This document shows positions 1 to 39,702 of a stretch of DNA of 39,702 nucleotides, one piece after another. A model generated the notes under the pieces. The model saw only the letters and a program-made list of their open reading frames with translations, was not told where the DNA came from and ran no database searches. The DNA comes from a virus. How positions within the stretch are numbered: the stretch's first letter is position 1; the number at the start of each line of letters is the position of its first letter. Both the position numbers and the translations under genes were made by a program. Where the stretch lies: the IMG/VR virus record IMGVR_UViG_3300032278_000031, positions 1 to 39,702 of that record; one strand, written 5' to 3'.

Positions 1-2
1 AT

Positions 3-173
3 GTTAGTTTGATAATGTTGATAATTAATGGGATAGGTTATTATTGTGGTTTGGGATATGTTCTGACAAAAGAATTGAATGCATTTTGGCTATTTTTCAA
101 TTATACATCAGGATTGATAATGACTTTTTTATGTGTTGTAATGTGGTCGATTTATAAAGGGGAGAAATCATGA
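3..173 (+). CDS. 3' end of a small membrane protein (possibly partial)
   Basis: An open frame enters from the left edge and stops with TGA at 171-173. The stop overlaps the next gene's ATG as ATGA, so the two are probably translationally coupled. It encodes about 56 residues with two hydrophobic stretches, one near the start (LIMLIINGIGYYCGLGYV) and one in the middle (FWLFFNYTSGLIMTFLCVVM), separated by a short charged loop. It ends in a charged tail (KGEKS). This looks like the last part of an inner-membrane protein. An in-frame ATG at 15 could start a 52-residue protein, but no ribosome-binding site is visible before it, so truncation by the window edge is more likely. No family is recognised. 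Confidence 0.5.
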   Translation, partial: VSLIMLIINGIGYYCGLGYVLTKELNAFWLFFNYTSGLIMTFLCVVMWSIYKGEKS

Positions 174-1003
174 ATCAAAAAGATTTACATGAAAAGATTT
201 TGTATCCAGTGACTAGAGTAAAGGCTGGAAAAGCTGGCGGTTCTGGTGTTTTAGTATACAGTGAACCAGATCCAGAAGATAGTGGAAAATATATCAATAT
301 CATATTGACATGTCAGCATGTTATTGATGGTGCTATTTCTGTTAAAGATGAATGGGATTCATTATTGAAAAGAGAAATTAAAAAGGATATTAAAGAAGAA
401 GTTGCGAATGAAGTTTTTGATTATGATGGTTCTAAAATATCTTCAGCTAATAGTTCACAAGCAGAAATTATAGCTTATGATAAAGGGCACGATTTGGCAG
501 CGATTAAACTACGCAACAGCAGGCCACAAGAATATGTTGCAACAATTTATCCAAAAGACGGTATTGACGATTTGCAATTATTTGATGATGTTTGGACAAG
601 TGGATGTAGCTTGTTACATGATCCTTTTGCTAGTAAAGGTGAATTGACATATCTGCGAGAGATGATTGACCAAAAGTCTTATATTATGTATAATGCCCCA
701 TCCATTTTTGGCAACTCAGGCGGTGGTGTATTTCATGGTGAAAATGGTACGTTGTTAGGTTTATGCTCTCGTATTACTAGTATCCAATTAGGGTTTGGGA
801 TAGATGTTATGACTTGGATGGGATTTGGTACGCATCCATCTAGGTTGTATGAGTTTTTCGAGCATCATGAATTACAATTTATTTATGATGGTTCGGATTA
901 TTATGATGCACAGGAACGTAGGAAAGAACGTCAACGTAAATCATTACGGCATTTATTCATAGAAGAAAAAGATGCTGATAAAGTAGAAGTTCTCGAAACA
1001 TAA
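170..1003 (+). CDS. Trypsin-like (S1/HtrA-fold) serine protease
   Basis: The 277-residue protein carries the three blocks of a chymotrypsin-fold serine protease in the right order. His50 lies in LTCQHVIDG (the classical TAAHC region), Asp108 in HDLAAIKL, and Ser183 in FGNSGGGVF (the GDSGGP region). The glycine-rich GGSGVLV strand at residues 23-29 is the usual first beta strand. No signal peptide or PDZ domain is visible, so it probably acts in the host cytoplasm or the virion. The last 35 residues are very charged. The start at 170 has a good Shine-Dalgarno (GGGGAG) and overlaps the upstream stop. T4 itself has no such enzyme (its prohead protease gp21 is a different family), so this is an accessory gene. 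The substrate is unknown: processing of a virion protein and attack on a host protein are both possible. Confidence 0.85.
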   Translation: MNQKDLHEKILYPVTRVKAGKAGGSGVLVYSEPDPEDSGKYINIILTCQHVIDGAISVKDEWDSLLKREIKKDIKEEVANEVFDYDGSKISSANSSQAEIIAYDKGHDLAAIKLRNSRPQEYVATIYPKDGIDDLQLFDDVWTSGCSLLHDPFASKGELTYLREMIDQKSYIMYNAPSIFGNSGGGVFHGENGTLLGLCSRITSIQLGFGIDVMTWMGFGTHPSRLYEFFEHHELQFIYDGSDYYDAQERRKERQRKSLRHLFIEEKDADKVEVLET

Positions 1004-1014
1004 AGGAGAAAATC

Positions 1015-1293
1015 ATGCCAGTATTTTTAGATGAAAAAGATTCAAGGAAAGATTTCATAGGGGAACAACTAAAAAAAGTTAATTGTGGTCTGCCAGAATT
1101 TATGGCTTATGTTCATATGTCTACTGAATTTGGATGGGAATATGGAGATGAAATAGATGGATTTATAGGATCTGTTTTAGATAGGTTTCCCGAAATTAAA
1201 ACTGATGTTATGGTTGAAGAAATTGCAGAGTATTTAGAAGCTAGAGATCGAGAATATTATACTAGGAATAATCAATATATGGTTGGTTGTTGA
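1015..1293 (+). CDS. Hypothetical acidic protein (92 aa)
   Basis: A 92-residue acidic protein preceded by a strong AAGGAG ribosome-binding site 11 bases after the protease stop, so it is very likely cotranscribed with the protease. It is mostly predicted helical, contains aromatic clusters (FGWEYGDEIDGF; REYYTR) and has cysteines at both ends. I recognise no family. Its position suggests a partner or regulator of the protease, but that rests on adjacency only. Confidence 0.7.
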   Translation: MPVFLDEKDSRKDFIGEQLKKVNCGLPEFMAYVHMSTEFGWEYGDEIDGFIGSVLDRFPEIKTDVMVEEIAEYLEARDREYYTRNNQYMVGC

Positions 1294-1303
1294 GGGCGGT
1301 TGA

Positions 1304-1993
1304 ATGAAAACATTTAAGCAATATCATAACACATTAACTTATGATGATTGGGGATCTGATAGTGATAATAATAATGCAATCACTGAAGCTGGTTTATCTA
1401 GGATTATCCAGAAGGTTAAATCAGATCAAGAGGATTTTATTATTATCACTGCTTATCGTGGTGAATTTGATAAAAAGGAAAATATCAAAAGAAATCGCGA
1501 TTTAAGAGATTGGTTCAATCGTCAAAAGATGGGTGTTTACCAGCTGGTTGGGCATTGGCGAGAGTGTTCTATCGAGAACACTCCTTATGATCAGTGCCCA
1601 GCTGATAAGCTGGTTGATGTAGTTGAGCGATCTTATCTGGCTGTTAGACCTGATACTATGGCTGCTAAAGAATTCTTTAATAAATGTAAATTTATTACAA
1701 AAAAATGGAAGCAGGATGGTGCTGTTATTCGCATTCAGGAAATATTTGGTGATGAAATTCAAATTTTAGAAACGTCAGGAGAAACTTTTGGTATTGGCTC
1801 TGGTATAACTTTGGGTAAAATTTCTCAAGCTTATAGTCAACATGTCAAAAAATTAAATACTCCGTTTGTTTTTGAAGGTGTTGAAGTACCTGCTACCAAT
1901 ATGGGCAAGCAAATAGCTGAAAAATATAATTTTAACTATCCTATTGGTGCTTGGAATGATTTAAAATCATGGGAAAGTATTATTAGTGCTTGA
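1304..1993 (+). CDS. T4-type phage conserved protein with capsid-targeting-like N-terminus (DUF3293-like)
   Basis: This 229-residue protein begins MKTFKQY, closely resembling the capsid-targeting leader of T4 internal protein III (MKTYQEF). At residues 26-30 it has ITE followed by AG, which fits the cleavage rule of the T4 prohead protease gp21 (Leu/Ile-X-Glu, cut before a small residue). The body (FIIITAYRGEF, then NRDLRDWF near residues 65-72, a GHW strand and ERSYLAVRP) resembles the DUF3293-like proteins common in marine T4-type phages. Function is unknown; a protein packaged in the head and delivered with the DNA is the best inference. It starts after a GAGGGCGG purine run. The coding sequence contains an unusually strong nested hairpin at 1541-1604. 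It overlaps the following GTG start by 8 bases. Confidence 0.65.
   Translation: MKTFKQYHNTLTYDDWGSDSDNNNAITEAGLSRIIQKVKSDQEDFIIITAYRGEFDKKENIKRNRDLRDWFNRQKMGVYQLVGHWRECSIENTPYDQCPADKLVDVVERSYLAVRPDTMAAKEFFNKCKFITKKWKQDGAVIRIQEIFGDEIQILETSGETFGIGSGITLGKISQAYSQHVKKLNTPFVFEGVEVPATNMGKQIAEKYNFNYPIGAWNDLKSWESIISA
1541..1604 (+). other. Nested inverted repeat inside a coding sequence
   Basis: A perfect 9-bp stem (1562-1570 GAGTGTTCT with 1575-1583 AGAACACTC) closes a four-base loop. Outside it, CAGCTG at 1541-1546 and GGGCA at 1550-1554 can pair with TGCCC at 1595-1599 and CAGCTG at 1599-1604, with a small bulge. The whole forms a long imperfect hairpin within the DUF3293-like gene. Such a structure is rare in this AT-rich genome. 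No function can be assigned. Confidence 0.55.
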
Positions 1994-2186
1994 TCTGTTC
2001 GAGGATTATGTGAAAAATTCAGATCAGAAAAAGATGATAGAGGTTGATATTGATTTAGATGATGATTTGTATAATAAAATTGTTGCACATTTGGAAACTG
2101 ATGATCCGAATATCATTTCTCAGTGGATTTCTATGGCTATAAAAATAGTAATTACAGAATATATTGAGAAAGAGGGGGAACAATGA
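1986..2186 (+). CDS. Small ribbon-helix-helix-like protein
   Basis: The 66-residue product has the layout of a ribbon-helix-helix DNA-binding protein: a beta strand (MIEVDIDLD, residues 17-25), a helix (DDLYNKIVAHLE) and a second helix (ISQWISMAIKIVITEYIE) with the usual spacing. RHH proteins bind operator DNA as dimers. The strand is acidic rather than basic, so DNA binding is uncertain. The GTG start at 1986 overlaps the previous stop by 8 bases and lacks a Shine-Dalgarno. An ATG at 2033, after a weak AGAAAAAG, would give just the core fold in 50 residues. No toxin-like partner lies next to it, so an antitoxin role is not supported. It overlaps the next gene by ATGA at 2183-2186. Confidence 0.55.
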   Translation: MLDLFEDYVKNSDQKKMIEVDIDLDDDLYNKIVAHLETDDPNIISQWISMAIKIVITEYIEKEGEQ

Positions 2187-2392
2187 TAGACACGTATGGT
2201 GTAAAGAAAATGAGTGCCATGGATTATTATAGAGTTTTCCAAGAGGTTCAGTCAGCTAAGCAGCTTGCTAGAACTCATATGAAAACTCAAATATCTACTC
2301 ATGAAAGGAATAAACATGAGGTTTCTAAATCGGAAACTTCAAACGTTATGGCCCCAAGAAAATGGGGCAGTAACTTGGACGTTAAAGCATAA
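2183..2392 (+). CDS. Hypothetical basic protein (69 aa)
   Basis: This 69-residue basic protein overlaps the RHH-like gene by four bases (ATGA) and has a strong GAGGGGGAA ribosome-binding site, so it belongs to the same operon. The N-terminal half is predicted helical (MDYYRVFQEVQSAKQLA); the C-terminal half is polar and probably disordered. No family is recognised. Confidence 0.6.
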   Translation: MIDTYGVKKMSAMDYYRVFQEVQSAKQLARTHMKTQISTHERNKHEVSKSETSNVMAPRKWGSNLDVKA

Positions 2393-2404
2393 GGGTATTT
2401 GATT

Positions 2405-2548
2405 ATGTTTATTGGAGTTGAAAGGATATATGTAAATTATCAAGAAATAATTAAGCAAAGACAAAAGACTAATCGAAAGATAGTTAAGAGTATTTCTAAA
2501 TCTGTTAAGTCAGATAATAATTTAAATAAACGTAAGTATAGGAAATGA
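2405..2548 (+). CDS. Hypothetical very basic small protein (47 aa)
   Basis: A 47-codon frame starts at ATG 2405, eight bases after an AAGGG ribosome-binding site, and ends with TGA at 2546-2548. The product is strongly basic, especially toward the C-terminus (NLNKRKYRK), and could bind nucleic acid, but no family is recognised. It fills the gap between the 69-residue gene and the flagellin-like gene. Confidence 0.45.
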   Translation: MFIGVERIYVNYQEIIKQRQKTNRKIVKSISKSVKSDNNLNKRKYRK

Positions 2549-2562
2549 AAGAGGTAAGTTGT

Positions 2563-3393
2563 ATGTTAAGTGGTATAACCGCACAAACTTTAGGTAGATA
2601 TCAAGAAGCTACTAGAATGGTTGAAGAAACTATGTCTAGGTTGGCATCTGGAACAGCTGATTTAGGATCGGGTGATAAAATTAGAGTGGGTAGGATCAAT
2701 AATACTATTCATACTCTACAGGCAGCCCATAAGGTGGTCAAACAGAATCAGGATTTGTTAGAGTCAGCATTGGCAGGAACTGATGCGATTACAGCTGTTG
2801 TTAATAAAATGAAAGAAGTTGCAGCTGAAGCTCAAGATGATCAATTGACTTCAAGTCAGCGACAAGCATTGATGGATGAATACAATGAACTATCTAAAGA
2901 GATTGATTATGTTGCTAAAAATACTGAATATGATGGAACAGAATTGATTGATGGTACTTTTGGAACTAAGAGTTTTATCATTGATGGTGTTAGTGTTGAT
3001 CAATCTGTTAGTGTTGAATTAGGTGATCTTACGTGGAGTGGATTACAACTTGGTGGTTATACTGACGATCAGGGTGTTATAGTTGTTACTTCAAAATTGG
3101 ATACTGTTGCTGATGCTCAGGATGCAGTGGCACGATTGGAAGCTTCTTTGGCCACATTAGAGGGTGAACGATCTAATCAGTTAGCTAAAATCGAGAGGTT
3201 CGATTTTACTATTTCTCATATGGAACGTATGATTAGTATTAATGAGGAATCTATTGCTAGTATCAATGATTTTGATGAAGCTTCAGAAATGGCTAAATTG
3301 ACCAGCTACAGGATTGAACAGCAAACAGCTATCGCATTGATGGCTCAAGCACAGCAATTGTCTGCTAATGTATTGCAATTGTTACAAGGCTAA
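2563..3393 (+). CDS. Flagellin homologue (phage-encoded)
   Basis: The 276-residue protein has the architecture of a minimal flagellin. The N-terminal D0/D1 helices include RLASG at residues 26-30 (consensus RLSSG), a long amphipathic helix, and KEIDYVAKNTEYDGTELIDG at 112-131, matching the conserved flagellin stretch EIDRIA..T.FNG..LLDG. A short central domain is followed by C-terminal D1/D0 helices ending in AQAQQLSANVLQLLQG (261-276), as in flagellins (ANQVPQQVLSLL). The hypervariable D2/D3 region is nearly absent. The normal DDAAG motif is replaced by GSGDKI, so the protein is divergent but shows no frameshift. I prefer ATG 2563, with GAGG eight bases upstream, over the in-frame ATG at 2545, which lacks good spacing. 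Flagellins polymerise outside the cell after flagellar type III export. In a phage the product could copolymerise with or cap the host filament, act as a decoy, or be a virion fibre. Confidence 0.85.
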   Translation: MLSGITAQTLGRYQEATRMVEETMSRLASGTADLGSGDKIRVGRINNTIHTLQAAHKVVKQNQDLLESALAGTDAITAVVNKMKEVAAEAQDDQLTSSQRQALMDEYNELSKEIDYVAKNTEYDGTELIDGTFGTKSFIIDGVSVDQSVSVELGDLTWSGLQLGGYTDDQGVIVVTSKLDTVADAQDAVARLEASLATLEGERSNQLAKIERFDFTISHMERMISINEESIASINDFDEASEMAKLTSYRIEQQTAIALMAQAQQLSANVLQLLQG

Positions 3394-3405
3394 AAAATAG
3401 CCTTG
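3385..3405 (+). other. Perfect hairpin at the flagellin stop, overlapping a -35 box
   Basis: CAAGGCTA at 3385-3392 pairs perfectly with TAGCCTTG at 3398-3405 around a five-A loop. The left arm carries the first two bases of the flagellin stop codon, and the right arm overlaps the -35 box of the gp33 promoter by three bases. No T-run follows, so it is a poor intrinsic terminator. It could limit read-through, protect the 3' end, or be an operator for the promoter. Confidence 0.6.
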
Positions 3406-3432
3406 ACAAACGCTAGCTGGATATGGTATAAT
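3403..3432 (+). promoter_or_regulatory. Consensus sigma70-type promoter for gp33-gp59-gp32
   Basis: TTGACA at 3403-3408 and TATAAT at 3427-3432 both match the bacterial consensus exactly, with an 18-base spacer. The predicted start point is about 3439-3441, which coincides with the gp33 ATG at 3441. This would be recognised by unmodified host RNA polymerase, as expected for an early promoter. Confidence 0.85.
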
Positions 3433-3440
3433 ATAGTATA

Positions 3441-3701
3441 ATGAAAAATGGAATAAGTGAAAAAGATTTTTTGGAGTTGACTAACTCACATACTTCAAAA
3501 TCCTTTTCACTTGAAATAGAGAAAATGGTTAGAGTAAATCAATCGAGTTATATAGATGCAGTTTTGGAATACTGCATTCAGAAAGATATTGATGCATCAA
3601 TTATTCCAAAATTGGTTAATAGACAGTTAAAGGATAAGCTTGAAACTGAAGCTAAGAAATTGAATTTTATTGTAGATAATACAGTTGAATTGCCAATATG
3701 A
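3441..3701 (+). CDS. 33: gp33 late-transcription coactivator
   Basis: The 86-residue protein aligns by eye with the C-terminal two thirds of T4 gp33 (112 residues). FSLEIEKMVRVNQSSYIDAV corresponds to FIIEKMVEEFGMSYLDAT, followed by similar spacing of the I..KLV....KDKLETEA region. In T4, gp33 bridges RNA polymerase and the sliding clamp gp45 and, with sigma factor gp55, activates TATAAATA late promoters. T4 also has gene 33 near genes 59 and 32, the order seen here. The start has no Shine-Dalgarno, and the promoter's predicted start point falls at or within two bases of the ATG, so the mRNA may be leaderless. The end overlaps gp59 by ATGA. Confidence 0.85.
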   Translation: MKNGISEKDFLELTNSHTSKSFSLEIEKMVRVNQSSYIDAVLEYCIQKDIDASIIPKLVNRQLKDKLETEAKKLNFIVDNTVELPI

Positions 3702-4309
3702 CAGCGTTTGAAGTTTATAAGATTTATTTGTCTGTGAAGTTGCATTTTACTAGTGAACATTTTGATATGACTAAAGGAACAGGTGGAGTTAAATGTAAAG
3801 AGACTACATTTAATAAAAGGCAAGATTGTCATTTTTTTGAGCGATTAAGTAGAAAATATCGTTCAAGTGAATTGTTGGGTTTGTTTGTTTCACATTTTGT
3901 TTCCGAATCACAATTTAATAAATTGTACGGAGATGATGCAGATGATACATACAAAGAATGGAAAAAACGTATACAGAGAATGAGCTATACATTTGAAAAT
4001 GATATCAAATCATTGAATAAAGTAACTGACAATTTCAATAGTTTATTTTCTGTCAATGGATCTGGATGGCCAGTATTGTTTGATTTACAAAGGATTGATG
4101 ATATATCTATTGAAACATTTGTTATAATGGATAAATTGTTAGACTTTATTCCGCAATTCGACACAGATATAAAAGAAACACGTCGATGGCCACAAACAAG
4201 CTTGACTTGCAAGAAGTATTCAAAATTTCTTCAGGTTGATGAAAGTAAATATCGTAATATACTACGCAATACAGTAGTAATGAATAAGCAATTACACGCA
4301 GCAATATAA
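3698..4309 (+). CDS. 59: gp59 replicative helicase loader
   Basis: The 203-residue protein matches T4 gp59 (217 residues) in length and landmarks: VYKIYLSVKLHF near the N-terminus (T4 VYKLYLMIKQHM), FNKRQDCHFFERLSRKY (T4 YQKRRDKYFFQKLSEKY), FENDIKSL (T4 FEEDIRNI) and IETFVIMDKLLDFI (T4 FETFILLDSFLNII). gp59 binds fork DNA and gp32 and loads the gp41 helicase. ATG 3698 overlaps the gp33 stop and has no Shine-Dalgarno of its own, so translation is probably coupled to gp33. gp32, its binding partner, is the next gene. Confidence 0.92.
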   Translation: MTAFEVYKIYLSVKLHFTSEHFDMTKGTGGVKCKETTFNKRQDCHFFERLSRKYRSSELLGLFVSHFVSESQFNKLYGDDADDTYKEWKKRIQRMSYTFENDIKSLNKVTDNFNSLFSVNGSGWPVLFDLQRIDDISIETFVIMDKLLDFIPQFDTDIKETRRWPQTSLTCKKYSKFLQVDESKYRNILRNTVVMNKQLHAAI

Positions 4310-4326
4310 AGAATAAGAGGATACAT

Positions 4327-5190
4327 ATGTCTAGTTTTGCACAAATGAAGCAGAATCGTCAATCTCAACTCGCCAATTTAACAACTGAATTAGAAAAAAC
4401 TCAAACGGTTACTAGTTACGTGGATGATCGCATTTGGAAATGTGAACGTGATAAATCTGGTAATGGGTATGCAGTTATTCGATTTTTACCACCAAGTGAA
4501 GGTGAAGATTTGCCTTGGATACGAGTATGGGATCATGGATTTCAAGGGCCAGGTGGCTGGTACATTGAAAATTCATTGACAACTTTACAACAAAATGATC
4601 CAGTTTCAGAATACAATACATCATTGTGGAACAATGGTACACAGGCTGGGAAAGATCAGGCACGTAAACAAAAACGTCGCTTGAATTACTATAGTAATAT
4701 TTTAGTAGTTAAAGATCCAGCTAATCCTGAAAATGAAGGTGAAGTCAGAATCTTTCGTTATGGTAAAAAGATCTTTGATAAAATCAATGATGTAATGAAT
4801 CCAGAATTTGAGGATGAATCGCCTGTTAATCCTTTTGATTTTTGGACAGGTGCTAATTTCAAAATTAAAGTCAGAATGGTTGAAGGATATGTCAATTATG
4901 ACAAATCTGAATTTGATCCGATTGCACCTTTAGCCGGGAGTGATGAAGAACTTCAATCAGTATGGGAAAAGCAATATCTATTGAATGATTTCCTAGCAGC
5001 TGATAAGTTTAAGAGTTATGGTGAATTGAAAGCCAAGCTCAATCGAGTATTGGGTATTGGTATTGATGATAGTGAAGATATAGCTACACCATTTGATGAA
5101 AGCGATGAACCTGATATTCCAGCACAGGCTTCAGGGGAATCTACTGAAACACTTTCTTATTTTCAGAAGTTAGCTAACGAAGAATACTAA
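4327..5190 (+). CDS. 32: gp32 single-stranded DNA-binding protein (zinc site lost)
   Basis: The 287-residue protein is the T4 gp32 homologue (301 residues). GNGYAVIRFLPPSEGED, HGFQGPGGWYIE and YYSNILVVKDPANPENEG match T4 almost word for word, followed by FRYGKKIFDKIN and the acidic C-terminal tail that contacts replication partners. In T4 a zinc is held by one His and three Cys. Here His70 is kept, but the Cys in WYIETC is Ser (Ser83) and the CPVC pair is absent, replaced by a polar loop (residues 90-110). A GAGGA ribosome-binding site lies seven bases before ATG 4327. It is the last gene of the operon, followed by a strong terminator. Confidence 0.95.
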   Translation: MSSFAQMKQNRQSQLANLTTELEKTQTVTSYVDDRIWKCERDKSGNGYAVIRFLPPSEGEDLPWIRVWDHGFQGPGGWYIENSLTTLQQNDPVSEYNTSLWNNGTQAGKDQARKQKRRLNYYSNILVVKDPANPENEGEVRIFRYGKKIFDKINDVMNPEFEDESPVNPFDFWTGANFKIKVRMVEGYVNYDKSEFDPIAPLAGSDEELQSVWEKQYLLNDFLAADKFKSYGELKAKLNRVLGIGIDDSEDIATPFDESDEPDIPAQASGESTETLSYFQKLANEEY

Positions 5191-5213
5191 GATTTAGTTT
5201 TAGTTTGTAAGAG

Positions 5214-5248
5214 AAAAGGGCTTCTGATAAAACAGAAGCCCTTTTTTT
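5214..5248. terminator. Strong bidirectional intrinsic terminator
   Basis: A perfect 13-bp stem (5214-5226 with 5233-5245) has a six-base loop, four A at its left base and seven T at its right base. It ends the gp32 operon on the + strand. Read on the - strand it lies just past the stop of the tape measure gene (5250). It separates two convergent operons. Confidence 0.95.
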
Positions 5249-5249
5249 G

Positions 5250-7625
5250 TTATATAGTTTGGACTAGGTTATTAGCCATCGACCAATGCAGAGACTCATC
5301 TCTTATTTGTGGTTTGATAATGTTATTTTGATTAGAGCTAGAAATGATATTACTAGTAACTATGTTATTTTGATTTAAAGATGATTGATCAGCAGTTCTT
5401 GTATCTTTTAATTGTTGATTTTGATCTGATGTATTATATATTCCTTCTCGTTCAGTACTAGCTACATTCAATGATTCAGTTTTAGCTATGGCTAGATCTA
5501 TTAGTTTTCCTGCGAATGGTATCGCACTTAGAGCAGCCATGGATAGTACTACGCCACCAAGAGCTTTAGCATCTTTGGCGAATCCTTTGACAGATTTACC
5601 TAATATTAAAAATCCATCTGCTAGGTTTCTTATCTTTTCAGGTTCATGGTCTAGTAGTTTTGATAATCCTAACGCAGCTGCACCTAAAGCTAATAAAGAT
5701 GGTATCGCAATTGCACTAGTAATACCAAATGCTGCTAGTGAAATGCCTAGTGTGACAAATCCTGCAGCTAAACCTAATAGATTTTGGAATGGTATGTTAG
5801 CTAATTCTACAATAGAAGCAGTGATAGTTTGGATGCCAGTGATTACTAAATTTCCTACAGTAGATACAAAAGTTATCAATCCATTCATTAGTCCTAATAT
5901 TGTATTAGATATTGTTTGGATGATAGGTACAATTACTCGCGCACCAAATTCTACTATTTTACCTAGTACGCCTAATATCGTCTCTGATATTATTTTGATT
6001 ACAGGAACTAATACTTTTGCAAATTCTACTATTTTACCTAATACACCTACTAATAAATCAGCTACTATTTTAATCACTGGGGCCATTATACGAAATGCAA
6101 AAGCTAGTCCAATCATCCCAACAGTTAAAACACCAAGTGCTATGGAAGCGATTGTAAGTGTATAAGGATCTATTTTACCTAAAGCTTTAAATAAGAAAGC
6201 AATACCTTGACCTAAACCTTTCATTAAAGTAATAAATGTACTGGTAATAACTTTAGCTATTTTTTGTACAATACTACCAATACCATCAACAAATGTTTTA
6301 ATGAGATTTAAGGCGGATTTTAGAACTCCGCTTATCCCATCTACAAAAGCTTTGATTGTGTCAAATATTCCTGTTACAATACCTTTTAGCCCACCACCTA
6401 ATCCTTGACCTATTTTTTCTAGGAAGCCAGGACTTTTAACTTCTATTTCTTTATCTTCTTCTGGTATAGATGTGCCTTCTTGAGCAGCAACTAGTTCATC
6501 ATGTCGTTGTTGTTCTTCAGCTGCTTTTTCTTTTTTACCTGCACTTTCTTTTCTTTCTTCTGTGACAAATATATCCTTTATAGCAGATATATCATCTTTT
6601 ATAAAGATTAAGGTATCTCTTATTACTTCCAGATAGGGTGGACTCCCGCGCAGTGCATCATCAATTTTTTCTAATTCTTGGGTTTGGGTTTCTAGTTCAT
6701 ATTCCAATTCTAAGTTTGCTTCTTGTGTATTTTCTGTGAGGGTTTCTAAATCTGTTTTTTCTATTTCTTCTTTTCTGGATTGTTCTATATCTATGTTACC
6801 AAGAGAAAATACTTTTCCAATGCCACCAATTAAATTTTCTGCTAGATTTCCTGATGTACCTAATGATTCTTTTCTTTCAAATTCTTCTTTTTCTGTATCA
6901 CTCATTCCTCTGACTAATGATTGTTTTGCAATTTCTGATTCTATTTTCTTTTGTTTCAGTATTGCAGGGTCGGTAAATATTTCTCGTATACCACTAAACA
7001 TTTTATCATCGCCTAGAGTTTCACTTTTACCAAATAACTTCGATCCTAGATCAATAGTTTTACCAAGGCCAGATTCTTTAAATTTTCCTGATGTTGTTTC
7101 AGCTAAACCTTTAAGGCCACCAGTTAAACTTTCACCTATGTTTCCAAATAAACCTTGAAATACGTTAAGTGGATCAGCTATTCTATTTTCTATTTGCTTT
7201 TGTCTATCTTTTAATAATTTACTTGCTTTTCCAGCTTTATTTTTTTCATCATTTAAATGGTCTATTTCTGTTTTAGATAATTTATTTTTTTCAGTTTGTA
7301 ATTTTTTGTTTATATGTTTTATTTTTTCTTGGGCTTTATGCTCAGCTAGAATTACAGATTTTCGTTCATTTAGTTGATGTTCTGTTGCGTCTGCATTATT
7401 TTTTTCATATTGTCTTACATTATCAGATAGGTTTTGGAGATCACGAGCTTGTTTTCTCTGCCGAAGTAAATTGTTTTTTTCAGATTGGAAGGATTTTTTA
7501 TCAGCTTCAGTTGTGGCATCTTTAATTTTAGCAGTCTTATCTCTGATTTCTTTGCTTAGTGCATCACGTTGAGTTTGTAAAAGTTGTTGCCTTTCTAAAT
7601 GTTTTATTTCTCTATCTGTAGCCAT
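5250..7625 (-). CDS. Tail tape measure protein
   Basis: The 791-residue protein follows the gp26 and gp51-like genes, where the tape measure is expected. Residues 1-160 are highly charged coiled coil (Lys/Glu/Gln/Arg rich). Residues 160-400 are mixed Gly and acidic segments. The C-terminal half carries a string of long hydrophobic helices from about 410 to 730. Within these an approximately 27-residue unit recurs (LLVGVLGKIVEFAKVLVPVI, then TILGVLGKIVEFGARVIVPI, then TILGLMNGLITF). This pattern is typical of phage tape measures, which set tail length, fill the tube and help DNA cross the inner membrane. It plays the role of T4 gp29, but I see no sequence match to that protein. It is the last gene of the minus-strand late operon. 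Confidence 0.82.
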   Translation of the reverse strand: MATDREIKHLERQQLLQTQRDALSKEIRDKTAKIKDATTEADKKSFQSEKNNLLRQRKQARDLQNLSDNVRQYEKNNADATEHQLNERKSVILAEHKAQEKIKHINKKLQTEKNKLSKTEIDHLNDEKNKAGKASKLLKDRQKQIENRIADPLNVFQGLFGNIGESLTGGLKGLAETTSGKFKESGLGKTIDLGSKLFGKSETLGDDKMFSGIREIFTDPAILKQKKIESEIAKQSLVRGMSDTEKEEFERKESLGTSGNLAENLIGGIGKVFSLGNIDIEQSRKEEIEKTDLETLTENTQEANLELEYELETQTQELEKIDDALRGSPPYLEVIRDTLIFIKDDISAIKDIFVTEERKESAGKKEKAAEEQQRHDELVAAQEGTSIPEEDKEIEVKSPGFLEKIGQGLGGGLKGIVTGIFDTIKAFVDGISGVLKSALNLIKTFVDGIGSIVQKIAKVITSTFITLMKGLGQGIAFLFKALGKIDPYTLTIASIALGVLTVGMIGLAFAFRIMAPVIKIVADLLVGVLGKIVEFAKVLVPVIKIISETILGVLGKIVEFGARVIVPIIQTISNTILGLMNGLITFVSTVGNLVITGIQTITASIVELANIPFQNLLGLAAGFVTLGISLAAFGITSAIAIPSLLALGAAALGLSKLLDHEPEKIRNLADGFLILGKSVKGFAKDAKALGGVVLSMAALSAIPFAGKLIDLAIAKTESLNVASTEREGIYNTSDQNQQLKDTRTADQSSLNQNNIVTSNIISSSNQNNIIKPQIRDESLHWSMANNLVQTI

Positions 7626-7629
7626 TTAA

Positions 7630-7824
7630 TTACCTTTTGGATTTTAGTCGTGCATTTTCTTTGCGAATTCTTTCATTTTCCTTTTCTATGTAATCTTTTA
7701 GTAAACCTATATAGATTTCTCTCTCGAACGGCATCATATTTTCTAGTTCACTCAAGCTATATTTATGGTGTTGAATCATGGAAAAATTAGTAACATACAT
7801 ATTACTTAAACTGTCATGACCCAA
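7630..7824 (-). CDS. 51: gp51-like baseplate hub assembly factor / frameshift tail of gp26
   Basis: The 64-codon frame encodes KYSLSELENMMPFEREIYIG followed by a charged helix. The MMPFEREIY core is typical of the short proteins annotated as gp51 in marine T4-type phages; T4 gp51 itself is longer (249 residues). The only frame-extending start is TTG at 7824, two bases after the gp26 stop and without a clear Shine-Dalgarno. Internal ATGs at codons 9 and 16 also lack one. The frame is -1 relative to gp26, and slippery heptamers lie just before the gp26 stop, so it may be made mainly as a gp26-gp51 fusion of about 301 residues, like the lambda GT tail-assembly chaperone. The tape measure gene follows four bases after its stop. 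Confidence 0.65.
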   Translation of the reverse strand: MGHDSLSNMYVTNFSMIQHHKYSLSELENMMPFEREIYIGLLKDYIEKENERIRKENARLKSKR

Positions 7825-7826
7825 CG

Positions 7827-8534
7827 CTATCCGAAAAAATTTTGTAGCCCTTCTACCTTTATTGTATCATCATAATCACAGCTTCTACAATTGTAATCTA
7901 CATTATGTGAAAGTTTGGGCATAGTTTCAAAAAATGATTGAATGTCAGCAAATTGCCCCTGAGTCAATCCTTCAAAAAATTCTTCTTTTTCATCTTTGTT
8001 ATAATCTGCCATGTCATGTGTATCATCACCATTCCAAATAAAACCTACGCAATCTTGAATCATATTCATTGTATCTTCAACGTTCATATCTCCGCTGGGA
8101 TCAATACTTTTTAAAATATTCACTGTAGGGTATTTCATAGAGATACCAATTGTATCTGTTAGATTTATTTCATTGCTGTGATTTTCAGATTTTTCTATCG
8201 TTACTTGTTCTAAATCAATAGACATTTGATTACTAGTATTACAATCTGGACAAGATAATCCTACTACGCTTTCAGCTCCAATTGATTTGGTTCTTAGATT
8301 GAGGAAAATATATTCTAAATCGAAAACAGGAAGATTATCTACATTGATTTCTTCTGATACACAATTTGTAATAATTTGTTTAATACCATTGATCATTTCC
8401 AATTGATCTTCACCTTCCATGGCCATTAAAAGTATTTTTTCTTCTTTTACTAGGAACGGCCTGTAAGATATTTCTCTGTTATTGGATGGTAGTGTGAGTT
8501 GGTAAATAGGCACATCAAGTTTTGGTAAAGCCAT
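7827..8534 (-). CDS. 26: gp26 baseplate hub assembly protein
   Basis: The 235-residue protein has the conserved pattern of T4 gp26 and relatives (T4 baseplate family): SYRPFLVKEEKILLMAMEGE near residues 24-43, then II.NC, LPVFDLEYIFLNLRTKSIG (residues 68-86) and a CPDC pair, with a second Cys pair (CRSCD) near the C-terminus that may bind zinc. T4 gp26 (208 residues) is needed to assemble the central baseplate hub. The ribosome-binding site AGGAG lies before ATG 8534. It sits directly upstream of the gp51-like frame and the tape measure, the position of tail-assembly chaperones in other phages. Confidence 0.85.
   Translation of the reverse strand: MALPKLDVPIYQLTLPSNNREISYRPFLVKEEKILLMAMEGEDQLEMINGIKQIITNCVSEEINVDNLPVFDLEYIFLNLRTKSIGAESVVGLSCPDCNTSNQMSIDLEQVTIEKSENHSNEINLTDTIGISMKYPTVNILKSIDPSGDMNVEDTMNMIQDCVGFIWNGDDTHDMADYNKDEKEEFFEGLTQGQFADIQSFFETMPKLSHNVDYNCRSCDYDDTIKVEGLQNFFG
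7833..7842 (-). promoter_or_regulatory. Candidate -1 ribosomal frameshift site
   Basis: On the minus strand the gp26 codons CAA AAT TTT TTC GGA TAG contain two overlapping X-XXY-YYZ heptamers in the correct phase: A-AAT-TTT (7842-7836) and T-TTT-TTC (7839-7833). One sense codon separates them from the stop. After a -1 slip the reading continues Arg-Ile-Ala into the gp51-like frame with no stop. I did not identify a clear downstream pseudoknot. Confidence 0.55.
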
Positions 8535-8546
8535 ATTAAAAATCTC

Positions 8547-9185
8547 CTATGTTGATATTGGTGCGTTGCCGGGTATAACTTCTTCTTTGTCGTTGTACAT
8601 CATTACCCATCGACTATAATTGAATTCAATGTTAAGTTTTAAAATATCATTTCCTTCGTAACTGAGTTCTTGACTCGGCATAGTGATAGGAAATGCTTCT
8701 ATTAATTTTATTCTATAAGTTATATCATCATGCATATTATATTTTGTAACTATCATATCTGTTACATAATTTGCTCTAAATTGATATAATGGAAAATTAC
8801 TATCATTTATTGGGTGTATATAGAGAAACCAATTATTAAAAAATATTCTTTCTTGCATATTTTCACTGCAGTTAAAAGTTAATTCAAAATTCTCAAAGGT
8901 GGCTTCAAAAGGATATACATAATCTGGGCCAATATCAGGAATAGATCCAGTTTCAAAACCCATTCCTGGCAGGGAAGCAGTGTCGCACATTATACTGAGG
9001 GCTTCTGGATTAAAGAAATTTGAAGGTTTCTTTTCAATAGGCATTAAACCTGGCGGAGTATTGATCAATACTTGGTATCTGTTGCCCATTGCTGGGCCAC
9101 CTTGTGATTTTAAATAACTTCTTATTGTTGAAATGCTACTTCGCTTACTTTGCACGTAAAGATCTCCTTGAATCGTTCCACACAT
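8547..9185 (-). CDS. 54: gp54-like tail-tube initiator (tube-fold protein)
   Basis: The 212-residue protein has the contractile-tail tube fold signature: NRYQVLI strand near residue 35, CDTASLPGMGFETG (about 68-81), the FEATFENFELTFNC strands, a RIFFNNW segment, then FPITMPSQELSYEGNDILKL and EFNYSRW near the end. The C-terminal stretch resembles the end of T4 gp54 (APELSYDGDN...FDVTFAYRV). gp54 sits on the baseplate and starts tube polymerisation. The ATG at 9185 overlaps the upstream gene by 41 bases after a weak AGAAAG. A later in-frame ATG (residue 33) would cut into conserved sequence, so the long form is preferred. It could also be annotated simply as a tail-tube paralogue. Confidence 0.72.
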   Translation of the reverse strand: MCGTIQGDLYVQSKRSSISTIRSYLKSQGGPAMGNRYQVLINTPPGLMPIEKKPSNFFNPEALSIMCDTASLPGMGFETGSIPDIGPDYVYPFEATFENFELTFNCSENMQERIFFNNWFLYIHPINDSNFPLYQFRANYVTDMIVTKYNMHDDITYRIKLIEAFPITMPSQELSYEGNDILKLNIEFNYSRWVMMYNDKEEVIPGNAPIST

Positions 9186-9729
9186 CTTGCTTTCTACCCT
9201 TAATGAATTTTTCAGTGGGTAGCATTATAGTTGAGAACCAATCATCGTCATCGACTTTTAGAAATAAACTTTTACATTGAGCGTATAAGTATCTTTTGAA
9301 ACATGGTCTGAAAAACATATATTTAGCAGTTTGTTTTAATATACTGTAGCTAATACTTACTCTGTCCATCAGCTTTATATGTGGACTTATCAATGGCCTT
9401 AGATTATTGATCAACATAGCTCTGTGTTTTGGTTGTATGTAATGTAGATTCAGTGCACTAAATCCATTACTGCTTCTGCCTATAATTATTGCCAATGGAT
9501 ATTTGTCATAATAATCCAATCTCGATTTAGTTTTAGGTTCATAGAAGAACATGTACATATGGCCAATTTTAACTGTTCGATCTAAATCACCTGCTTTTTT
9601 CCTCAGAGTAGCTGGTACACGTACTTTTAATTTTTGTAGTTGTGCTCTAAACCATTTTCTGGCTGATTCGTCAGCTTTGACTCCAGGCTGTTTTTGTGAT
9701 TGAAAAAATCTTGCTACTTCGGCTAACAT
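9145..9729 (-). CDS. Conserved T4-type virion/assembly protein
   Basis: The 194-residue basic protein contains a conserved core, MYMFFYEPKTK, YYDKYPLAIIIGRSSNGFSA and LNLHYIQPKHRAMLINNL (residues 58-110), then ISYSILKQTAKYMFFRPCFK and a Lys/Arg-rich C-terminus. I recognise this as a conserved protein of marine T4-type phages but cannot name it securely. Position next to gp4 makes a DNA-end protector (gp2-type) or hub/tail component possible. It is not gp53, which lies at 11123. The start is notable: no Shine-Dalgarno, and a TATAAATA late promoter ends exactly five bases before the ATG, so the predicted transcript begins with the start codon. Confidence 0.6.
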   Translation of the reverse strand: MLAEVARFFQSQKQPGVKADESARKWFRAQLQKLKVRVPATLRKKAGDLDRTVKIGHMYMFFYEPKTKSRLDYYDKYPLAIIIGRSSNGFSALNLHYIQPKHRAMLINNLRPLISPHIKLMDRVSISYSILKQTAKYMFFRPCFKRYLYAQCKSLFLKVDDDDWFSTIMLPTEKFIKGRKQDVWNDSRRSLRAK

Positions 9730-9733
9730 AAAA

Positions 9734-10171
9734 TTATTTATAAAGATGATCTTCGGTTAGTATTTGAAATATCCATTTTCTTTTCTGGCAGTACTTTTTA
9801 GCTGCTTCCCATTTTGAATGATTGGTGACATAGGTTTTTGATTCAGTTAAATATCTTTTTGATCTTTTCTTCTTTGGTTTTTTAGGCGGAACAGTTTGTT
9901 TCTTTGGTTTTATTTCTATAATTTTCTTAGATATAGTTCCATCTTTATTTAGACTTTTTATAAAGAAGTCGGGAAAATATCTTCTGTATTTTTTGTCAAC
10001 TGGTGAATAATAAGGTATAATTATTTCTTCACTTGACCATTCTAGTATAGATGGATTACTATCACAGTATTTCATAAAGCTTCTTTCCCATAGAGATCTA
10101 TACACAATTTTTTTAGGATTGCCTTTGTATTTATTTCTATTTTTGGGAATGAATTTACCTGAATACGCCAT
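9734..10171 (-). CDS. 4: gp4 head completion protein
   Basis: The 145-residue basic protein is a close homologue of T4 gp4 (150 residues): MAYSGKFIPKNRNKYKGNP, KIVYRSLWERSFMKYCD, SEEIIIPYYSPVDKKYRRYF, PDFFIKS, IIEIKPKKQTVPPKKP and KWEAAKKYC all follow the T4 order. The fold has nuclease-like features (PDF...EIKPK resembles a PD-(D/E)XK core). In T4 it completes packaged heads before tail joining. MAYSGKF marks the true N-terminus, so ATG 10171 is secure. There is no Shine-Dalgarno, and a late promoter box ends five bases upstream, so the mRNA is predicted to be leaderless. It is the first gene of the minus-strand late operon. Confidence 0.93.
   Translation of the reverse strand: MAYSGKFIPKNRNKYKGNPKKIVYRSLWERSFMKYCDSNPSILEWSSEEIIIPYYSPVDKKYRRYFPDFFIKSLNKDGTISKKIIEIKPKKQTVPPKKPKKKRSKRYLTESKTYVTNHSKWEAAKKYCQKRKWIFQILTEDHLYK
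9735..9742 (-). promoter_or_regulatory. T4-type late promoter abutting an ATG
   Basis: The minus strand reads TATAAATA, then ATTTT, then ATG (9729). T4 late transcription starts six bases after the last base of this box, which would be the A of the ATG. The box overlaps the gp4 stop codon. Low complexity of AT-rich DNA is the main alternative. Confidence 0.6.
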
Positions 10172-10176
10172 ATATA

Positions 10177-10184
10177 TATTTATA
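10177..10184 (-). promoter_or_regulatory. T4-type late promoter, leftward (gp4 operon)
   Basis: The minus strand reads TATAAATA, then TATAT, then ATG of gp4. The box matches the T4 late consensus at all eight positions. The predicted start point is the A of the gp4 ATG. It overlaps the rightward box by four bases. Confidence 0.8.
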
Positions 10185-10188
10185 AATA
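10181..10188 (+). promoter_or_regulatory. T4-type late promoter, rightward (gp48 baseplate operon)
   Basis: TATAAATA on the + strand is 25 bases before the gp48 ATG (10214), leaving a normal leader with AGGAGG. With the leftward box it forms the perfect palindrome TATTTATAAATA at 10177-10188, so one 12-bp site serves both late operons. Confidence 0.88.
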
Positions 10189-10213
10189 CAGATAGATTGT
10201 ATAGGAGGATTTT

Positions 10214-11122
10214 ATGGGAGATTTAAAATGGCCAGATGCAGTAAATGATTGTATGAAATATACACCATTTCCTCATGGTGGTGGGCCCGCGGGTGCAGGT
10301 AGTATTTATATACAAATGCCAAATGAAATTCCTGGCGATAGCCGTGGTTATGATTGGAGTCAAGGCGAAGATGCAATTTCTGCAACTGGTATGAGTTTGT
10401 CTGATTTAACAGGCGGAGCAATGGGTGCAGCAAATAAAATTGGTGGGTATGCAATAAAAAGAGGTCTTGCGGGAGTAGGTGATAAGGTTGCAGAAACTCT
10501 TGGTGGAATTTCTGAGAAAACAACTGGTATAGATAAAGAAGAATTAACAAAAGCTGTTAATAGACGCAGGGGAAGAGCAAAAAATACTCACGAAGAATGG
10601 TTTTTTAATGATGTTGAATTTCGTGCTTTTGAATTTTCTCATGAGTTATTGGCACATGATGAACAAGAAACCAATGATATAAAACATATTGTAGAAGCTT
10701 TGCAAATATTTGCATCTCCAGGCTTATCAACAAATGGTTTGGAATTTTCTCATTTTACATATCCTGCTGAATGGGAAGTTAGTTTTCAAACAGCGATGCC
10801 AGCAGATTCAAGGAATGATAGACCTTGGCTTAAAGAAAATGATTATTTGCCCAAGCTTGGACGTTGTGTTCTGAAGGATGTGAACGTGGAATATTTTGGA
10901 GAAGGATATGCCCTTTTTGTAAATAAAGCACCAATAATGGTAAAGATATCTTTATCTTTCCAAGAAATACATAAAATTACTAGCACTTCATTCTCAGCTG
11001 AAAAAGGTGCACCAGCTACGGTCACTGGTACTTTAGGTCAAGCTAAAACTGCTCTGAAATCGTTACCTGATGTTAATTCGATTGGAGCTTCAGTTGCTGA
11101 TTGGGCCACAAAGGGGTTGTAA
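10214..11122 (+). CDS. 48: gp48 baseplate tail-tube cap
   Basis: The 302-residue protein is shorter than T4 gp48 (364 residues). Its N-terminal 130 residues are Gly/Ala-rich and poorly structured; the C-terminal half has the tube-related fold. HEEWFFNDVEFRAFEFSHEL corresponds to T4 NRTKVFTWDLTPRSTEDL, and LGRCVLKDVNVEY followed by APIMVKISLSFQEIHKITST matches the T4 end (FGPCQIQSIRFD...FTLEITMREIITLNR). gp48 caps the hub and joins the baseplate to the tube through gp54. A strong AGGAGG sits six bases before ATG 10214, directly after the late promoter. It opens the rightward baseplate operon. Confidence 0.85.
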   Translation: MGDLKWPDAVNDCMKYTPFPHGGGPAGAGSIYIQMPNEIPGDSRGYDWSQGEDAISATGMSLSDLTGGAMGAANKIGGYAIKRGLAGVGDKVAETLGGISEKTTGIDKEELTKAVNRRRGRAKNTHEEWFFNDVEFRAFEFSHELLAHDEQETNDIKHIVEALQIFASPGLSTNGLEFSHFTYPAEWEVSFQTAMPADSRNDRPWLKENDYLPKLGRCVLKDVNVEYFGEGYALFVNKAPIMVKISLSFQEIHKITSTSFSAEKGAPATVTGTLGQAKTALKSLPDVNSIGASVADWATKGL

Positions 11123-11917
11123 ATGCCATCTAAATATTTTGCAGAATTTCCTAAAATAAATGTTAGTAATAGGGATGGGATACTTAAAGAAGCTACTGAT
11201 ATTTTTAGGCGGGTTAGAGTCAGAGAAGATTTTAAAGAATTAGTATCTGCTTATTATACTAGAGATTTAACTAATGCAGAAAGGCCAGAATTGCTGGCAT
11301 ATCAAGAGTATGGAGTTTCTACTTTACATTGGCCATTGATGTTAGTTAATGATATTATAAATCCGTATCATGAATGGGTTATGATTGATAAAGTATTGGA
11401 GAATTTTGTAGCTACTAAATATCCAGATAAGTATTTAGTTTTGGCAGATGCTCATTTTAATAGCGCTACTAAATTGTTTTTGCCTAAGGAAACTATAACA
11501 GGTGGTACATCTAATGCAACAGGTACAATAGTCAATTTTGATACAACTAATAATCAAATAATATACAAATCAGTTAGTGGAACTTTTGAAGACGCTGAAA
11601 TTATTACTGGTGGTACATCTGCTATAACAGGTACAATTAATGGAACGCCTGGCTTAGAGGTTGACGCAATACATCATTGGGAAATACAAAGGGATTTGAG
11701 CGATGGTACAACTGAAAGATTAGTTGTGGCTAAAGGTGAAACTAGGGATTTACCAAATCCGATAAATAATAATGTAATAGAAACATATACTGCGGTCAAA
11801 GTAGGCAATTATGAATATGAATCTAATAGGAATGATGAAAATAGGAAAGTTAAATTATTAGATGCTTCATATCTTAATGAGTTTGAAAGAGATTTTAAAG
11901 AAAAAATTAAAATATGA
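11123..11917 (+). CDS. 53: gp53 baseplate wedge protein with inserted repeat module
   Basis: Residues 45-90 (LAYQEYGVSTLHWPLMLVND, then NPYHEWVMIDKVLENFVATK) match the LysM-like core of T4 gp53 (ANAIYGNPQLYWVLLMCNDNYDPYYGW), which binds gp6 and gp25 in the wedge. T4 gp53 has 196 residues and this one 264. The extra length is a Gly/Thr-rich insertion at about 120-175 with two copies of an (E)TITGGTS.ATGTI beta unit, also found in other baseplate genes here. The ribosome-binding site AAGGGG precedes ATG 11123, immediately after the gp48 stop. It ends with ATGA overlap into the hub gene. Confidence 0.87.
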   Translation: MPSKYFAEFPKINVSNRDGILKEATDIFRRVRVREDFKELVSAYYTRDLTNAERPELLAYQEYGVSTLHWPLMLVNDIINPYHEWVMIDKVLENFVATKYPDKYLVLADAHFNSATKLFLPKETITGGTSNATGTIVNFDTTNNQIIYKSVSGTFEDAEIITGGTSAITGTINGTPGLEVDAIHHWEIQRDLSDGTTERLVVAKGETRDLPNPINNNVIETYTAVKVGNYEYESNRNDENRKVKLLDASYLNEFERDFKEKIKI

Positions 11918-13185
11918 AACAAGAACGTTCACCTGGCCAATATAAATTAGAATCAGTTAGTCTATATTCTTCTATTAGGGATGATTATCTTGAAATTGTG
12001 GATATTGTTGGTGAATTAAATATTTATGAAGATATGTTTAAAAATGCAATTTCTGGTAATATGATCATAGAAGATGAATGGAGTATTATGAGCAAATTTC
12101 CTCTTGTTGGTCATGAAGATGTGATTATATTATTAGATACTCCATCATCTGATGATGAAATGAAATTGGTTTTTCAAATTTATAAACTCAGTGATTATGC
12201 TAGAAAATCTGATCAAGCTTCTGTTTATACTTTAAATTTGATTTCAAAGGAGTATATGTTAAATCAAGGTTTGACAATTAGTAAATCATATCCTCAATCT
12301 ATAATTTCTGATATAGTTAAAAGAGTATATGATGAACTTTATTTACATAATTCTTATATAAAGCCTAAAGAGATTGAAATTGAAAATACTAGATCAATAC
12401 AAGATATATGGATACCCAATTGGAAACCATTTGATGCTATTAATTGGTTAGCATCTAAGAGTGTATCTGAAGGGAAATTTGGATCTAATTTCTTTTTCTA
12501 TGAAAATAGAGATGGTTATCATTTTAAATCGGTTGAAGAATTGGCTAGTGTCAATGAACCTGCAGAAATATATAGGCATGCACCGAAGAATTATCCACAT
12601 CCTGAAAAGGAGATGTTGCCCAAAGAGGATCAGCACAAAACAGTTGAAGAATATAATATAGAATTCACCTATGATGTTTTATCTAATTTGCGAATGGGTA
12701 TGTATTCTAGTAGAGTAATCTATCATGATATGATTAGCAGATTATATGCAATTAACGATTATAATTATACAGAAGAATGGAATAATCATAAGCATATTGG
12801 CAATTCAATGATGTTGAGTCCAACTGAAGAAAGAAATAAATTTCAAGAAAAAAAATTAAGCTATCAGAAAATTATTCCTATCTCAAATGAAGCACAAGGA
12901 TTAGATAATAATGTGCAAGATAGACTTTCACAATTACAACAATTGCAATCTTTTAGAATGAATATTACGATTATAGGAGATGTCAGTAGAAGAATTGGTG
13001 ATATTATTGAAATGGAAATCGAATCACCAGAAGTAAAGGTAGATGGGAAATATAAATCAGATCCATTTTATTCTGGTAGGTATCTTATAACAGGATTGCG
13101 GCATATAATTAATACTATTGGGCATACTACTTTAATAGAAATGGTAAAGGATTCATATTTCGATGTAGGATTATTAGAGGAATAA
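11914..13185 (+). CDS. 27: gp27-like baseplate hub protein
   Basis: The 423-residue protein has the pattern of hub subunits of contractile tails: IVGELNIYEDMFKNAISGNM near residues 33-52, then FPLVGHEDVIILLD, FQIYKLSDY and LNLISKEYMLNQ (about 105-125), followed by SDIVKRVYDEL. Similar strings occur in marine T4-type hub proteins, equivalent to T4 gp27 (391 residues), which forms the trimeric ring bound by gp5. The C-terminal domain ends with a strand-rich region, YSGRYLITGLRHIINTIGHT. The start overlaps the gp53 stop by ATGA with no Shine-Dalgarno, so translation is probably coupled. It is followed by gp5, its partner. Confidence 0.78.
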   Translation: MKQERSPGQYKLESVSLYSSIRDDYLEIVDIVGELNIYEDMFKNAISGNMIIEDEWSIMSKFPLVGHEDVIILLDTPSSDDEMKLVFQIYKLSDYARKSDQASVYTLNLISKEYMLNQGLTISKSYPQSIISDIVKRVYDELYLHNSYIKPKEIEIENTRSIQDIWIPNWKPFDAINWLASKSVSEGKFGSNFFFYENRDGYHFKSVEELASVNEPAEIYRHAPKNYPHPEKEMLPKEDQHKTVEEYNIEFTYDVLSNLRMGMYSSRVIYHDMISRLYAINDYNYTEEWNNHKHIGNSMMLSPTEERNKFQEKKLSYQKIIPISNEAQGLDNNVQDRLSQLQQLQSFRMNITIIGDVSRRIGDIIEMEIESPEVKVDGKYKSDPFYSGRYLITGLRHIINTIGHTTLIEMVKDSYFDVGLLEE

Positions 13186-15228
13186 ATGAATAATATCGAG
13201 CAAAATTTTATTTGGTGGGTTGGCGTAGTAGAAGATAGAAACGATCCATTACAGATAGGCCGTTGTAGAGTTCGTATACTTGGATATCATACAGACAATA
13301 AGCAAGATATGCCTACAGATGAATTGCCATGGGCATATCCTGCCATGCCTATCAATACACCAAGCAGGACTACACCAGTTGGGCCTGTTGAAGGTACATG
13401 GATAATGGGATTTTTCAGGGATGGAAATAGCGCTCAACAACCAGTGATGACTAATATTATAAATTATGGATATGTAAATCCAGATAATCCTAGAGTTGGG
13501 TTCAATGATCCTGATCCAAATGCAGCCGGTAGGCCAAAAAGGCCAGATGGAGAAGATTGGCCAAATGTTGGAGATATCAATACACATAAATTATCAAGAG
13601 GAGAAAAGAGCAGTACTTGGATAGATAGTAATGATCCTGTTGATCCTGTGTCTACAGCAATAACAAATAAAAACTGGGATGAACCAAGCTCGAAATATAA
13701 TTCTAAGTATCCATATAACACTGTCAATGAAAGTGAATCTGGACATGTAACAGAGATTGATGATACACCTGGCGCAGAGAGATTAGTCAGAAGGCATAGA
13801 ACAGGTACGTTTGAAGAAATTTATCCAGATGGGTCGAGAGTTGTAAAGGTTGTCAAAAAAGATTATGAGATGGTTCTAAGTGAAAAGAATTTACATATAT
13901 CTAAAAAAGGACAGGGGGATACAGGTGATTTTAATATAACAGTGGATGGTGATCTTAACATCAAAGTCGGTGGAACTTTAAGATTTGATGTTAAAAATCA
14001 AGTTAGAGTAAAAACTAAACAACCTGGCCCAGCTGGTGCTATTGTATTACAGGCTGGAATAGAAAAAGATATTGGTGCATTAGGAACTGCACCTATTTTA
14101 GTTAATGGTGTAGCTTTAGGAACAAATACAGGGATGCCAATTATGCATGGGGCTGGTGCACCAATGGTAGTACCGGCACCTTTACCTGTAGTTACAGCTC
14201 CAGATATGTCCGCGGGTATACCAGAGAAAAATGTTAGACAAGTTATGAAACAATTGGGCAGTACTGCTGCTGCTAAACCAATTGGATTAGATCCACAACA
14301 ATTTGATATTTTAGTAACTGAATCTGAAATGGCGAAATTGAAAGAACCTAAATTTACAGAAAAGGGAGAAATAATAGTACCTGAACTCACGGATGCAGAT
14401 ATAGCAGCTGCAGAATTATATGATCCAGAAACTCAAACAATTTGGGAAAGAGCACCAGTTTCTGATGTGATAAAACCATCTAAAGCTGGAACTAAATATA
14501 AAATTGCCAGCTTGGGTATTATACCTGATGAAAAATGGAAGGAACTTGGAGCTACATCAACAAAAATAGGTTCTGAATTCACATATGATGGTACACCATT
14601 GGATCATACTTTTTATCCAACTGGTGGTATGGGCACAGCTAGTGCAACAAGAGGTCATGCAGAAGTTTGGAAACAAGCCGTACAAATGCCAATTCCATCT
14701 ATACCACCGCCGGCTACATTGCCGTGGAAAGATAGAATGAAGCAGCATTTTGATGAAGCAACAGGTAAGGTTGTTTTTGACATTCATATTGGGGATTTAT
14801 TGAGGATAAGCTCAAGGGGAATGTTGCTGTCTGTGCTGAAACCAATTTTTGATGAAATAAATAGTGCTGCACAATATACATTGGAAGAAGTTTTACATTT
14901 CTTGACACCAACTGATCTTGATAAATTGATAGAAAGGCTTTCTTTGGGTACTGCGGCTAATGGAATTGCTTCTTTGGAAAAATTAATCACTGAAGTAAAC
15001 AATAAAGTAAACGAGTATAAGCAGTATCAAGAGGTATTGAAACATGGAATTAGTTTGAATATTAAAATTACAGTACAGGCTGGCAAATTGGCTTTGAAGG
15101 CTTTACATAATAAGGGAGAAATTAGCCCAACCCCTACAAGGGTAAAGAATTATTCTAATCATTTTTACCAAATGCTAACGGGCAAGATAGAACCGTCAGA
15201 AGAATTGAAAAGTTTATTAGAGGAATAA
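13186..15228 (+). CDS. 5: gp5-like central spike without lysozyme domain
   Basis: Residues 1-110 form the OB-fold of gp5/VgrG spikes (WWVGVVEDRNDPLQIGRCRV, LPWAYPAMPI, GPVEGTWIMGFFRDG, QQPVMTNII). Residues 205-290 are the spike stem: TGTFEEIYPDGSRVVKVVKK followed by short strands in the NLHI/FNITVDGDLNIKVGG style. The lysozyme domain of T4 gp5 is absent; only about 95 polar residues lie between OB-fold and stem. Instead there is a long C-terminal extension (about 310-680): an Ala/Pro/Gly-rich segment, a copy of the dispersed YxIxxLG module at 432-488, and a helical domain of about 190 residues that I do not recognise. GAGGA precedes ATG 13186. Confidence 0.85.
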   Translation: MNNIEQNFIWWVGVVEDRNDPLQIGRCRVRILGYHTDNKQDMPTDELPWAYPAMPINTPSRTTPVGPVEGTWIMGFFRDGNSAQQPVMTNIINYGYVNPDNPRVGFNDPDPNAAGRPKRPDGEDWPNVGDINTHKLSRGEKSSTWIDSNDPVDPVSTAITNKNWDEPSSKYNSKYPYNTVNESESGHVTEIDDTPGAERLVRRHRTGTFEEIYPDGSRVVKVVKKDYEMVLSEKNLHISKKGQGDTGDFNITVDGDLNIKVGGTLRFDVKNQVRVKTKQPGPAGAIVLQAGIEKDIGALGTAPILVNGVALGTNTGMPIMHGAGAPMVVPAPLPVVTAPDMSAGIPEKNVRQVMKQLGSTAAAKPIGLDPQQFDILVTESEMAKLKEPKFTEKGEIIVPELTDADIAAAELYDPETQTIWERAPVSDVIKPSKAGTKYKIASLGIIPDEKWKELGATSTKIGSEFTYDGTPLDHTFYPTGGMGTASATRGHAEVWKQAVQMPIPSIPPPATLPWKDRMKQHFDEATGKVVFDIHIGDLLRISSRGMLLSVLKPIFDEINSAAQYTLEEVLHFLTPTDLDKLIERLSLGTAANGIASLEKLITEVNNKVNEYKQYQEVLKHGISLNIKITVQAGKLALKALHNKGEISPTPTRVKNYSNHFYQMLTGKIEPSEELKSLLEE

Positions 15229-15229
15229 A

Positions 15230-15529
15230 ATGACAACAGAATCAATAGCTCCATATAAGATAGAAGAATTAGTAAAAAGTACAGAAGTAAAAGATGCATT
15301 AAAAGTATTAGTTGACAAGAATATAATAGAGTTTGATACAGAAACTAATACTTTAATTATTAATGTAGATTTTAGAGTTAGATGTAAGGGTATGCTGAAT
15401 GTGGATTGCGATGAGCATATAATAATGACTAGTGGTCGAGATGTAGATGAAACCAGAGATGATAATGTACCATATGCGATTTGGTTAAATCCAGATTTAG
15501 ATGAAGAAGGGAAACCAATAGCCAAATAA
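15230..15529 (+). CDS. Hypothetical baseplate-operon protein (99 aa)
   Basis: This 99-residue acidic protein starts one base after the gp5 stop, with GAGG seven bases upstream of the start. The first 40 residues are helical; a strand region, LIINVDFRVRCKGMLNVDCD, follows, then a polar tail. Two cysteines flank the strand pair. I recognise no family. Its place between gp5 and the PAAR tip suggests a spike accessory or late tail protein. Confidence 0.6.
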   Translation: MTTESIAPYKIEELVKSTEVKDALKVLVDKNIIEFDTETNTLIINVDFRVRCKGMLNVDCDEHIIMTSGRDVDETRDDNVPYAIWLNPDLDEEGKPIAK

Positions 15530-15530
15530 T

Positions 15531-16820
15531 ATGCCAAGTGCTGTATTCAATAATCGTTCTGAAGAAGTTGTACCATTATCATTAACTTTGCTTAATGAAA
15601 CTACACTTTTTGTAGATTTTCATAAAAGGCCAGAAACTACGTATAATGATTTGACAGTAAATGATTTTGATATGCCTTTTGTGAAATTGGTAAAGCGTGA
15701 TGGTTCTATTGTATATCTCACAAGCGAAATTGATCCAGGCACTGGTGATCTTGTTCCTCCAGATATTGATCCTATTACTGGAGGATTTACACGACTAGGA
15801 ACTATTAAAAATACAAATGAAAATGCTGGGTATGAGCCGATTGTAACGCCTGACTATGCGGGGGATACTAGAAAATATGATTTTAATGCATTGATACAAT
15901 TTAATAATTCCTTTAGCACTACTACACAAGTAGAGATGATCAGTGGAACAATTCCAGAAGGGCTGGCACTTAATACAGGACTGACATCAAATAATTTTAT
16001 TTCTTTTAGTGGTAATATCAAAGATGAATTTTTTGGATTGTCATTAGATGATTATAGAGATTTGCATATTCAAAATCAGCAAAATCAAATAACAGTATTC
16101 ATGGGTGTTGAATATATTGACAATTTAGTAGATAAAAATGTTATAACAAATCCACCCTCAACCTTTAGTGCTGGCGATAGGTTATACAATGTTGGTGAAT
16201 CAAGTATTGATAATAGAGAAATTGAATCTGTAGAAAGATATGTAGATTCTGATGCTACAGTTACCAATGATGGTAGTTTTATATCAGGTACAGAGTATCT
16301 TATTACTTTTGTTGGTAATACTAATTTCACCGCTATTGGTGCTAGTGTTACTCCTGCTGTGGGTGAGATTTTTACAGCTACAGGTGTTGGGGGCGATGGA
16401 ACAGGCGAAGCTACTAGTGAAATAAAACTTAAAGTAAAAATTAAAACTTATATTTCAAAATCTGTTAATACGGGTGGTGAATATATAGAAATTTATGAAC
16501 CATTCATGGCATCACAAAAACGTAAATTTGCTCTGTCTACAATGATAGAAGAGCCAATAGATGATGACTGGCGGGGGTATACCACAACTGTTGACGTAAA
16601 TGCTAGATATGAAGATGTGATGTATGAAAATACAACTACAGATTTGTTTAGTAGAAGATATGATTTTACTCTAGGTTTGAGGGAAACAATAGAAAATAAG
16701 TTGGTAGAAGAAAAAGCTTTTAATATTACTATCCATGCTAGTCCAGAAGCATTGAGGAATAGATTTGAAGGTGGCATGGGTATTCAGATTCAACGATATA
16801 TAAACGTGGATGTTCATTGA
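15531..16820 (+). CDS. Putative baseplate/virion structural protein (429 aa)
   Basis: This 429-residue, beta-rich acidic protein lies between gp5 and the PAAR protein. The N-terminal part (LLNETTLFVDFHKRPETTYN) and C-terminal part (SRRYDFTLGLRETIENKLVE, then FNITIHASPEALRNRF) look like conserved virion domains, but I cannot name the family. Residues 251-294 hold one copy of the module found in three other genes (GTEYLITFVGNTNFTAIGAS, then VGEIFTATG and GTGEA). No Shine-Dalgarno is obvious before ATG 15531, two bases after the previous stop; translation may be coupled. Confidence 0.65.
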   Translation: MPSAVFNNRSEEVVPLSLTLLNETTLFVDFHKRPETTYNDLTVNDFDMPFVKLVKRDGSIVYLTSEIDPGTGDLVPPDIDPITGGFTRLGTIKNTNENAGYEPIVTPDYAGDTRKYDFNALIQFNNSFSTTTQVEMISGTIPEGLALNTGLTSNNFISFSGNIKDEFFGLSLDDYRDLHIQNQQNQITVFMGVEYIDNLVDKNVITNPPSTFSAGDRLYNVGESSIDNREIESVERYVDSDATVTNDGSFISGTEYLITFVGNTNFTAIGASVTPAVGEIFTATGVGGDGTGEATSEIKLKVKIKTYISKSVNTGGEYIEIYEPFMASQKRKFALSTMIEEPIDDDWRGYTTTVDVNARYEDVMYENTTTDLFSRRYDFTLGLRETIENKLVEEKAFNITIHASPEALRNRFEGGMGIQIQRYINVDVH

Positions 16821-17281
16821 TGGCTAATTTACCTATTGCAGTTATTGGAGATTCTGTTAGTACACATTATGCTAATAATACTCCGCCTTATTTTGTTACT
16901 CAAACTAGAATTATTGGTGCAGCTGGCCCAGCAGCTGCTCGTGGTGCTAAGGGATTTTTCTCTGGTAGCTTGGATGTTTTTGCAGATAGTCGGCCTGTTC
17001 ATAGAGTGTCAGATATTGTAGGGCAACCTCATTTTAGTAATGCAACGCCAATTGATATACCACCATCTGGTGGGTATGTACCATGTGAAACAATTGCTAC
17101 TTTGGGATTTGCAGCAGTTTATAATTTTCATCATCAGTCATATTTGGCTGAAGGATCACCGACAGTTTTTGTCAATGGTAAATCGGTAGGGCATCAGGGG
17201 GCTATATATGTTTGTAGTGCTTCTGTTACTGAAAGAGGGGATAAGTCAGAACCAACAGTTTTTGTGCCTAATAGTACATAG
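16820..17281 (+). CDS. 5.4: PAAR-domain spike tip protein (gp5.4-type)
   Basis: The 153-residue protein has PAAR-like features: an N-terminal strand with Gly-Asp (AVIGDSVSTH), HRVSDIVGQPHF in the middle, and the typical C-terminal GSPTVFVNGKSVGHQG (about 117-132), followed by TERGDKSEPTVFV. PAAR proteins cap the tip of gp5/VgrG spikes, often holding a metal with His/Cys residues; His and Cys are present in several of these loops. ATG 16820 overlaps the previous TGA by one base. A TTG immediately before it is in frame but less likely. gp25 follows in the operon. Confidence 0.82.
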   Translation: MANLPIAVIGDSVSTHYANNTPPYFVTQTRIIGAAGPAAARGAKGFFSGSLDVFADSRPVHRVSDIVGQPHFSNATPIDIPPSGGYVPCETIATLGFAAVYNFHHQSYLAEGSPTVFVNGKSVGHQGAIYVCSASVTERGDKSEPTVFVPNST

Positions 17282-17290
17282 GAGATAATA

Positions 17291-17716
17291 ATGGCAATAT
17301 ATTCACAAACGTCAAAAGATATTACTAAATATCAGGGGAGAAGTTGGAAGGATCTTGATTTGAATTTTGGCATCAATCCTGCCACTAAAGATATAAGAAA
17401 GAAATCAGGAGAAAATGCTCTCAAACAATCTATTAAAAATTTGTTAATGACTAATAGAGGTGAACGATTGTTTGAGCCAGAAATATTTGGTGGAATATAT
17501 CAATACTTATTTGAACCTCTAAGCCCATTTACTGCAGTTTCTATTAAGGATAGTGTTACGAATGTTATAAATACTCTTGAACCTAGAGTTGTTGTACGAG
17601 AAGTTACTGTTTCTGAAAATAGTAATCAAGATGGGTATGATATATCAATTGATTTTTCTATTTTCAACAGTGAAGAACGATTAAATGTAGAATTTTTCTT
17701 GGAGCGGTTAAGATAA
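17291..17716 (+). CDS. 25: gp25 baseplate wedge protein
   Basis: The 141-residue protein matches the gp25-like family (T4 gp25, 132 residues): WKDLDLNFGINPATKDI, then NALKQSIKNLLMTNRGERLF, a QYLFEPL segment and the invariant EPR motif in INTLEPRVVVREV at residues 96-98. gp25 forms the wedge core that nucleates the sheath and is conserved in all contractile injection systems. It has a strong AGGAG ribosome-binding site, and its TAA overlaps the gp6 ATG (TAATG). Confidence 0.95.
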   Translation: MAIYSQTSKDITKYQGRSWKDLDLNFGINPATKDIRKKSGENALKQSIKNLLMTNRGERLFEPEIFGGIYQYLFEPLSPFTAVSIKDSVTNVINTLEPRVVVREVTVSENSNQDGYDISIDFSIFNSEERLNVEFFLERLR

Positions 17717-20634
17717 TGGCTATAATAAACACAGATAAACTAGAAGTTACTAATTTAGATTTTTATGGAATTAAAGATAGCCTTAAAACCTTTTTGCAAA
17801 GCCAGTCTGAATTTAATGATTATGATTTTGATGGTTCTGGTTTAGGTGTTCTTTTAGATTTACTTTCTTATAATACACATTATATGGCATTTTATCTCAA
17901 TATGGTTGCCAATGAAATGTTTATGGATACTGCTTCACAGAGAAGTTCTATAGTTGGGATCGCTAGACAGTTAGGGTATACACCAAAATCGACTCAAGGA
18001 GCAATTGCAAAAATTAATCTCAGTCTGAATGTGTCAAGTGGATCAGTTATAACATTGCCCAGATGGACTCCATTCAGTGTAACGGTAGATAAAGATAAAT
18101 TTTTATTTTACACGACTTCATCAAAGATTGCTAATACTGCAGCAGGTAAAGTTACATATAACAATCTTTCTATCAAAGAAGGTGTCTATGTTAAAAACAC
18201 ATATATCTATAATAGCCAGGGTAAAAAACAAAGATTTATTTTAGACAATGATAGTGTAGATACTACAACACTAGTAGTTACAGTTCAAGGATCAAAATCT
18301 GGAGGTACTATAAGTACATATACAGTATATAAAGATTTAGAAGGATTAGATAGTACATCAAATGTATACTTTTTGCAAGAAGTAGAAGATGGCAGATATG
18401 AAATATATTTTGGTGATGGGATTTATGGAAAAAAATTAGAAGATGAAAATTATATCACAATTGAATATCTGACAAGTAATGGAGCAGCTGCAAATTATGC
18501 TGGACTTGATAGCAATAATCCATTTGCATTAGAAAGTTTACCAGATGATACAACCATTGATACATTGACATTGGCCACAGATGGTCAAGCTGGTGGAGGT
18601 TCTAATAGGGAATCAGCTGAATCTATTAAGTTTAATGCACCATTGTCATATGCGGCTCAAGATAGAGCAGTTACTGCTAATGATTACAAAAATATAATTT
18701 TAAGTAATTATGGTAATACAAGAGGTGTGAAGATTTGGGGTGGTGATCCAAATGAATTGCGTGATTCAGCACCTGATGGTGGATTACAAAATGCTAGTGG
18801 AACCGCATATATTTCTATTTTGCCCAAATATGGTAAAAGGCTGCCATCAGCTACTAAGGACTATATCTTACAGTCTATTTTAGCTCCTTATAAAATTTTA
18901 GGTATCAAAAATCAGATAGTCGATCCAAATTACATTGATTTATTAGTTACTATTAATGCTATTTACAATCCATCGGAAACTGAATTACCAGAAGATACTT
19001 TGAAGCAAAATATAATAAATCAAGTAAAAAAATATAGTGTAACTGATTTAGAAAATTTTGATGGAAAATATAGACATTCTGTTCTTACTGCTAAAGTCAA
19101 TGAAACAGATAAATCAGTGGTGGCAAATAATATAAAAGTTAAATATCAAAAAGAAATGAATTTTAGTCCAAGTGAATTACAACGGATGGAGCCTGGCCCA
19201 GCTGATGATTTTGATGAACATCCATATGAGAATAGAAATTGGCATCGAATGAAATTTTCTTCAATTGATTATGGAATGGGAATTGATAGGGGAACAGTTC
19301 AGAGTAATAAGTTTTATATTTGGGCTTATTCTTTACCTAATTTTGATACTGTTATTAGAAGTGAAAAAGATGTAGATGAAAATGATTATCCAGAAGAAAA
19401 AAAATGGGTACAGGGATCGAAATTATTTGCTTGGTCAATGATAAAAACGGATACGGCAGCTGAATCTGTAAATGAAGTACATGCTGGTAAAATTCTTGAA
19501 TGTTATTTCAGAGATGATGGCGAAGGACGTTTAGAGTTAGCTAATGCAAACAATAATTATAAGATACCTTATTTTCATTTGAAGGATAGTTATAAATCAA
19601 GTAATTTTAGTTGGATAGAAACACAGGTTACAGGAATAGGTGAATATGGTGCTTCGGAAGGAGGCCATGCTAGAGCAAAATCGTCTATAACAGATGCTAG
19701 TTTTAGAAGGGATTATAAAAATAATAAAGATGGAAATCGAGTTGGAACTATCAATCCTGAAATATTAGATTATGAATCTTGGGGCACAGTGGATTATAGA
19801 ACAGGTCAGATTTTTAAAATAAAGCCCCTTTCTATTCTGTCTACTTCAGATGATGTTGTGGAATTCGCAGAAGGTATAACTCCATTATCAATTTCGCTTA
19901 ACTCAGTTTGGCAAATGTATTCTATGGGTGGGAATCCATATACATCTATTACACTTAATAGTAAAAATTTAGGTATTAAGTTTTCTTCACAACAATATTC
20001 AGATATGGATGTTAGATTGGGTGGATATACTTCAAGTGGTAATCAAATATTACAGATTGATTCTACTTATTTGAATTCTGGTATAACAATGGTTCGCACA
20101 ACAGATAAGCCACCAATATCTAAAGCTGAAAATCAATATGAAATAGAAGAACGTAAAGATGTAGCCAAAGAAGACGATGTTCCTTCTTTGGAAAAAGAAC
20201 TTCCAACTGATGAAGAAATTATGAGTGCGATGCATCAGGAATCTCTTATGCAAGGTTCTGTTCCGCCGGATCATGATTCAACAATGTCAGATTTTCAACC
20301 AGAAGTAAAAACAACTATTGATTATACTACTCCTGAAACTCCATCTAAAACTGCACAAGATTATGCAAAGCAGACATTGGGTGAAATTTGGGATGATAAT
20401 ATGAAGGTATGGGTAAAGGATGAGACTAAACAAGATCCATATGGTGGAGTGTATGATACAGATTCCTTCGCTACTACTTCAGAAGGTACAGAATTGGGAT
20501 TTTCTAATGCAGCTGCAACGCCTGCTACTATTGATAATCCTTATCCTGGCGGTACACCACCTGGCGCAAATCAATTAGAATCTTCTGGTGGTATGTACCA
20601 GATGGAATCTGATGGTGGTATGTACGATTATTAG
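17716..20634 (+). CDS. 6: gp6 baseplate wedge protein with long C-terminal extension
   Basis: The 972-residue protein has the gp6/BaseplateJ pattern: FNDYDFDGSGLGVLLDLLSY and NTHYMAFYLNMVANEMFMDT near residues 37-76, RQLGYTPKS, and the motif AAQDRAVTANDYKNIILSNY at about 312-331, which marks baseplate J proteins. gp6 dimers make the inner ring that links the wedges. T4 gp6 has 660 residues. The last roughly 170 residues here are acidic and low in complexity, with a repeated GGMYQMES/GGMYDY ending, and look unstructured. A GGAG lies ten bases before the start, which overlaps the gp25 stop. Confidence 0.92.
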   Translation: MAIINTDKLEVTNLDFYGIKDSLKTFLQSQSEFNDYDFDGSGLGVLLDLLSYNTHYMAFYLNMVANEMFMDTASQRSSIVGIARQLGYTPKSTQGAIAKINLSLNVSSGSVITLPRWTPFSVTVDKDKFLFYTTSSKIANTAAGKVTYNNLSIKEGVYVKNTYIYNSQGKKQRFILDNDSVDTTTLVVTVQGSKSGGTISTYTVYKDLEGLDSTSNVYFLQEVEDGRYEIYFGDGIYGKKLEDENYITIEYLTSNGAAANYAGLDSNNPFALESLPDDTTIDTLTLATDGQAGGGSNRESAESIKFNAPLSYAAQDRAVTANDYKNIILSNYGNTRGVKIWGGDPNELRDSAPDGGLQNASGTAYISILPKYGKRLPSATKDYILQSILAPYKILGIKNQIVDPNYIDLLVTINAIYNPSETELPEDTLKQNIINQVKKYSVTDLENFDGKYRHSVLTAKVNETDKSVVANNIKVKYQKEMNFSPSELQRMEPGPADDFDEHPYENRNWHRMKFSSIDYGMGIDRGTVQSNKFYIWAYSLPNFDTVIRSEKDVDENDYPEEKKWVQGSKLFAWSMIKTDTAAESVNEVHAGKILECYFRDDGEGRLELANANNNYKIPYFHLKDSYKSSNFSWIETQVTGIGEYGASEGGHARAKSSITDASFRRDYKNNKDGNRVGTINPEILDYESWGTVDYRTGQIFKIKPLSILSTSDDVVEFAEGITPLSISLNSVWQMYSMGGNPYTSITLNSKNLGIKFSSQQYSDMDVRLGGYTSSGNQILQIDSTYLNSGITMVRTTDKPPISKAENQYEIEERKDVAKEDDVPSLEKELPTDEEIMSAMHQESLMQGSVPPDHDSTMSDFQPEVKTTIDYTTPETPSKTAQDYAKQTLGEIWDDNMKVWVKDETKQDPYGGVYDTDSFATTSEGTELGFSNAAATPATIDNPYPGGTPPGANQLESSGGMYQMESDGGMYDY

Positions 20635-20645
20635 GATTATAACAA

Positions 20646-23600
20646 ATGCAATACACAGATAAAACTAAAAATAATATATCTTCTTTTGTTGAAGGTCAAT
20701 TGCCATGGTTTGTGCGTACACAGTTCGACTTGGCTGATAGTGGTGATAAAACCAAGATTGTCAAATTTTTGGAATTCTATTATAAGTGGCTAGAAAAAGA
20801 ATATGATTTGACTATTAAAGATTATGATAGATATTCTATTAAAGGTTTGGGAACTGTAAATATCAATCAGGTTGTCAATGAGAAATTTAATTTATTCAAT
20901 GCACTGAATAGGATATTGGATTTTGGGGATATTGATAATATACCATATACTTATTTGAAATATCTTAGAAGCCAACTGATGCCTGATGTACCTGAGCAAA
21001 TATCAGGTGATGTTCGTAATACTATGAAATTGATAAGAGATTTTAATACCAGAAAAGGTACTAAAAAAGCTTTTGAGTTTATGTTTCGTGTATTGTATAA
21101 TAAGAATGTAGATGTAATTCCATATGAAGAACAATTAATGGTGCCATCTTCTGCTAAATGGAGAAAGCCAATATTGATGAGAGTTCAATTAATATCAACA
21201 GAAGATACTACTGAATCTGATTTATCTTATCTGATTGGGTATCATGTTCGGGGTGAAGTTTCTGGTGCTACGGCTAGAGTGTTGGATGTAAATCACTATT
21301 ATGTAAAAACTTATAGGGTCACTGAATTAGTATTAGATAAGAATGATATTACAGGTGATTTTGCTAATGATGAATATTTGGAAGGGGTTTACATTCAGTC
21401 ACTGCAAGAAATTCCTGTTTCGGATTCTACTAATATTGTAGTCAATAATAGATATAAAATTCATGCTTTGGGAACTACTACAACAGAAACTTGGAAAAGT
21501 ATGGGTGCGGCTGAAGCTACTATTGGGCATGAATTTATACTTATTAAGGCTGGGATTGGAACGGGTACAGTCATAACAGCAGATAATATTGATTTAGCTA
21601 CTGAAACTGTGACTGCCATAACTAGGCCAGATACCACAGAACAAATAAGAGTAAAAAGCCTGGCTGGTATTAAAGAGATACATTTCCAATTACATGGTAG
21701 CGGGCATACACTAGATGATGATTTAGTTGTAAGTAACTATGGTAGTGCGACAAATATAACTTTGATGGAAACGGGTAGCAATTATGCAGTAGGCACTTAT
21801 GCTACTGTTGGTGGATCAGGAACAGGACTTAGAATCACTGTTACTGTTTCGGGTAATGCTATCAGTAGTGGAAGTATTGCAGCTGCAGGTTTAGGATATG
21901 CTGATAATGATATTGTAATTGTGGATGATAACCAAAAAGATTTCAATGCACAAACAGCTGTTGATCTGACTAATAATAGAATTACTATACCTTCGCATGG
22001 ATTGAGTACAGATGATACAGTTAATTATAAGATTGGAGCCGCTGCTAATTTTATTAGTAAAACATTTAATGCACAAGATGATGTATTTATAGAAAGTGAT
22101 TCTATAAGAATTCCTAATCATGGATTTTATGATACAGATAAAGTTGTTTATACTAAAGGTTCTGGTACAGTGGTAGCGGGCTTAACAACTGGTAATACAT
22201 ATTATATAGTTAGGGTATCGGCTGATACTATTAAATTGGCTACTTCATGGGCAAATTCTACTACGGGAACAGTTGTTGACCTAACTGGACTCAGTGATGC
22301 TAATGAAAATCATACCATAAAAGAGAGTGATTCAATAGGAGTTGCTGATACTGTTATCGGTGGATTGGTCAATGATACTGATTATGATGTTATCAAGGTT
22401 GATGATGATACAATACAATTAAAGCCAGATGGCGGAGGATCAGCTATTGATTTGACCGCATATGGTGGAAATAATGAAAATCATAGTATAAGAGATTTGG
22501 ATGGAGATGGAACTGGAAGTGGCGGTACTTTTAAGATTACAGGTGTAGATAATCAGGGTGGAGCATACGGTAGGATTCAACGATTGACCAAAGGGAAAGT
22601 TGATGATATACTTATCAATGACGGTGGCGCAAATTATGCATTTGAAGATCAGTTTCAATTGATTGGAACTTATTTGCAGATTACTGAAACATCTGGTGCA
22701 CTTTTTGCAGTAGATGAATATATCATAGGTGAAAAATCACGAGCTACAGCCAGAATTAGAGGTATTGTAGGCAATAAATTATATATAGATACTATTAGAG
22801 GAAATTTTGATACTGATAAAAATAGGCTGGGTGAATATGAAGGTGAAAATATCTTAAAATTTAAAAATGCAGATGGAACAAAAACAGAAGTCAGTTCTGG
22901 CAATTTTGTAGTTGGTACATCTTATTATATTTCAAGAGGTGGTGCCAATGAATATTATGGATATAATTATGGTACAGATTTTACTCAATTAGGTGCAGAT
23001 AATAGTGATGTAGGTACAATATTTACAGCTACTGGCACAGGTTCTTCTATTTCATACACGGCTGGTAATTTTGTAATTGGTACAAAATATACAATTACTG
23101 TTGCTGGCAATACAAATTTTACTCTTATTGGTGCAGCTAATAGCAATGTGGGTACTGTGTTTACAGCTACAGGTGTTGGCACAATGGGCCAAACAGGCAC
23201 AGCTGAATTATTTGATAACACAGGAGCTGCAATTCCAAGAACAACTTTTGGTAGATGTAGATGGGTAGTCAGTGAAGATTCTACTATAGGATCAGGTGAA
23301 GTTGTTAAAGTCAATGCTAGTACAGGGGCAATTGAAGAAGTTGAATTACATCACGGTGGATCTGGATTTGAAGAATCACCATATTTGCAAATAACTTCAG
23401 ATAGTATTGTTACTGCGGGTTCATTTGATACTAATATAGAATATACAATTGTTTCTATAGGCACTACAAATTTTAATCTGATTGGCGCTGATGCTTCTCC
23501 AGCTGTAGGTGAAACTTTTACAGCAACAGGTGCTGGTACTGGAACTGGTACAGCAAGGAGAGTTGGCCAAGGTGCCAATTTTACTCCATTCGGATCAAAG

Positions 23601-23972
23601 ATAGGTGGGATTCTAAAAGCAATAGCAGTAACGCCAGGTGTTAATTATGGGAAAAATACAACAGTTTCAAGTCAAGAGAAAACAACGCCATGGACAACAG
23701 CTAAGGGAATAGCAAGAACAGATATTATAGTAGATTTTGATGGAAAATATTTAGACAGTAGGGGATTTTTAAGTGGAGATTCAGTTGTACAGGATGGAAG
23801 ATTATATACGCCATGGTCATATGTAGTAGGTTCAGATATGGAATATGAGGAATGGGTGGGCCCAATTTCCAAAATTGCACATCCTGTTGGCACAAAGATA
23901 TTCCCAACTTATTATATAAATACTACAACTAGTGCAGCGAGTACATCTCATAGCGATGTAACACAGGCTTAA
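20646..23972 (+). CDS. gp7-position baseplate wedge/periphery protein
   Basis: This 1108-residue protein sits between gp6 and gp8, where T4 has gp7 (1032 residues). The N-terminal 190 residues are a conserved helical domain of marine T4-type baseplate proteins (LPWFVRTQFDLA, KIVKFLEFYYKWLEKEYDLT, then RDFNTRKGTKKAFEFMFRVL near 133-152). The rest is a chain of beta modules. There are four copies of the YxIxxxG...FTATG module (about 266-309, 755-803, 810-853, 928-970), two GE.SGATA.V units, and IPNHGFYDTDKVVYTKGSGT / TGNTYYIVRV repeats typical of phage fibres. I see no direct match to T4 gp7, so the equivalence rests on order and size. AGGA precedes ATG 20646. Confidence 0.72.
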   Translation: MQYTDKTKNNISSFVEGQLPWFVRTQFDLADSGDKTKIVKFLEFYYKWLEKEYDLTIKDYDRYSIKGLGTVNINQVVNEKFNLFNALNRILDFGDIDNIPYTYLKYLRSQLMPDVPEQISGDVRNTMKLIRDFNTRKGTKKAFEFMFRVLYNKNVDVIPYEEQLMVPSSAKWRKPILMRVQLISTEDTTESDLSYLIGYHVRGEVSGATARVLDVNHYYVKTYRVTELVLDKNDITGDFANDEYLEGVYIQSLQEIPVSDSTNIVVNNRYKIHALGTTTTETWKSMGAAEATIGHEFILIKAGIGTGTVITADNIDLATETVTAITRPDTTEQIRVKSLAGIKEIHFQLHGSGHTLDDDLVVSNYGSATNITLMETGSNYAVGTYATVGGSGTGLRITVTVSGNAISSGSIAAAGLGYADNDIVIVDDNQKDFNAQTAVDLTNNRITIPSHGLSTDDTVNYKIGAAANFISKTFNAQDDVFIESDSIRIPNHGFYDTDKVVYTKGSGTVVAGLTTGNTYYIVRVSADTIKLATSWANSTTGTVVDLTGLSDANENHTIKESDSIGVADTVIGGLVNDTDYDVIKVDDDTIQLKPDGGGSAIDLTAYGGNNENHSIRDLDGDGTGSGGTFKITGVDNQGGAYGRIQRLTKGKVDDILINDGGANYAFEDQFQLIGTYLQITETSGALFAVDEYIIGEKSRATARIRGIVGNKLYIDTIRGNFDTDKNRLGEYEGENILKFKNADGTKTEVSSGNFVVGTSYYISRGGANEYYGYNYGTDFTQLGADNSDVGTIFTATGTGSSISYTAGNFVIGTKYTITVAGNTNFTLIGAANSNVGTVFTATGVGTMGQTGTAELFDNTGAAIPRTTFGRCRWVVSEDSTIGSGEVVKVNASTGAIEEVELHHGGSGFEESPYLQITSDSIVTAGSFDTNIEYTIVSIGTTNFNLIGADASPAVGETFTATGAGTGTGTARRVGQGANFTPFGSKIGGILKAIAVTPGVNYGKNTTVSSQEKTTPWTTAKGIARTDIIVDFDGKYLDSRGFLSGDSVVQDGRLYTPWSYVVGSDMEYEEWVGPISKIAHPVGTKIFPTYYINTTTSAASTSHSDVTQA
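23915..23922 (+). promoter_or_regulatory. Possible internal late promoter before gp8
   Basis: TATAAATA occurs inside the end of the upstream gene, 63 bases before the gp8 ATG. It matches the T4 late consensus fully, but it is in a coding region of AT-rich DNA (codons for YINT), so chance is a real alternative. Confidence 0.35.
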
Positions 23973-23985
23973 TAGAGGACAAGAA

Positions 23986-25584
23986 ATGGCAACAACTTTA
24001 ACATACAAGTTTAAATATAAAAATGCAACATCAGTCAGAGGATTGTTTCATGATGTAGATGATAAAGGAAATTTGAAGCATCATGTTTATTTGTTTATAG
24101 CAAGAAATCGTGCATGGACAGATAATAATAGTCCAGATACGCCTAATACTTTGACCTCATTAAGTGATGAAATGGATGTATATAATGATATAATTGTTCT
24201 TAAAAAATTATCAGCTAGTGATGTTTCTATTGTAGTACCTGCTTACGAATGGACTACAGGAACGGGTTATACCATATGGGAGCATAATGATTCTGATATT
24301 TTTGATAGAGATGGTAGTCCAACGCAGCCTTTTTATGTGGTAACACAAGAAGATAGTACTGATTGGAGTGTTTGGAAATGCTTAGGCAATCTCAGTGGGG
24401 TATCTTCAACAGTTGAACCAACTATTACATCTGGATTGAGTGATAAGCATATTAAAAGTACTGTTATCAATGATGGATTTGTTTGGAAATATATGTATAG
24501 TATTAGTAATACACAATATCAGAAATTTGGTGGCAGTAATGTTACTATCAATAGTAAGAAATGGATGCCAGTTAAAACTTTATTTAGTGCACCATCAGCT
24601 GTAGATAATAACAGTACAACTTCACAATGGGATGTTCAGCGTCAAGCGGTGCATGGTGGAGTTCATTTTGTTAAACCGACTTCTGCTATCACTAGTGCTG
24701 ATGATGGAAAATTGGTAAGGCTAGATGGTGATGGAACAGGTTTTGAAGCTACTATATCTTCTGTGGTTATTGGTGCAACTACTCACTATTATGTGCGGAT
24801 TGATGATCCTGGCCAAGATTATACATATGTTAGGCGAGTGATGAAGCAAGATGCTTCAGGTGGAGCCAGTGTATACCCAACTAATTTTACAGCTGATAGT
24901 AATTTGAGTGTTATACTAGCTCCTATTGGTGGGCATGGTTGGGATGCAGTAGAAGAATTAGGTGGCCATAGAATGATGATCTATACTACATTACCAGGCA
25001 GTACAAATTTTGGTGAGCAAGGAGCTGGATATCAACATACATACGCATCCGACTATCAAACGGTTGGGTTATTGATTGATCCTATTAAGAGTCGAGGATT
25101 GTATGACAATATTGTCAATGGATCTACTAAAGGTGAAGTAGTGATGACAGGTGATCGTCAGCTTGAGCCAGATGCTACTAATGTGGCCAGGCTGACTTAT
25201 ACTACTACAGTTAAGGATGGTTCAAATATAGTCAATGATACTGATTGGATAGAAAAAGAAGTGATGCAGGTCGATGGAACTAGTGTAGATTCTACTTTTC
25301 AAGCTATAGGTCGAGTAGTCGATATTGATACAAGTAATAAATATTTGTATGTTATTCCTTATGCTGGAACAACTACGCATACACAGTTTGAAGCAGATGT
25401 AGGATCTTATGTTTTTCTTCATAGTTCGGGTGCACCTGTGGGTGGGAATTATTTTACAATCAATGCAGTTAAACCCAATGATATCTTGCCATTTTCTGGC
25501 GATATTATATACTTAGATAACAGAGGACAAATTACCAGAGAATCAGGTAAAACAGAAACAGTTAGAATAATTATAGAGTTTTAA
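23986..25584 (+). CDS. 8: gp8 baseplate wedge protein
   Basis: The 532-residue protein matches the scaffold of T4 gp8 (334 residues): KNATSVRGLFHD, HHVYLFIARNRAWTDNNSPD at about 29-48 (T4 IFITFGRSEPWSSNENE), FYVVTQEDSTDWSVWKCLGN, NDGFVWKYMYSI (T4 DGYVWEYLFEI), and the C-terminal IIYLDNRGQITRESGKTETV followed by RIIIEF (T4 MIYMENRPPI...EINILFTF). gp8 dimers bind gp6, gp7 and gp10 at the wedge periphery. The extra 200 residues are inserted beta-rich segments in the middle. GAGGA precedes ATG 23986. Confidence 0.9.
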   Translation: MATTLTYKFKYKNATSVRGLFHDVDDKGNLKHHVYLFIARNRAWTDNNSPDTPNTLTSLSDEMDVYNDIIVLKKLSASDVSIVVPAYEWTTGTGYTIWEHNDSDIFDRDGSPTQPFYVVTQEDSTDWSVWKCLGNLSGVSSTVEPTITSGLSDKHIKSTVINDGFVWKYMYSISNTQYQKFGGSNVTINSKKWMPVKTLFSAPSAVDNNSTTSQWDVQRQAVHGGVHFVKPTSAITSADDGKLVRLDGDGTGFEATISSVVIGATTHYYVRIDDPGQDYTYVRRVMKQDASGGASVYPTNFTADSNLSVILAPIGGHGWDAVEELGGHRMMIYTTLPGSTNFGEQGAGYQHTYASDYQTVGLLIDPIKSRGLYDNIVNGSTKGEVVMTGDRQLEPDATNVARLTYTTTVKDGSNIVNDTDWIEKEVMQVDGTSVDSTFQAIGRVVDIDTSNKYLYVIPYAGTTTHTQFEADVGSYVFLHSSGAPVGGNYFTINAVKPNDILPFSGDIIYLDNRGQITRESGKTETVRIIIEF

Positions 25585-25596
25585 TAGAGGAAAATT

Positions 25597-28500
25597 ATGG
25601 CTAAGATAAATTTTAATGAACCGCCTTATTATGATGACTACGTGCCGAGTAAAAGGTTTCAGAAGATTCTTTTTAAACCGGCAGTTGCTGTACAGGCACG
25701 TGAGTTAAATCAATTTCAAAGTATTTTAAGAGAAAATACCAAAAACATTTCAAATGTTATTTTAGACAATGGCGATTTGTTAAAGCCAGGTCAGTTGATT
25801 TATAGTGATAAAGCAGATTACGTGACATTAGCTACTGCCTCGCCTTGGAATAATTATCATTTTAATCCGATTGGAAGAAACGCTAGTGGTTATTTAATTG
25901 GAAAACATATTACAGATGGGAATACTAGAGTAAAAGCTTATATCATAACTGGTGCTGCTTCTAATGTGGCCAGGTCAGAATCTGCTGTTTTGTATTTAGC
26001 ATATAGTTATTCTGATGGAGATCAGAGTACTCAAAATATTACATTTGTTTCTGGTGATGATCTTTATGAATTAAGAGAAGATGGAACACGGGGTGATCAG
26101 ATTGGTGTTGTTGGCAAACCTTCTAGTAAAACTTATCCTAATTCAAATGCTGTAGTTGGCCAAGGTTCTTTAGCTCAAATTAAATCTGGTATTTATTATA
26201 TAAATGGAACAGCTATACCAATTTCAGGACAAACTTTAATCCTAGAAAAATTTGGTACTACTCCAACGTATAGAATTGGATTGGCTGTAGAAGAAAATAT
26301 AATAACAGCTATGGATGATCCTACTTTATTGGATAATTCAATTGAGACTCCTAATTCTGGCGCGCCTGGAGCTGATAGGTATAAATTTACTCTGACTTTA
26401 GCTAAAAAATCAGTTACAACAGAAGCTAATGAATCTTTTATTGAATTGATGAGAGTAACTGATGGGCATGTAGCTAGAAAAGATAGATATTTGGATCAGC
26501 TATTTACAGAAGATGATTATAAATTAAATCATACAGAAATTTTTGGTAATTATGTCAACAAGCCTTTTGACGTTGAAGTAAGAGAGCATAATAGTAGCCA
26601 GACAGATTCTAATGGTATTGCGGGATATTATGGATCGGGTGATTCTGAGAAGTTAGTTGTGGGTGTAGATTCTGGTAGTGTGGTTTTAAAAGGTGAAGAA
26701 ATTTCTGTACCAGTGAAGCAATTTGCTAATATTGATAAACAAAGAACTTTGTCTACTGCTGGTAGTTCTGTTTCTGTTTCAGCAGATTTGGGTTCATTTG
26801 TAGTAACTGATAATGGGATTGATTTGGGTACAGGTGAAGCTTCAACTACAAATGCTGATACAAAAAGAGATTGGCTTAATTTTTCTCCAAGCAGTGCTAC
26901 AGATAATGCTATTTTCACAAAAGTCAATTTAGTAAAAAGTGTTGCCGGCAGTGCTACTACTCTTGGTTCAGCTAGGATAAGAGATATAGAAAGGACAGCT
27001 GATGATGATGAATATAGGATATATTTATTTAATATAGACTTTACTGTGGCTGGTTCTAAACTGGAAGATGTTGAAGAATTACAAACAACAACTGCGGTAA
27101 AAATATGTGATCTCAATACAGAATTTGATGTGACTAATCCTACTTTAGCTGCTAATACACCTTCAGCTGCTGATGACCAACTTGGAATAGATACTACTTT
27201 TACAGGTGTATCAGATTCATTTAAGGATATAAATGTTTTCCCAATCGCCAAAGATGCAGTGGGTCATGATGGGGCTAGTGTCGGGAGTGTTACTATCAAT
27301 AGTATTAGAACTACATTTTTTGCGACTGGCCAAGCTGCAGCTACCAATTTTGTAAGCGTTGCAGTGAGTAGCCCTGAATCATGGGATACGACAAATTTAA
27401 ACGGAACTGTTAATAGGGATGTTATTTTGTATGGTGCATCTACTGCTTCTGATGCAAAAATGTTTACAGCTAGTGAATTATCAATTACTTATTCTGGTGG
27501 TACTTTGAAAATTGAAGATAGTGAAATACAAAGTGGTAAACCTTATATAGTTATTGCTTCTGTTAAAAAAACATCAGCTGCAAAAATTGATAAAGAACTC
27601 AAATCTATTACACAAAATGTTACGACTTATGCTACAGCTATAGAAACTAGAGTTAATTTGGGTCATGCTGATGTATTGGATAAAAATTGGAAAGTTTATG
27701 AAAATGGAACTGGTTTTTCCACAACAGCTGCCGATACTGATACAGATATTACTCATAGGTATAAATTAGACACAGGACAACGAGATAATCTGTACGATAT
27801 TGCGTCTATTGAATTGAAAGATAATGAGCCAGTTCCAACTGGATCTTTAAGAATTGAATATTTTTATTTACAGCATGGTACTGATGGACAACAAGCTGCA
27901 ACATATAGAATTAACGATTATATTTCAGTTGATTCTTATCCAATCGGTGATACGGTTGACGGCTTCGCATTTACATATGAAGATATTCCTACTTATACTA
28001 CTTCAACGGGTGAAAAACTTAGATTATCTGATTGTATAGATTTCAGGCCAGTTAAGGGTACAAGTGATAATATAATCAAAGGATCAAGAACTCCATTCCA
28101 TACTACTGTTGATATAGGAACTCTGAAGTATTTTAAGCCTAGGGTTGATAAAATTTATATAACACAAGGTTCAACAGATGATGAACAGGTTGTTTCTAGT
28201 AAATTAGAAGTTGGAGAAATTTATAAAATTGTTAGTGTTGGTACTAGTGATTTCGATGATGTTGGAGCATCTGAAAATAAGCAAGGTGTCATTTTTAGAG
28301 CAACTGGTTCAGTTGCAGGTACAGGAACGGCTACTAAAGCGGAAGGTAATGTCAGAGTACTGAAAGGTGCACCATATGATTATCAACCAGCTGTTCCAGA
28401 TGATCCTGAAAATGGAGTGGTAATTGCTGAAGTCAGAGTGCCAGGATATACTTTCAGTACATCTGATGTAGATGTTAAACCAGCTGCTACTTTACATAGA

Positions 28501-31500
28501 AAAGAAACTGATATATCAAAAATAGAAAAAGTAGTAGAAGAATTGCAAAAGCATGTTTCTAAAAATCCAGTAGATGACAGGGCACGTGCCCATGACATTG
28601 GTTCAGGTCGAGAAAAGATTGGATATTTCACAGATTCTTTTGATGGGCATAATAATGCAGATACATCTGATACTTATTATAATGCATCTGTAGACAGGGA
28701 GAATAATGAACTACGACCAGAATTTAAAATAGAATCTTTGACATGGGATTCTACACCTGATGTCTATGGATCACTTCAAGGAGTCGGCACTTCTAAAAAT
28801 TTAGTTACCCTACCAGTACTCAATGGTTCTAGTGGACAGAAAGTAGAAGTTCAAAATGTAGAAAGTAATATAGAAGTCAAACCTAGAACTACGCATGAGT
28901 TTGAATATCATGGATATATGAAACTCACGCCAGATTACGATTGTTGGAAATCTGTAAAATCTAGGCCACATTTGAATACAAATAAAAATGGTGAATTTGA
29001 TGCTATTAAGCATCATCAAGATGGGTATGAAACACATCGTTCTGTTTGGAATGATTGGCAAACTCATTGGACTGGCCATAGCAAAACAGAATTTGAAAAA
29101 GATGATAGTGGATTATCGTATGATGGTTTGATTAAATCGTTGAAAAAATCTTATGACATAGAAGCTGGATCATTGGAAATAGATTCTTCCAAAAGAGTTT
29201 TACAAGATTATACGCCGTATATTAAAAGTCAAACTATTATTATCAGTGCTTATGGATTGAAGCCCAATGTAGGTAATTTAAGAATTAGATTTGATGGAAA
29301 AGATATAACCACAGAAGTTTATAACAATACAGCAACTGCATCTACATATAAACAAACAACAGCTGCAGTATTAAAAACTGATGATTTTGGTACATTTGTT
29401 GGATCATATACTATACCCAATGTAGATGAAGGTGTTGGAAGTGAGAAATTTACTACAGGTAAAAAGAAAGTTATATTAGATAGTACAGCAAATGGTGTAG
29501 ATTCTTATGCAGAAAGTATCTTTAATGCAGTTGGTTACGTGGATAATAAAATTTCTACTAGAAATTTAGAACGGTCATGGGATAAACAAACCAGAGATGC
29601 TTATCATCAAGCTTTTGATATTAATCAGGATTGTTTTGTTTCAAAGGTTGATCTTTATTTTACTCAAAAAGATTCATGGGGTAGTGTCAGGCCATTGATT
29701 TTACAATTGAGAAAAATGGATGGTGATCATCCTTCAAATGATGTTTTACCATTTTCTACTGTTACAAAATATCCAACAGATACTTTGAATTTCACAGCTA
29801 CTATTACTAATTTTTCAGTTAATGATGTATTAACTGGTCAAACATCTGGAGCTAAGGGTATTATTGTTGATAAACCTAGTGTATCAGTGGCCACAATTCG
29901 GCCAATGAGAGGCCAGTTTGTAGGAAATGAAGTAGTGAATAATGGTACTTCACAAACTTATACAGTCGATGAGGCTGGAGCTGCTGTTGCTATTCCTACA
30001 GATGGAACAGCTACACCATTTATTTTTGATGAATATGTTTATTTACCTAAAGGTGAATATTGTATTACATTGATTACAGGATCTAGGGATTATCAACTCA
30101 AAGCCTTAGATGTTAATAGATTAGATGGTAGTAAAATGACAGGTGTCAATAGTACATATCAGGGCCGTGATGAAATTAGAAATCAAATATTAAAATTTTC
30201 TTTATGGCGATGTGTATTCAATACATCTTTAACTGGTACAGATCATAAGTTAGAATGGGAAACTAGTGCACTGAGTGATTCCACTGTTGATAAGGTTAAT
30301 TCTCTGTCAACTTCTAATGTAGGTACGGATGCGGAATTTCAAATTACAGTCAAACTGGATAGTCATGGATATAGTGTGGATGATCAATTGACATTTAAGG
30401 GTGTAGAAGGCACGAATGGAATAGAGGCGGATTTATCATCATCTGGTACTTTTACTCTTGGAGAAATAGTTTATCAAAAAACTACATCGGCCGATGCTGC
30501 TAATTATTTTAATTATCCACATGGTAGACTAGTTGATTATGATGGAACTAGTAGCCCTAAAACATTTAAGGTTCATATGTTATCAAGGGATGGATTTGCT
30601 TCATCAAGTGCTGCTATATGGGGAGTAACTAGTGGAGCAACAGCTACCTTACAGTCAACTAATGACTATTCTGGAGTAAATAAGTACAAAAGAATGGTCA
30701 ATGGAATAGATGTTGATTATATTAATAACAATGCAGTTATTTCATTAGATGATGGTGCCGGCAATGACAAAGATTTAGTTAGTGGTGGTACAGGGTATAC
30801 TGCTAGTACTGTTTATGCTACTACTAGTAGCATATCTGGTAAAGGGTTGACTGTTTTGGTTGATACTGTTAGTACTGGAGTTATAGATGATTTTAATTCA
30901 TCAACAGGTATAGGTGGAGTTAGAATTGTAAATCCTGGCTATGGATACGCTGATAATGAATTGATTACTATTTTGGGTGGAACTACTTTAGCTACAATTT
31001 ACGTTTCTGATGTTAGATCAAATGAATTTGATGTTGAGGCGGTTACGCATGATACTGTATTAGTGGCAAGAACTGCCACAGGTAATGTTGTACATACCCA
31101 TCCATCAAATAGTATTGGAAATACAGATACACCTAGTGTAGTAGCACAGCATTTTGGAGTGGCTGAAGGTGAAGATTCAGTTATTATTAGTACAAATGCA
31201 GCTGGGAGCAATGGCCCTTATAAAAAGGCTGATATACTTTACTATACTAGTGCATATCTTGAACCAGAATCAACTAGATTGACATGGGCCAGAAAAAGAG
31301 GTTCAATTTGGGAAGATATTGTTACGGGTACTAATTTACATTTGGATTCTTCTTTTTTGATTTCCACTGAAGATCAACTTCAGAATTATTTTTCATCAGA
31401 GTATGATAGGGTTTCGCCTGTGATTGATAAATCATTGTTGAAAACATTTATCATAGCTAATAGAGTAGATGACACAAATGAAATTAGTAATTATATTTCA

Positions 31501-32136
31501 AGAAAGGTTAATTTGAACAGATCTGCTAATTCAGTAAAAGTTGTACTCGATGCTATTATACCAAAAGAAGCGACTGTTAATGTTTATGTCAGGACTAATA
31601 ACGATGTAGATTTGACCAGTAGTAATGAAGCTTTTTCGGATAGTGCAGCTTGGACAGCTGTTTCACAGTTGACTAACTTGAGCATGGCTGAAACAGAGAA
31701 GCCAGTGACTATAGAATTTTTGAAAGATCTATTACCTACATTTACTACATTCCAGCTTAAGCTGGCTATGAAAAGTTCCAATGGAGCCAAAGTTCCTAGA
31801 ATTAGCAATTTGATAGCCATTGCTAATAAGAAGTCTGATGAGTTGAAACCTTTGCAGGCATTGACTGTTACGGTTACTAGATCTAGTGTTGTATCAGGAG
31901 CTGATGTTGATCATGTGATACCTACTGATTTCAAAGTTCAACAAGGTAATGCATTTTTTATTGATTATGATGGTGGTGGTAGTTATACTGCTAATGGAAC
32001 AGTCACAATTGTTAGAGGTTCAGACGGTACTATTACATCATCTAATACTATAAATAGTACAGGGTGTACAGTTAGATTTTCTAGTAGCAGTGGTACTAAT
32101 AATTTTAGGGCGGTAGTTATATTATTTGGTAAATAA
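25597..32136 (+). CDS. Giant DUF4815-like baseplate/fibre-attachment protein
   Basis: This 2179-residue protein is the largest in the window. Its N-terminus (PPYYDDYVPSKRFQKILFKP, then AVAVQARELNQFQSILREN) is the signature of DUF4815-type proteins, found in marine myoviruses at the place of T4 gp9/gp10. The rest is beta-rich, with mixed modules: one YxIxxxG...FRATG copy at about 872-913, a TGQTSGAKGIIVD unit near 1413, and a domain with YNASVDRENNELRPEFKIES near 1028. A KAQTRDAYHQ-like segment with FDINQDCFVSKVDLYFTQKD around 1340 resembles the DUF4815 C-terminal fold. It probably lies at the rim of the baseplate and holds the tail fibres. GAGG precedes ATG 25597. Confidence 0.78.
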   Translation: MAKINFNEPPYYDDYVPSKRFQKILFKPAVAVQARELNQFQSILRENTKNISNVILDNGDLLKPGQLIYSDKADYVTLATASPWNNYHFNPIGRNASGYLIGKHITDGNTRVKAYIITGAASNVARSESAVLYLAYSYSDGDQSTQNITFVSGDDLYELREDGTRGDQIGVVGKPSSKTYPNSNAVVGQGSLAQIKSGIYYINGTAIPISGQTLILEKFGTTPTYRIGLAVEENIITAMDDPTLLDNSIETPNSGAPGADRYKFTLTLAKKSVTTEANESFIELMRVTDGHVARKDRYLDQLFTEDDYKLNHTEIFGNYVNKPFDVEVREHNSSQTDSNGIAGYYGSGDSEKLVVGVDSGSVVLKGEEISVPVKQFANIDKQRTLSTAGSSVSVSADLGSFVVTDNGIDLGTGEASTTNADTKRDWLNFSPSSATDNAIFTKVNLVKSVAGSATTLGSARIRDIERTADDDEYRIYLFNIDFTVAGSKLEDVEELQTTTAVKICDLNTEFDVTNPTLAANTPSAADDQLGIDTTFTGVSDSFKDINVFPIAKDAVGHDGASVGSVTINSIRTTFFATGQAAATNFVSVAVSSPESWDTTNLNGTVNRDVILYGASTASDAKMFTASELSITYSGGTLKIEDSEIQSGKPYIVIASVKKTSAAKIDKELKSITQNVTTYATAIETRVNLGHADVLDKNWKVYENGTGFSTTAADTDTDITHRYKLDTGQRDNLYDIASIELKDNEPVPTGSLRIEYFYLQHGTDGQQAATYRINDYISVDSYPIGDTVDGFAFTYEDIPTYTTSTGEKLRLSDCIDFRPVKGTSDNIIKGSRTPFHTTVDIGTLKYFKPRVDKIYITQGSTDDEQVVSSKLEVGEIYKIVSVGTSDFDDVGASENKQGVIFRATGSVAGTGTATKAEGNVRVLKGAPYDYQPAVPDDPENGVVIAEVRVPGYTFSTSDVDVKPAATLHRKETDISKIEKVVEELQKHVSKNPVDDRARAHDIGSGREKIGYFTDSFDGHNNADTSDTYYNASVDRENNELRPEFKIESLTWDSTPDVYGSLQGVGTSKNLVTLPVLNGSSGQKVEVQNVESNIEVKPRTTHEFEYHGYMKLTPDYDCWKSVKSRPHLNTNKNGEFDAIKHHQDGYETHRSVWNDWQTHWTGHSKTEFEKDDSGLSYDGLIKSLKKSYDIEAGSLEIDSSKRVLQDYTPYIKSQTIIISAYGLKPNVGNLRIRFDGKDITTEVYNNTATASTYKQTTAAVLKTDDFGTFVGSYTIPNVDEGVGSEKFTTGKKKVILDSTANGVDSYAESIFNAVGYVDNKISTRNLERSWDKQTRDAYHQAFDINQDCFVSKVDLYFTQKDSWGSVRPLILQLRKMDGDHPSNDVLPFSTVTKYPTDTLNFTATITNFSVNDVLTGQTSGAKGIIVDKPSVSVATIRPMRGQFVGNEVVNNGTSQTYTVDEAGAAVAIPTDGTATPFIFDEYVYLPKGEYCITLITGSRDYQLKALDVNRLDGSKMTGVNSTYQGRDEIRNQILKFSLWRCVFNTSLTGTDHKLEWETSALSDSTVDKVNSLSTSNVGTDAEFQITVKLDSHGYSVDDQLTFKGVEGTNGIEADLSSSGTFTLGEIVYQKTTSADAANYFNYPHGRLVDYDGTSSPKTFKVHMLSRDGFASSSAAIWGVTSGATATLQSTNDYSGVNKYKRMVNGIDVDYINNNAVISLDDGAGNDKDLVSGGTGYTASTVYATTSSISGKGLTVLVDTVSTGVIDDFNSSTGIGGVRIVNPGYGYADNELITILGGTTLATIYVSDVRSNEFDVEAVTHDTVLVARTATGNVVHTHPSNSIGNTDTPSVVAQHFGVAEGEDSVIISTNAAGSNGPYKKADILYYTSAYLEPESTRLTWARKRGSIWEDIVTGTNLHLDSSFLISTEDQLQNYFSSEYDRVSPVIDKSLLKTFIIANRVDDTNEISNYISRKVNLNRSANSVKVVLDAIIPKEATVNVYVRTNNDVDLTSSNEAFSDSAAWTAVSQLTNLSMAETEKPVTIEFLKDLLPTFTTFQLKLAMKSSNGAKVPRISNLIAIANKKSDELKPLQALTVTVTRSSVVSGADVDHVIPTDFKVQQGNAFFIDYDGGGSYTANGTVTIVRGSDGTITSSNTINSTGCTVRFSSSSGTNNFRAVVILFGK

Positions 32137-32153
32137 TTTATGGGAGAATGTGA

Positions 32154-34373
32154 ATGGTATCAGTTCTTGTTGATAGAAATACTAAAAAAATTATTAGTAT
32201 TGTTGAAGGTCAAAAATTAAAAAGTACATCAGATTATGAAGTACACATTTCTAATGAAACTAATGAAACTGAAATTCTAAAAGAATTAAATTCTTTAGGT
32301 ATTTTAGGTGAAACAATTGCATTTGATATAGTATTTCAACGTGATGCTCTTGGTGATGTTTTGATGTTGATGCCAGTAATTTCCAGCCTAAAAAAAGAGT
32401 ATCCCTATCTGCAAATAGCTCTCCAAACAGATGAACGGCTAATACCATTGTTTATTGACAATCCTATTTTTAGTTCTGTTACTGGTTTCAATACACCTAT
32501 GGTATCAGAATATGAAATTGATTTGCGTAATATAGGAGATTTTATTGCGGAGAAAGATGGCCGAGAAAATCAACATAGGACTTTTTATTATGAGGATAAA
32601 GTCAAAGGTGTATTATCTTCTTTGATTGATTGTTCCTTCCCTTTAGATTATGAGTTTGATTTGCCATTTGAAGAATCGTTATTGATGAGAAAACGATTAA
32701 TGGCATATAATGGAAATAAAGTTATACTTGCACCTAAAAGCAAATCTTATTTTAGAATGTGGGGGTATAGGAATAATAATAAAAAAGATTATTACAAAGA
32801 ATTAGAATTGATTGGTCAAATGCCTGAATGGAATTATATAATTTTACATAATATTAATTTACTTGAGTTTACTTCTAGTAAAAATGTATGGAATGTTTCA
32901 GGTAAAACTGATATTTTAGAATGTGCAACTCTTTGTAAGTATGCTGATTTTGGAATAGTTCCTGATAGTGGAATAATGCATTTATTAGGTGCTTTGAACG
33001 TTCCATCTATAGCTTTATTTGGAAACGTGACTGAACCCGAATATAGAATTTCTAATTATAAAACTGTTTTCCCTTTACAAACTAAAACCAAAGATTATGA
33101 TCCAAATGAATATAGGAAGAAGCCATACTGCCATATTCGTACTTGTTGGGATAGTCAGGTTCATAATTGTATTGGTAAAAAACATGAAAAGTGGTGTACA
33201 AAAGAAATAGATGTTGCAACAGTCCTAAAAGTATATGAAAAAAATATAAAAATACAATTATCTAATGCTTCATTTATTCCAAAATCATATGGATATAAGA
33301 ATTATTTAACCAGTTCATTTTTTTCTAAAGGAGAATATTCTCAATATTATTTTGATAAGAATTATATTACTGGAGTGAAATATGTTGGCCAAAGTGGTAC
33401 ATCTGGCTATGCAATTGCGGCTAAGGGATATATTTTTGATATGTTTCAACAGGATATACCTATTAGTTGGAGTCCAATTGAACATGGAACTGGTAGTGAA
33501 ACACTGGATAATTGTGTTTATAGCTTGGCTATAAAATCATTAATAGATATAAAAATTAATAATAATGTTATGATTATACATGAGCCACCTTTGGATTGGG
33601 AAAGATTATATAAAAAACATAGAGATTTTTATATCAAAAAGGTAATAGGATTTACAGTATGGGAAACTGAAGATTTACCAGAAAGTTGGGTTGATGCAAT
33701 GAACGCTAGATTTATTGATGAAATTTGGTGCCCAACAGAATATAATAAAGAAGTATTTAAAAAATCAGGTGTTGAAAAAAACATTAGAGTTGTACCACAT
33801 GTTTGGATGGGTAAAATTTTACCAAGTGTTGAAAAAAGTAAAAATTATGTTTTTTATAATATTTCAGAATTTATTGAAAGGAAAGGGATCTATGATTTAA
33901 TAGAGAGCTTTTGTGAAGAATTTACTAGGGATGATAAGGTGGAATTGATATTAAAAACTCATTATCAAAAATATTTATCAGAAAATATTAAATTTATCAA
34001 TAAATCATATGAAAAAATTATAGATAAGTATGATAATATTCCCAGTATTAAATTGATTTTGAATCATTTGACAGAAAAGGAGATATTAGAATTACATGCT
34101 TATGGGGATTGTTATTATGCACCATGCCGTTCTGAAGGGTTTGGTTTACCTATTTACGATGCTAAAAATTATGGAAATGATGTAATTGTAACTGGTTATG
34201 GTGGTCAAATAGAATTTTTAGAAAAGGATAATTTGATTGATTACAAATTAGGAGAAGTCAAAGGGATGAAAGATTTTAGTCCTCATTATGAAGGGCATAC
34301 ATGGGCTTACCCTGATATGAAGCATGCTAAAAAGCTTTTAAGAGAAAGGTATGAAAAATGGAAAATGAAATGA
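32154..34373 (+). CDS. GT9-GT4 fusion glycosyltransferase
   Basis: Two GT-B glycosyltransferases are joined in 739 residues. The N-terminal half (about 55-360) is heptosyltransferase-like (GT9): FQRDALGDVLMLMPVISSLK at 61-80 and PDSGIMHLLGALNVPSIALF near 269-288, the usual nucleotide-sugar binding region. The C-terminal half (about 370-735) is GT4-like: IGFTVWETEDLPESW, FIDEIWCPTEYNKEVF, NISEFIERKGIYDLIESF and CRSEGFGLPIYDA near 656-668, where the second acid of the E-X7-E motif is Asp. No membrane segment is visible. It probably adds two sugars in sequence. GGGAG precedes ATG 32154. It opens the five-gene sugar cassette and overlaps the next gene by 16 bases. Confidence 0.82.
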   Translation: MVSVLVDRNTKKIISIVEGQKLKSTSDYEVHISNETNETEILKELNSLGILGETIAFDIVFQRDALGDVLMLMPVISSLKKEYPYLQIALQTDERLIPLFIDNPIFSSVTGFNTPMVSEYEIDLRNIGDFIAEKDGRENQHRTFYYEDKVKGVLSSLIDCSFPLDYEFDLPFEESLLMRKRLMAYNGNKVILAPKSKSYFRMWGYRNNNKKDYYKELELIGQMPEWNYIILHNINLLEFTSSKNVWNVSGKTDILECATLCKYADFGIVPDSGIMHLLGALNVPSIALFGNVTEPEYRISNYKTVFPLQTKTKDYDPNEYRKKPYCHIRTCWDSQVHNCIGKKHEKWCTKEIDVATVLKVYEKNIKIQLSNASFIPKSYGYKNYLTSSFFSKGEYSQYYFDKNYITGVKYVGQSGTSGYAIAAKGYIFDMFQQDIPISWSPIEHGTGSETLDNCVYSLAIKSLIDIKINNNVMIIHEPPLDWERLYKKHRDFYIKKVIGFTVWETEDLPESWVDAMNARFIDEIWCPTEYNKEVFKKSGVEKNIRVVPHVWMGKILPSVEKSKNYVFYNISEFIERKGIYDLIESFCEEFTRDDKVELILKTHYQKYLSENIKFINKSYEKIIDKYDNIPSIKLILNHLTEKEILELHAYGDCYYAPCRSEGFGLPIYDAKNYGNDVIVTGYGGQIEFLEKDNLIDYKLGEVKGMKDFSPHYEGHTWAYPDMKHAKKLLRERYEKWKMK

Positions 34374-35320
34374 TCGAAGATGGATTATATTGCGATGGTG
34401 GCTCCAAATGGATGAGTATCGGCAGTGAAGGGAATGTGTATATTTGTAATACGTTTATATACCAAAATGAATATTCTATTGGGAATTTATTTACGGATGA
34501 TATTATTTTAGGATCTAAATTTAGAAGATGTCCAATTCAGTCATGTGACCAAATTTGTGATAGACATTGGAGCAAGAAAAGAGTTTATAAAGATGGAGTA
34601 ATTATTGACGAACAAGATGTTGCAGATCCAAATTATTATAATTTATTTGAAAATACAACTTCTATTTTATTCGCTCCAACGTGGAAATGTAATTATAGTT
34701 GTTCATATTGTGGCTTGCCTCGAAAAGAATTATATCCTGATATATCAAATGCATGTGATGAATTTACTGCTGAGGAATGGATTGGTGCATTTTCCAGATT
34801 TTTAAAACTTAATAATATAGATGGTGGTATCTGGCATACTAATGGCGGAGAGCCTTTGTATTTTAAAGATATATATAAGTTATTTTCATTTTTTAATTCA
34901 CAAAATTTTAAAATATGCTTGACTACTAATTTGTCATATCCTATATATGATAAAATTATAACAGTTTTGCCAACTGATTGGGATTCTGTAGGGATAAATT
35001 GCAGCCTTCATCCAACTGATAAAAATTTTAATTGGACAATGTTTAAATCTAGGGTACAATCTTTAGCTAGTTTTGGTTATCATGTTAGTGTAAATTTCGT
35101 AGGACATCCTGATCAAATTAGTTTAGCTCATGAATATAAAGAATGGTGTGATGGAATAGGAGTAACTTTTGCATTAATTCCGTTAATAGGTAATGTAGGA
35201 GATGCTCATTTTTCTTCTGTTGAAGATTACCCAGATCCAATGAGAAACATAATTAAAGAATTGACGGTAGTTAATCTACAAGATTCATCAAGTAGATTTA
35301 GTGATGGAGAAAGGGTATAA
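34358..35320 (+). CDS. Radical SAM enzyme with N-terminal SPASM-like domain
   Basis: The 320-residue protein has a radical SAM cluster motif, C-X3-C-X2-C, at Cys111, Cys115 and Cys118 (TWKCNYSCSYCG), followed by the TNGGEP strand that binds SAM and a barrel to about residue 300. Unusually, the first 70 residues look like a SPASM domain (Cys12, Cys30 in GNVYICN, IGNLF, then Cys58, Cys63, Cys67 in CPIQSCDQICD), which normally follows the barrel and binds extra FeS clusters. No SPASM is present at the C-terminus. The likely chemistry is oxidation, epimerisation or cross-linking of a sugar or peptide. ATG 34358 has AAAGG at good spacing; an in-frame ATG at 34370 overlaps the upstream stop as ATGA. 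Confidence 0.82.
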   Translation: MENEMIEDGLYCDGGSKWMSIGSEGNVYICNTFIYQNEYSIGNLFTDDIILGSKFRRCPIQSCDQICDRHWSKKRVYKDGVIIDEQDVADPNYYNLFENTTSILFAPTWKCNYSCSYCGLPRKELYPDISNACDEFTAEEWIGAFSRFLKLNNIDGGIWHTNGGEPLYFKDIYKLFSFFNSQNFKICLTTNLSYPIYDKIITVLPTDWDSVGINCSLHPTDKNFNWTMFKSRVQSLASFGYHVSVNFVGHPDQISLAHEYKEWCDGIGVTFALIPLIGNVGDAHFSSVEDYPDPMRNIIKELTVVNLQDSSSRFSDGERV

Positions 35321-35322
35321 GT

Positions 35323-36432
35323 GTGAAAAATAATATATATTATATAAAATTTTCCTTTCACAATGATCACCATAAAACCCTTACTCGTTGGAAAAAATCA
35401 TTAGAAAAAAGTTTATCTGAAAAATACAATTGGATAGAATTGAAAGTTGATAGTGAAAATCTTTTATTAGATGATAATTGGCCATTTTGGAAAGATCATA
35501 ATAGTTTTATAATTTTTTCTTCTATTTATCCATATTTAAATGGATATGTATCAGATTGGAAAAAGGTTACAGAAATAACACATAGATTTCTTTGCCTTAA
35601 TAAGAAATATTTTTTTGATTATAAAGGTAAAATATTATATGTAAACGATCTTGATGATGGTATTAGAGGATCTTGGCCATGGCCTAAGGATTTTATTGAT
35701 AGGATTGATGCATTTTTAGCCCTCAGTGCTTCTTGGGAAGTTAGAGATGATATACCTGAACTCTATAGAAAAATTATTTTTCTTCCTAAATATATAAGAT
35801 TGTATAATAAATTTTATCAGAAACCAAATAAGGCGAAAAAGAATAAAAAAATATTTTTTTATGGGAGCTATGATCCATTTAGAGCAAAAATAATTGATGA
35901 AATAAAAAATAGTACTTTAGCAAAATATTTTGAAGGAGGAATTACTAAACTTAATAATTCTGTTACAACTAAGGATAAAAATTCAACTGTTTTTGGTTCT
36001 GATGAATACATGAAAAAGAATAAAAAAATATTCGTTGATAGAATATCCCAAGATGACTATTTTAAAGGAATCAATGAAAGTCTTATTTCTTTATGCCCTG
36101 GCCAGTGGTGGAACACAATATCATATAGGCATATAGAATCTATAATGGTTGGATCTGCAATTATTAGTTCAAAGTTAGAAAAATTACCTGATCAAATTTT
36201 TTTATATAAAGATCAATTAGAAAAGGTGATATATTTTTTTAATGAAGATTTAAGTGATTTTCTTGAAACTTGTTCTTATTGTTTAGACAATGAAAAAGAA
36301 ATTTTAGAGGCGGGTGAAAATGGCAGATTTATTTATAATAATTATTGGGAATTGCAATCGGATTATTCTTACAGGAATAACGTTTGGGGTGATATTAAAA
36401 ATCAATTTTTGAATTTAAATATAGAAATTTAA
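35323..36432 (+). CDS. Putative glycosyltransferase (GT-B, exostosin-like)
   Basis: The 369-residue protein has a C-terminal GT-B nucleotide-binding signature: FKGINESLISLCPGQWWNTI at about 248-267, then SYRHIESIMVGSAIIS, as in exostosin-like and related glycosyltransferases (F.L.P.G...S.R..EA...G). The N-terminal half includes YVNDLDDGIRGSWPWPKDF and KKNKKIFFYGSYDPFRAKII, a Rossmann-like strand with Gly. It likely transfers a sugar in the same pathway as its neighbours. The start is GTG 35323, two bases after the previous stop, with GGAGAAAGGG upstream. No membrane segment is visible. The exact family is uncertain. Confidence 0.65.
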   Translation: MKNNIYYIKFSFHNDHHKTLTRWKKSLEKSLSEKYNWIELKVDSENLLLDDNWPFWKDHNSFIIFSSIYPYLNGYVSDWKKVTEITHRFLCLNKKYFFDYKGKILYVNDLDDGIRGSWPWPKDFIDRIDAFLALSASWEVRDDIPELYRKIIFLPKYIRLYNKFYQKPNKAKKNKKIFFYGSYDPFRAKIIDEIKNSTLAKYFEGGITKLNNSVTTKDKNSTVFGSDEYMKKNKKIFVDRISQDDYFKGINESLISLCPGQWWNTISYRHIESIMVGSAIISSKLEKLPDQIFLYKDQLEKVIYFFNEDLSDFLETCSYCLDNEKEILEAGENGRFIYNNYWELQSDYSYRNNVWGDIKNQFLNLNIEI

Positions 36433-36433
36433 C

Positions 36434-37603
36434 ATGAAAAAGATATTTGTACCTAGTTTAAAAGTTATTGCTAATTATGATAGAGTAGATGAATTATTAA
36501 ATGGAAATAATCCCCCACCTGTTCTTGTTGAATTTGATCCTAGTAATGCTTGTAATCATGGTTGTGTATTTTGTTTATCTTCATATATTCATTTCTCAGA
36601 GTTTAAAAAATCTGATACGTTTAGTAGAACTATAATGCCTCTGGATTTGATGATAAGAACGTTTGATGAATTCGATCATATGGGTGTTCGTGCAGTTACT
36701 TTTACTGGCGGTGGTGATCCAACGGTGAATCCTAATTTGAAAGATATTATTGAATATGCTGGGAATAATTTAAATTTTAAAATGGGATTGTATAGCAATG
36801 GAGTTTTGTTTGAGAAATATGATTTGTATGAAAGTATAGTAAATCATGTGACTTGGGTTAGGATCGGAGTTGATGCAGGTAATGCTGAAGATTATGCAAC
36901 TATACGGCAAATAAAATCTAAAGAATGGCAAATGATGTTGGACAATGTTCAAAAACTTATTGATACTAAAAATAGATTAGAGTCTGATATAACTTTAGGA
37001 GTTGGATTTGTTATCACCGAATCGACTGTTGATCAAGTTATCGGATTTGCTGAAACATTTGCTGATTTTGATTTAGATTATTGTCAATACAAAACAGATT
37101 GTGTAAATTTACAAAGATGGGATTCTGGATATAGTAGAAATTTTTCATTGTTTGATAAAATTAGAGATGATTTAGATAAAGCAGAAATTATTTTGGGATC
37201 TAAATTTCAAAAAAAGATTGAAGGCATGGAAGATATAATGGATGGCGCAGAACATTCAAATCATTATAAGAAATGCTTAGGTTCACAACTTCAACCCTGT
37301 GTTGGTGCGGATGGTAATGTTTATGTATGCCCACAAATGAGAGGTTATAAGGAATATAGTTATGGTTCTTTATACGATAAATCATTTGAAGAAATATGGA
37401 ATGATGTTTCAGTTAGAAAAGAAAAAATGAATAAAATTGAAAATGTAGATTGTTTTTCTAATTGTACTCAATTATGTAAACCTCATTTAAGCAATAAGAA
37501 AATATGGGAAATTTATAATAATTTTAGTGAGGAAAATAGGATGAAATTGAAATCACAAATGCAAGAATACAGAGATGATATTACGCATTGGGAGTTTATA
37601 TAA
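36434..37603 (+). CDS. Radical SAM/SPASM enzyme
   Basis: The 389-residue protein is a classical radical SAM/SPASM enzyme. The cluster motif is Cys40, Cys44 and Cys47 in NACNHGCVFCL, TFTGGGDPTVNP (near 95-106) is the SAM-binding GGE-type loop, and the SPASM domain begins at Cys281 (CLGSQLQPC with Cys289, then GNVYVC with Cys299) and ends with CFSNCTQLCKPH. Such enzymes modify peptides or sugars by hydrogen abstraction. It differs from its neighbour at 34358 by having SPASM at the usual end. The ATG lies one base after the previous stop with no Shine-Dalgarno. Its stop overlaps the phosphomannomutase ATG (TAATG). Confidence 0.88.
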   Translation: MKKIFVPSLKVIANYDRVDELLNGNNPPPVLVEFDPSNACNHGCVFCLSSYIHFSEFKKSDTFSRTIMPLDLMIRTFDEFDHMGVRAVTFTGGGDPTVNPNLKDIIEYAGNNLNFKMGLYSNGVLFEKYDLYESIVNHVTWVRIGVDAGNAEDYATIRQIKSKEWQMMLDNVQKLIDTKNRLESDITLGVGFVITESTVDQVIGFAETFADFDLDYCQYKTDCVNLQRWDSGYSRNFSLFDKIRDDLDKAEIILGSKFQKKIEGMEDIMDGAEHSNHYKKCLGSQLQPCVGADGNVYVCPQMRGYKEYSYGSLYDKSFEEIWNDVSVRKEKMNKIENVDCFSNCTQLCKPHLSNKKIWEIYNNFSEENRMKLKSQMQEYRDDITHWEFI

Positions 37604-38289
37604 TGATATATATATTTGATGTAGATGGTACATTAACACCATCATCTAAACCAATAGAAAAAGATTTTCAGAATTTTTTTATAGAATGGGCTAGTGATAA
37701 GAATTTCGTCTTAGTTTCTGGTAGTCCTTATAAGAAAATTGAAAGGCAGCTTGGTAAAACTATTATTTCAATGGCACAAAGTGTATTTCCTTGTAGTGGA
37801 TTGGAACAGTGGCAGAACTTCAAACCAGTATGGCATTATAATTATATTTTTCCATCTGACTTATATATATTATTAGAAAATCATTTAGAGAAATCTCCAT
37901 ACCCATACAAAACAGGTAAGCATATTGATGATAGGGGATCATTGATCAATTTTAGTATCGTAGGCAGAGGATTGGATAAATATAGGAAGGACTACTTTGA
38001 ATGGGATCTACAAAGTTCTGAACGTAAAAGAATTGTTGGAGATATAGAAAGTAAATTTGATGTTTCAGCTTCAATCGGTGGGCAAATTTCAATTGATATA
38101 GTACCACCAGAATGGGGAAAGCATAAGATTTTAGATCATTTATCTGATGATGAATATATATTTTTTGGTGATAGGACAGAAGTTGGCGAAAATGATTATA
38201 GTATTTATCAAGAAATGATTAATAGGAATCAAAGAGTTTATAGAACTATAGGATGGGATAATACCAGAGAATTTTTAAAAAGGTTATAA
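37603..38289 (+). CDS. Eukaryotic-type phosphomannomutase-like HAD phosphatase/mutase
   Basis: The 228-residue protein begins MIYIFDVDGTLTPSS: Asp6 and Asp8 form the HAD catalytic DXD. The region GKHIDDRGSLINFSIVGRG (about 106-124), GGQISIDIVPPEWGKHKIL (about 160-178) and FFGDRTEVGENDYSI (about 187-201) follow the pattern of the PMM family (HAD-IIB cap), which interconverts mannose-6-P and mannose-1-P to feed GDP-mannose. Family members are about 245 residues, so this is complete or slightly short. ATG 37603 is preferred over an upstream TTG because GGGAG lies eight bases before it. The gene ends at a late promoter box and closes the cassette. Confidence 0.82.
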   Translation: MIYIFDVDGTLTPSSKPIEKDFQNFFIEWASDKNFVLVSGSPYKKIERQLGKTIISMAQSVFPCSGLEQWQNFKPVWHYNYIFPSDLYILLENHLEKSPYPYKTGKHIDDRGSLINFSIVGRGLDKYRKDYFEWDLQSSERKRIVGDIESKFDVSASIGGQISIDIVPPEWGKHKILDHLSDDEYIFFGDRTEVGENDYSIYQEMINRNQRVYRTIGWDNTREFLKRL

Positions 38290-38292
38290 ATA
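38285..38292 (+). promoter_or_regulatory. T4-type late promoter before the tail-fibre genes
   Basis: TATAAATA overlaps the stop codon of the phosphomannomutase gene (TAA 38287-38289). It is 23 bases before ATG 38316, with AAGGA between, so it gives a normal short leader. It would allow the fibre genes to be expressed independently of the sugar cassette. Confidence 0.75.
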
Positions 38293-38315
38293 AAAGAAAC
38301 CAGTAAGGACACACT

Positions 38316-38585
38316 ATGGCAGACATAACAGCACTAAAAAATTCAAATACTTTTGATGAACAGATGACAACAATCAATAGTATTATTACTAAACTCAATA
38401 CTATTGAGGCCAATGCTACAACATTGACTCTTGATCTTTTGTCCACTGTTCCTGTAGACGCAGCAGTGGCTAATAATACAGCAGTTTTATTTGTTGATAC
38501 TAGTGGTATTTTTAAAATGAAAAGGAATGATGGTGGAACAATTACTACTCATGTAGTCAATATAGGCGCTGACACAGGAGAGTAA
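38316..38585 (+). CDS. Small virion-associated hypothetical protein (89 aa)
   Basis: An 89-residue protein immediately upstream of the tail fibre. The first half is a helical heptad-like stretch (FDEQMTTINSIITKLNTIEA), probably a trimeric coiled coil; the second half is a beta hairpin segment (NNTAVLFVDTSGIFKMKRND). Such small coiled-coil/beta proteins occur beside fibre genes in marine T4-type phages and may connect or cap fibres. Family not recognised. AAGGA precedes the start. Confidence 0.65.
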   Translation: MADITALKNSNTFDEQMTTINSIITKLNTIEANATTLTLDLLSTVPVDAAVANNTAVLFVDTSGIFKMKRNDGGTITTHVVNIGADTGE

Positions 38586-38591
38586 TTCCAT

Positions 38592-39702
38592 ATGGCCGCA
38601 AAAACTCCTTTAAAAGCTTTATTTGATGGTGATGGGAATCCTACTTCATTAGCAGAATATACTGCTGATGATTGGCTTAGATCTGATGATGGTGGTACAG
38701 GATATATTACCTATTCTAATGGTGAAATATTAATAGGTAATAGTGGTGGTTCTTTAACTAGAACTTCTCTTACTGGCACATCCAATCAAATTAATATTAT
38801 TAATGGTAGTGGTTCAATACAATTAGCTCTCCCTCAAAATATACATACTGGTGCTACTCCTACCTTTGCTGGATTGACAATAAATGGTGCTGGTACATTT
38901 ACTGGTAATTTATGCCTAGAAAGTAATCTAGTAGTAGATGGCTCAACAACTTCAAAATCTTTTCTTTGTGTAGAATCAAACCTTGATGTTAAGACTACAT
39001 CTCGTTTTAGGCAATCTGTTGATATAGATTCTAATTTAAATGTAGATGGCAGTGCTGTAATAGATAGCACTTTAAGTGTAGGTGGTGGTCTTGATGTAGT
39101 CGCTGCATCAACAATATCAGATAAAGTTAGATTAGGTTCTGCTGTTGCCCCATTAAGATCTTTGCATATTACTGCACAAGATGGTTTAGTGTTGCCGGTT
39201 GGTACAACTGGTCAAAGAGAGTCCACTCCAATAACAGGCGAAATTCGTTTCAATTCTACATCTATTCAATTTGAAGGTTATGATGGTACAGCCTGGGGAT
39301 CTCTGGGTGGCGTCATAGATGTAGACCAAGATACATATATTTCAGCTGAAACCTCAGCTGGCACTGATAATGATGAATTAATATTTTACACTGGTGGAAC
39401 AGAAAGGGGTAAAATATGTGATGATGGAGCATTGACATTTGCAGGAGCTGCATCCCTTGGGTCTACATTGACAGTAACAGGTGCAACTGCCTTAAATGGT
39501 GGATTGACGATGGACACTGATAAGTTTACTGTGGCTGATGGAAGTGGTAATACTACTATAGCAGGAACTCTTGGTGTTACTGGTGCTACTACCATAACAG
39601 GTGCAACTGCCTTAAATGGTGGATTGACGATGGACACTGATAAGTTCACTGTGGCTGATGGAACAGGTAATACTACTATAGCTGGAACTCTTGGTGTTAC
39701 TG
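38592..39702 (+). CDS. Tail fibre protein, 5' part (runs off window)
   Basis: An uninterrupted frame from ATG 38592 (GGAGAG upstream) to the window end gives 370 codons with no stop. The product is Gly/Thr/Ser/Asn-rich and beta-repetitive. It has NGEILIGNSGGSLTRTSLTG near the N-terminus, HTGATPTFAGLTINGAGTFT at about 83-102, a DGTAWGSLGG strand near residue 231 that often closes fibre N-terminal domains, and then a 40-residue tandem repeat (TALNGGLTMDTDKFTVADG...TTIAGTLGVTGA). Marine T4-type tail fibres have this composition. The receptor-binding end lies outside the window. Confidence 0.82.
   Translation, partial: MAAKTPLKALFDGDGNPTSLAEYTADDWLRSDDGGTGYITYSNGEILIGNSGGSLTRTSLTGTSNQINIINGSGSIQLALPQNIHTGATPTFAGLTINGAGTFTGNLCLESNLVVDGSTTSKSFLCVESNLDVKTTSRFRQSVDIDSNLNVDGSAVIDSTLSVGGGLDVVAASTISDKVRLGSAVAPLRSLHITAQDGLVLPVGTTGQRESTPITGEIRFNSTSIQFEGYDGTAWGSLGGVIDVDQDTYISAETSAGTDNDELIFYTGGTERGKICDDGALTFAGAASLGSTLTVTGATALNGGLTMDTDKFTVADGSGNTTIAGTLGVTGATTITGATALNGGLTMDTDKFTVADGTGNTTIAGTLGVT
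39481..39702 (+). repeat. 120-bp tandem repeat in the tail fibre gene
   Basis: The sequence from 39481 recurs at 39601 with an exact 120-base period (40 codons) and only four base differences over the 102 bases visible: one at 39526/39646 that is silent, two in the Ser-to-Thr codon at 39544/39664, and one silent at 39563/39683. The second copy is cut by the window end, so the full repeat number is unknown. Confidence 0.9.

What the first reader, a model, noticed from the sequence alone, without database searches (positions are those of the whole stretch)
2563..3393. Phage-encoded flagellin
A T4-type phage carries a full-length, intact flagellin homologue with both conserved ends: RLASG and EIDYVAKNTEYDGTELIDG near the N-terminal side, and a C-terminus reading AQAQQLSANVLQLLQG. 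The variable outer domains are almost absent. I know of no standard role for flagellin in T4-type virions. Established: flagellin D0/D1 ends drive filament polymerisation and are exported by the flagellar type III system. Inference: the product could copolymerise with, cap or alter the host filament (superinfection exclusion, motility change, antigen decoy), or form a fibre on the virion. Its gene lies beside other accessory genes and ahead of a separate promoter.
Basis: partly seen in the sequence, partly recalled or inferred. Interest (0 to 1): 0.9.

Follow-up and report, generated by a model that had tools for sequence, protein, structure and literature searches.

The report
Flagellin gene of marine T4-type phages
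A group of uncultured ocean viruses that infect bacteria carries its own version of flagellin, the protein of bacterial swimming tails, kept by selection but changed where filament subunits normally pack together, which suggests a tool for tampering with the host's flagellum or for building something new.

Summary
Confirmed: window 2563-3393 encodes a 276-aa flagellin. Both Pfam flagellin domains pass cut-off and the predicted fold matches flagellar filaments end to end (best Z 21.7). It is no stray host gene: 35 IMG/VR contigs including the window carry it, 29 of them within 240 bases of T4 gene 33. The 22 T4-type copies in the tree form one clade; the best-scoring bacterial relatives found are 30-31% identical. 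dN/dS is 0.04-0.27. Phage records gave only weak hits.

Two features are new. A packing position, hydrophobic in 37 of 37 comparison flagellins, is Glu in 22 of 22 phage ones; the window's type A also lost the N-terminal spoke motif. Type A follows a 69-aa partner gene in 25 of 25 contigs that extend far enough; sister type B in 0 of 7.

Most likely it is an early, host-directed protein that enters the host's flagellin export/assembly route and disturbs it (0.45). Rivals: a working filament subunit (0.25), a flagellum-independent fibre (0.2). The host is unknown; permuted tmRNA in some relatives hints at Alphaproteobacteria.

The parts
2563..3393 (+). phage flagellin (type A), 276 aa; an in-frame ATG at 2545 is less likely the start
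   Evidence: PF00669 and PF00700 above gathering; AF2 model with end-to-end match to flagellar filaments; 26 contigs of this type including the window
2550..2555 (+). AGAGGT, likely ribosome-binding site of the flagellin gene
   Evidence: AGAGGT/GCGGAG block before the ATG in type A relatives
2650..2697 (+). codons 30-45: remnant of the N-terminal spoke region; four residues and the DDAAGLA motif of bacterial flagellins are missing
   Evidence: alignments
3277..3279 (+). codon 239 = Glu where the comparison flagellins have F/V/L/Y/I/M (E. coli FliC Y461)
   Evidence: Glu in 22 of 22 phage sequences, hydrophobic in 37 of 37 comparison sequences
3256..3390 (+). C-terminal D0 helix (codons 232-276), the best conserved part within type A
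   Evidence: mean pairwise identity 0.80 in 16 type A sequences
2183..2392 (+). 69-aa partner gene, predicted single long helix, function unknown
   Evidence: upstream of type A flagellin in 25 of 25 contigs that extend far enough; AF2 helix 12-53, pLDDT 65; no Pfam match to the window copy at E up to 10
2405..2548 (+). 47-aa ORF between partner and flagellin, seen only in the closest relatives
   Evidence: found in the window, L002, L005, L006, L007 and in L022 and L027, which are second copies of L002 and L005
3403..3432 (+). perfect sigma-70-type promoter (TTGACA-18-TATAAT, TG before -10) between flagellin and gp33
   Evidence: same offset (+839/+840) in L002 and L135
3441..3701 (+). gp33 late-transcription coactivator
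   Evidence: PF16805 1.8e-18
3698..4309 (+). gp59 helicase loader
   Evidence: PF08993/PF08994
4327..5190 (+). gp32 single-strand DNA-binding protein
   Evidence: PF08804 1e-39
170..1003 (+). trypsin-like protease, accessory gene found near the flagellin in many type A loci
   Evidence: PF13365 1.6e-12; matched in 13 of 26 type A contigs, some of which are too short to show it
1304..1993 (+). possible S-adenosylmethionine lyase, accessory
   Evidence: PF23780 1.6e-5, below its gathering score (25.3 against 28 bits)

Best explanation
It is a phage-owned flagellin, acquired once long ago by marine T4-type phages and kept as a host-directed gene. Most likely it is made early in infection from host sigma-70 promoters. 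Through its D0 ends, above all the C-terminal helix that export chaperones bind in bacterial flagellins, it enters the host's flagellin chaperone/export/assembly route. Because residues that lock flagellins into a filament are replaced, it then acts as a decoy or poison subunit: it ties up the chaperone or export gate, or stops or alters growth of the filament. The 69-aa partner encoded just upstream probably holds or delivers it. Shown here: homology, predicted fold, fixed locus, partner linkage, one clade, purifying selection, exchange between backbones, changed packing residues. Inferred: early expression, a flagellated host, entry into the export route, interference, and the partner's role.
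For: Fold and family. Selection: dN/dS 0.04-0.27 over the 15 pairs printed. Retained C-terminal D0: identity of type A to gamma flagellins is 0.43 in CD0 against 0.46 between alpha and gamma, whereas in the spoke it is 0.21 against 0.51. Packing residues changed: codon 239 is Glu in 22 of 22 phage and hydrophobic in 37 of 37 comparison sequences; codon 252 is Leu/Ile in 31 of 37 (K, Q or V in the other 6) and E/Q/R/K in 22 of 22 phage. PMC5578693 (passages seen) reports that Salmonella Y458A in the C-terminal spoke profoundly impaired motility and calls the spoke crucial for filament formation; that codon 239 is the same site is my inference from the alignment with E. coli Y461. PMC7248283 (passages seen) shows FliS bound to the flagellin C-terminal D0. 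Early-type promoters: perfect TTGACA-17/18-TATAAT within 4 kb upstream in 8 of 20 loci (L137, L142, L143, L145 at 463-926 b; L235 at 1.4 kb; L002, L135, L150 at 3.2-3.3 kb); no ATAAATA-type site on the + strand of the window before 10181. Exchange: window and L008 flagellins 85% identical (dS 0.83) though gp59 is 34%; L004 and L011 gp59 dS 0.27 but flagellin dS 0.94; L033 (type A) and L239 (type B) share 84% gp59 identity. Partner linkage 25 of 25.
Against: The host is not identified and may lack flagella. There is no binding, export or motility datum. Changed packing residues do not prove that the protein cannot polymerise, alone or with its partner. Against alpha flagellins, the likelier host group, CD0 identity of type A is only 0.35. 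Type B keeps part of the spoke motif and has no partner, so these two features of type A are not general to the phage clade. The four loci with a perfect sigma-70 site within 1 kb (L142, L137, L143, L145) also have a TATAAATA site 0.9-1.4 kb upstream, so late expression is possible there; 12 of 20 loci have no perfect sigma-70 site in the upstream stretch examined, and the window has only an 11-of-12 match 1.9 kb upstream. A length-variable outer loop would also suit a surface-exposed fibre. Three sequences of one alpha genome (G024) match the conserved columns about as poorly (32-36 of 70-71) as the phage ones, so poor match alone does not mean loss of function. The comparison set was made of best hits, not drawn at random.
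Confidence: 0.45

Rival explanations
1. It is a working filament subunit that is exported and added to the host's flagellum during infection, changing motility or hiding the filament from competing flagellum-binding phages, comparable to the prophage flagellin FliCP of Enterobacter.
For: Complete D0/D1 fold aligned end to end with filament structures; C-terminal D0 with hydrophobic tip kept; length-variable outer loop and exchange between backbones; precedent for a phage-encoded flagellin that forms filaments in PMC13418256 (passages seen).
Against: A packing position that is hydrophobic in all 37 comparison flagellins is Glu in all 22 phage copies, and type A lost the N-terminal spoke motif. 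No TnpB/TldR-like match among the eight neighbouring proteins scanned. A lytic cycle leaves little time to replace a filament (inference). In PMC13418256 superinfection exclusion was tested and ruled out for FR-phi (passages seen).
Confidence: 0.25
2. It builds a fibre that does not depend on a host flagellum: a virion appendage or an intracellular or cell-surface structure, with the 69-aa protein as assembly partner.
For: Changed packing residues together with strict linkage of type A to a new partner. Pelagiphage HTVC008M has curli genes about 1.4 kb downstream of gp32, and OM43 phage Melnitz has csgF/csgG although its host has no curli genes (PMC9004378, passages seen). Alpha-type permuted tmRNA and low GC (0.333) would also fit SAR11-like hosts, which lack flagella (recalled).
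Against: The gene is not in the structural module and no ATAAATA-type late site precedes it in the window. No related fold among predicted viral proteins at E up to 0.001; best 1.1e-3, TM 0.45.
Confidence: 0.2
3. Captured host gene or assembly artefact without a function in the phage.
For: An ordinary flagellin does occur in at least one phage record, Bacillus phage EZ-2018a, whose copy keeps the spoke motif and the hydrophobic residue.
Against: The gene recurs at one T4 locus in 35 contigs from more than 20 IMG data sets, by the numbers in their names (and the scans behind it), the 22 copies in the tree form one clade, dN/dS is 0.04-0.27, and no close donor was found among 369 gamma and 385 alpha genomes or by the scan of genome contigs.
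Confidence: 0.02

Closest known systems
Bacterial flagellins of the FliC/Fla/Flj family
   Same: Both Pfam flagellin domains above cut-off; D0/D1 fold; C-terminal D0 with QQ, AQA and L.LL kept
   Different: 30-31% identity to the best-scoring ones found; type A lacks the DDAAGLA spoke motif; position 239 is Glu instead of hydrophobic; encoded in a phage; below NCBIfam cut-offs (best 93.8 against 332 bits)
Prophage flagellin FliCP with TldR (FR-phi phage of Enterobacter, PMC13418256, passages seen)
   Same: A phage-encoded flagellin
   Different: FliCP belongs to a temperate siphovirus-like phage, is paired with an RNA-guided repressor and forms working filaments; here the carriers are T4-type, no TnpB/TldR-like match was found among the eight neighbours scanned, and packing residues are changed
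PHROG phrog_16088 (unknown function, 510 positions)
   Same: Its last 251 positions match residues 25-275 of the window flagellin, E 4.2e-6, so other phage-associated proteins with a flagellin-like part exist in that library
   Different: About twice as long; its members were not examined here
Curli genes of pelagimyophages and OM43 phage Melnitz (PMC9004378, passages seen)
   Same: Marine T4-type phages with genes of an extracellular bacterial fibre system near gp32 (HTVC008M) and, in Melnitz, near a permuted tmRNA and the transcription coactivator
   Different: A different protein family; Melnitz has the pore genes csgF/csgG without the fibre genes, while the HTVC008M record also annotates a CsgB-like protein
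FlgL hook-associated protein 3
   Same: Weak matches to hook-associated protein 3 models (best 17.8 bits, E 0.0011)
   Different: TIGR02550 gives 8.8 bits against a cut-off of 127.2; flagellin models score far better

Membership tests
Bacterial flagellin | Flagellin_N and Flagellin_C domains above gathering score | tested here: met
   45.6 bits (cut-off 26.6) and 45.7 bits (cut-off 23)
Bacterial flagellin | Helical D0/D1 core | tested here: met
   AF2 pLDDT 76.8, pTM 0.63; Foldseek TM 0.76, E 3.0e-13; VIA Z 21.7, rmsd 4.0, 263 aligned; a predicted, not a solved structure
Bacterial flagellin | N-terminal spoke motif (RI..A.DDAAGLA) | tested here: not met
   the window protein has a 4-residue gap there and matches 2 of 12 conserved columns at 36-62; type B matches 5 of 12
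Bacterial flagellin | Hydrophobic residue after the second Asp of the C-terminal D.D | tested here: not met
   Glu in 22 of 22 phage sequences, hydrophobic in 37 of 37 comparison sequences (36 bacterial, one from a Bacillus phage record)
Bacterial flagellin | Export by the flagellar type III system and polymerisation into a filament | not testable with these tools
   no experiment; host unknown
Bacterial flagellin | Flagellar (sigma-28) promoter | tested here: inconclusive
   only 3-mismatch matches near the gene; 71 matches with up to 3 mismatches in the window against 47 expected, spread over it; a flagellin gene can use other promoters
TldR-FliCP flagellar remodelling system | Adjacent TnpB-like TldR gene | tested here: not met
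   no such match among the eight neighbouring proteins scanned with Pfam and PHROGs, within 170-5190; the contig ends at base 1 upstream
TldR-FliCP flagellar remodelling system | Temperate phage | tested here: inconclusive
   T4-type core genes suggest a lytic phage, but the contig is partial and no integrase search was made
T4-type virion protein | Late promoter TATAAATA before the transcription unit | tested here: inconclusive
   within 1.5 kb upstream in 4 of 20 loci (L137, L142, L143, L145), none in the window
FlgL (HAP3) | TIGR02550 equivalog score | tested here: not met
   8.8 bits, cut-off 127.2

The most novel reading that the evidence does not exclude
A dedicated phage 'anti-flagellin' module: a flagellin stripped of filament-packing residues and coupled to its own 69-aa partner, used by lytic T4-type phages either to shut down flagellum assembly of infected cells or, with the partner, to build a new non-flagellar fibre. 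As far as my paper searches go, either would be the first known use of the flagellin fold by a virus for something other than a working flagellar filament.
Probability: 0.4. Interest if true: 0.9.

Novelty: new variant of a known kind. Interest (0 to 1): 0.76.

Why it matters
[quoted passage not shown] A flagellin lineage resident in T4-type ocean phages, under purifying selection and, in one type, with its own partner gene, is a natural, evolution-tested variant of the filament subunit. It makes testable how phages handle the costly flagellar system of infected cells, and which residues separate assembling from non-assembling flagellins.

Tried and rejected
Close bacterial donor: the genome-contig scan with A1 gave no relative; class-wide searches gave at best 30-31% identity for the top-scoring matches, with at most six candidates scored per genome. 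Isolated phages: five weak hits in each search (25.8-28.9% identity, 27.8-31.8%); the tool warns that records very near the window may be left out. I looked closely at one of them, Bacillus phage EZ-2018a, and its flagellin is canonical. The window's partner protein has no match in phage records at E up to 1 and none in Pfam; other members gave only scattered weak matches, best E 0.03. Its AF2 model is of low confidence, so a chaperone role is a guess. Sigma-28 and sigma-54 patterns gave nothing specific at the gene; both are somewhat over-represented in the whole window. PADLOC models did not match flagellin or partner at E up to 0.01. Host by the number in a contig name: not found in papers; that such numbers denote a single-cell or isolate genome is recalled. 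Host by GC: 15 stretches near flagellin genes of small-genome alphas range from 0.36 to 0.58, which decides nothing. Paper searches: (phrases; combined terms, 20 of 53 and 25 of 26 papers listed) showed no report of a flagellin in a T4-type or other lytic phage; one search was too broad to be useful.

Rows dropped and limits: bacterial flagellins were the best one or two ORFs under 420 aa per locus; two fragments and identical copies were dropped, and the long-branch L127. The 37 comparison sequences are 36 bacterial ones and one from a Bacillus phage record. One search searched with type A flagellins only, so very distant copies could be missed. tmRNA: ARAGORN found a permuted tmRNA in 9 of 30 sources (L152 repeats L150); the ten sources were chosen largely because of those hits.

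Full report
WHAT IS THERE. The window is a 39,702-base virus record of IMG/VR of GC 0.333 with T4-type genes: gp33, gp59 and gp32, baseplate, tail-tube and DNA-end-protector genes. At 2563-3393 (+) lies a 276-codon flagellin gene. Pfam Flagellin_N and Flagellin_C both score above their gathering scores, E about 1e-11 each. A PDB sequence search gave 74 distinct sequences, of which the 60 shown are named flagellin or flagella, best E 3.4e-20. NCBIfam flagellin models score up to 93.8 bits, all below their cut-offs; FlgL scores 8.8. One PHROG of unknown function, phrog_16088, also matches (E 4.2e-6). The start at 2563 rather than 2545 is supported by a conserved ribosome-binding block.

FOLD. 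AlphaFold2 on 14 family sequences gave pLDDT 76.8 and pTM 0.63 with helices 2-29, 36-89, 97-120 and 182-275 and two short strands, the D0/D1 plan. The 50 PDB rows shown by Foldseek are flagellins or flagellar-filament complexes, TM 0.76 and E 3.0e-13 for the best. VIA-align gives Z 21.7 (rmsd 4.0, 263 residues) for the best filament. Among predicted viral proteins nothing reaches E 0.001 (best 1.1e-3, TM 0.45).

FAMILY. Scans of IMG/VR gave two types. Type A (the window's type) is in 26 contigs including the window, 49-99% identical to it, several of them near-identical to each other. Type B is in 9 contigs, about 36-40% identical to type A. The flagellin ends within 240 bases of the gp33 match in 21 of 26 type A and within 60 bases in 8 of 9 type B contigs; in the other six 0.8-3.8 kb lie between. 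A 69-aa partner gene precedes type A in 25 of 25 contigs that extend far enough (L003 starts inside the flagellin). None of the 7 type B contigs with at least 700 bases upstream has a detectable partner; the other two are too short to tell. The partner is a predicted single helix of low confidence; one contig (G006) has a second copy without a flagellin next to it. As controls, 0 of 23 T4-like gp32 loci in GTDB genomes match the flagellin or the partner; 14 of these 23 include a recognised gp33, 11 with at least 1.5 kb upstream of it. Of 46 viral loci with gp33 and at least 1.5 kb upstream, 37 lack both; the other nine have the flagellin, six of them because they had been fetched with it. INPHARED phage records gave only weak hits.

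ORIGIN. In the trees the T4-type phage flagellins used (14, then 22 with type B) form one clade with support 100/100 and 100/99 on a long stem. They lie beside a group of alphaproteobacterial flagellins, with support 97/90 but only 88/64. The best-scoring flagellins among 369 genomes of the class of a Gammaproteobacteria MAG and 385 of the class of a Robiginitomaculum MAG are 30-31% identical (E 8.8e-21 and 8.7e-25); that these classes are Gamma- and Alphaproteobacteria follows from the record titles. Outside these classes only a few of the ten genomes were searched in this way, and the scan of all genome contigs reaches close relatives only.

SELECTION AND EXCHANGE. Flagellin dN/dS is 0.04-0.27 in the 15 pairs printed, with dS high in many. 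The gene moves between phage backbones: the window and L008 share 85% flagellin identity with dS 0.83 but 34% gp59 identity; L004 and L011 have gp59 dS 0.27 but flagellin dS 0.94; L033 (type A) and L239 (type B) share 84% gp59 identity.

WHAT CHANGED IN THE PROTEIN. The comparison set is 37 flagellins: 36 bacterial ones (best hits and E. coli FliC) and one from a Bacillus phage record. Of 69 columns conserved in at least 75% of them, type A members match 27-32 and type B 33-35; the leave-one-out median of the 37 is 91%, though three sequences of one alpha genome are as low as 46-51%. In type A the spoke motif between the first two helices is lost, with a 4-residue gap; type B keeps [SA]SG[ST]RI...DD. 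Position 239 is Glu in 22 of 22 phage sequences and hydrophobic in 37 of 37; position 252 is Leu/Ile in 31 of 37 (K, Q or V in six) and E/Q/R/K in 22 of 22 phage. The C-terminal D0 of type A is nearly as close to gamma flagellins (0.43) as alpha and gamma are to each other (0.46), less so to alpha ones (0.35), and is the best conserved part within type A (0.80). PMC5578693 (passages seen) calls the spoke crucial for filament formation and reports that Salmonella Y458A profoundly impaired motility; that position 239 is the same site is inferred from the alignment with E. coli FliC Y461. PMC7248283 (passages seen) places FliS binding on the C-terminal D0.

EXPRESSION. No ATAAATA-type site occurs on the + strand of the window before 10181, whereas the genes at 10214 (gp48-like), 9734-10171 and 9145-9729 (both minus strand) and 38316 have one just upstream. 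Of 20 loci examined, 8 have a perfect TTGACA-17/18-TATAAT within 4 kb upstream of the flagellin: L137, L142, L143, L145 (463-926 b), L235 (1.4 kb), L002, L135 and L150 (3.2-3.3 kb); the window has an 11-of-12 match at 1.9 kb and a perfect one between flagellin and gp33. The total of sigma-70-like sites in window 1-10300 is at chance level. TATAAATA sites lie within 1.5 kb upstream in 4 of 20 loci, the same four that have the nearest perfect sigma-70 sites. Early expression is therefore likely but not shown.

HOST. Unknown. ARAGORN found a permuted tmRNA in 9 of 30 sources, 0.3-2.8 kb upstream of the flagellin. Rfam tmRNA_permuted matched in 9 of 10 sources chosen largely for those hits, and alpha_tmRNA passed its cut-off in 4. 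The paper on OM43 phage Melnitz (PMC9004378, passages seen) shows that such a tmRNA need not match the present host. The L145, L137 and L143 loci carry tRNA-Thr instead. The window begins just downstream of where L002 has the tmRNA (no Rfam hit in the window).

MECHANISM. Kept fold and C-terminal D0, changed packing residues, a fixed partner in type A, probable early expression and exchange between phages fit a host-directed decoy or poison of the flagellin export/assembly route best (0.45). A working filament subunit (0.25) and a flagellum-independent fibre (0.2) remain open. All functional steps are inference.

RELATION TO KNOWN THINGS. By domains and fold it is a flagellin; by two spoke features it departs from bacterial flagellins, so I describe it as a phage-specific subfamily. 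[quoted passage not shown] no TldR-like match was seen among eight neighbours here. Searches of the paper library showed no report of this family; they cover open-licence papers only.

Noticed in passing
L002:2772-3080, L074:15792-16100, L150:7926-8316, L173:1606-1916, L233, L234, L235, L239, L148:3659-3846: Permuted tmRNA genes about 0.3-2.8 kb upstream of the flagellin in related phages, with tags such as GNNQLPMAA and GNDYELQMAA.
   Followed up: partly
L150:8026-8099: A tRNA-Ala is called inside the permuted tmRNA gene of this phage.
   Followed up: no
window 170-1003: Trypsin-like protease found near the flagellin in many type A phages; one weak match in the phage records and a weak match to the defence model LmuA (E 6.3e-6).
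   Followed up: partly
window 1304-1993; L238:655-1347; L033:3146-3829: Possible SAM lyase next to the flagellin, also beside a type B copy; score below the Pfam cut-off.
   Followed up: no
L068:12393-12587 (contig G006): Second copy of the 69-aa partner family, without flagellin next to it and without the THEREKH block.
   Followed up: no
window 3427-3441: The -10 box before gp33 ends 8 bases before its ATG, so the gp33 transcript may be nearly leaderless.
   Followed up: no
window 34358-37603: Two SPASM/radical-SAM-type proteins (the first below the radical-SAM cut-off) around a glycosyltransferase-like protein.
   Followed up: no
window 25597-32136: 2179-aa protein whose only Pfam match at E up to 0.001 is DUF4815.
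   Followed up: no
L041:6764-8759: Curli genes annotated csgF, csgG and csgB downstream of gp32 in pelagiphage HTVC008M, a parallel case of fibre-system genes near this T4 locus.
   Followed up: partly

Follow-up and report, generated by a model that had tools for sequence, protein, structure and literature searches.

The gp26-like gene of an uncultured marine T4-like virus ends inside an open reading frame (ORF) resembling gp51, immediately upstream of the tape measure gene. The question raised by this locus is whether the two ORFs are separate genes, or the two parts of one tail-assembly chaperone gene joined by programmed −1 ribosomal frameshifting. The window analysed is the whole stretch of 39,702 nucleotides (IMG/VR record IMGVR_UViG_3300032278_000031). 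A sequence-only reading of this DNA had proposed the frameshift, by the layout of lambda G/GT. For the long-tailed phages, a 2016 paper calls G-T frameshifting widely conserved, "except T4" (PMC5009743). From the comparison of sequences presented here, the gp26/gp51-like ORFs are very probably a tail-assembly chaperone pair expressed by programmed −1 ribosomal frameshifting.

All elements of the locus are on the minus strand. The gp26-like ORF (8534..7827, 235 aa), taken as the short chaperone form (TAC-N), was delineated from its ORF and its family matches (phrog_150, E 3.7e-72; Pfam PF12322 T4_baseplate, E 6.5e-66); NCBIfam yielded no match. It starts with ATG, preceded by an AGGAG Shine-Dalgarno sequence (8544..8548, in the context TAGGAGA), and ends with CAA AAT TTT TTC GGA TAG. 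The stop codon TAG (7827..7829) is found one codon past the heptamer T TTT TTC (7839..7833). A second in-phase heptamer, A AAT TTT (7842..7836), would give the same fusion. The gp51-like frame is exactly −1 relative to gp26, runs without a stop from a point before the slip as far as 7633, and ends with a TAA (7632..7630). Its C-terminal domain (TAC-C, 7633..7833) comprises 67 codons after the slip and is supported by a match to phrog_634 (gp51, E 8.5e-25) and by pN/pS ratios. Translation through the slip gives a fusion of 301 aa, the junction of which reads QNFFRIALG. The tape measure gene (5250..7625, 791 aa; phrog_305 tape measure, E 3.9e-7; phrog_58, E 3e-5) begins 4 nt past the end of the gp51-like ORF and has its own Shine-Dalgarno sequence, AAAGGT. 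The gp26 gene, the −1 ORF and the tape measure gene are therefore contiguous, and the first two overlap each other. The end of gp26, the phase and extent of the gp51-like frame, the length and junction of the fusion, and the tape measure gene that follows are all as the sequence-only reading had given them.

Directly before gp26, a tail tube-like protein is encoded at 8547-9185 (PHROG 45, E 2.8e-36), which is probably gp54-like. The listed start of this ORF overlaps the end of a gp2-like DNA end protector (9145-9729). Elsewhere in the window, the baseplate cluster contains a PAAR-like protein (PHROG 281) beside a 429-aa protein without PHROG match (16817-17281 and 15531-16820). Rfam and tRNA scans of the window returned nothing.

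Relatives were gathered by gp26 similarity, not by the presence of a slip site: 80 environmental viral loci, to which isolate phages were added, giving 101 loci with a gp26 match; the set non-redundant at 85% comprises 65 loci. The isolates include the cyanophages S-PM2 and S-CAM22, Pelagibacter phage HTVC008M and Methylophilales phage Melnitz, as well as phages of Sinorhizobium, Rhizobium, Ochrobactrum, Stenotrophomonas, Citrobacter, Vibrio, Klebsiella, Serratia and Salmonella. The sequence T TTT TTN is present in phase at the end of gp26, with an open −1 frame after it, in 97 of the 101 loci, across highly divergent relatives; the last base is C in 76, T in 19 and A in two. The proposed lambda-like layout is thus supported by a conserved site and phase. 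Two slippery heptamers had been noted in the window, and both are in phase, but conservation is limited to T TTT TTN; A AAT TTT occurs in just 11 of the 97 loci and was rejected as the main slip site. The distance from the heptamer to the gp26 stop is 0, 3, 6, 9 or 24 nt across the 97 loci, which indicates that what is conserved is the heptamer and the −1 reading rather than the stop. The stop lies 24 nt past the heptamer, instead of 3, in 17 of the 97 loci (for example L018, L021, L042, L055, L063, L071, L075 and L076), so that gp26 continues past the heptamer for eight codons in the 0 frame, not for one.

The heptamer is maintained at the level of synonymous choice. The first Phe codon is TTT in all 65 non-redundant loci, compared with 69% TTT and 31% TTC elsewhere in the gp26 genes (P about 3e-11, assuming 65 independent loci and ignoring shared ancestry). 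The codon before it ends in T in 65/65 loci, whatever its amino acid (P about 10^-12.7 given the amino acid, with independence likewise assumed and ancestry ignored). In the window, TTTTTTN occurs in phase 7 times among 12,398 codons. At this rate, a given gene would have it among its final few codons with a probability of about 0.1-0.2%, so that its occurrence at the end of gp26 by chance is unlikely. Conservation among the relatives is far stronger evidence than this estimate, and removes doubt about the observation. On these comparative grounds, we hold with high confidence that the frameshift is real.

Four of the 101 loci lack a run of six T: Kuttervirus UTK0004, Magnus and Kevin, which are Ackermannviridae, and Vibrio phage K448. 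They have NTT TTC and an open −1 frame. In these loci (L089 3220-3450, L095 2285-2470 and L096 2230-2415 for the Ackermannviridae; L097 2150-2355 for K448), gp26 ends with NTT TTC NNN TAA, and the −1 frame encodes a piece resembling the C part of gp51 that is unannotated or under-annotated. The slip region of Serratia phage Kevin reads G GTT TTC, which resembles the T7 gene 10 site. The tape measure gene is not directly next in the annotation of these four phages; a gp5-like hub lysozyme or wedge gene follows the gp26/gp51 piece in Magnus, Kevin and K448. The gene order also varies among other isolates. In Synechococcus phage BUCT-ZZ01 (L099 2211-3115), a late sigma factor gene, not the tape measure gene, comes after the gp26/gp51 pair, and in Melnitz and HTVC008M (L084 4911-5240, L087 4196-4528) an extra ORF of about 110 aa separates the gp51 piece from the tape measure gene.

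The surroundings of the slip site contain two candidate stimulators. Upstream, the anti-Shine-Dalgarno pairing energy computed over the 65 relatives peaks at −16 from the Phe codons. The conserved element is a Shine-Dalgarno-like GAGGG located 10-11 nt before the heptamer; its form in the window is GAAGGG (7848..7853), at codons −5 and −4 before the Phe-Phe slip codons. Where codon −5 encodes Glu, it is GAG in 24 of 32 loci versus 84 of 398 Glu codons at other nearby positions (P 8.5e-10, ancestry ignored), and Gly at codon −4 prefers GGA or GGG (P 8e-4, ancestry ignored). The observed pairing was never matched by synonymous shuffles. The spacing of 10-11 nt falls inside the 9-14 nt given for internal Shine-Dalgarno sequences that stimulate −1 frameshifting (PMC5009743). 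Downstream, a stem-loop is predicted by folding at 7770..7825, consisting of an 11-bp stem (7825..7815 with 7780..7770) and an inner hairpin. It begins 7 nt past the heptamer, with an energy of −17.5 kcal/mol (z −3.39), and none of 200 shuffles was as stable. The 80 nt past the slip fold more stably than synonymous shuffles do, with a mean z of −1.26 over the 65 loci, versus 0.05, −0.34 and −0.37 in control regions. As z is below −2 in just 21 of the 65 loci, the predicted downstream stem-loops are lineage-specific and missing from many relatives. The stem register of the window recurs in L003 and L030, with base changes that keep the pairing, and other lineages carry stems of their own. A single homologous downstream structure was rejected, as the position and partner of the stem differ between lineages. 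The strength of the hairpin and that of the Shine-Dalgarno element are not correlated, as a trade-off between them would have it (Spearman 0.09, P 0.46). The upstream element and the downstream stem-loop probably act as stimulators of the slip.

The relationship to T4 was examined with profiles. Against a profile of the fused proteins, T4 gp26 aligns with nothing but the part before the slip (E 6.6e-20). For T4 gp51, the alignment with this profile spans positions 8 to 244 of 249 and passes through the frameshift point (E 2.5e-11), and the C domain alone matches residues 206-244 of T4 gp51 (E 3.6e-5). The N part of T4 gp51 itself matches T4 gp26 (E 2e-6). By these alignments, the short form is represented in T4 by gp26 and the long form by gp51. 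Unlike the pair of the window, T4 genes 26 and 51 are separate and divergently transcribed from opposite strands, which makes their joining by frameshift impossible. T4 gene 26 ends with GAG TTC TTT GAG: the Phe-Phe pair is kept and the heptamer is gone.

An AlphaFold model of gp26 was obtained with a mean pLDDT of 91, from an input alignment restricted to the window and IMG/VR sequences. In a second-look alignment of residues 1-94, the best matches were 3fgx (Z 8.4), 2ob9 (Z 7.9) and 3klu (YqbN, Z 7.1), where a Z below 8 can reflect a common arrangement. The match to 2ob9, the HK97 tail assembly chaperone, extends over 84 residues with a middling Z. The next matches were 5ir0 (Z 5.2) and 6vek (Z 4.3), unrelated entries scoring 4.3 and below. 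Foldseek alone found no significant match to the gp26 model in the PDB (E above 1), and a sequence search with the gp26 profile found no match among solved structures. The model suggests that the N part of gp26 is chaperone-like and resembles the HK97 tail-assembly chaperone, which is supporting rather than decisive. Profiles and fold together support the proposal of the sequence-only reading that gp26 and gp51 of T4 are the tail-chaperone pair, with one amendment: T4 gp51 comprises the full N and C parts, and the gp51-like ORF of the window therefore corresponds only to its C-terminal part.

Could the gp51-like ORF instead be translated alone, through re-initiation or coupling once gp26 has terminated, without any fusion? 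It is mostly annotated as a separate gene in database records, and there is a Shine-Dalgarno-like sequence near the end of gp26; such sequences near gene ends can aid coupling (PMC5009743). However, GAGGG usually lies at least 30 nt from any start of the −1 frame. After the slip, the −1 frame of the window offers TTG (codon 4), ATG (codon 12), ATG (codon 19) and TTG (codon 27); as the sequence-only reading had it, no Shine-Dalgarno sequence was found at any of the four. Among the 65 relatives, only two have a −1 frame start with its own Shine-Dalgarno sequence, versus 52 for the ATG of gp26, and nothing points to independent initiation. Protein selection begins at the slip, ahead of any conserved start: from the slip to the conserved Met some 20 codons later, pN/pS is 0.35 in the −1 frame, compared with 1.07 and 1.94 for the two remaining frames; the −1 frame of the C-terminal domain has values of 0.35 and 0.30. 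Since the −1 frame is selected before any conserved start codon, it would be translated by ribosomes coming from gp26. Judged by codons and substitutions, the second ORF is without initiation signals of its own and is under protein selection from the slip onward. The synonymous conservation of the heptamer and the presence of N and C parts in one protein in T4 also speak against separate translation, which is considered improbable.

Slippage of the RNA polymerase on the T run, rather than of the ribosome, would yield the same fused frame through an extra U in the transcript, and runs of 7-8 T are indeed found in 13 of the 65 relatives. In the other 52, the run is exactly six. Six T are short for efficient polymerase slippage, and the candidate stimulators, which would be specific to ribosomes, are at the expected spacing. 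This origin of the fused frame is held to be even less probable than separate translation. Lastly, the frame break might be a sequencing error or the result of gene decay in one continuous gp26-51 gene, given the overlap of the open frames and the homopolymer run at their junction. The break is nevertheless at the same homologous position in 97 loci, finished isolate genomes included, and the stop codons and their distances from the heptamer differ among these loci. An error or decay is practically excluded, being already refuted by the sharing of the break with relatives.

The preferred reading is thus programmed −1 ribosomal frameshifting. Most ribosomes would stop at the TAG to give the short form, gp26 or TAC-N, whereas a minority would move backwards by one base on T TTT TTC to produce the long form, TAC-NC, probably aided by GAAGGG and the stem-loop. 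By analogy with lambda gpG/gpGT, both forms would coat the tape measure protein, whose gene comes next, and tail-tube subunits would be recruited through the C domain. T4 would make the same two products from separate genes. In lambda too, a short form and a −1-frameshifted long form are encoded just before the tape measure gene, the slip taking place where the first gene ends; the lambda heptamer, G GGA AAG, is not that of the window. The arrangement of a −1 slippery site flanked by an upstream internal Shine-Dalgarno sequence and a downstream stem-loop is that of E. coli dnaX, with the role of the flanking elements predicted in the window, where the slip would occur on T TTT TTC and not on the dnaX heptamer A AAA AAG. 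The chaperone genes of Vandenendeviridae and Andersonviridae also have an open −1 frame after TAC-N and a poly-T motif conserved across the family, but the motif is GTTTTT and the phage group is another one (PMC12846349).

It seems somewhat likelier than its negation that the signal is composite: T TTT TTN, with an internal Shine-Dalgarno at dnaX spacing in most lineages and separately arisen hairpins, would together tune the ratio of short to long forms, and in T4 the entire signal would have disappeared once the long form had a gene of its own. Neither the Shine-Dalgarno-like element before the slip nor the hairpins particular to each lineage were found described in the papers examined, the 2022 study discussed below being considered by its abstract and citations.

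Vladimirov, Gautam and Davidson (2022, Virology 566:9-15, doi 10.1016/j.virol.2021.11.003) reportedly identified the tail assembly chaperones of T4-like phages, including T4 genes 26 and 51. Their abstract reportedly presents frameshifting as a conserved feature of several groups of T4-like phages, with T4 using genes 26 and 51. The study is cited likewise, including for poly-T −1 signals in TAC-N genes of T4-like phages, in PMC10885494 and PMC12846349. As far as its abstract and these citations go, the system described there is the one found here: gp26 is TAC-N, the C part of gp51 is TAC-C, and a poly-T −1 slip is located upstream of the tape measure gene. The T4 interpretation of the sequence-only reading is right and, having been published in 2022, is not new. 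The window is a well-supported new uncultured example of an already described T4-like chaperone frameshift; with the central idea already published, the gain lies in confirmation, extension and mechanism. Independent tests, namely the profile alignment spanning the junction, the fold, and selection at the codon level, back the reassignment made in 2022 for genes 26 and 51 of T4. The common annotation of marine T4-like phages is also corrected, as their "baseplate hub" gp26 and "hub assembly catalyst" gp51 would be one frameshifted chaperone gene.
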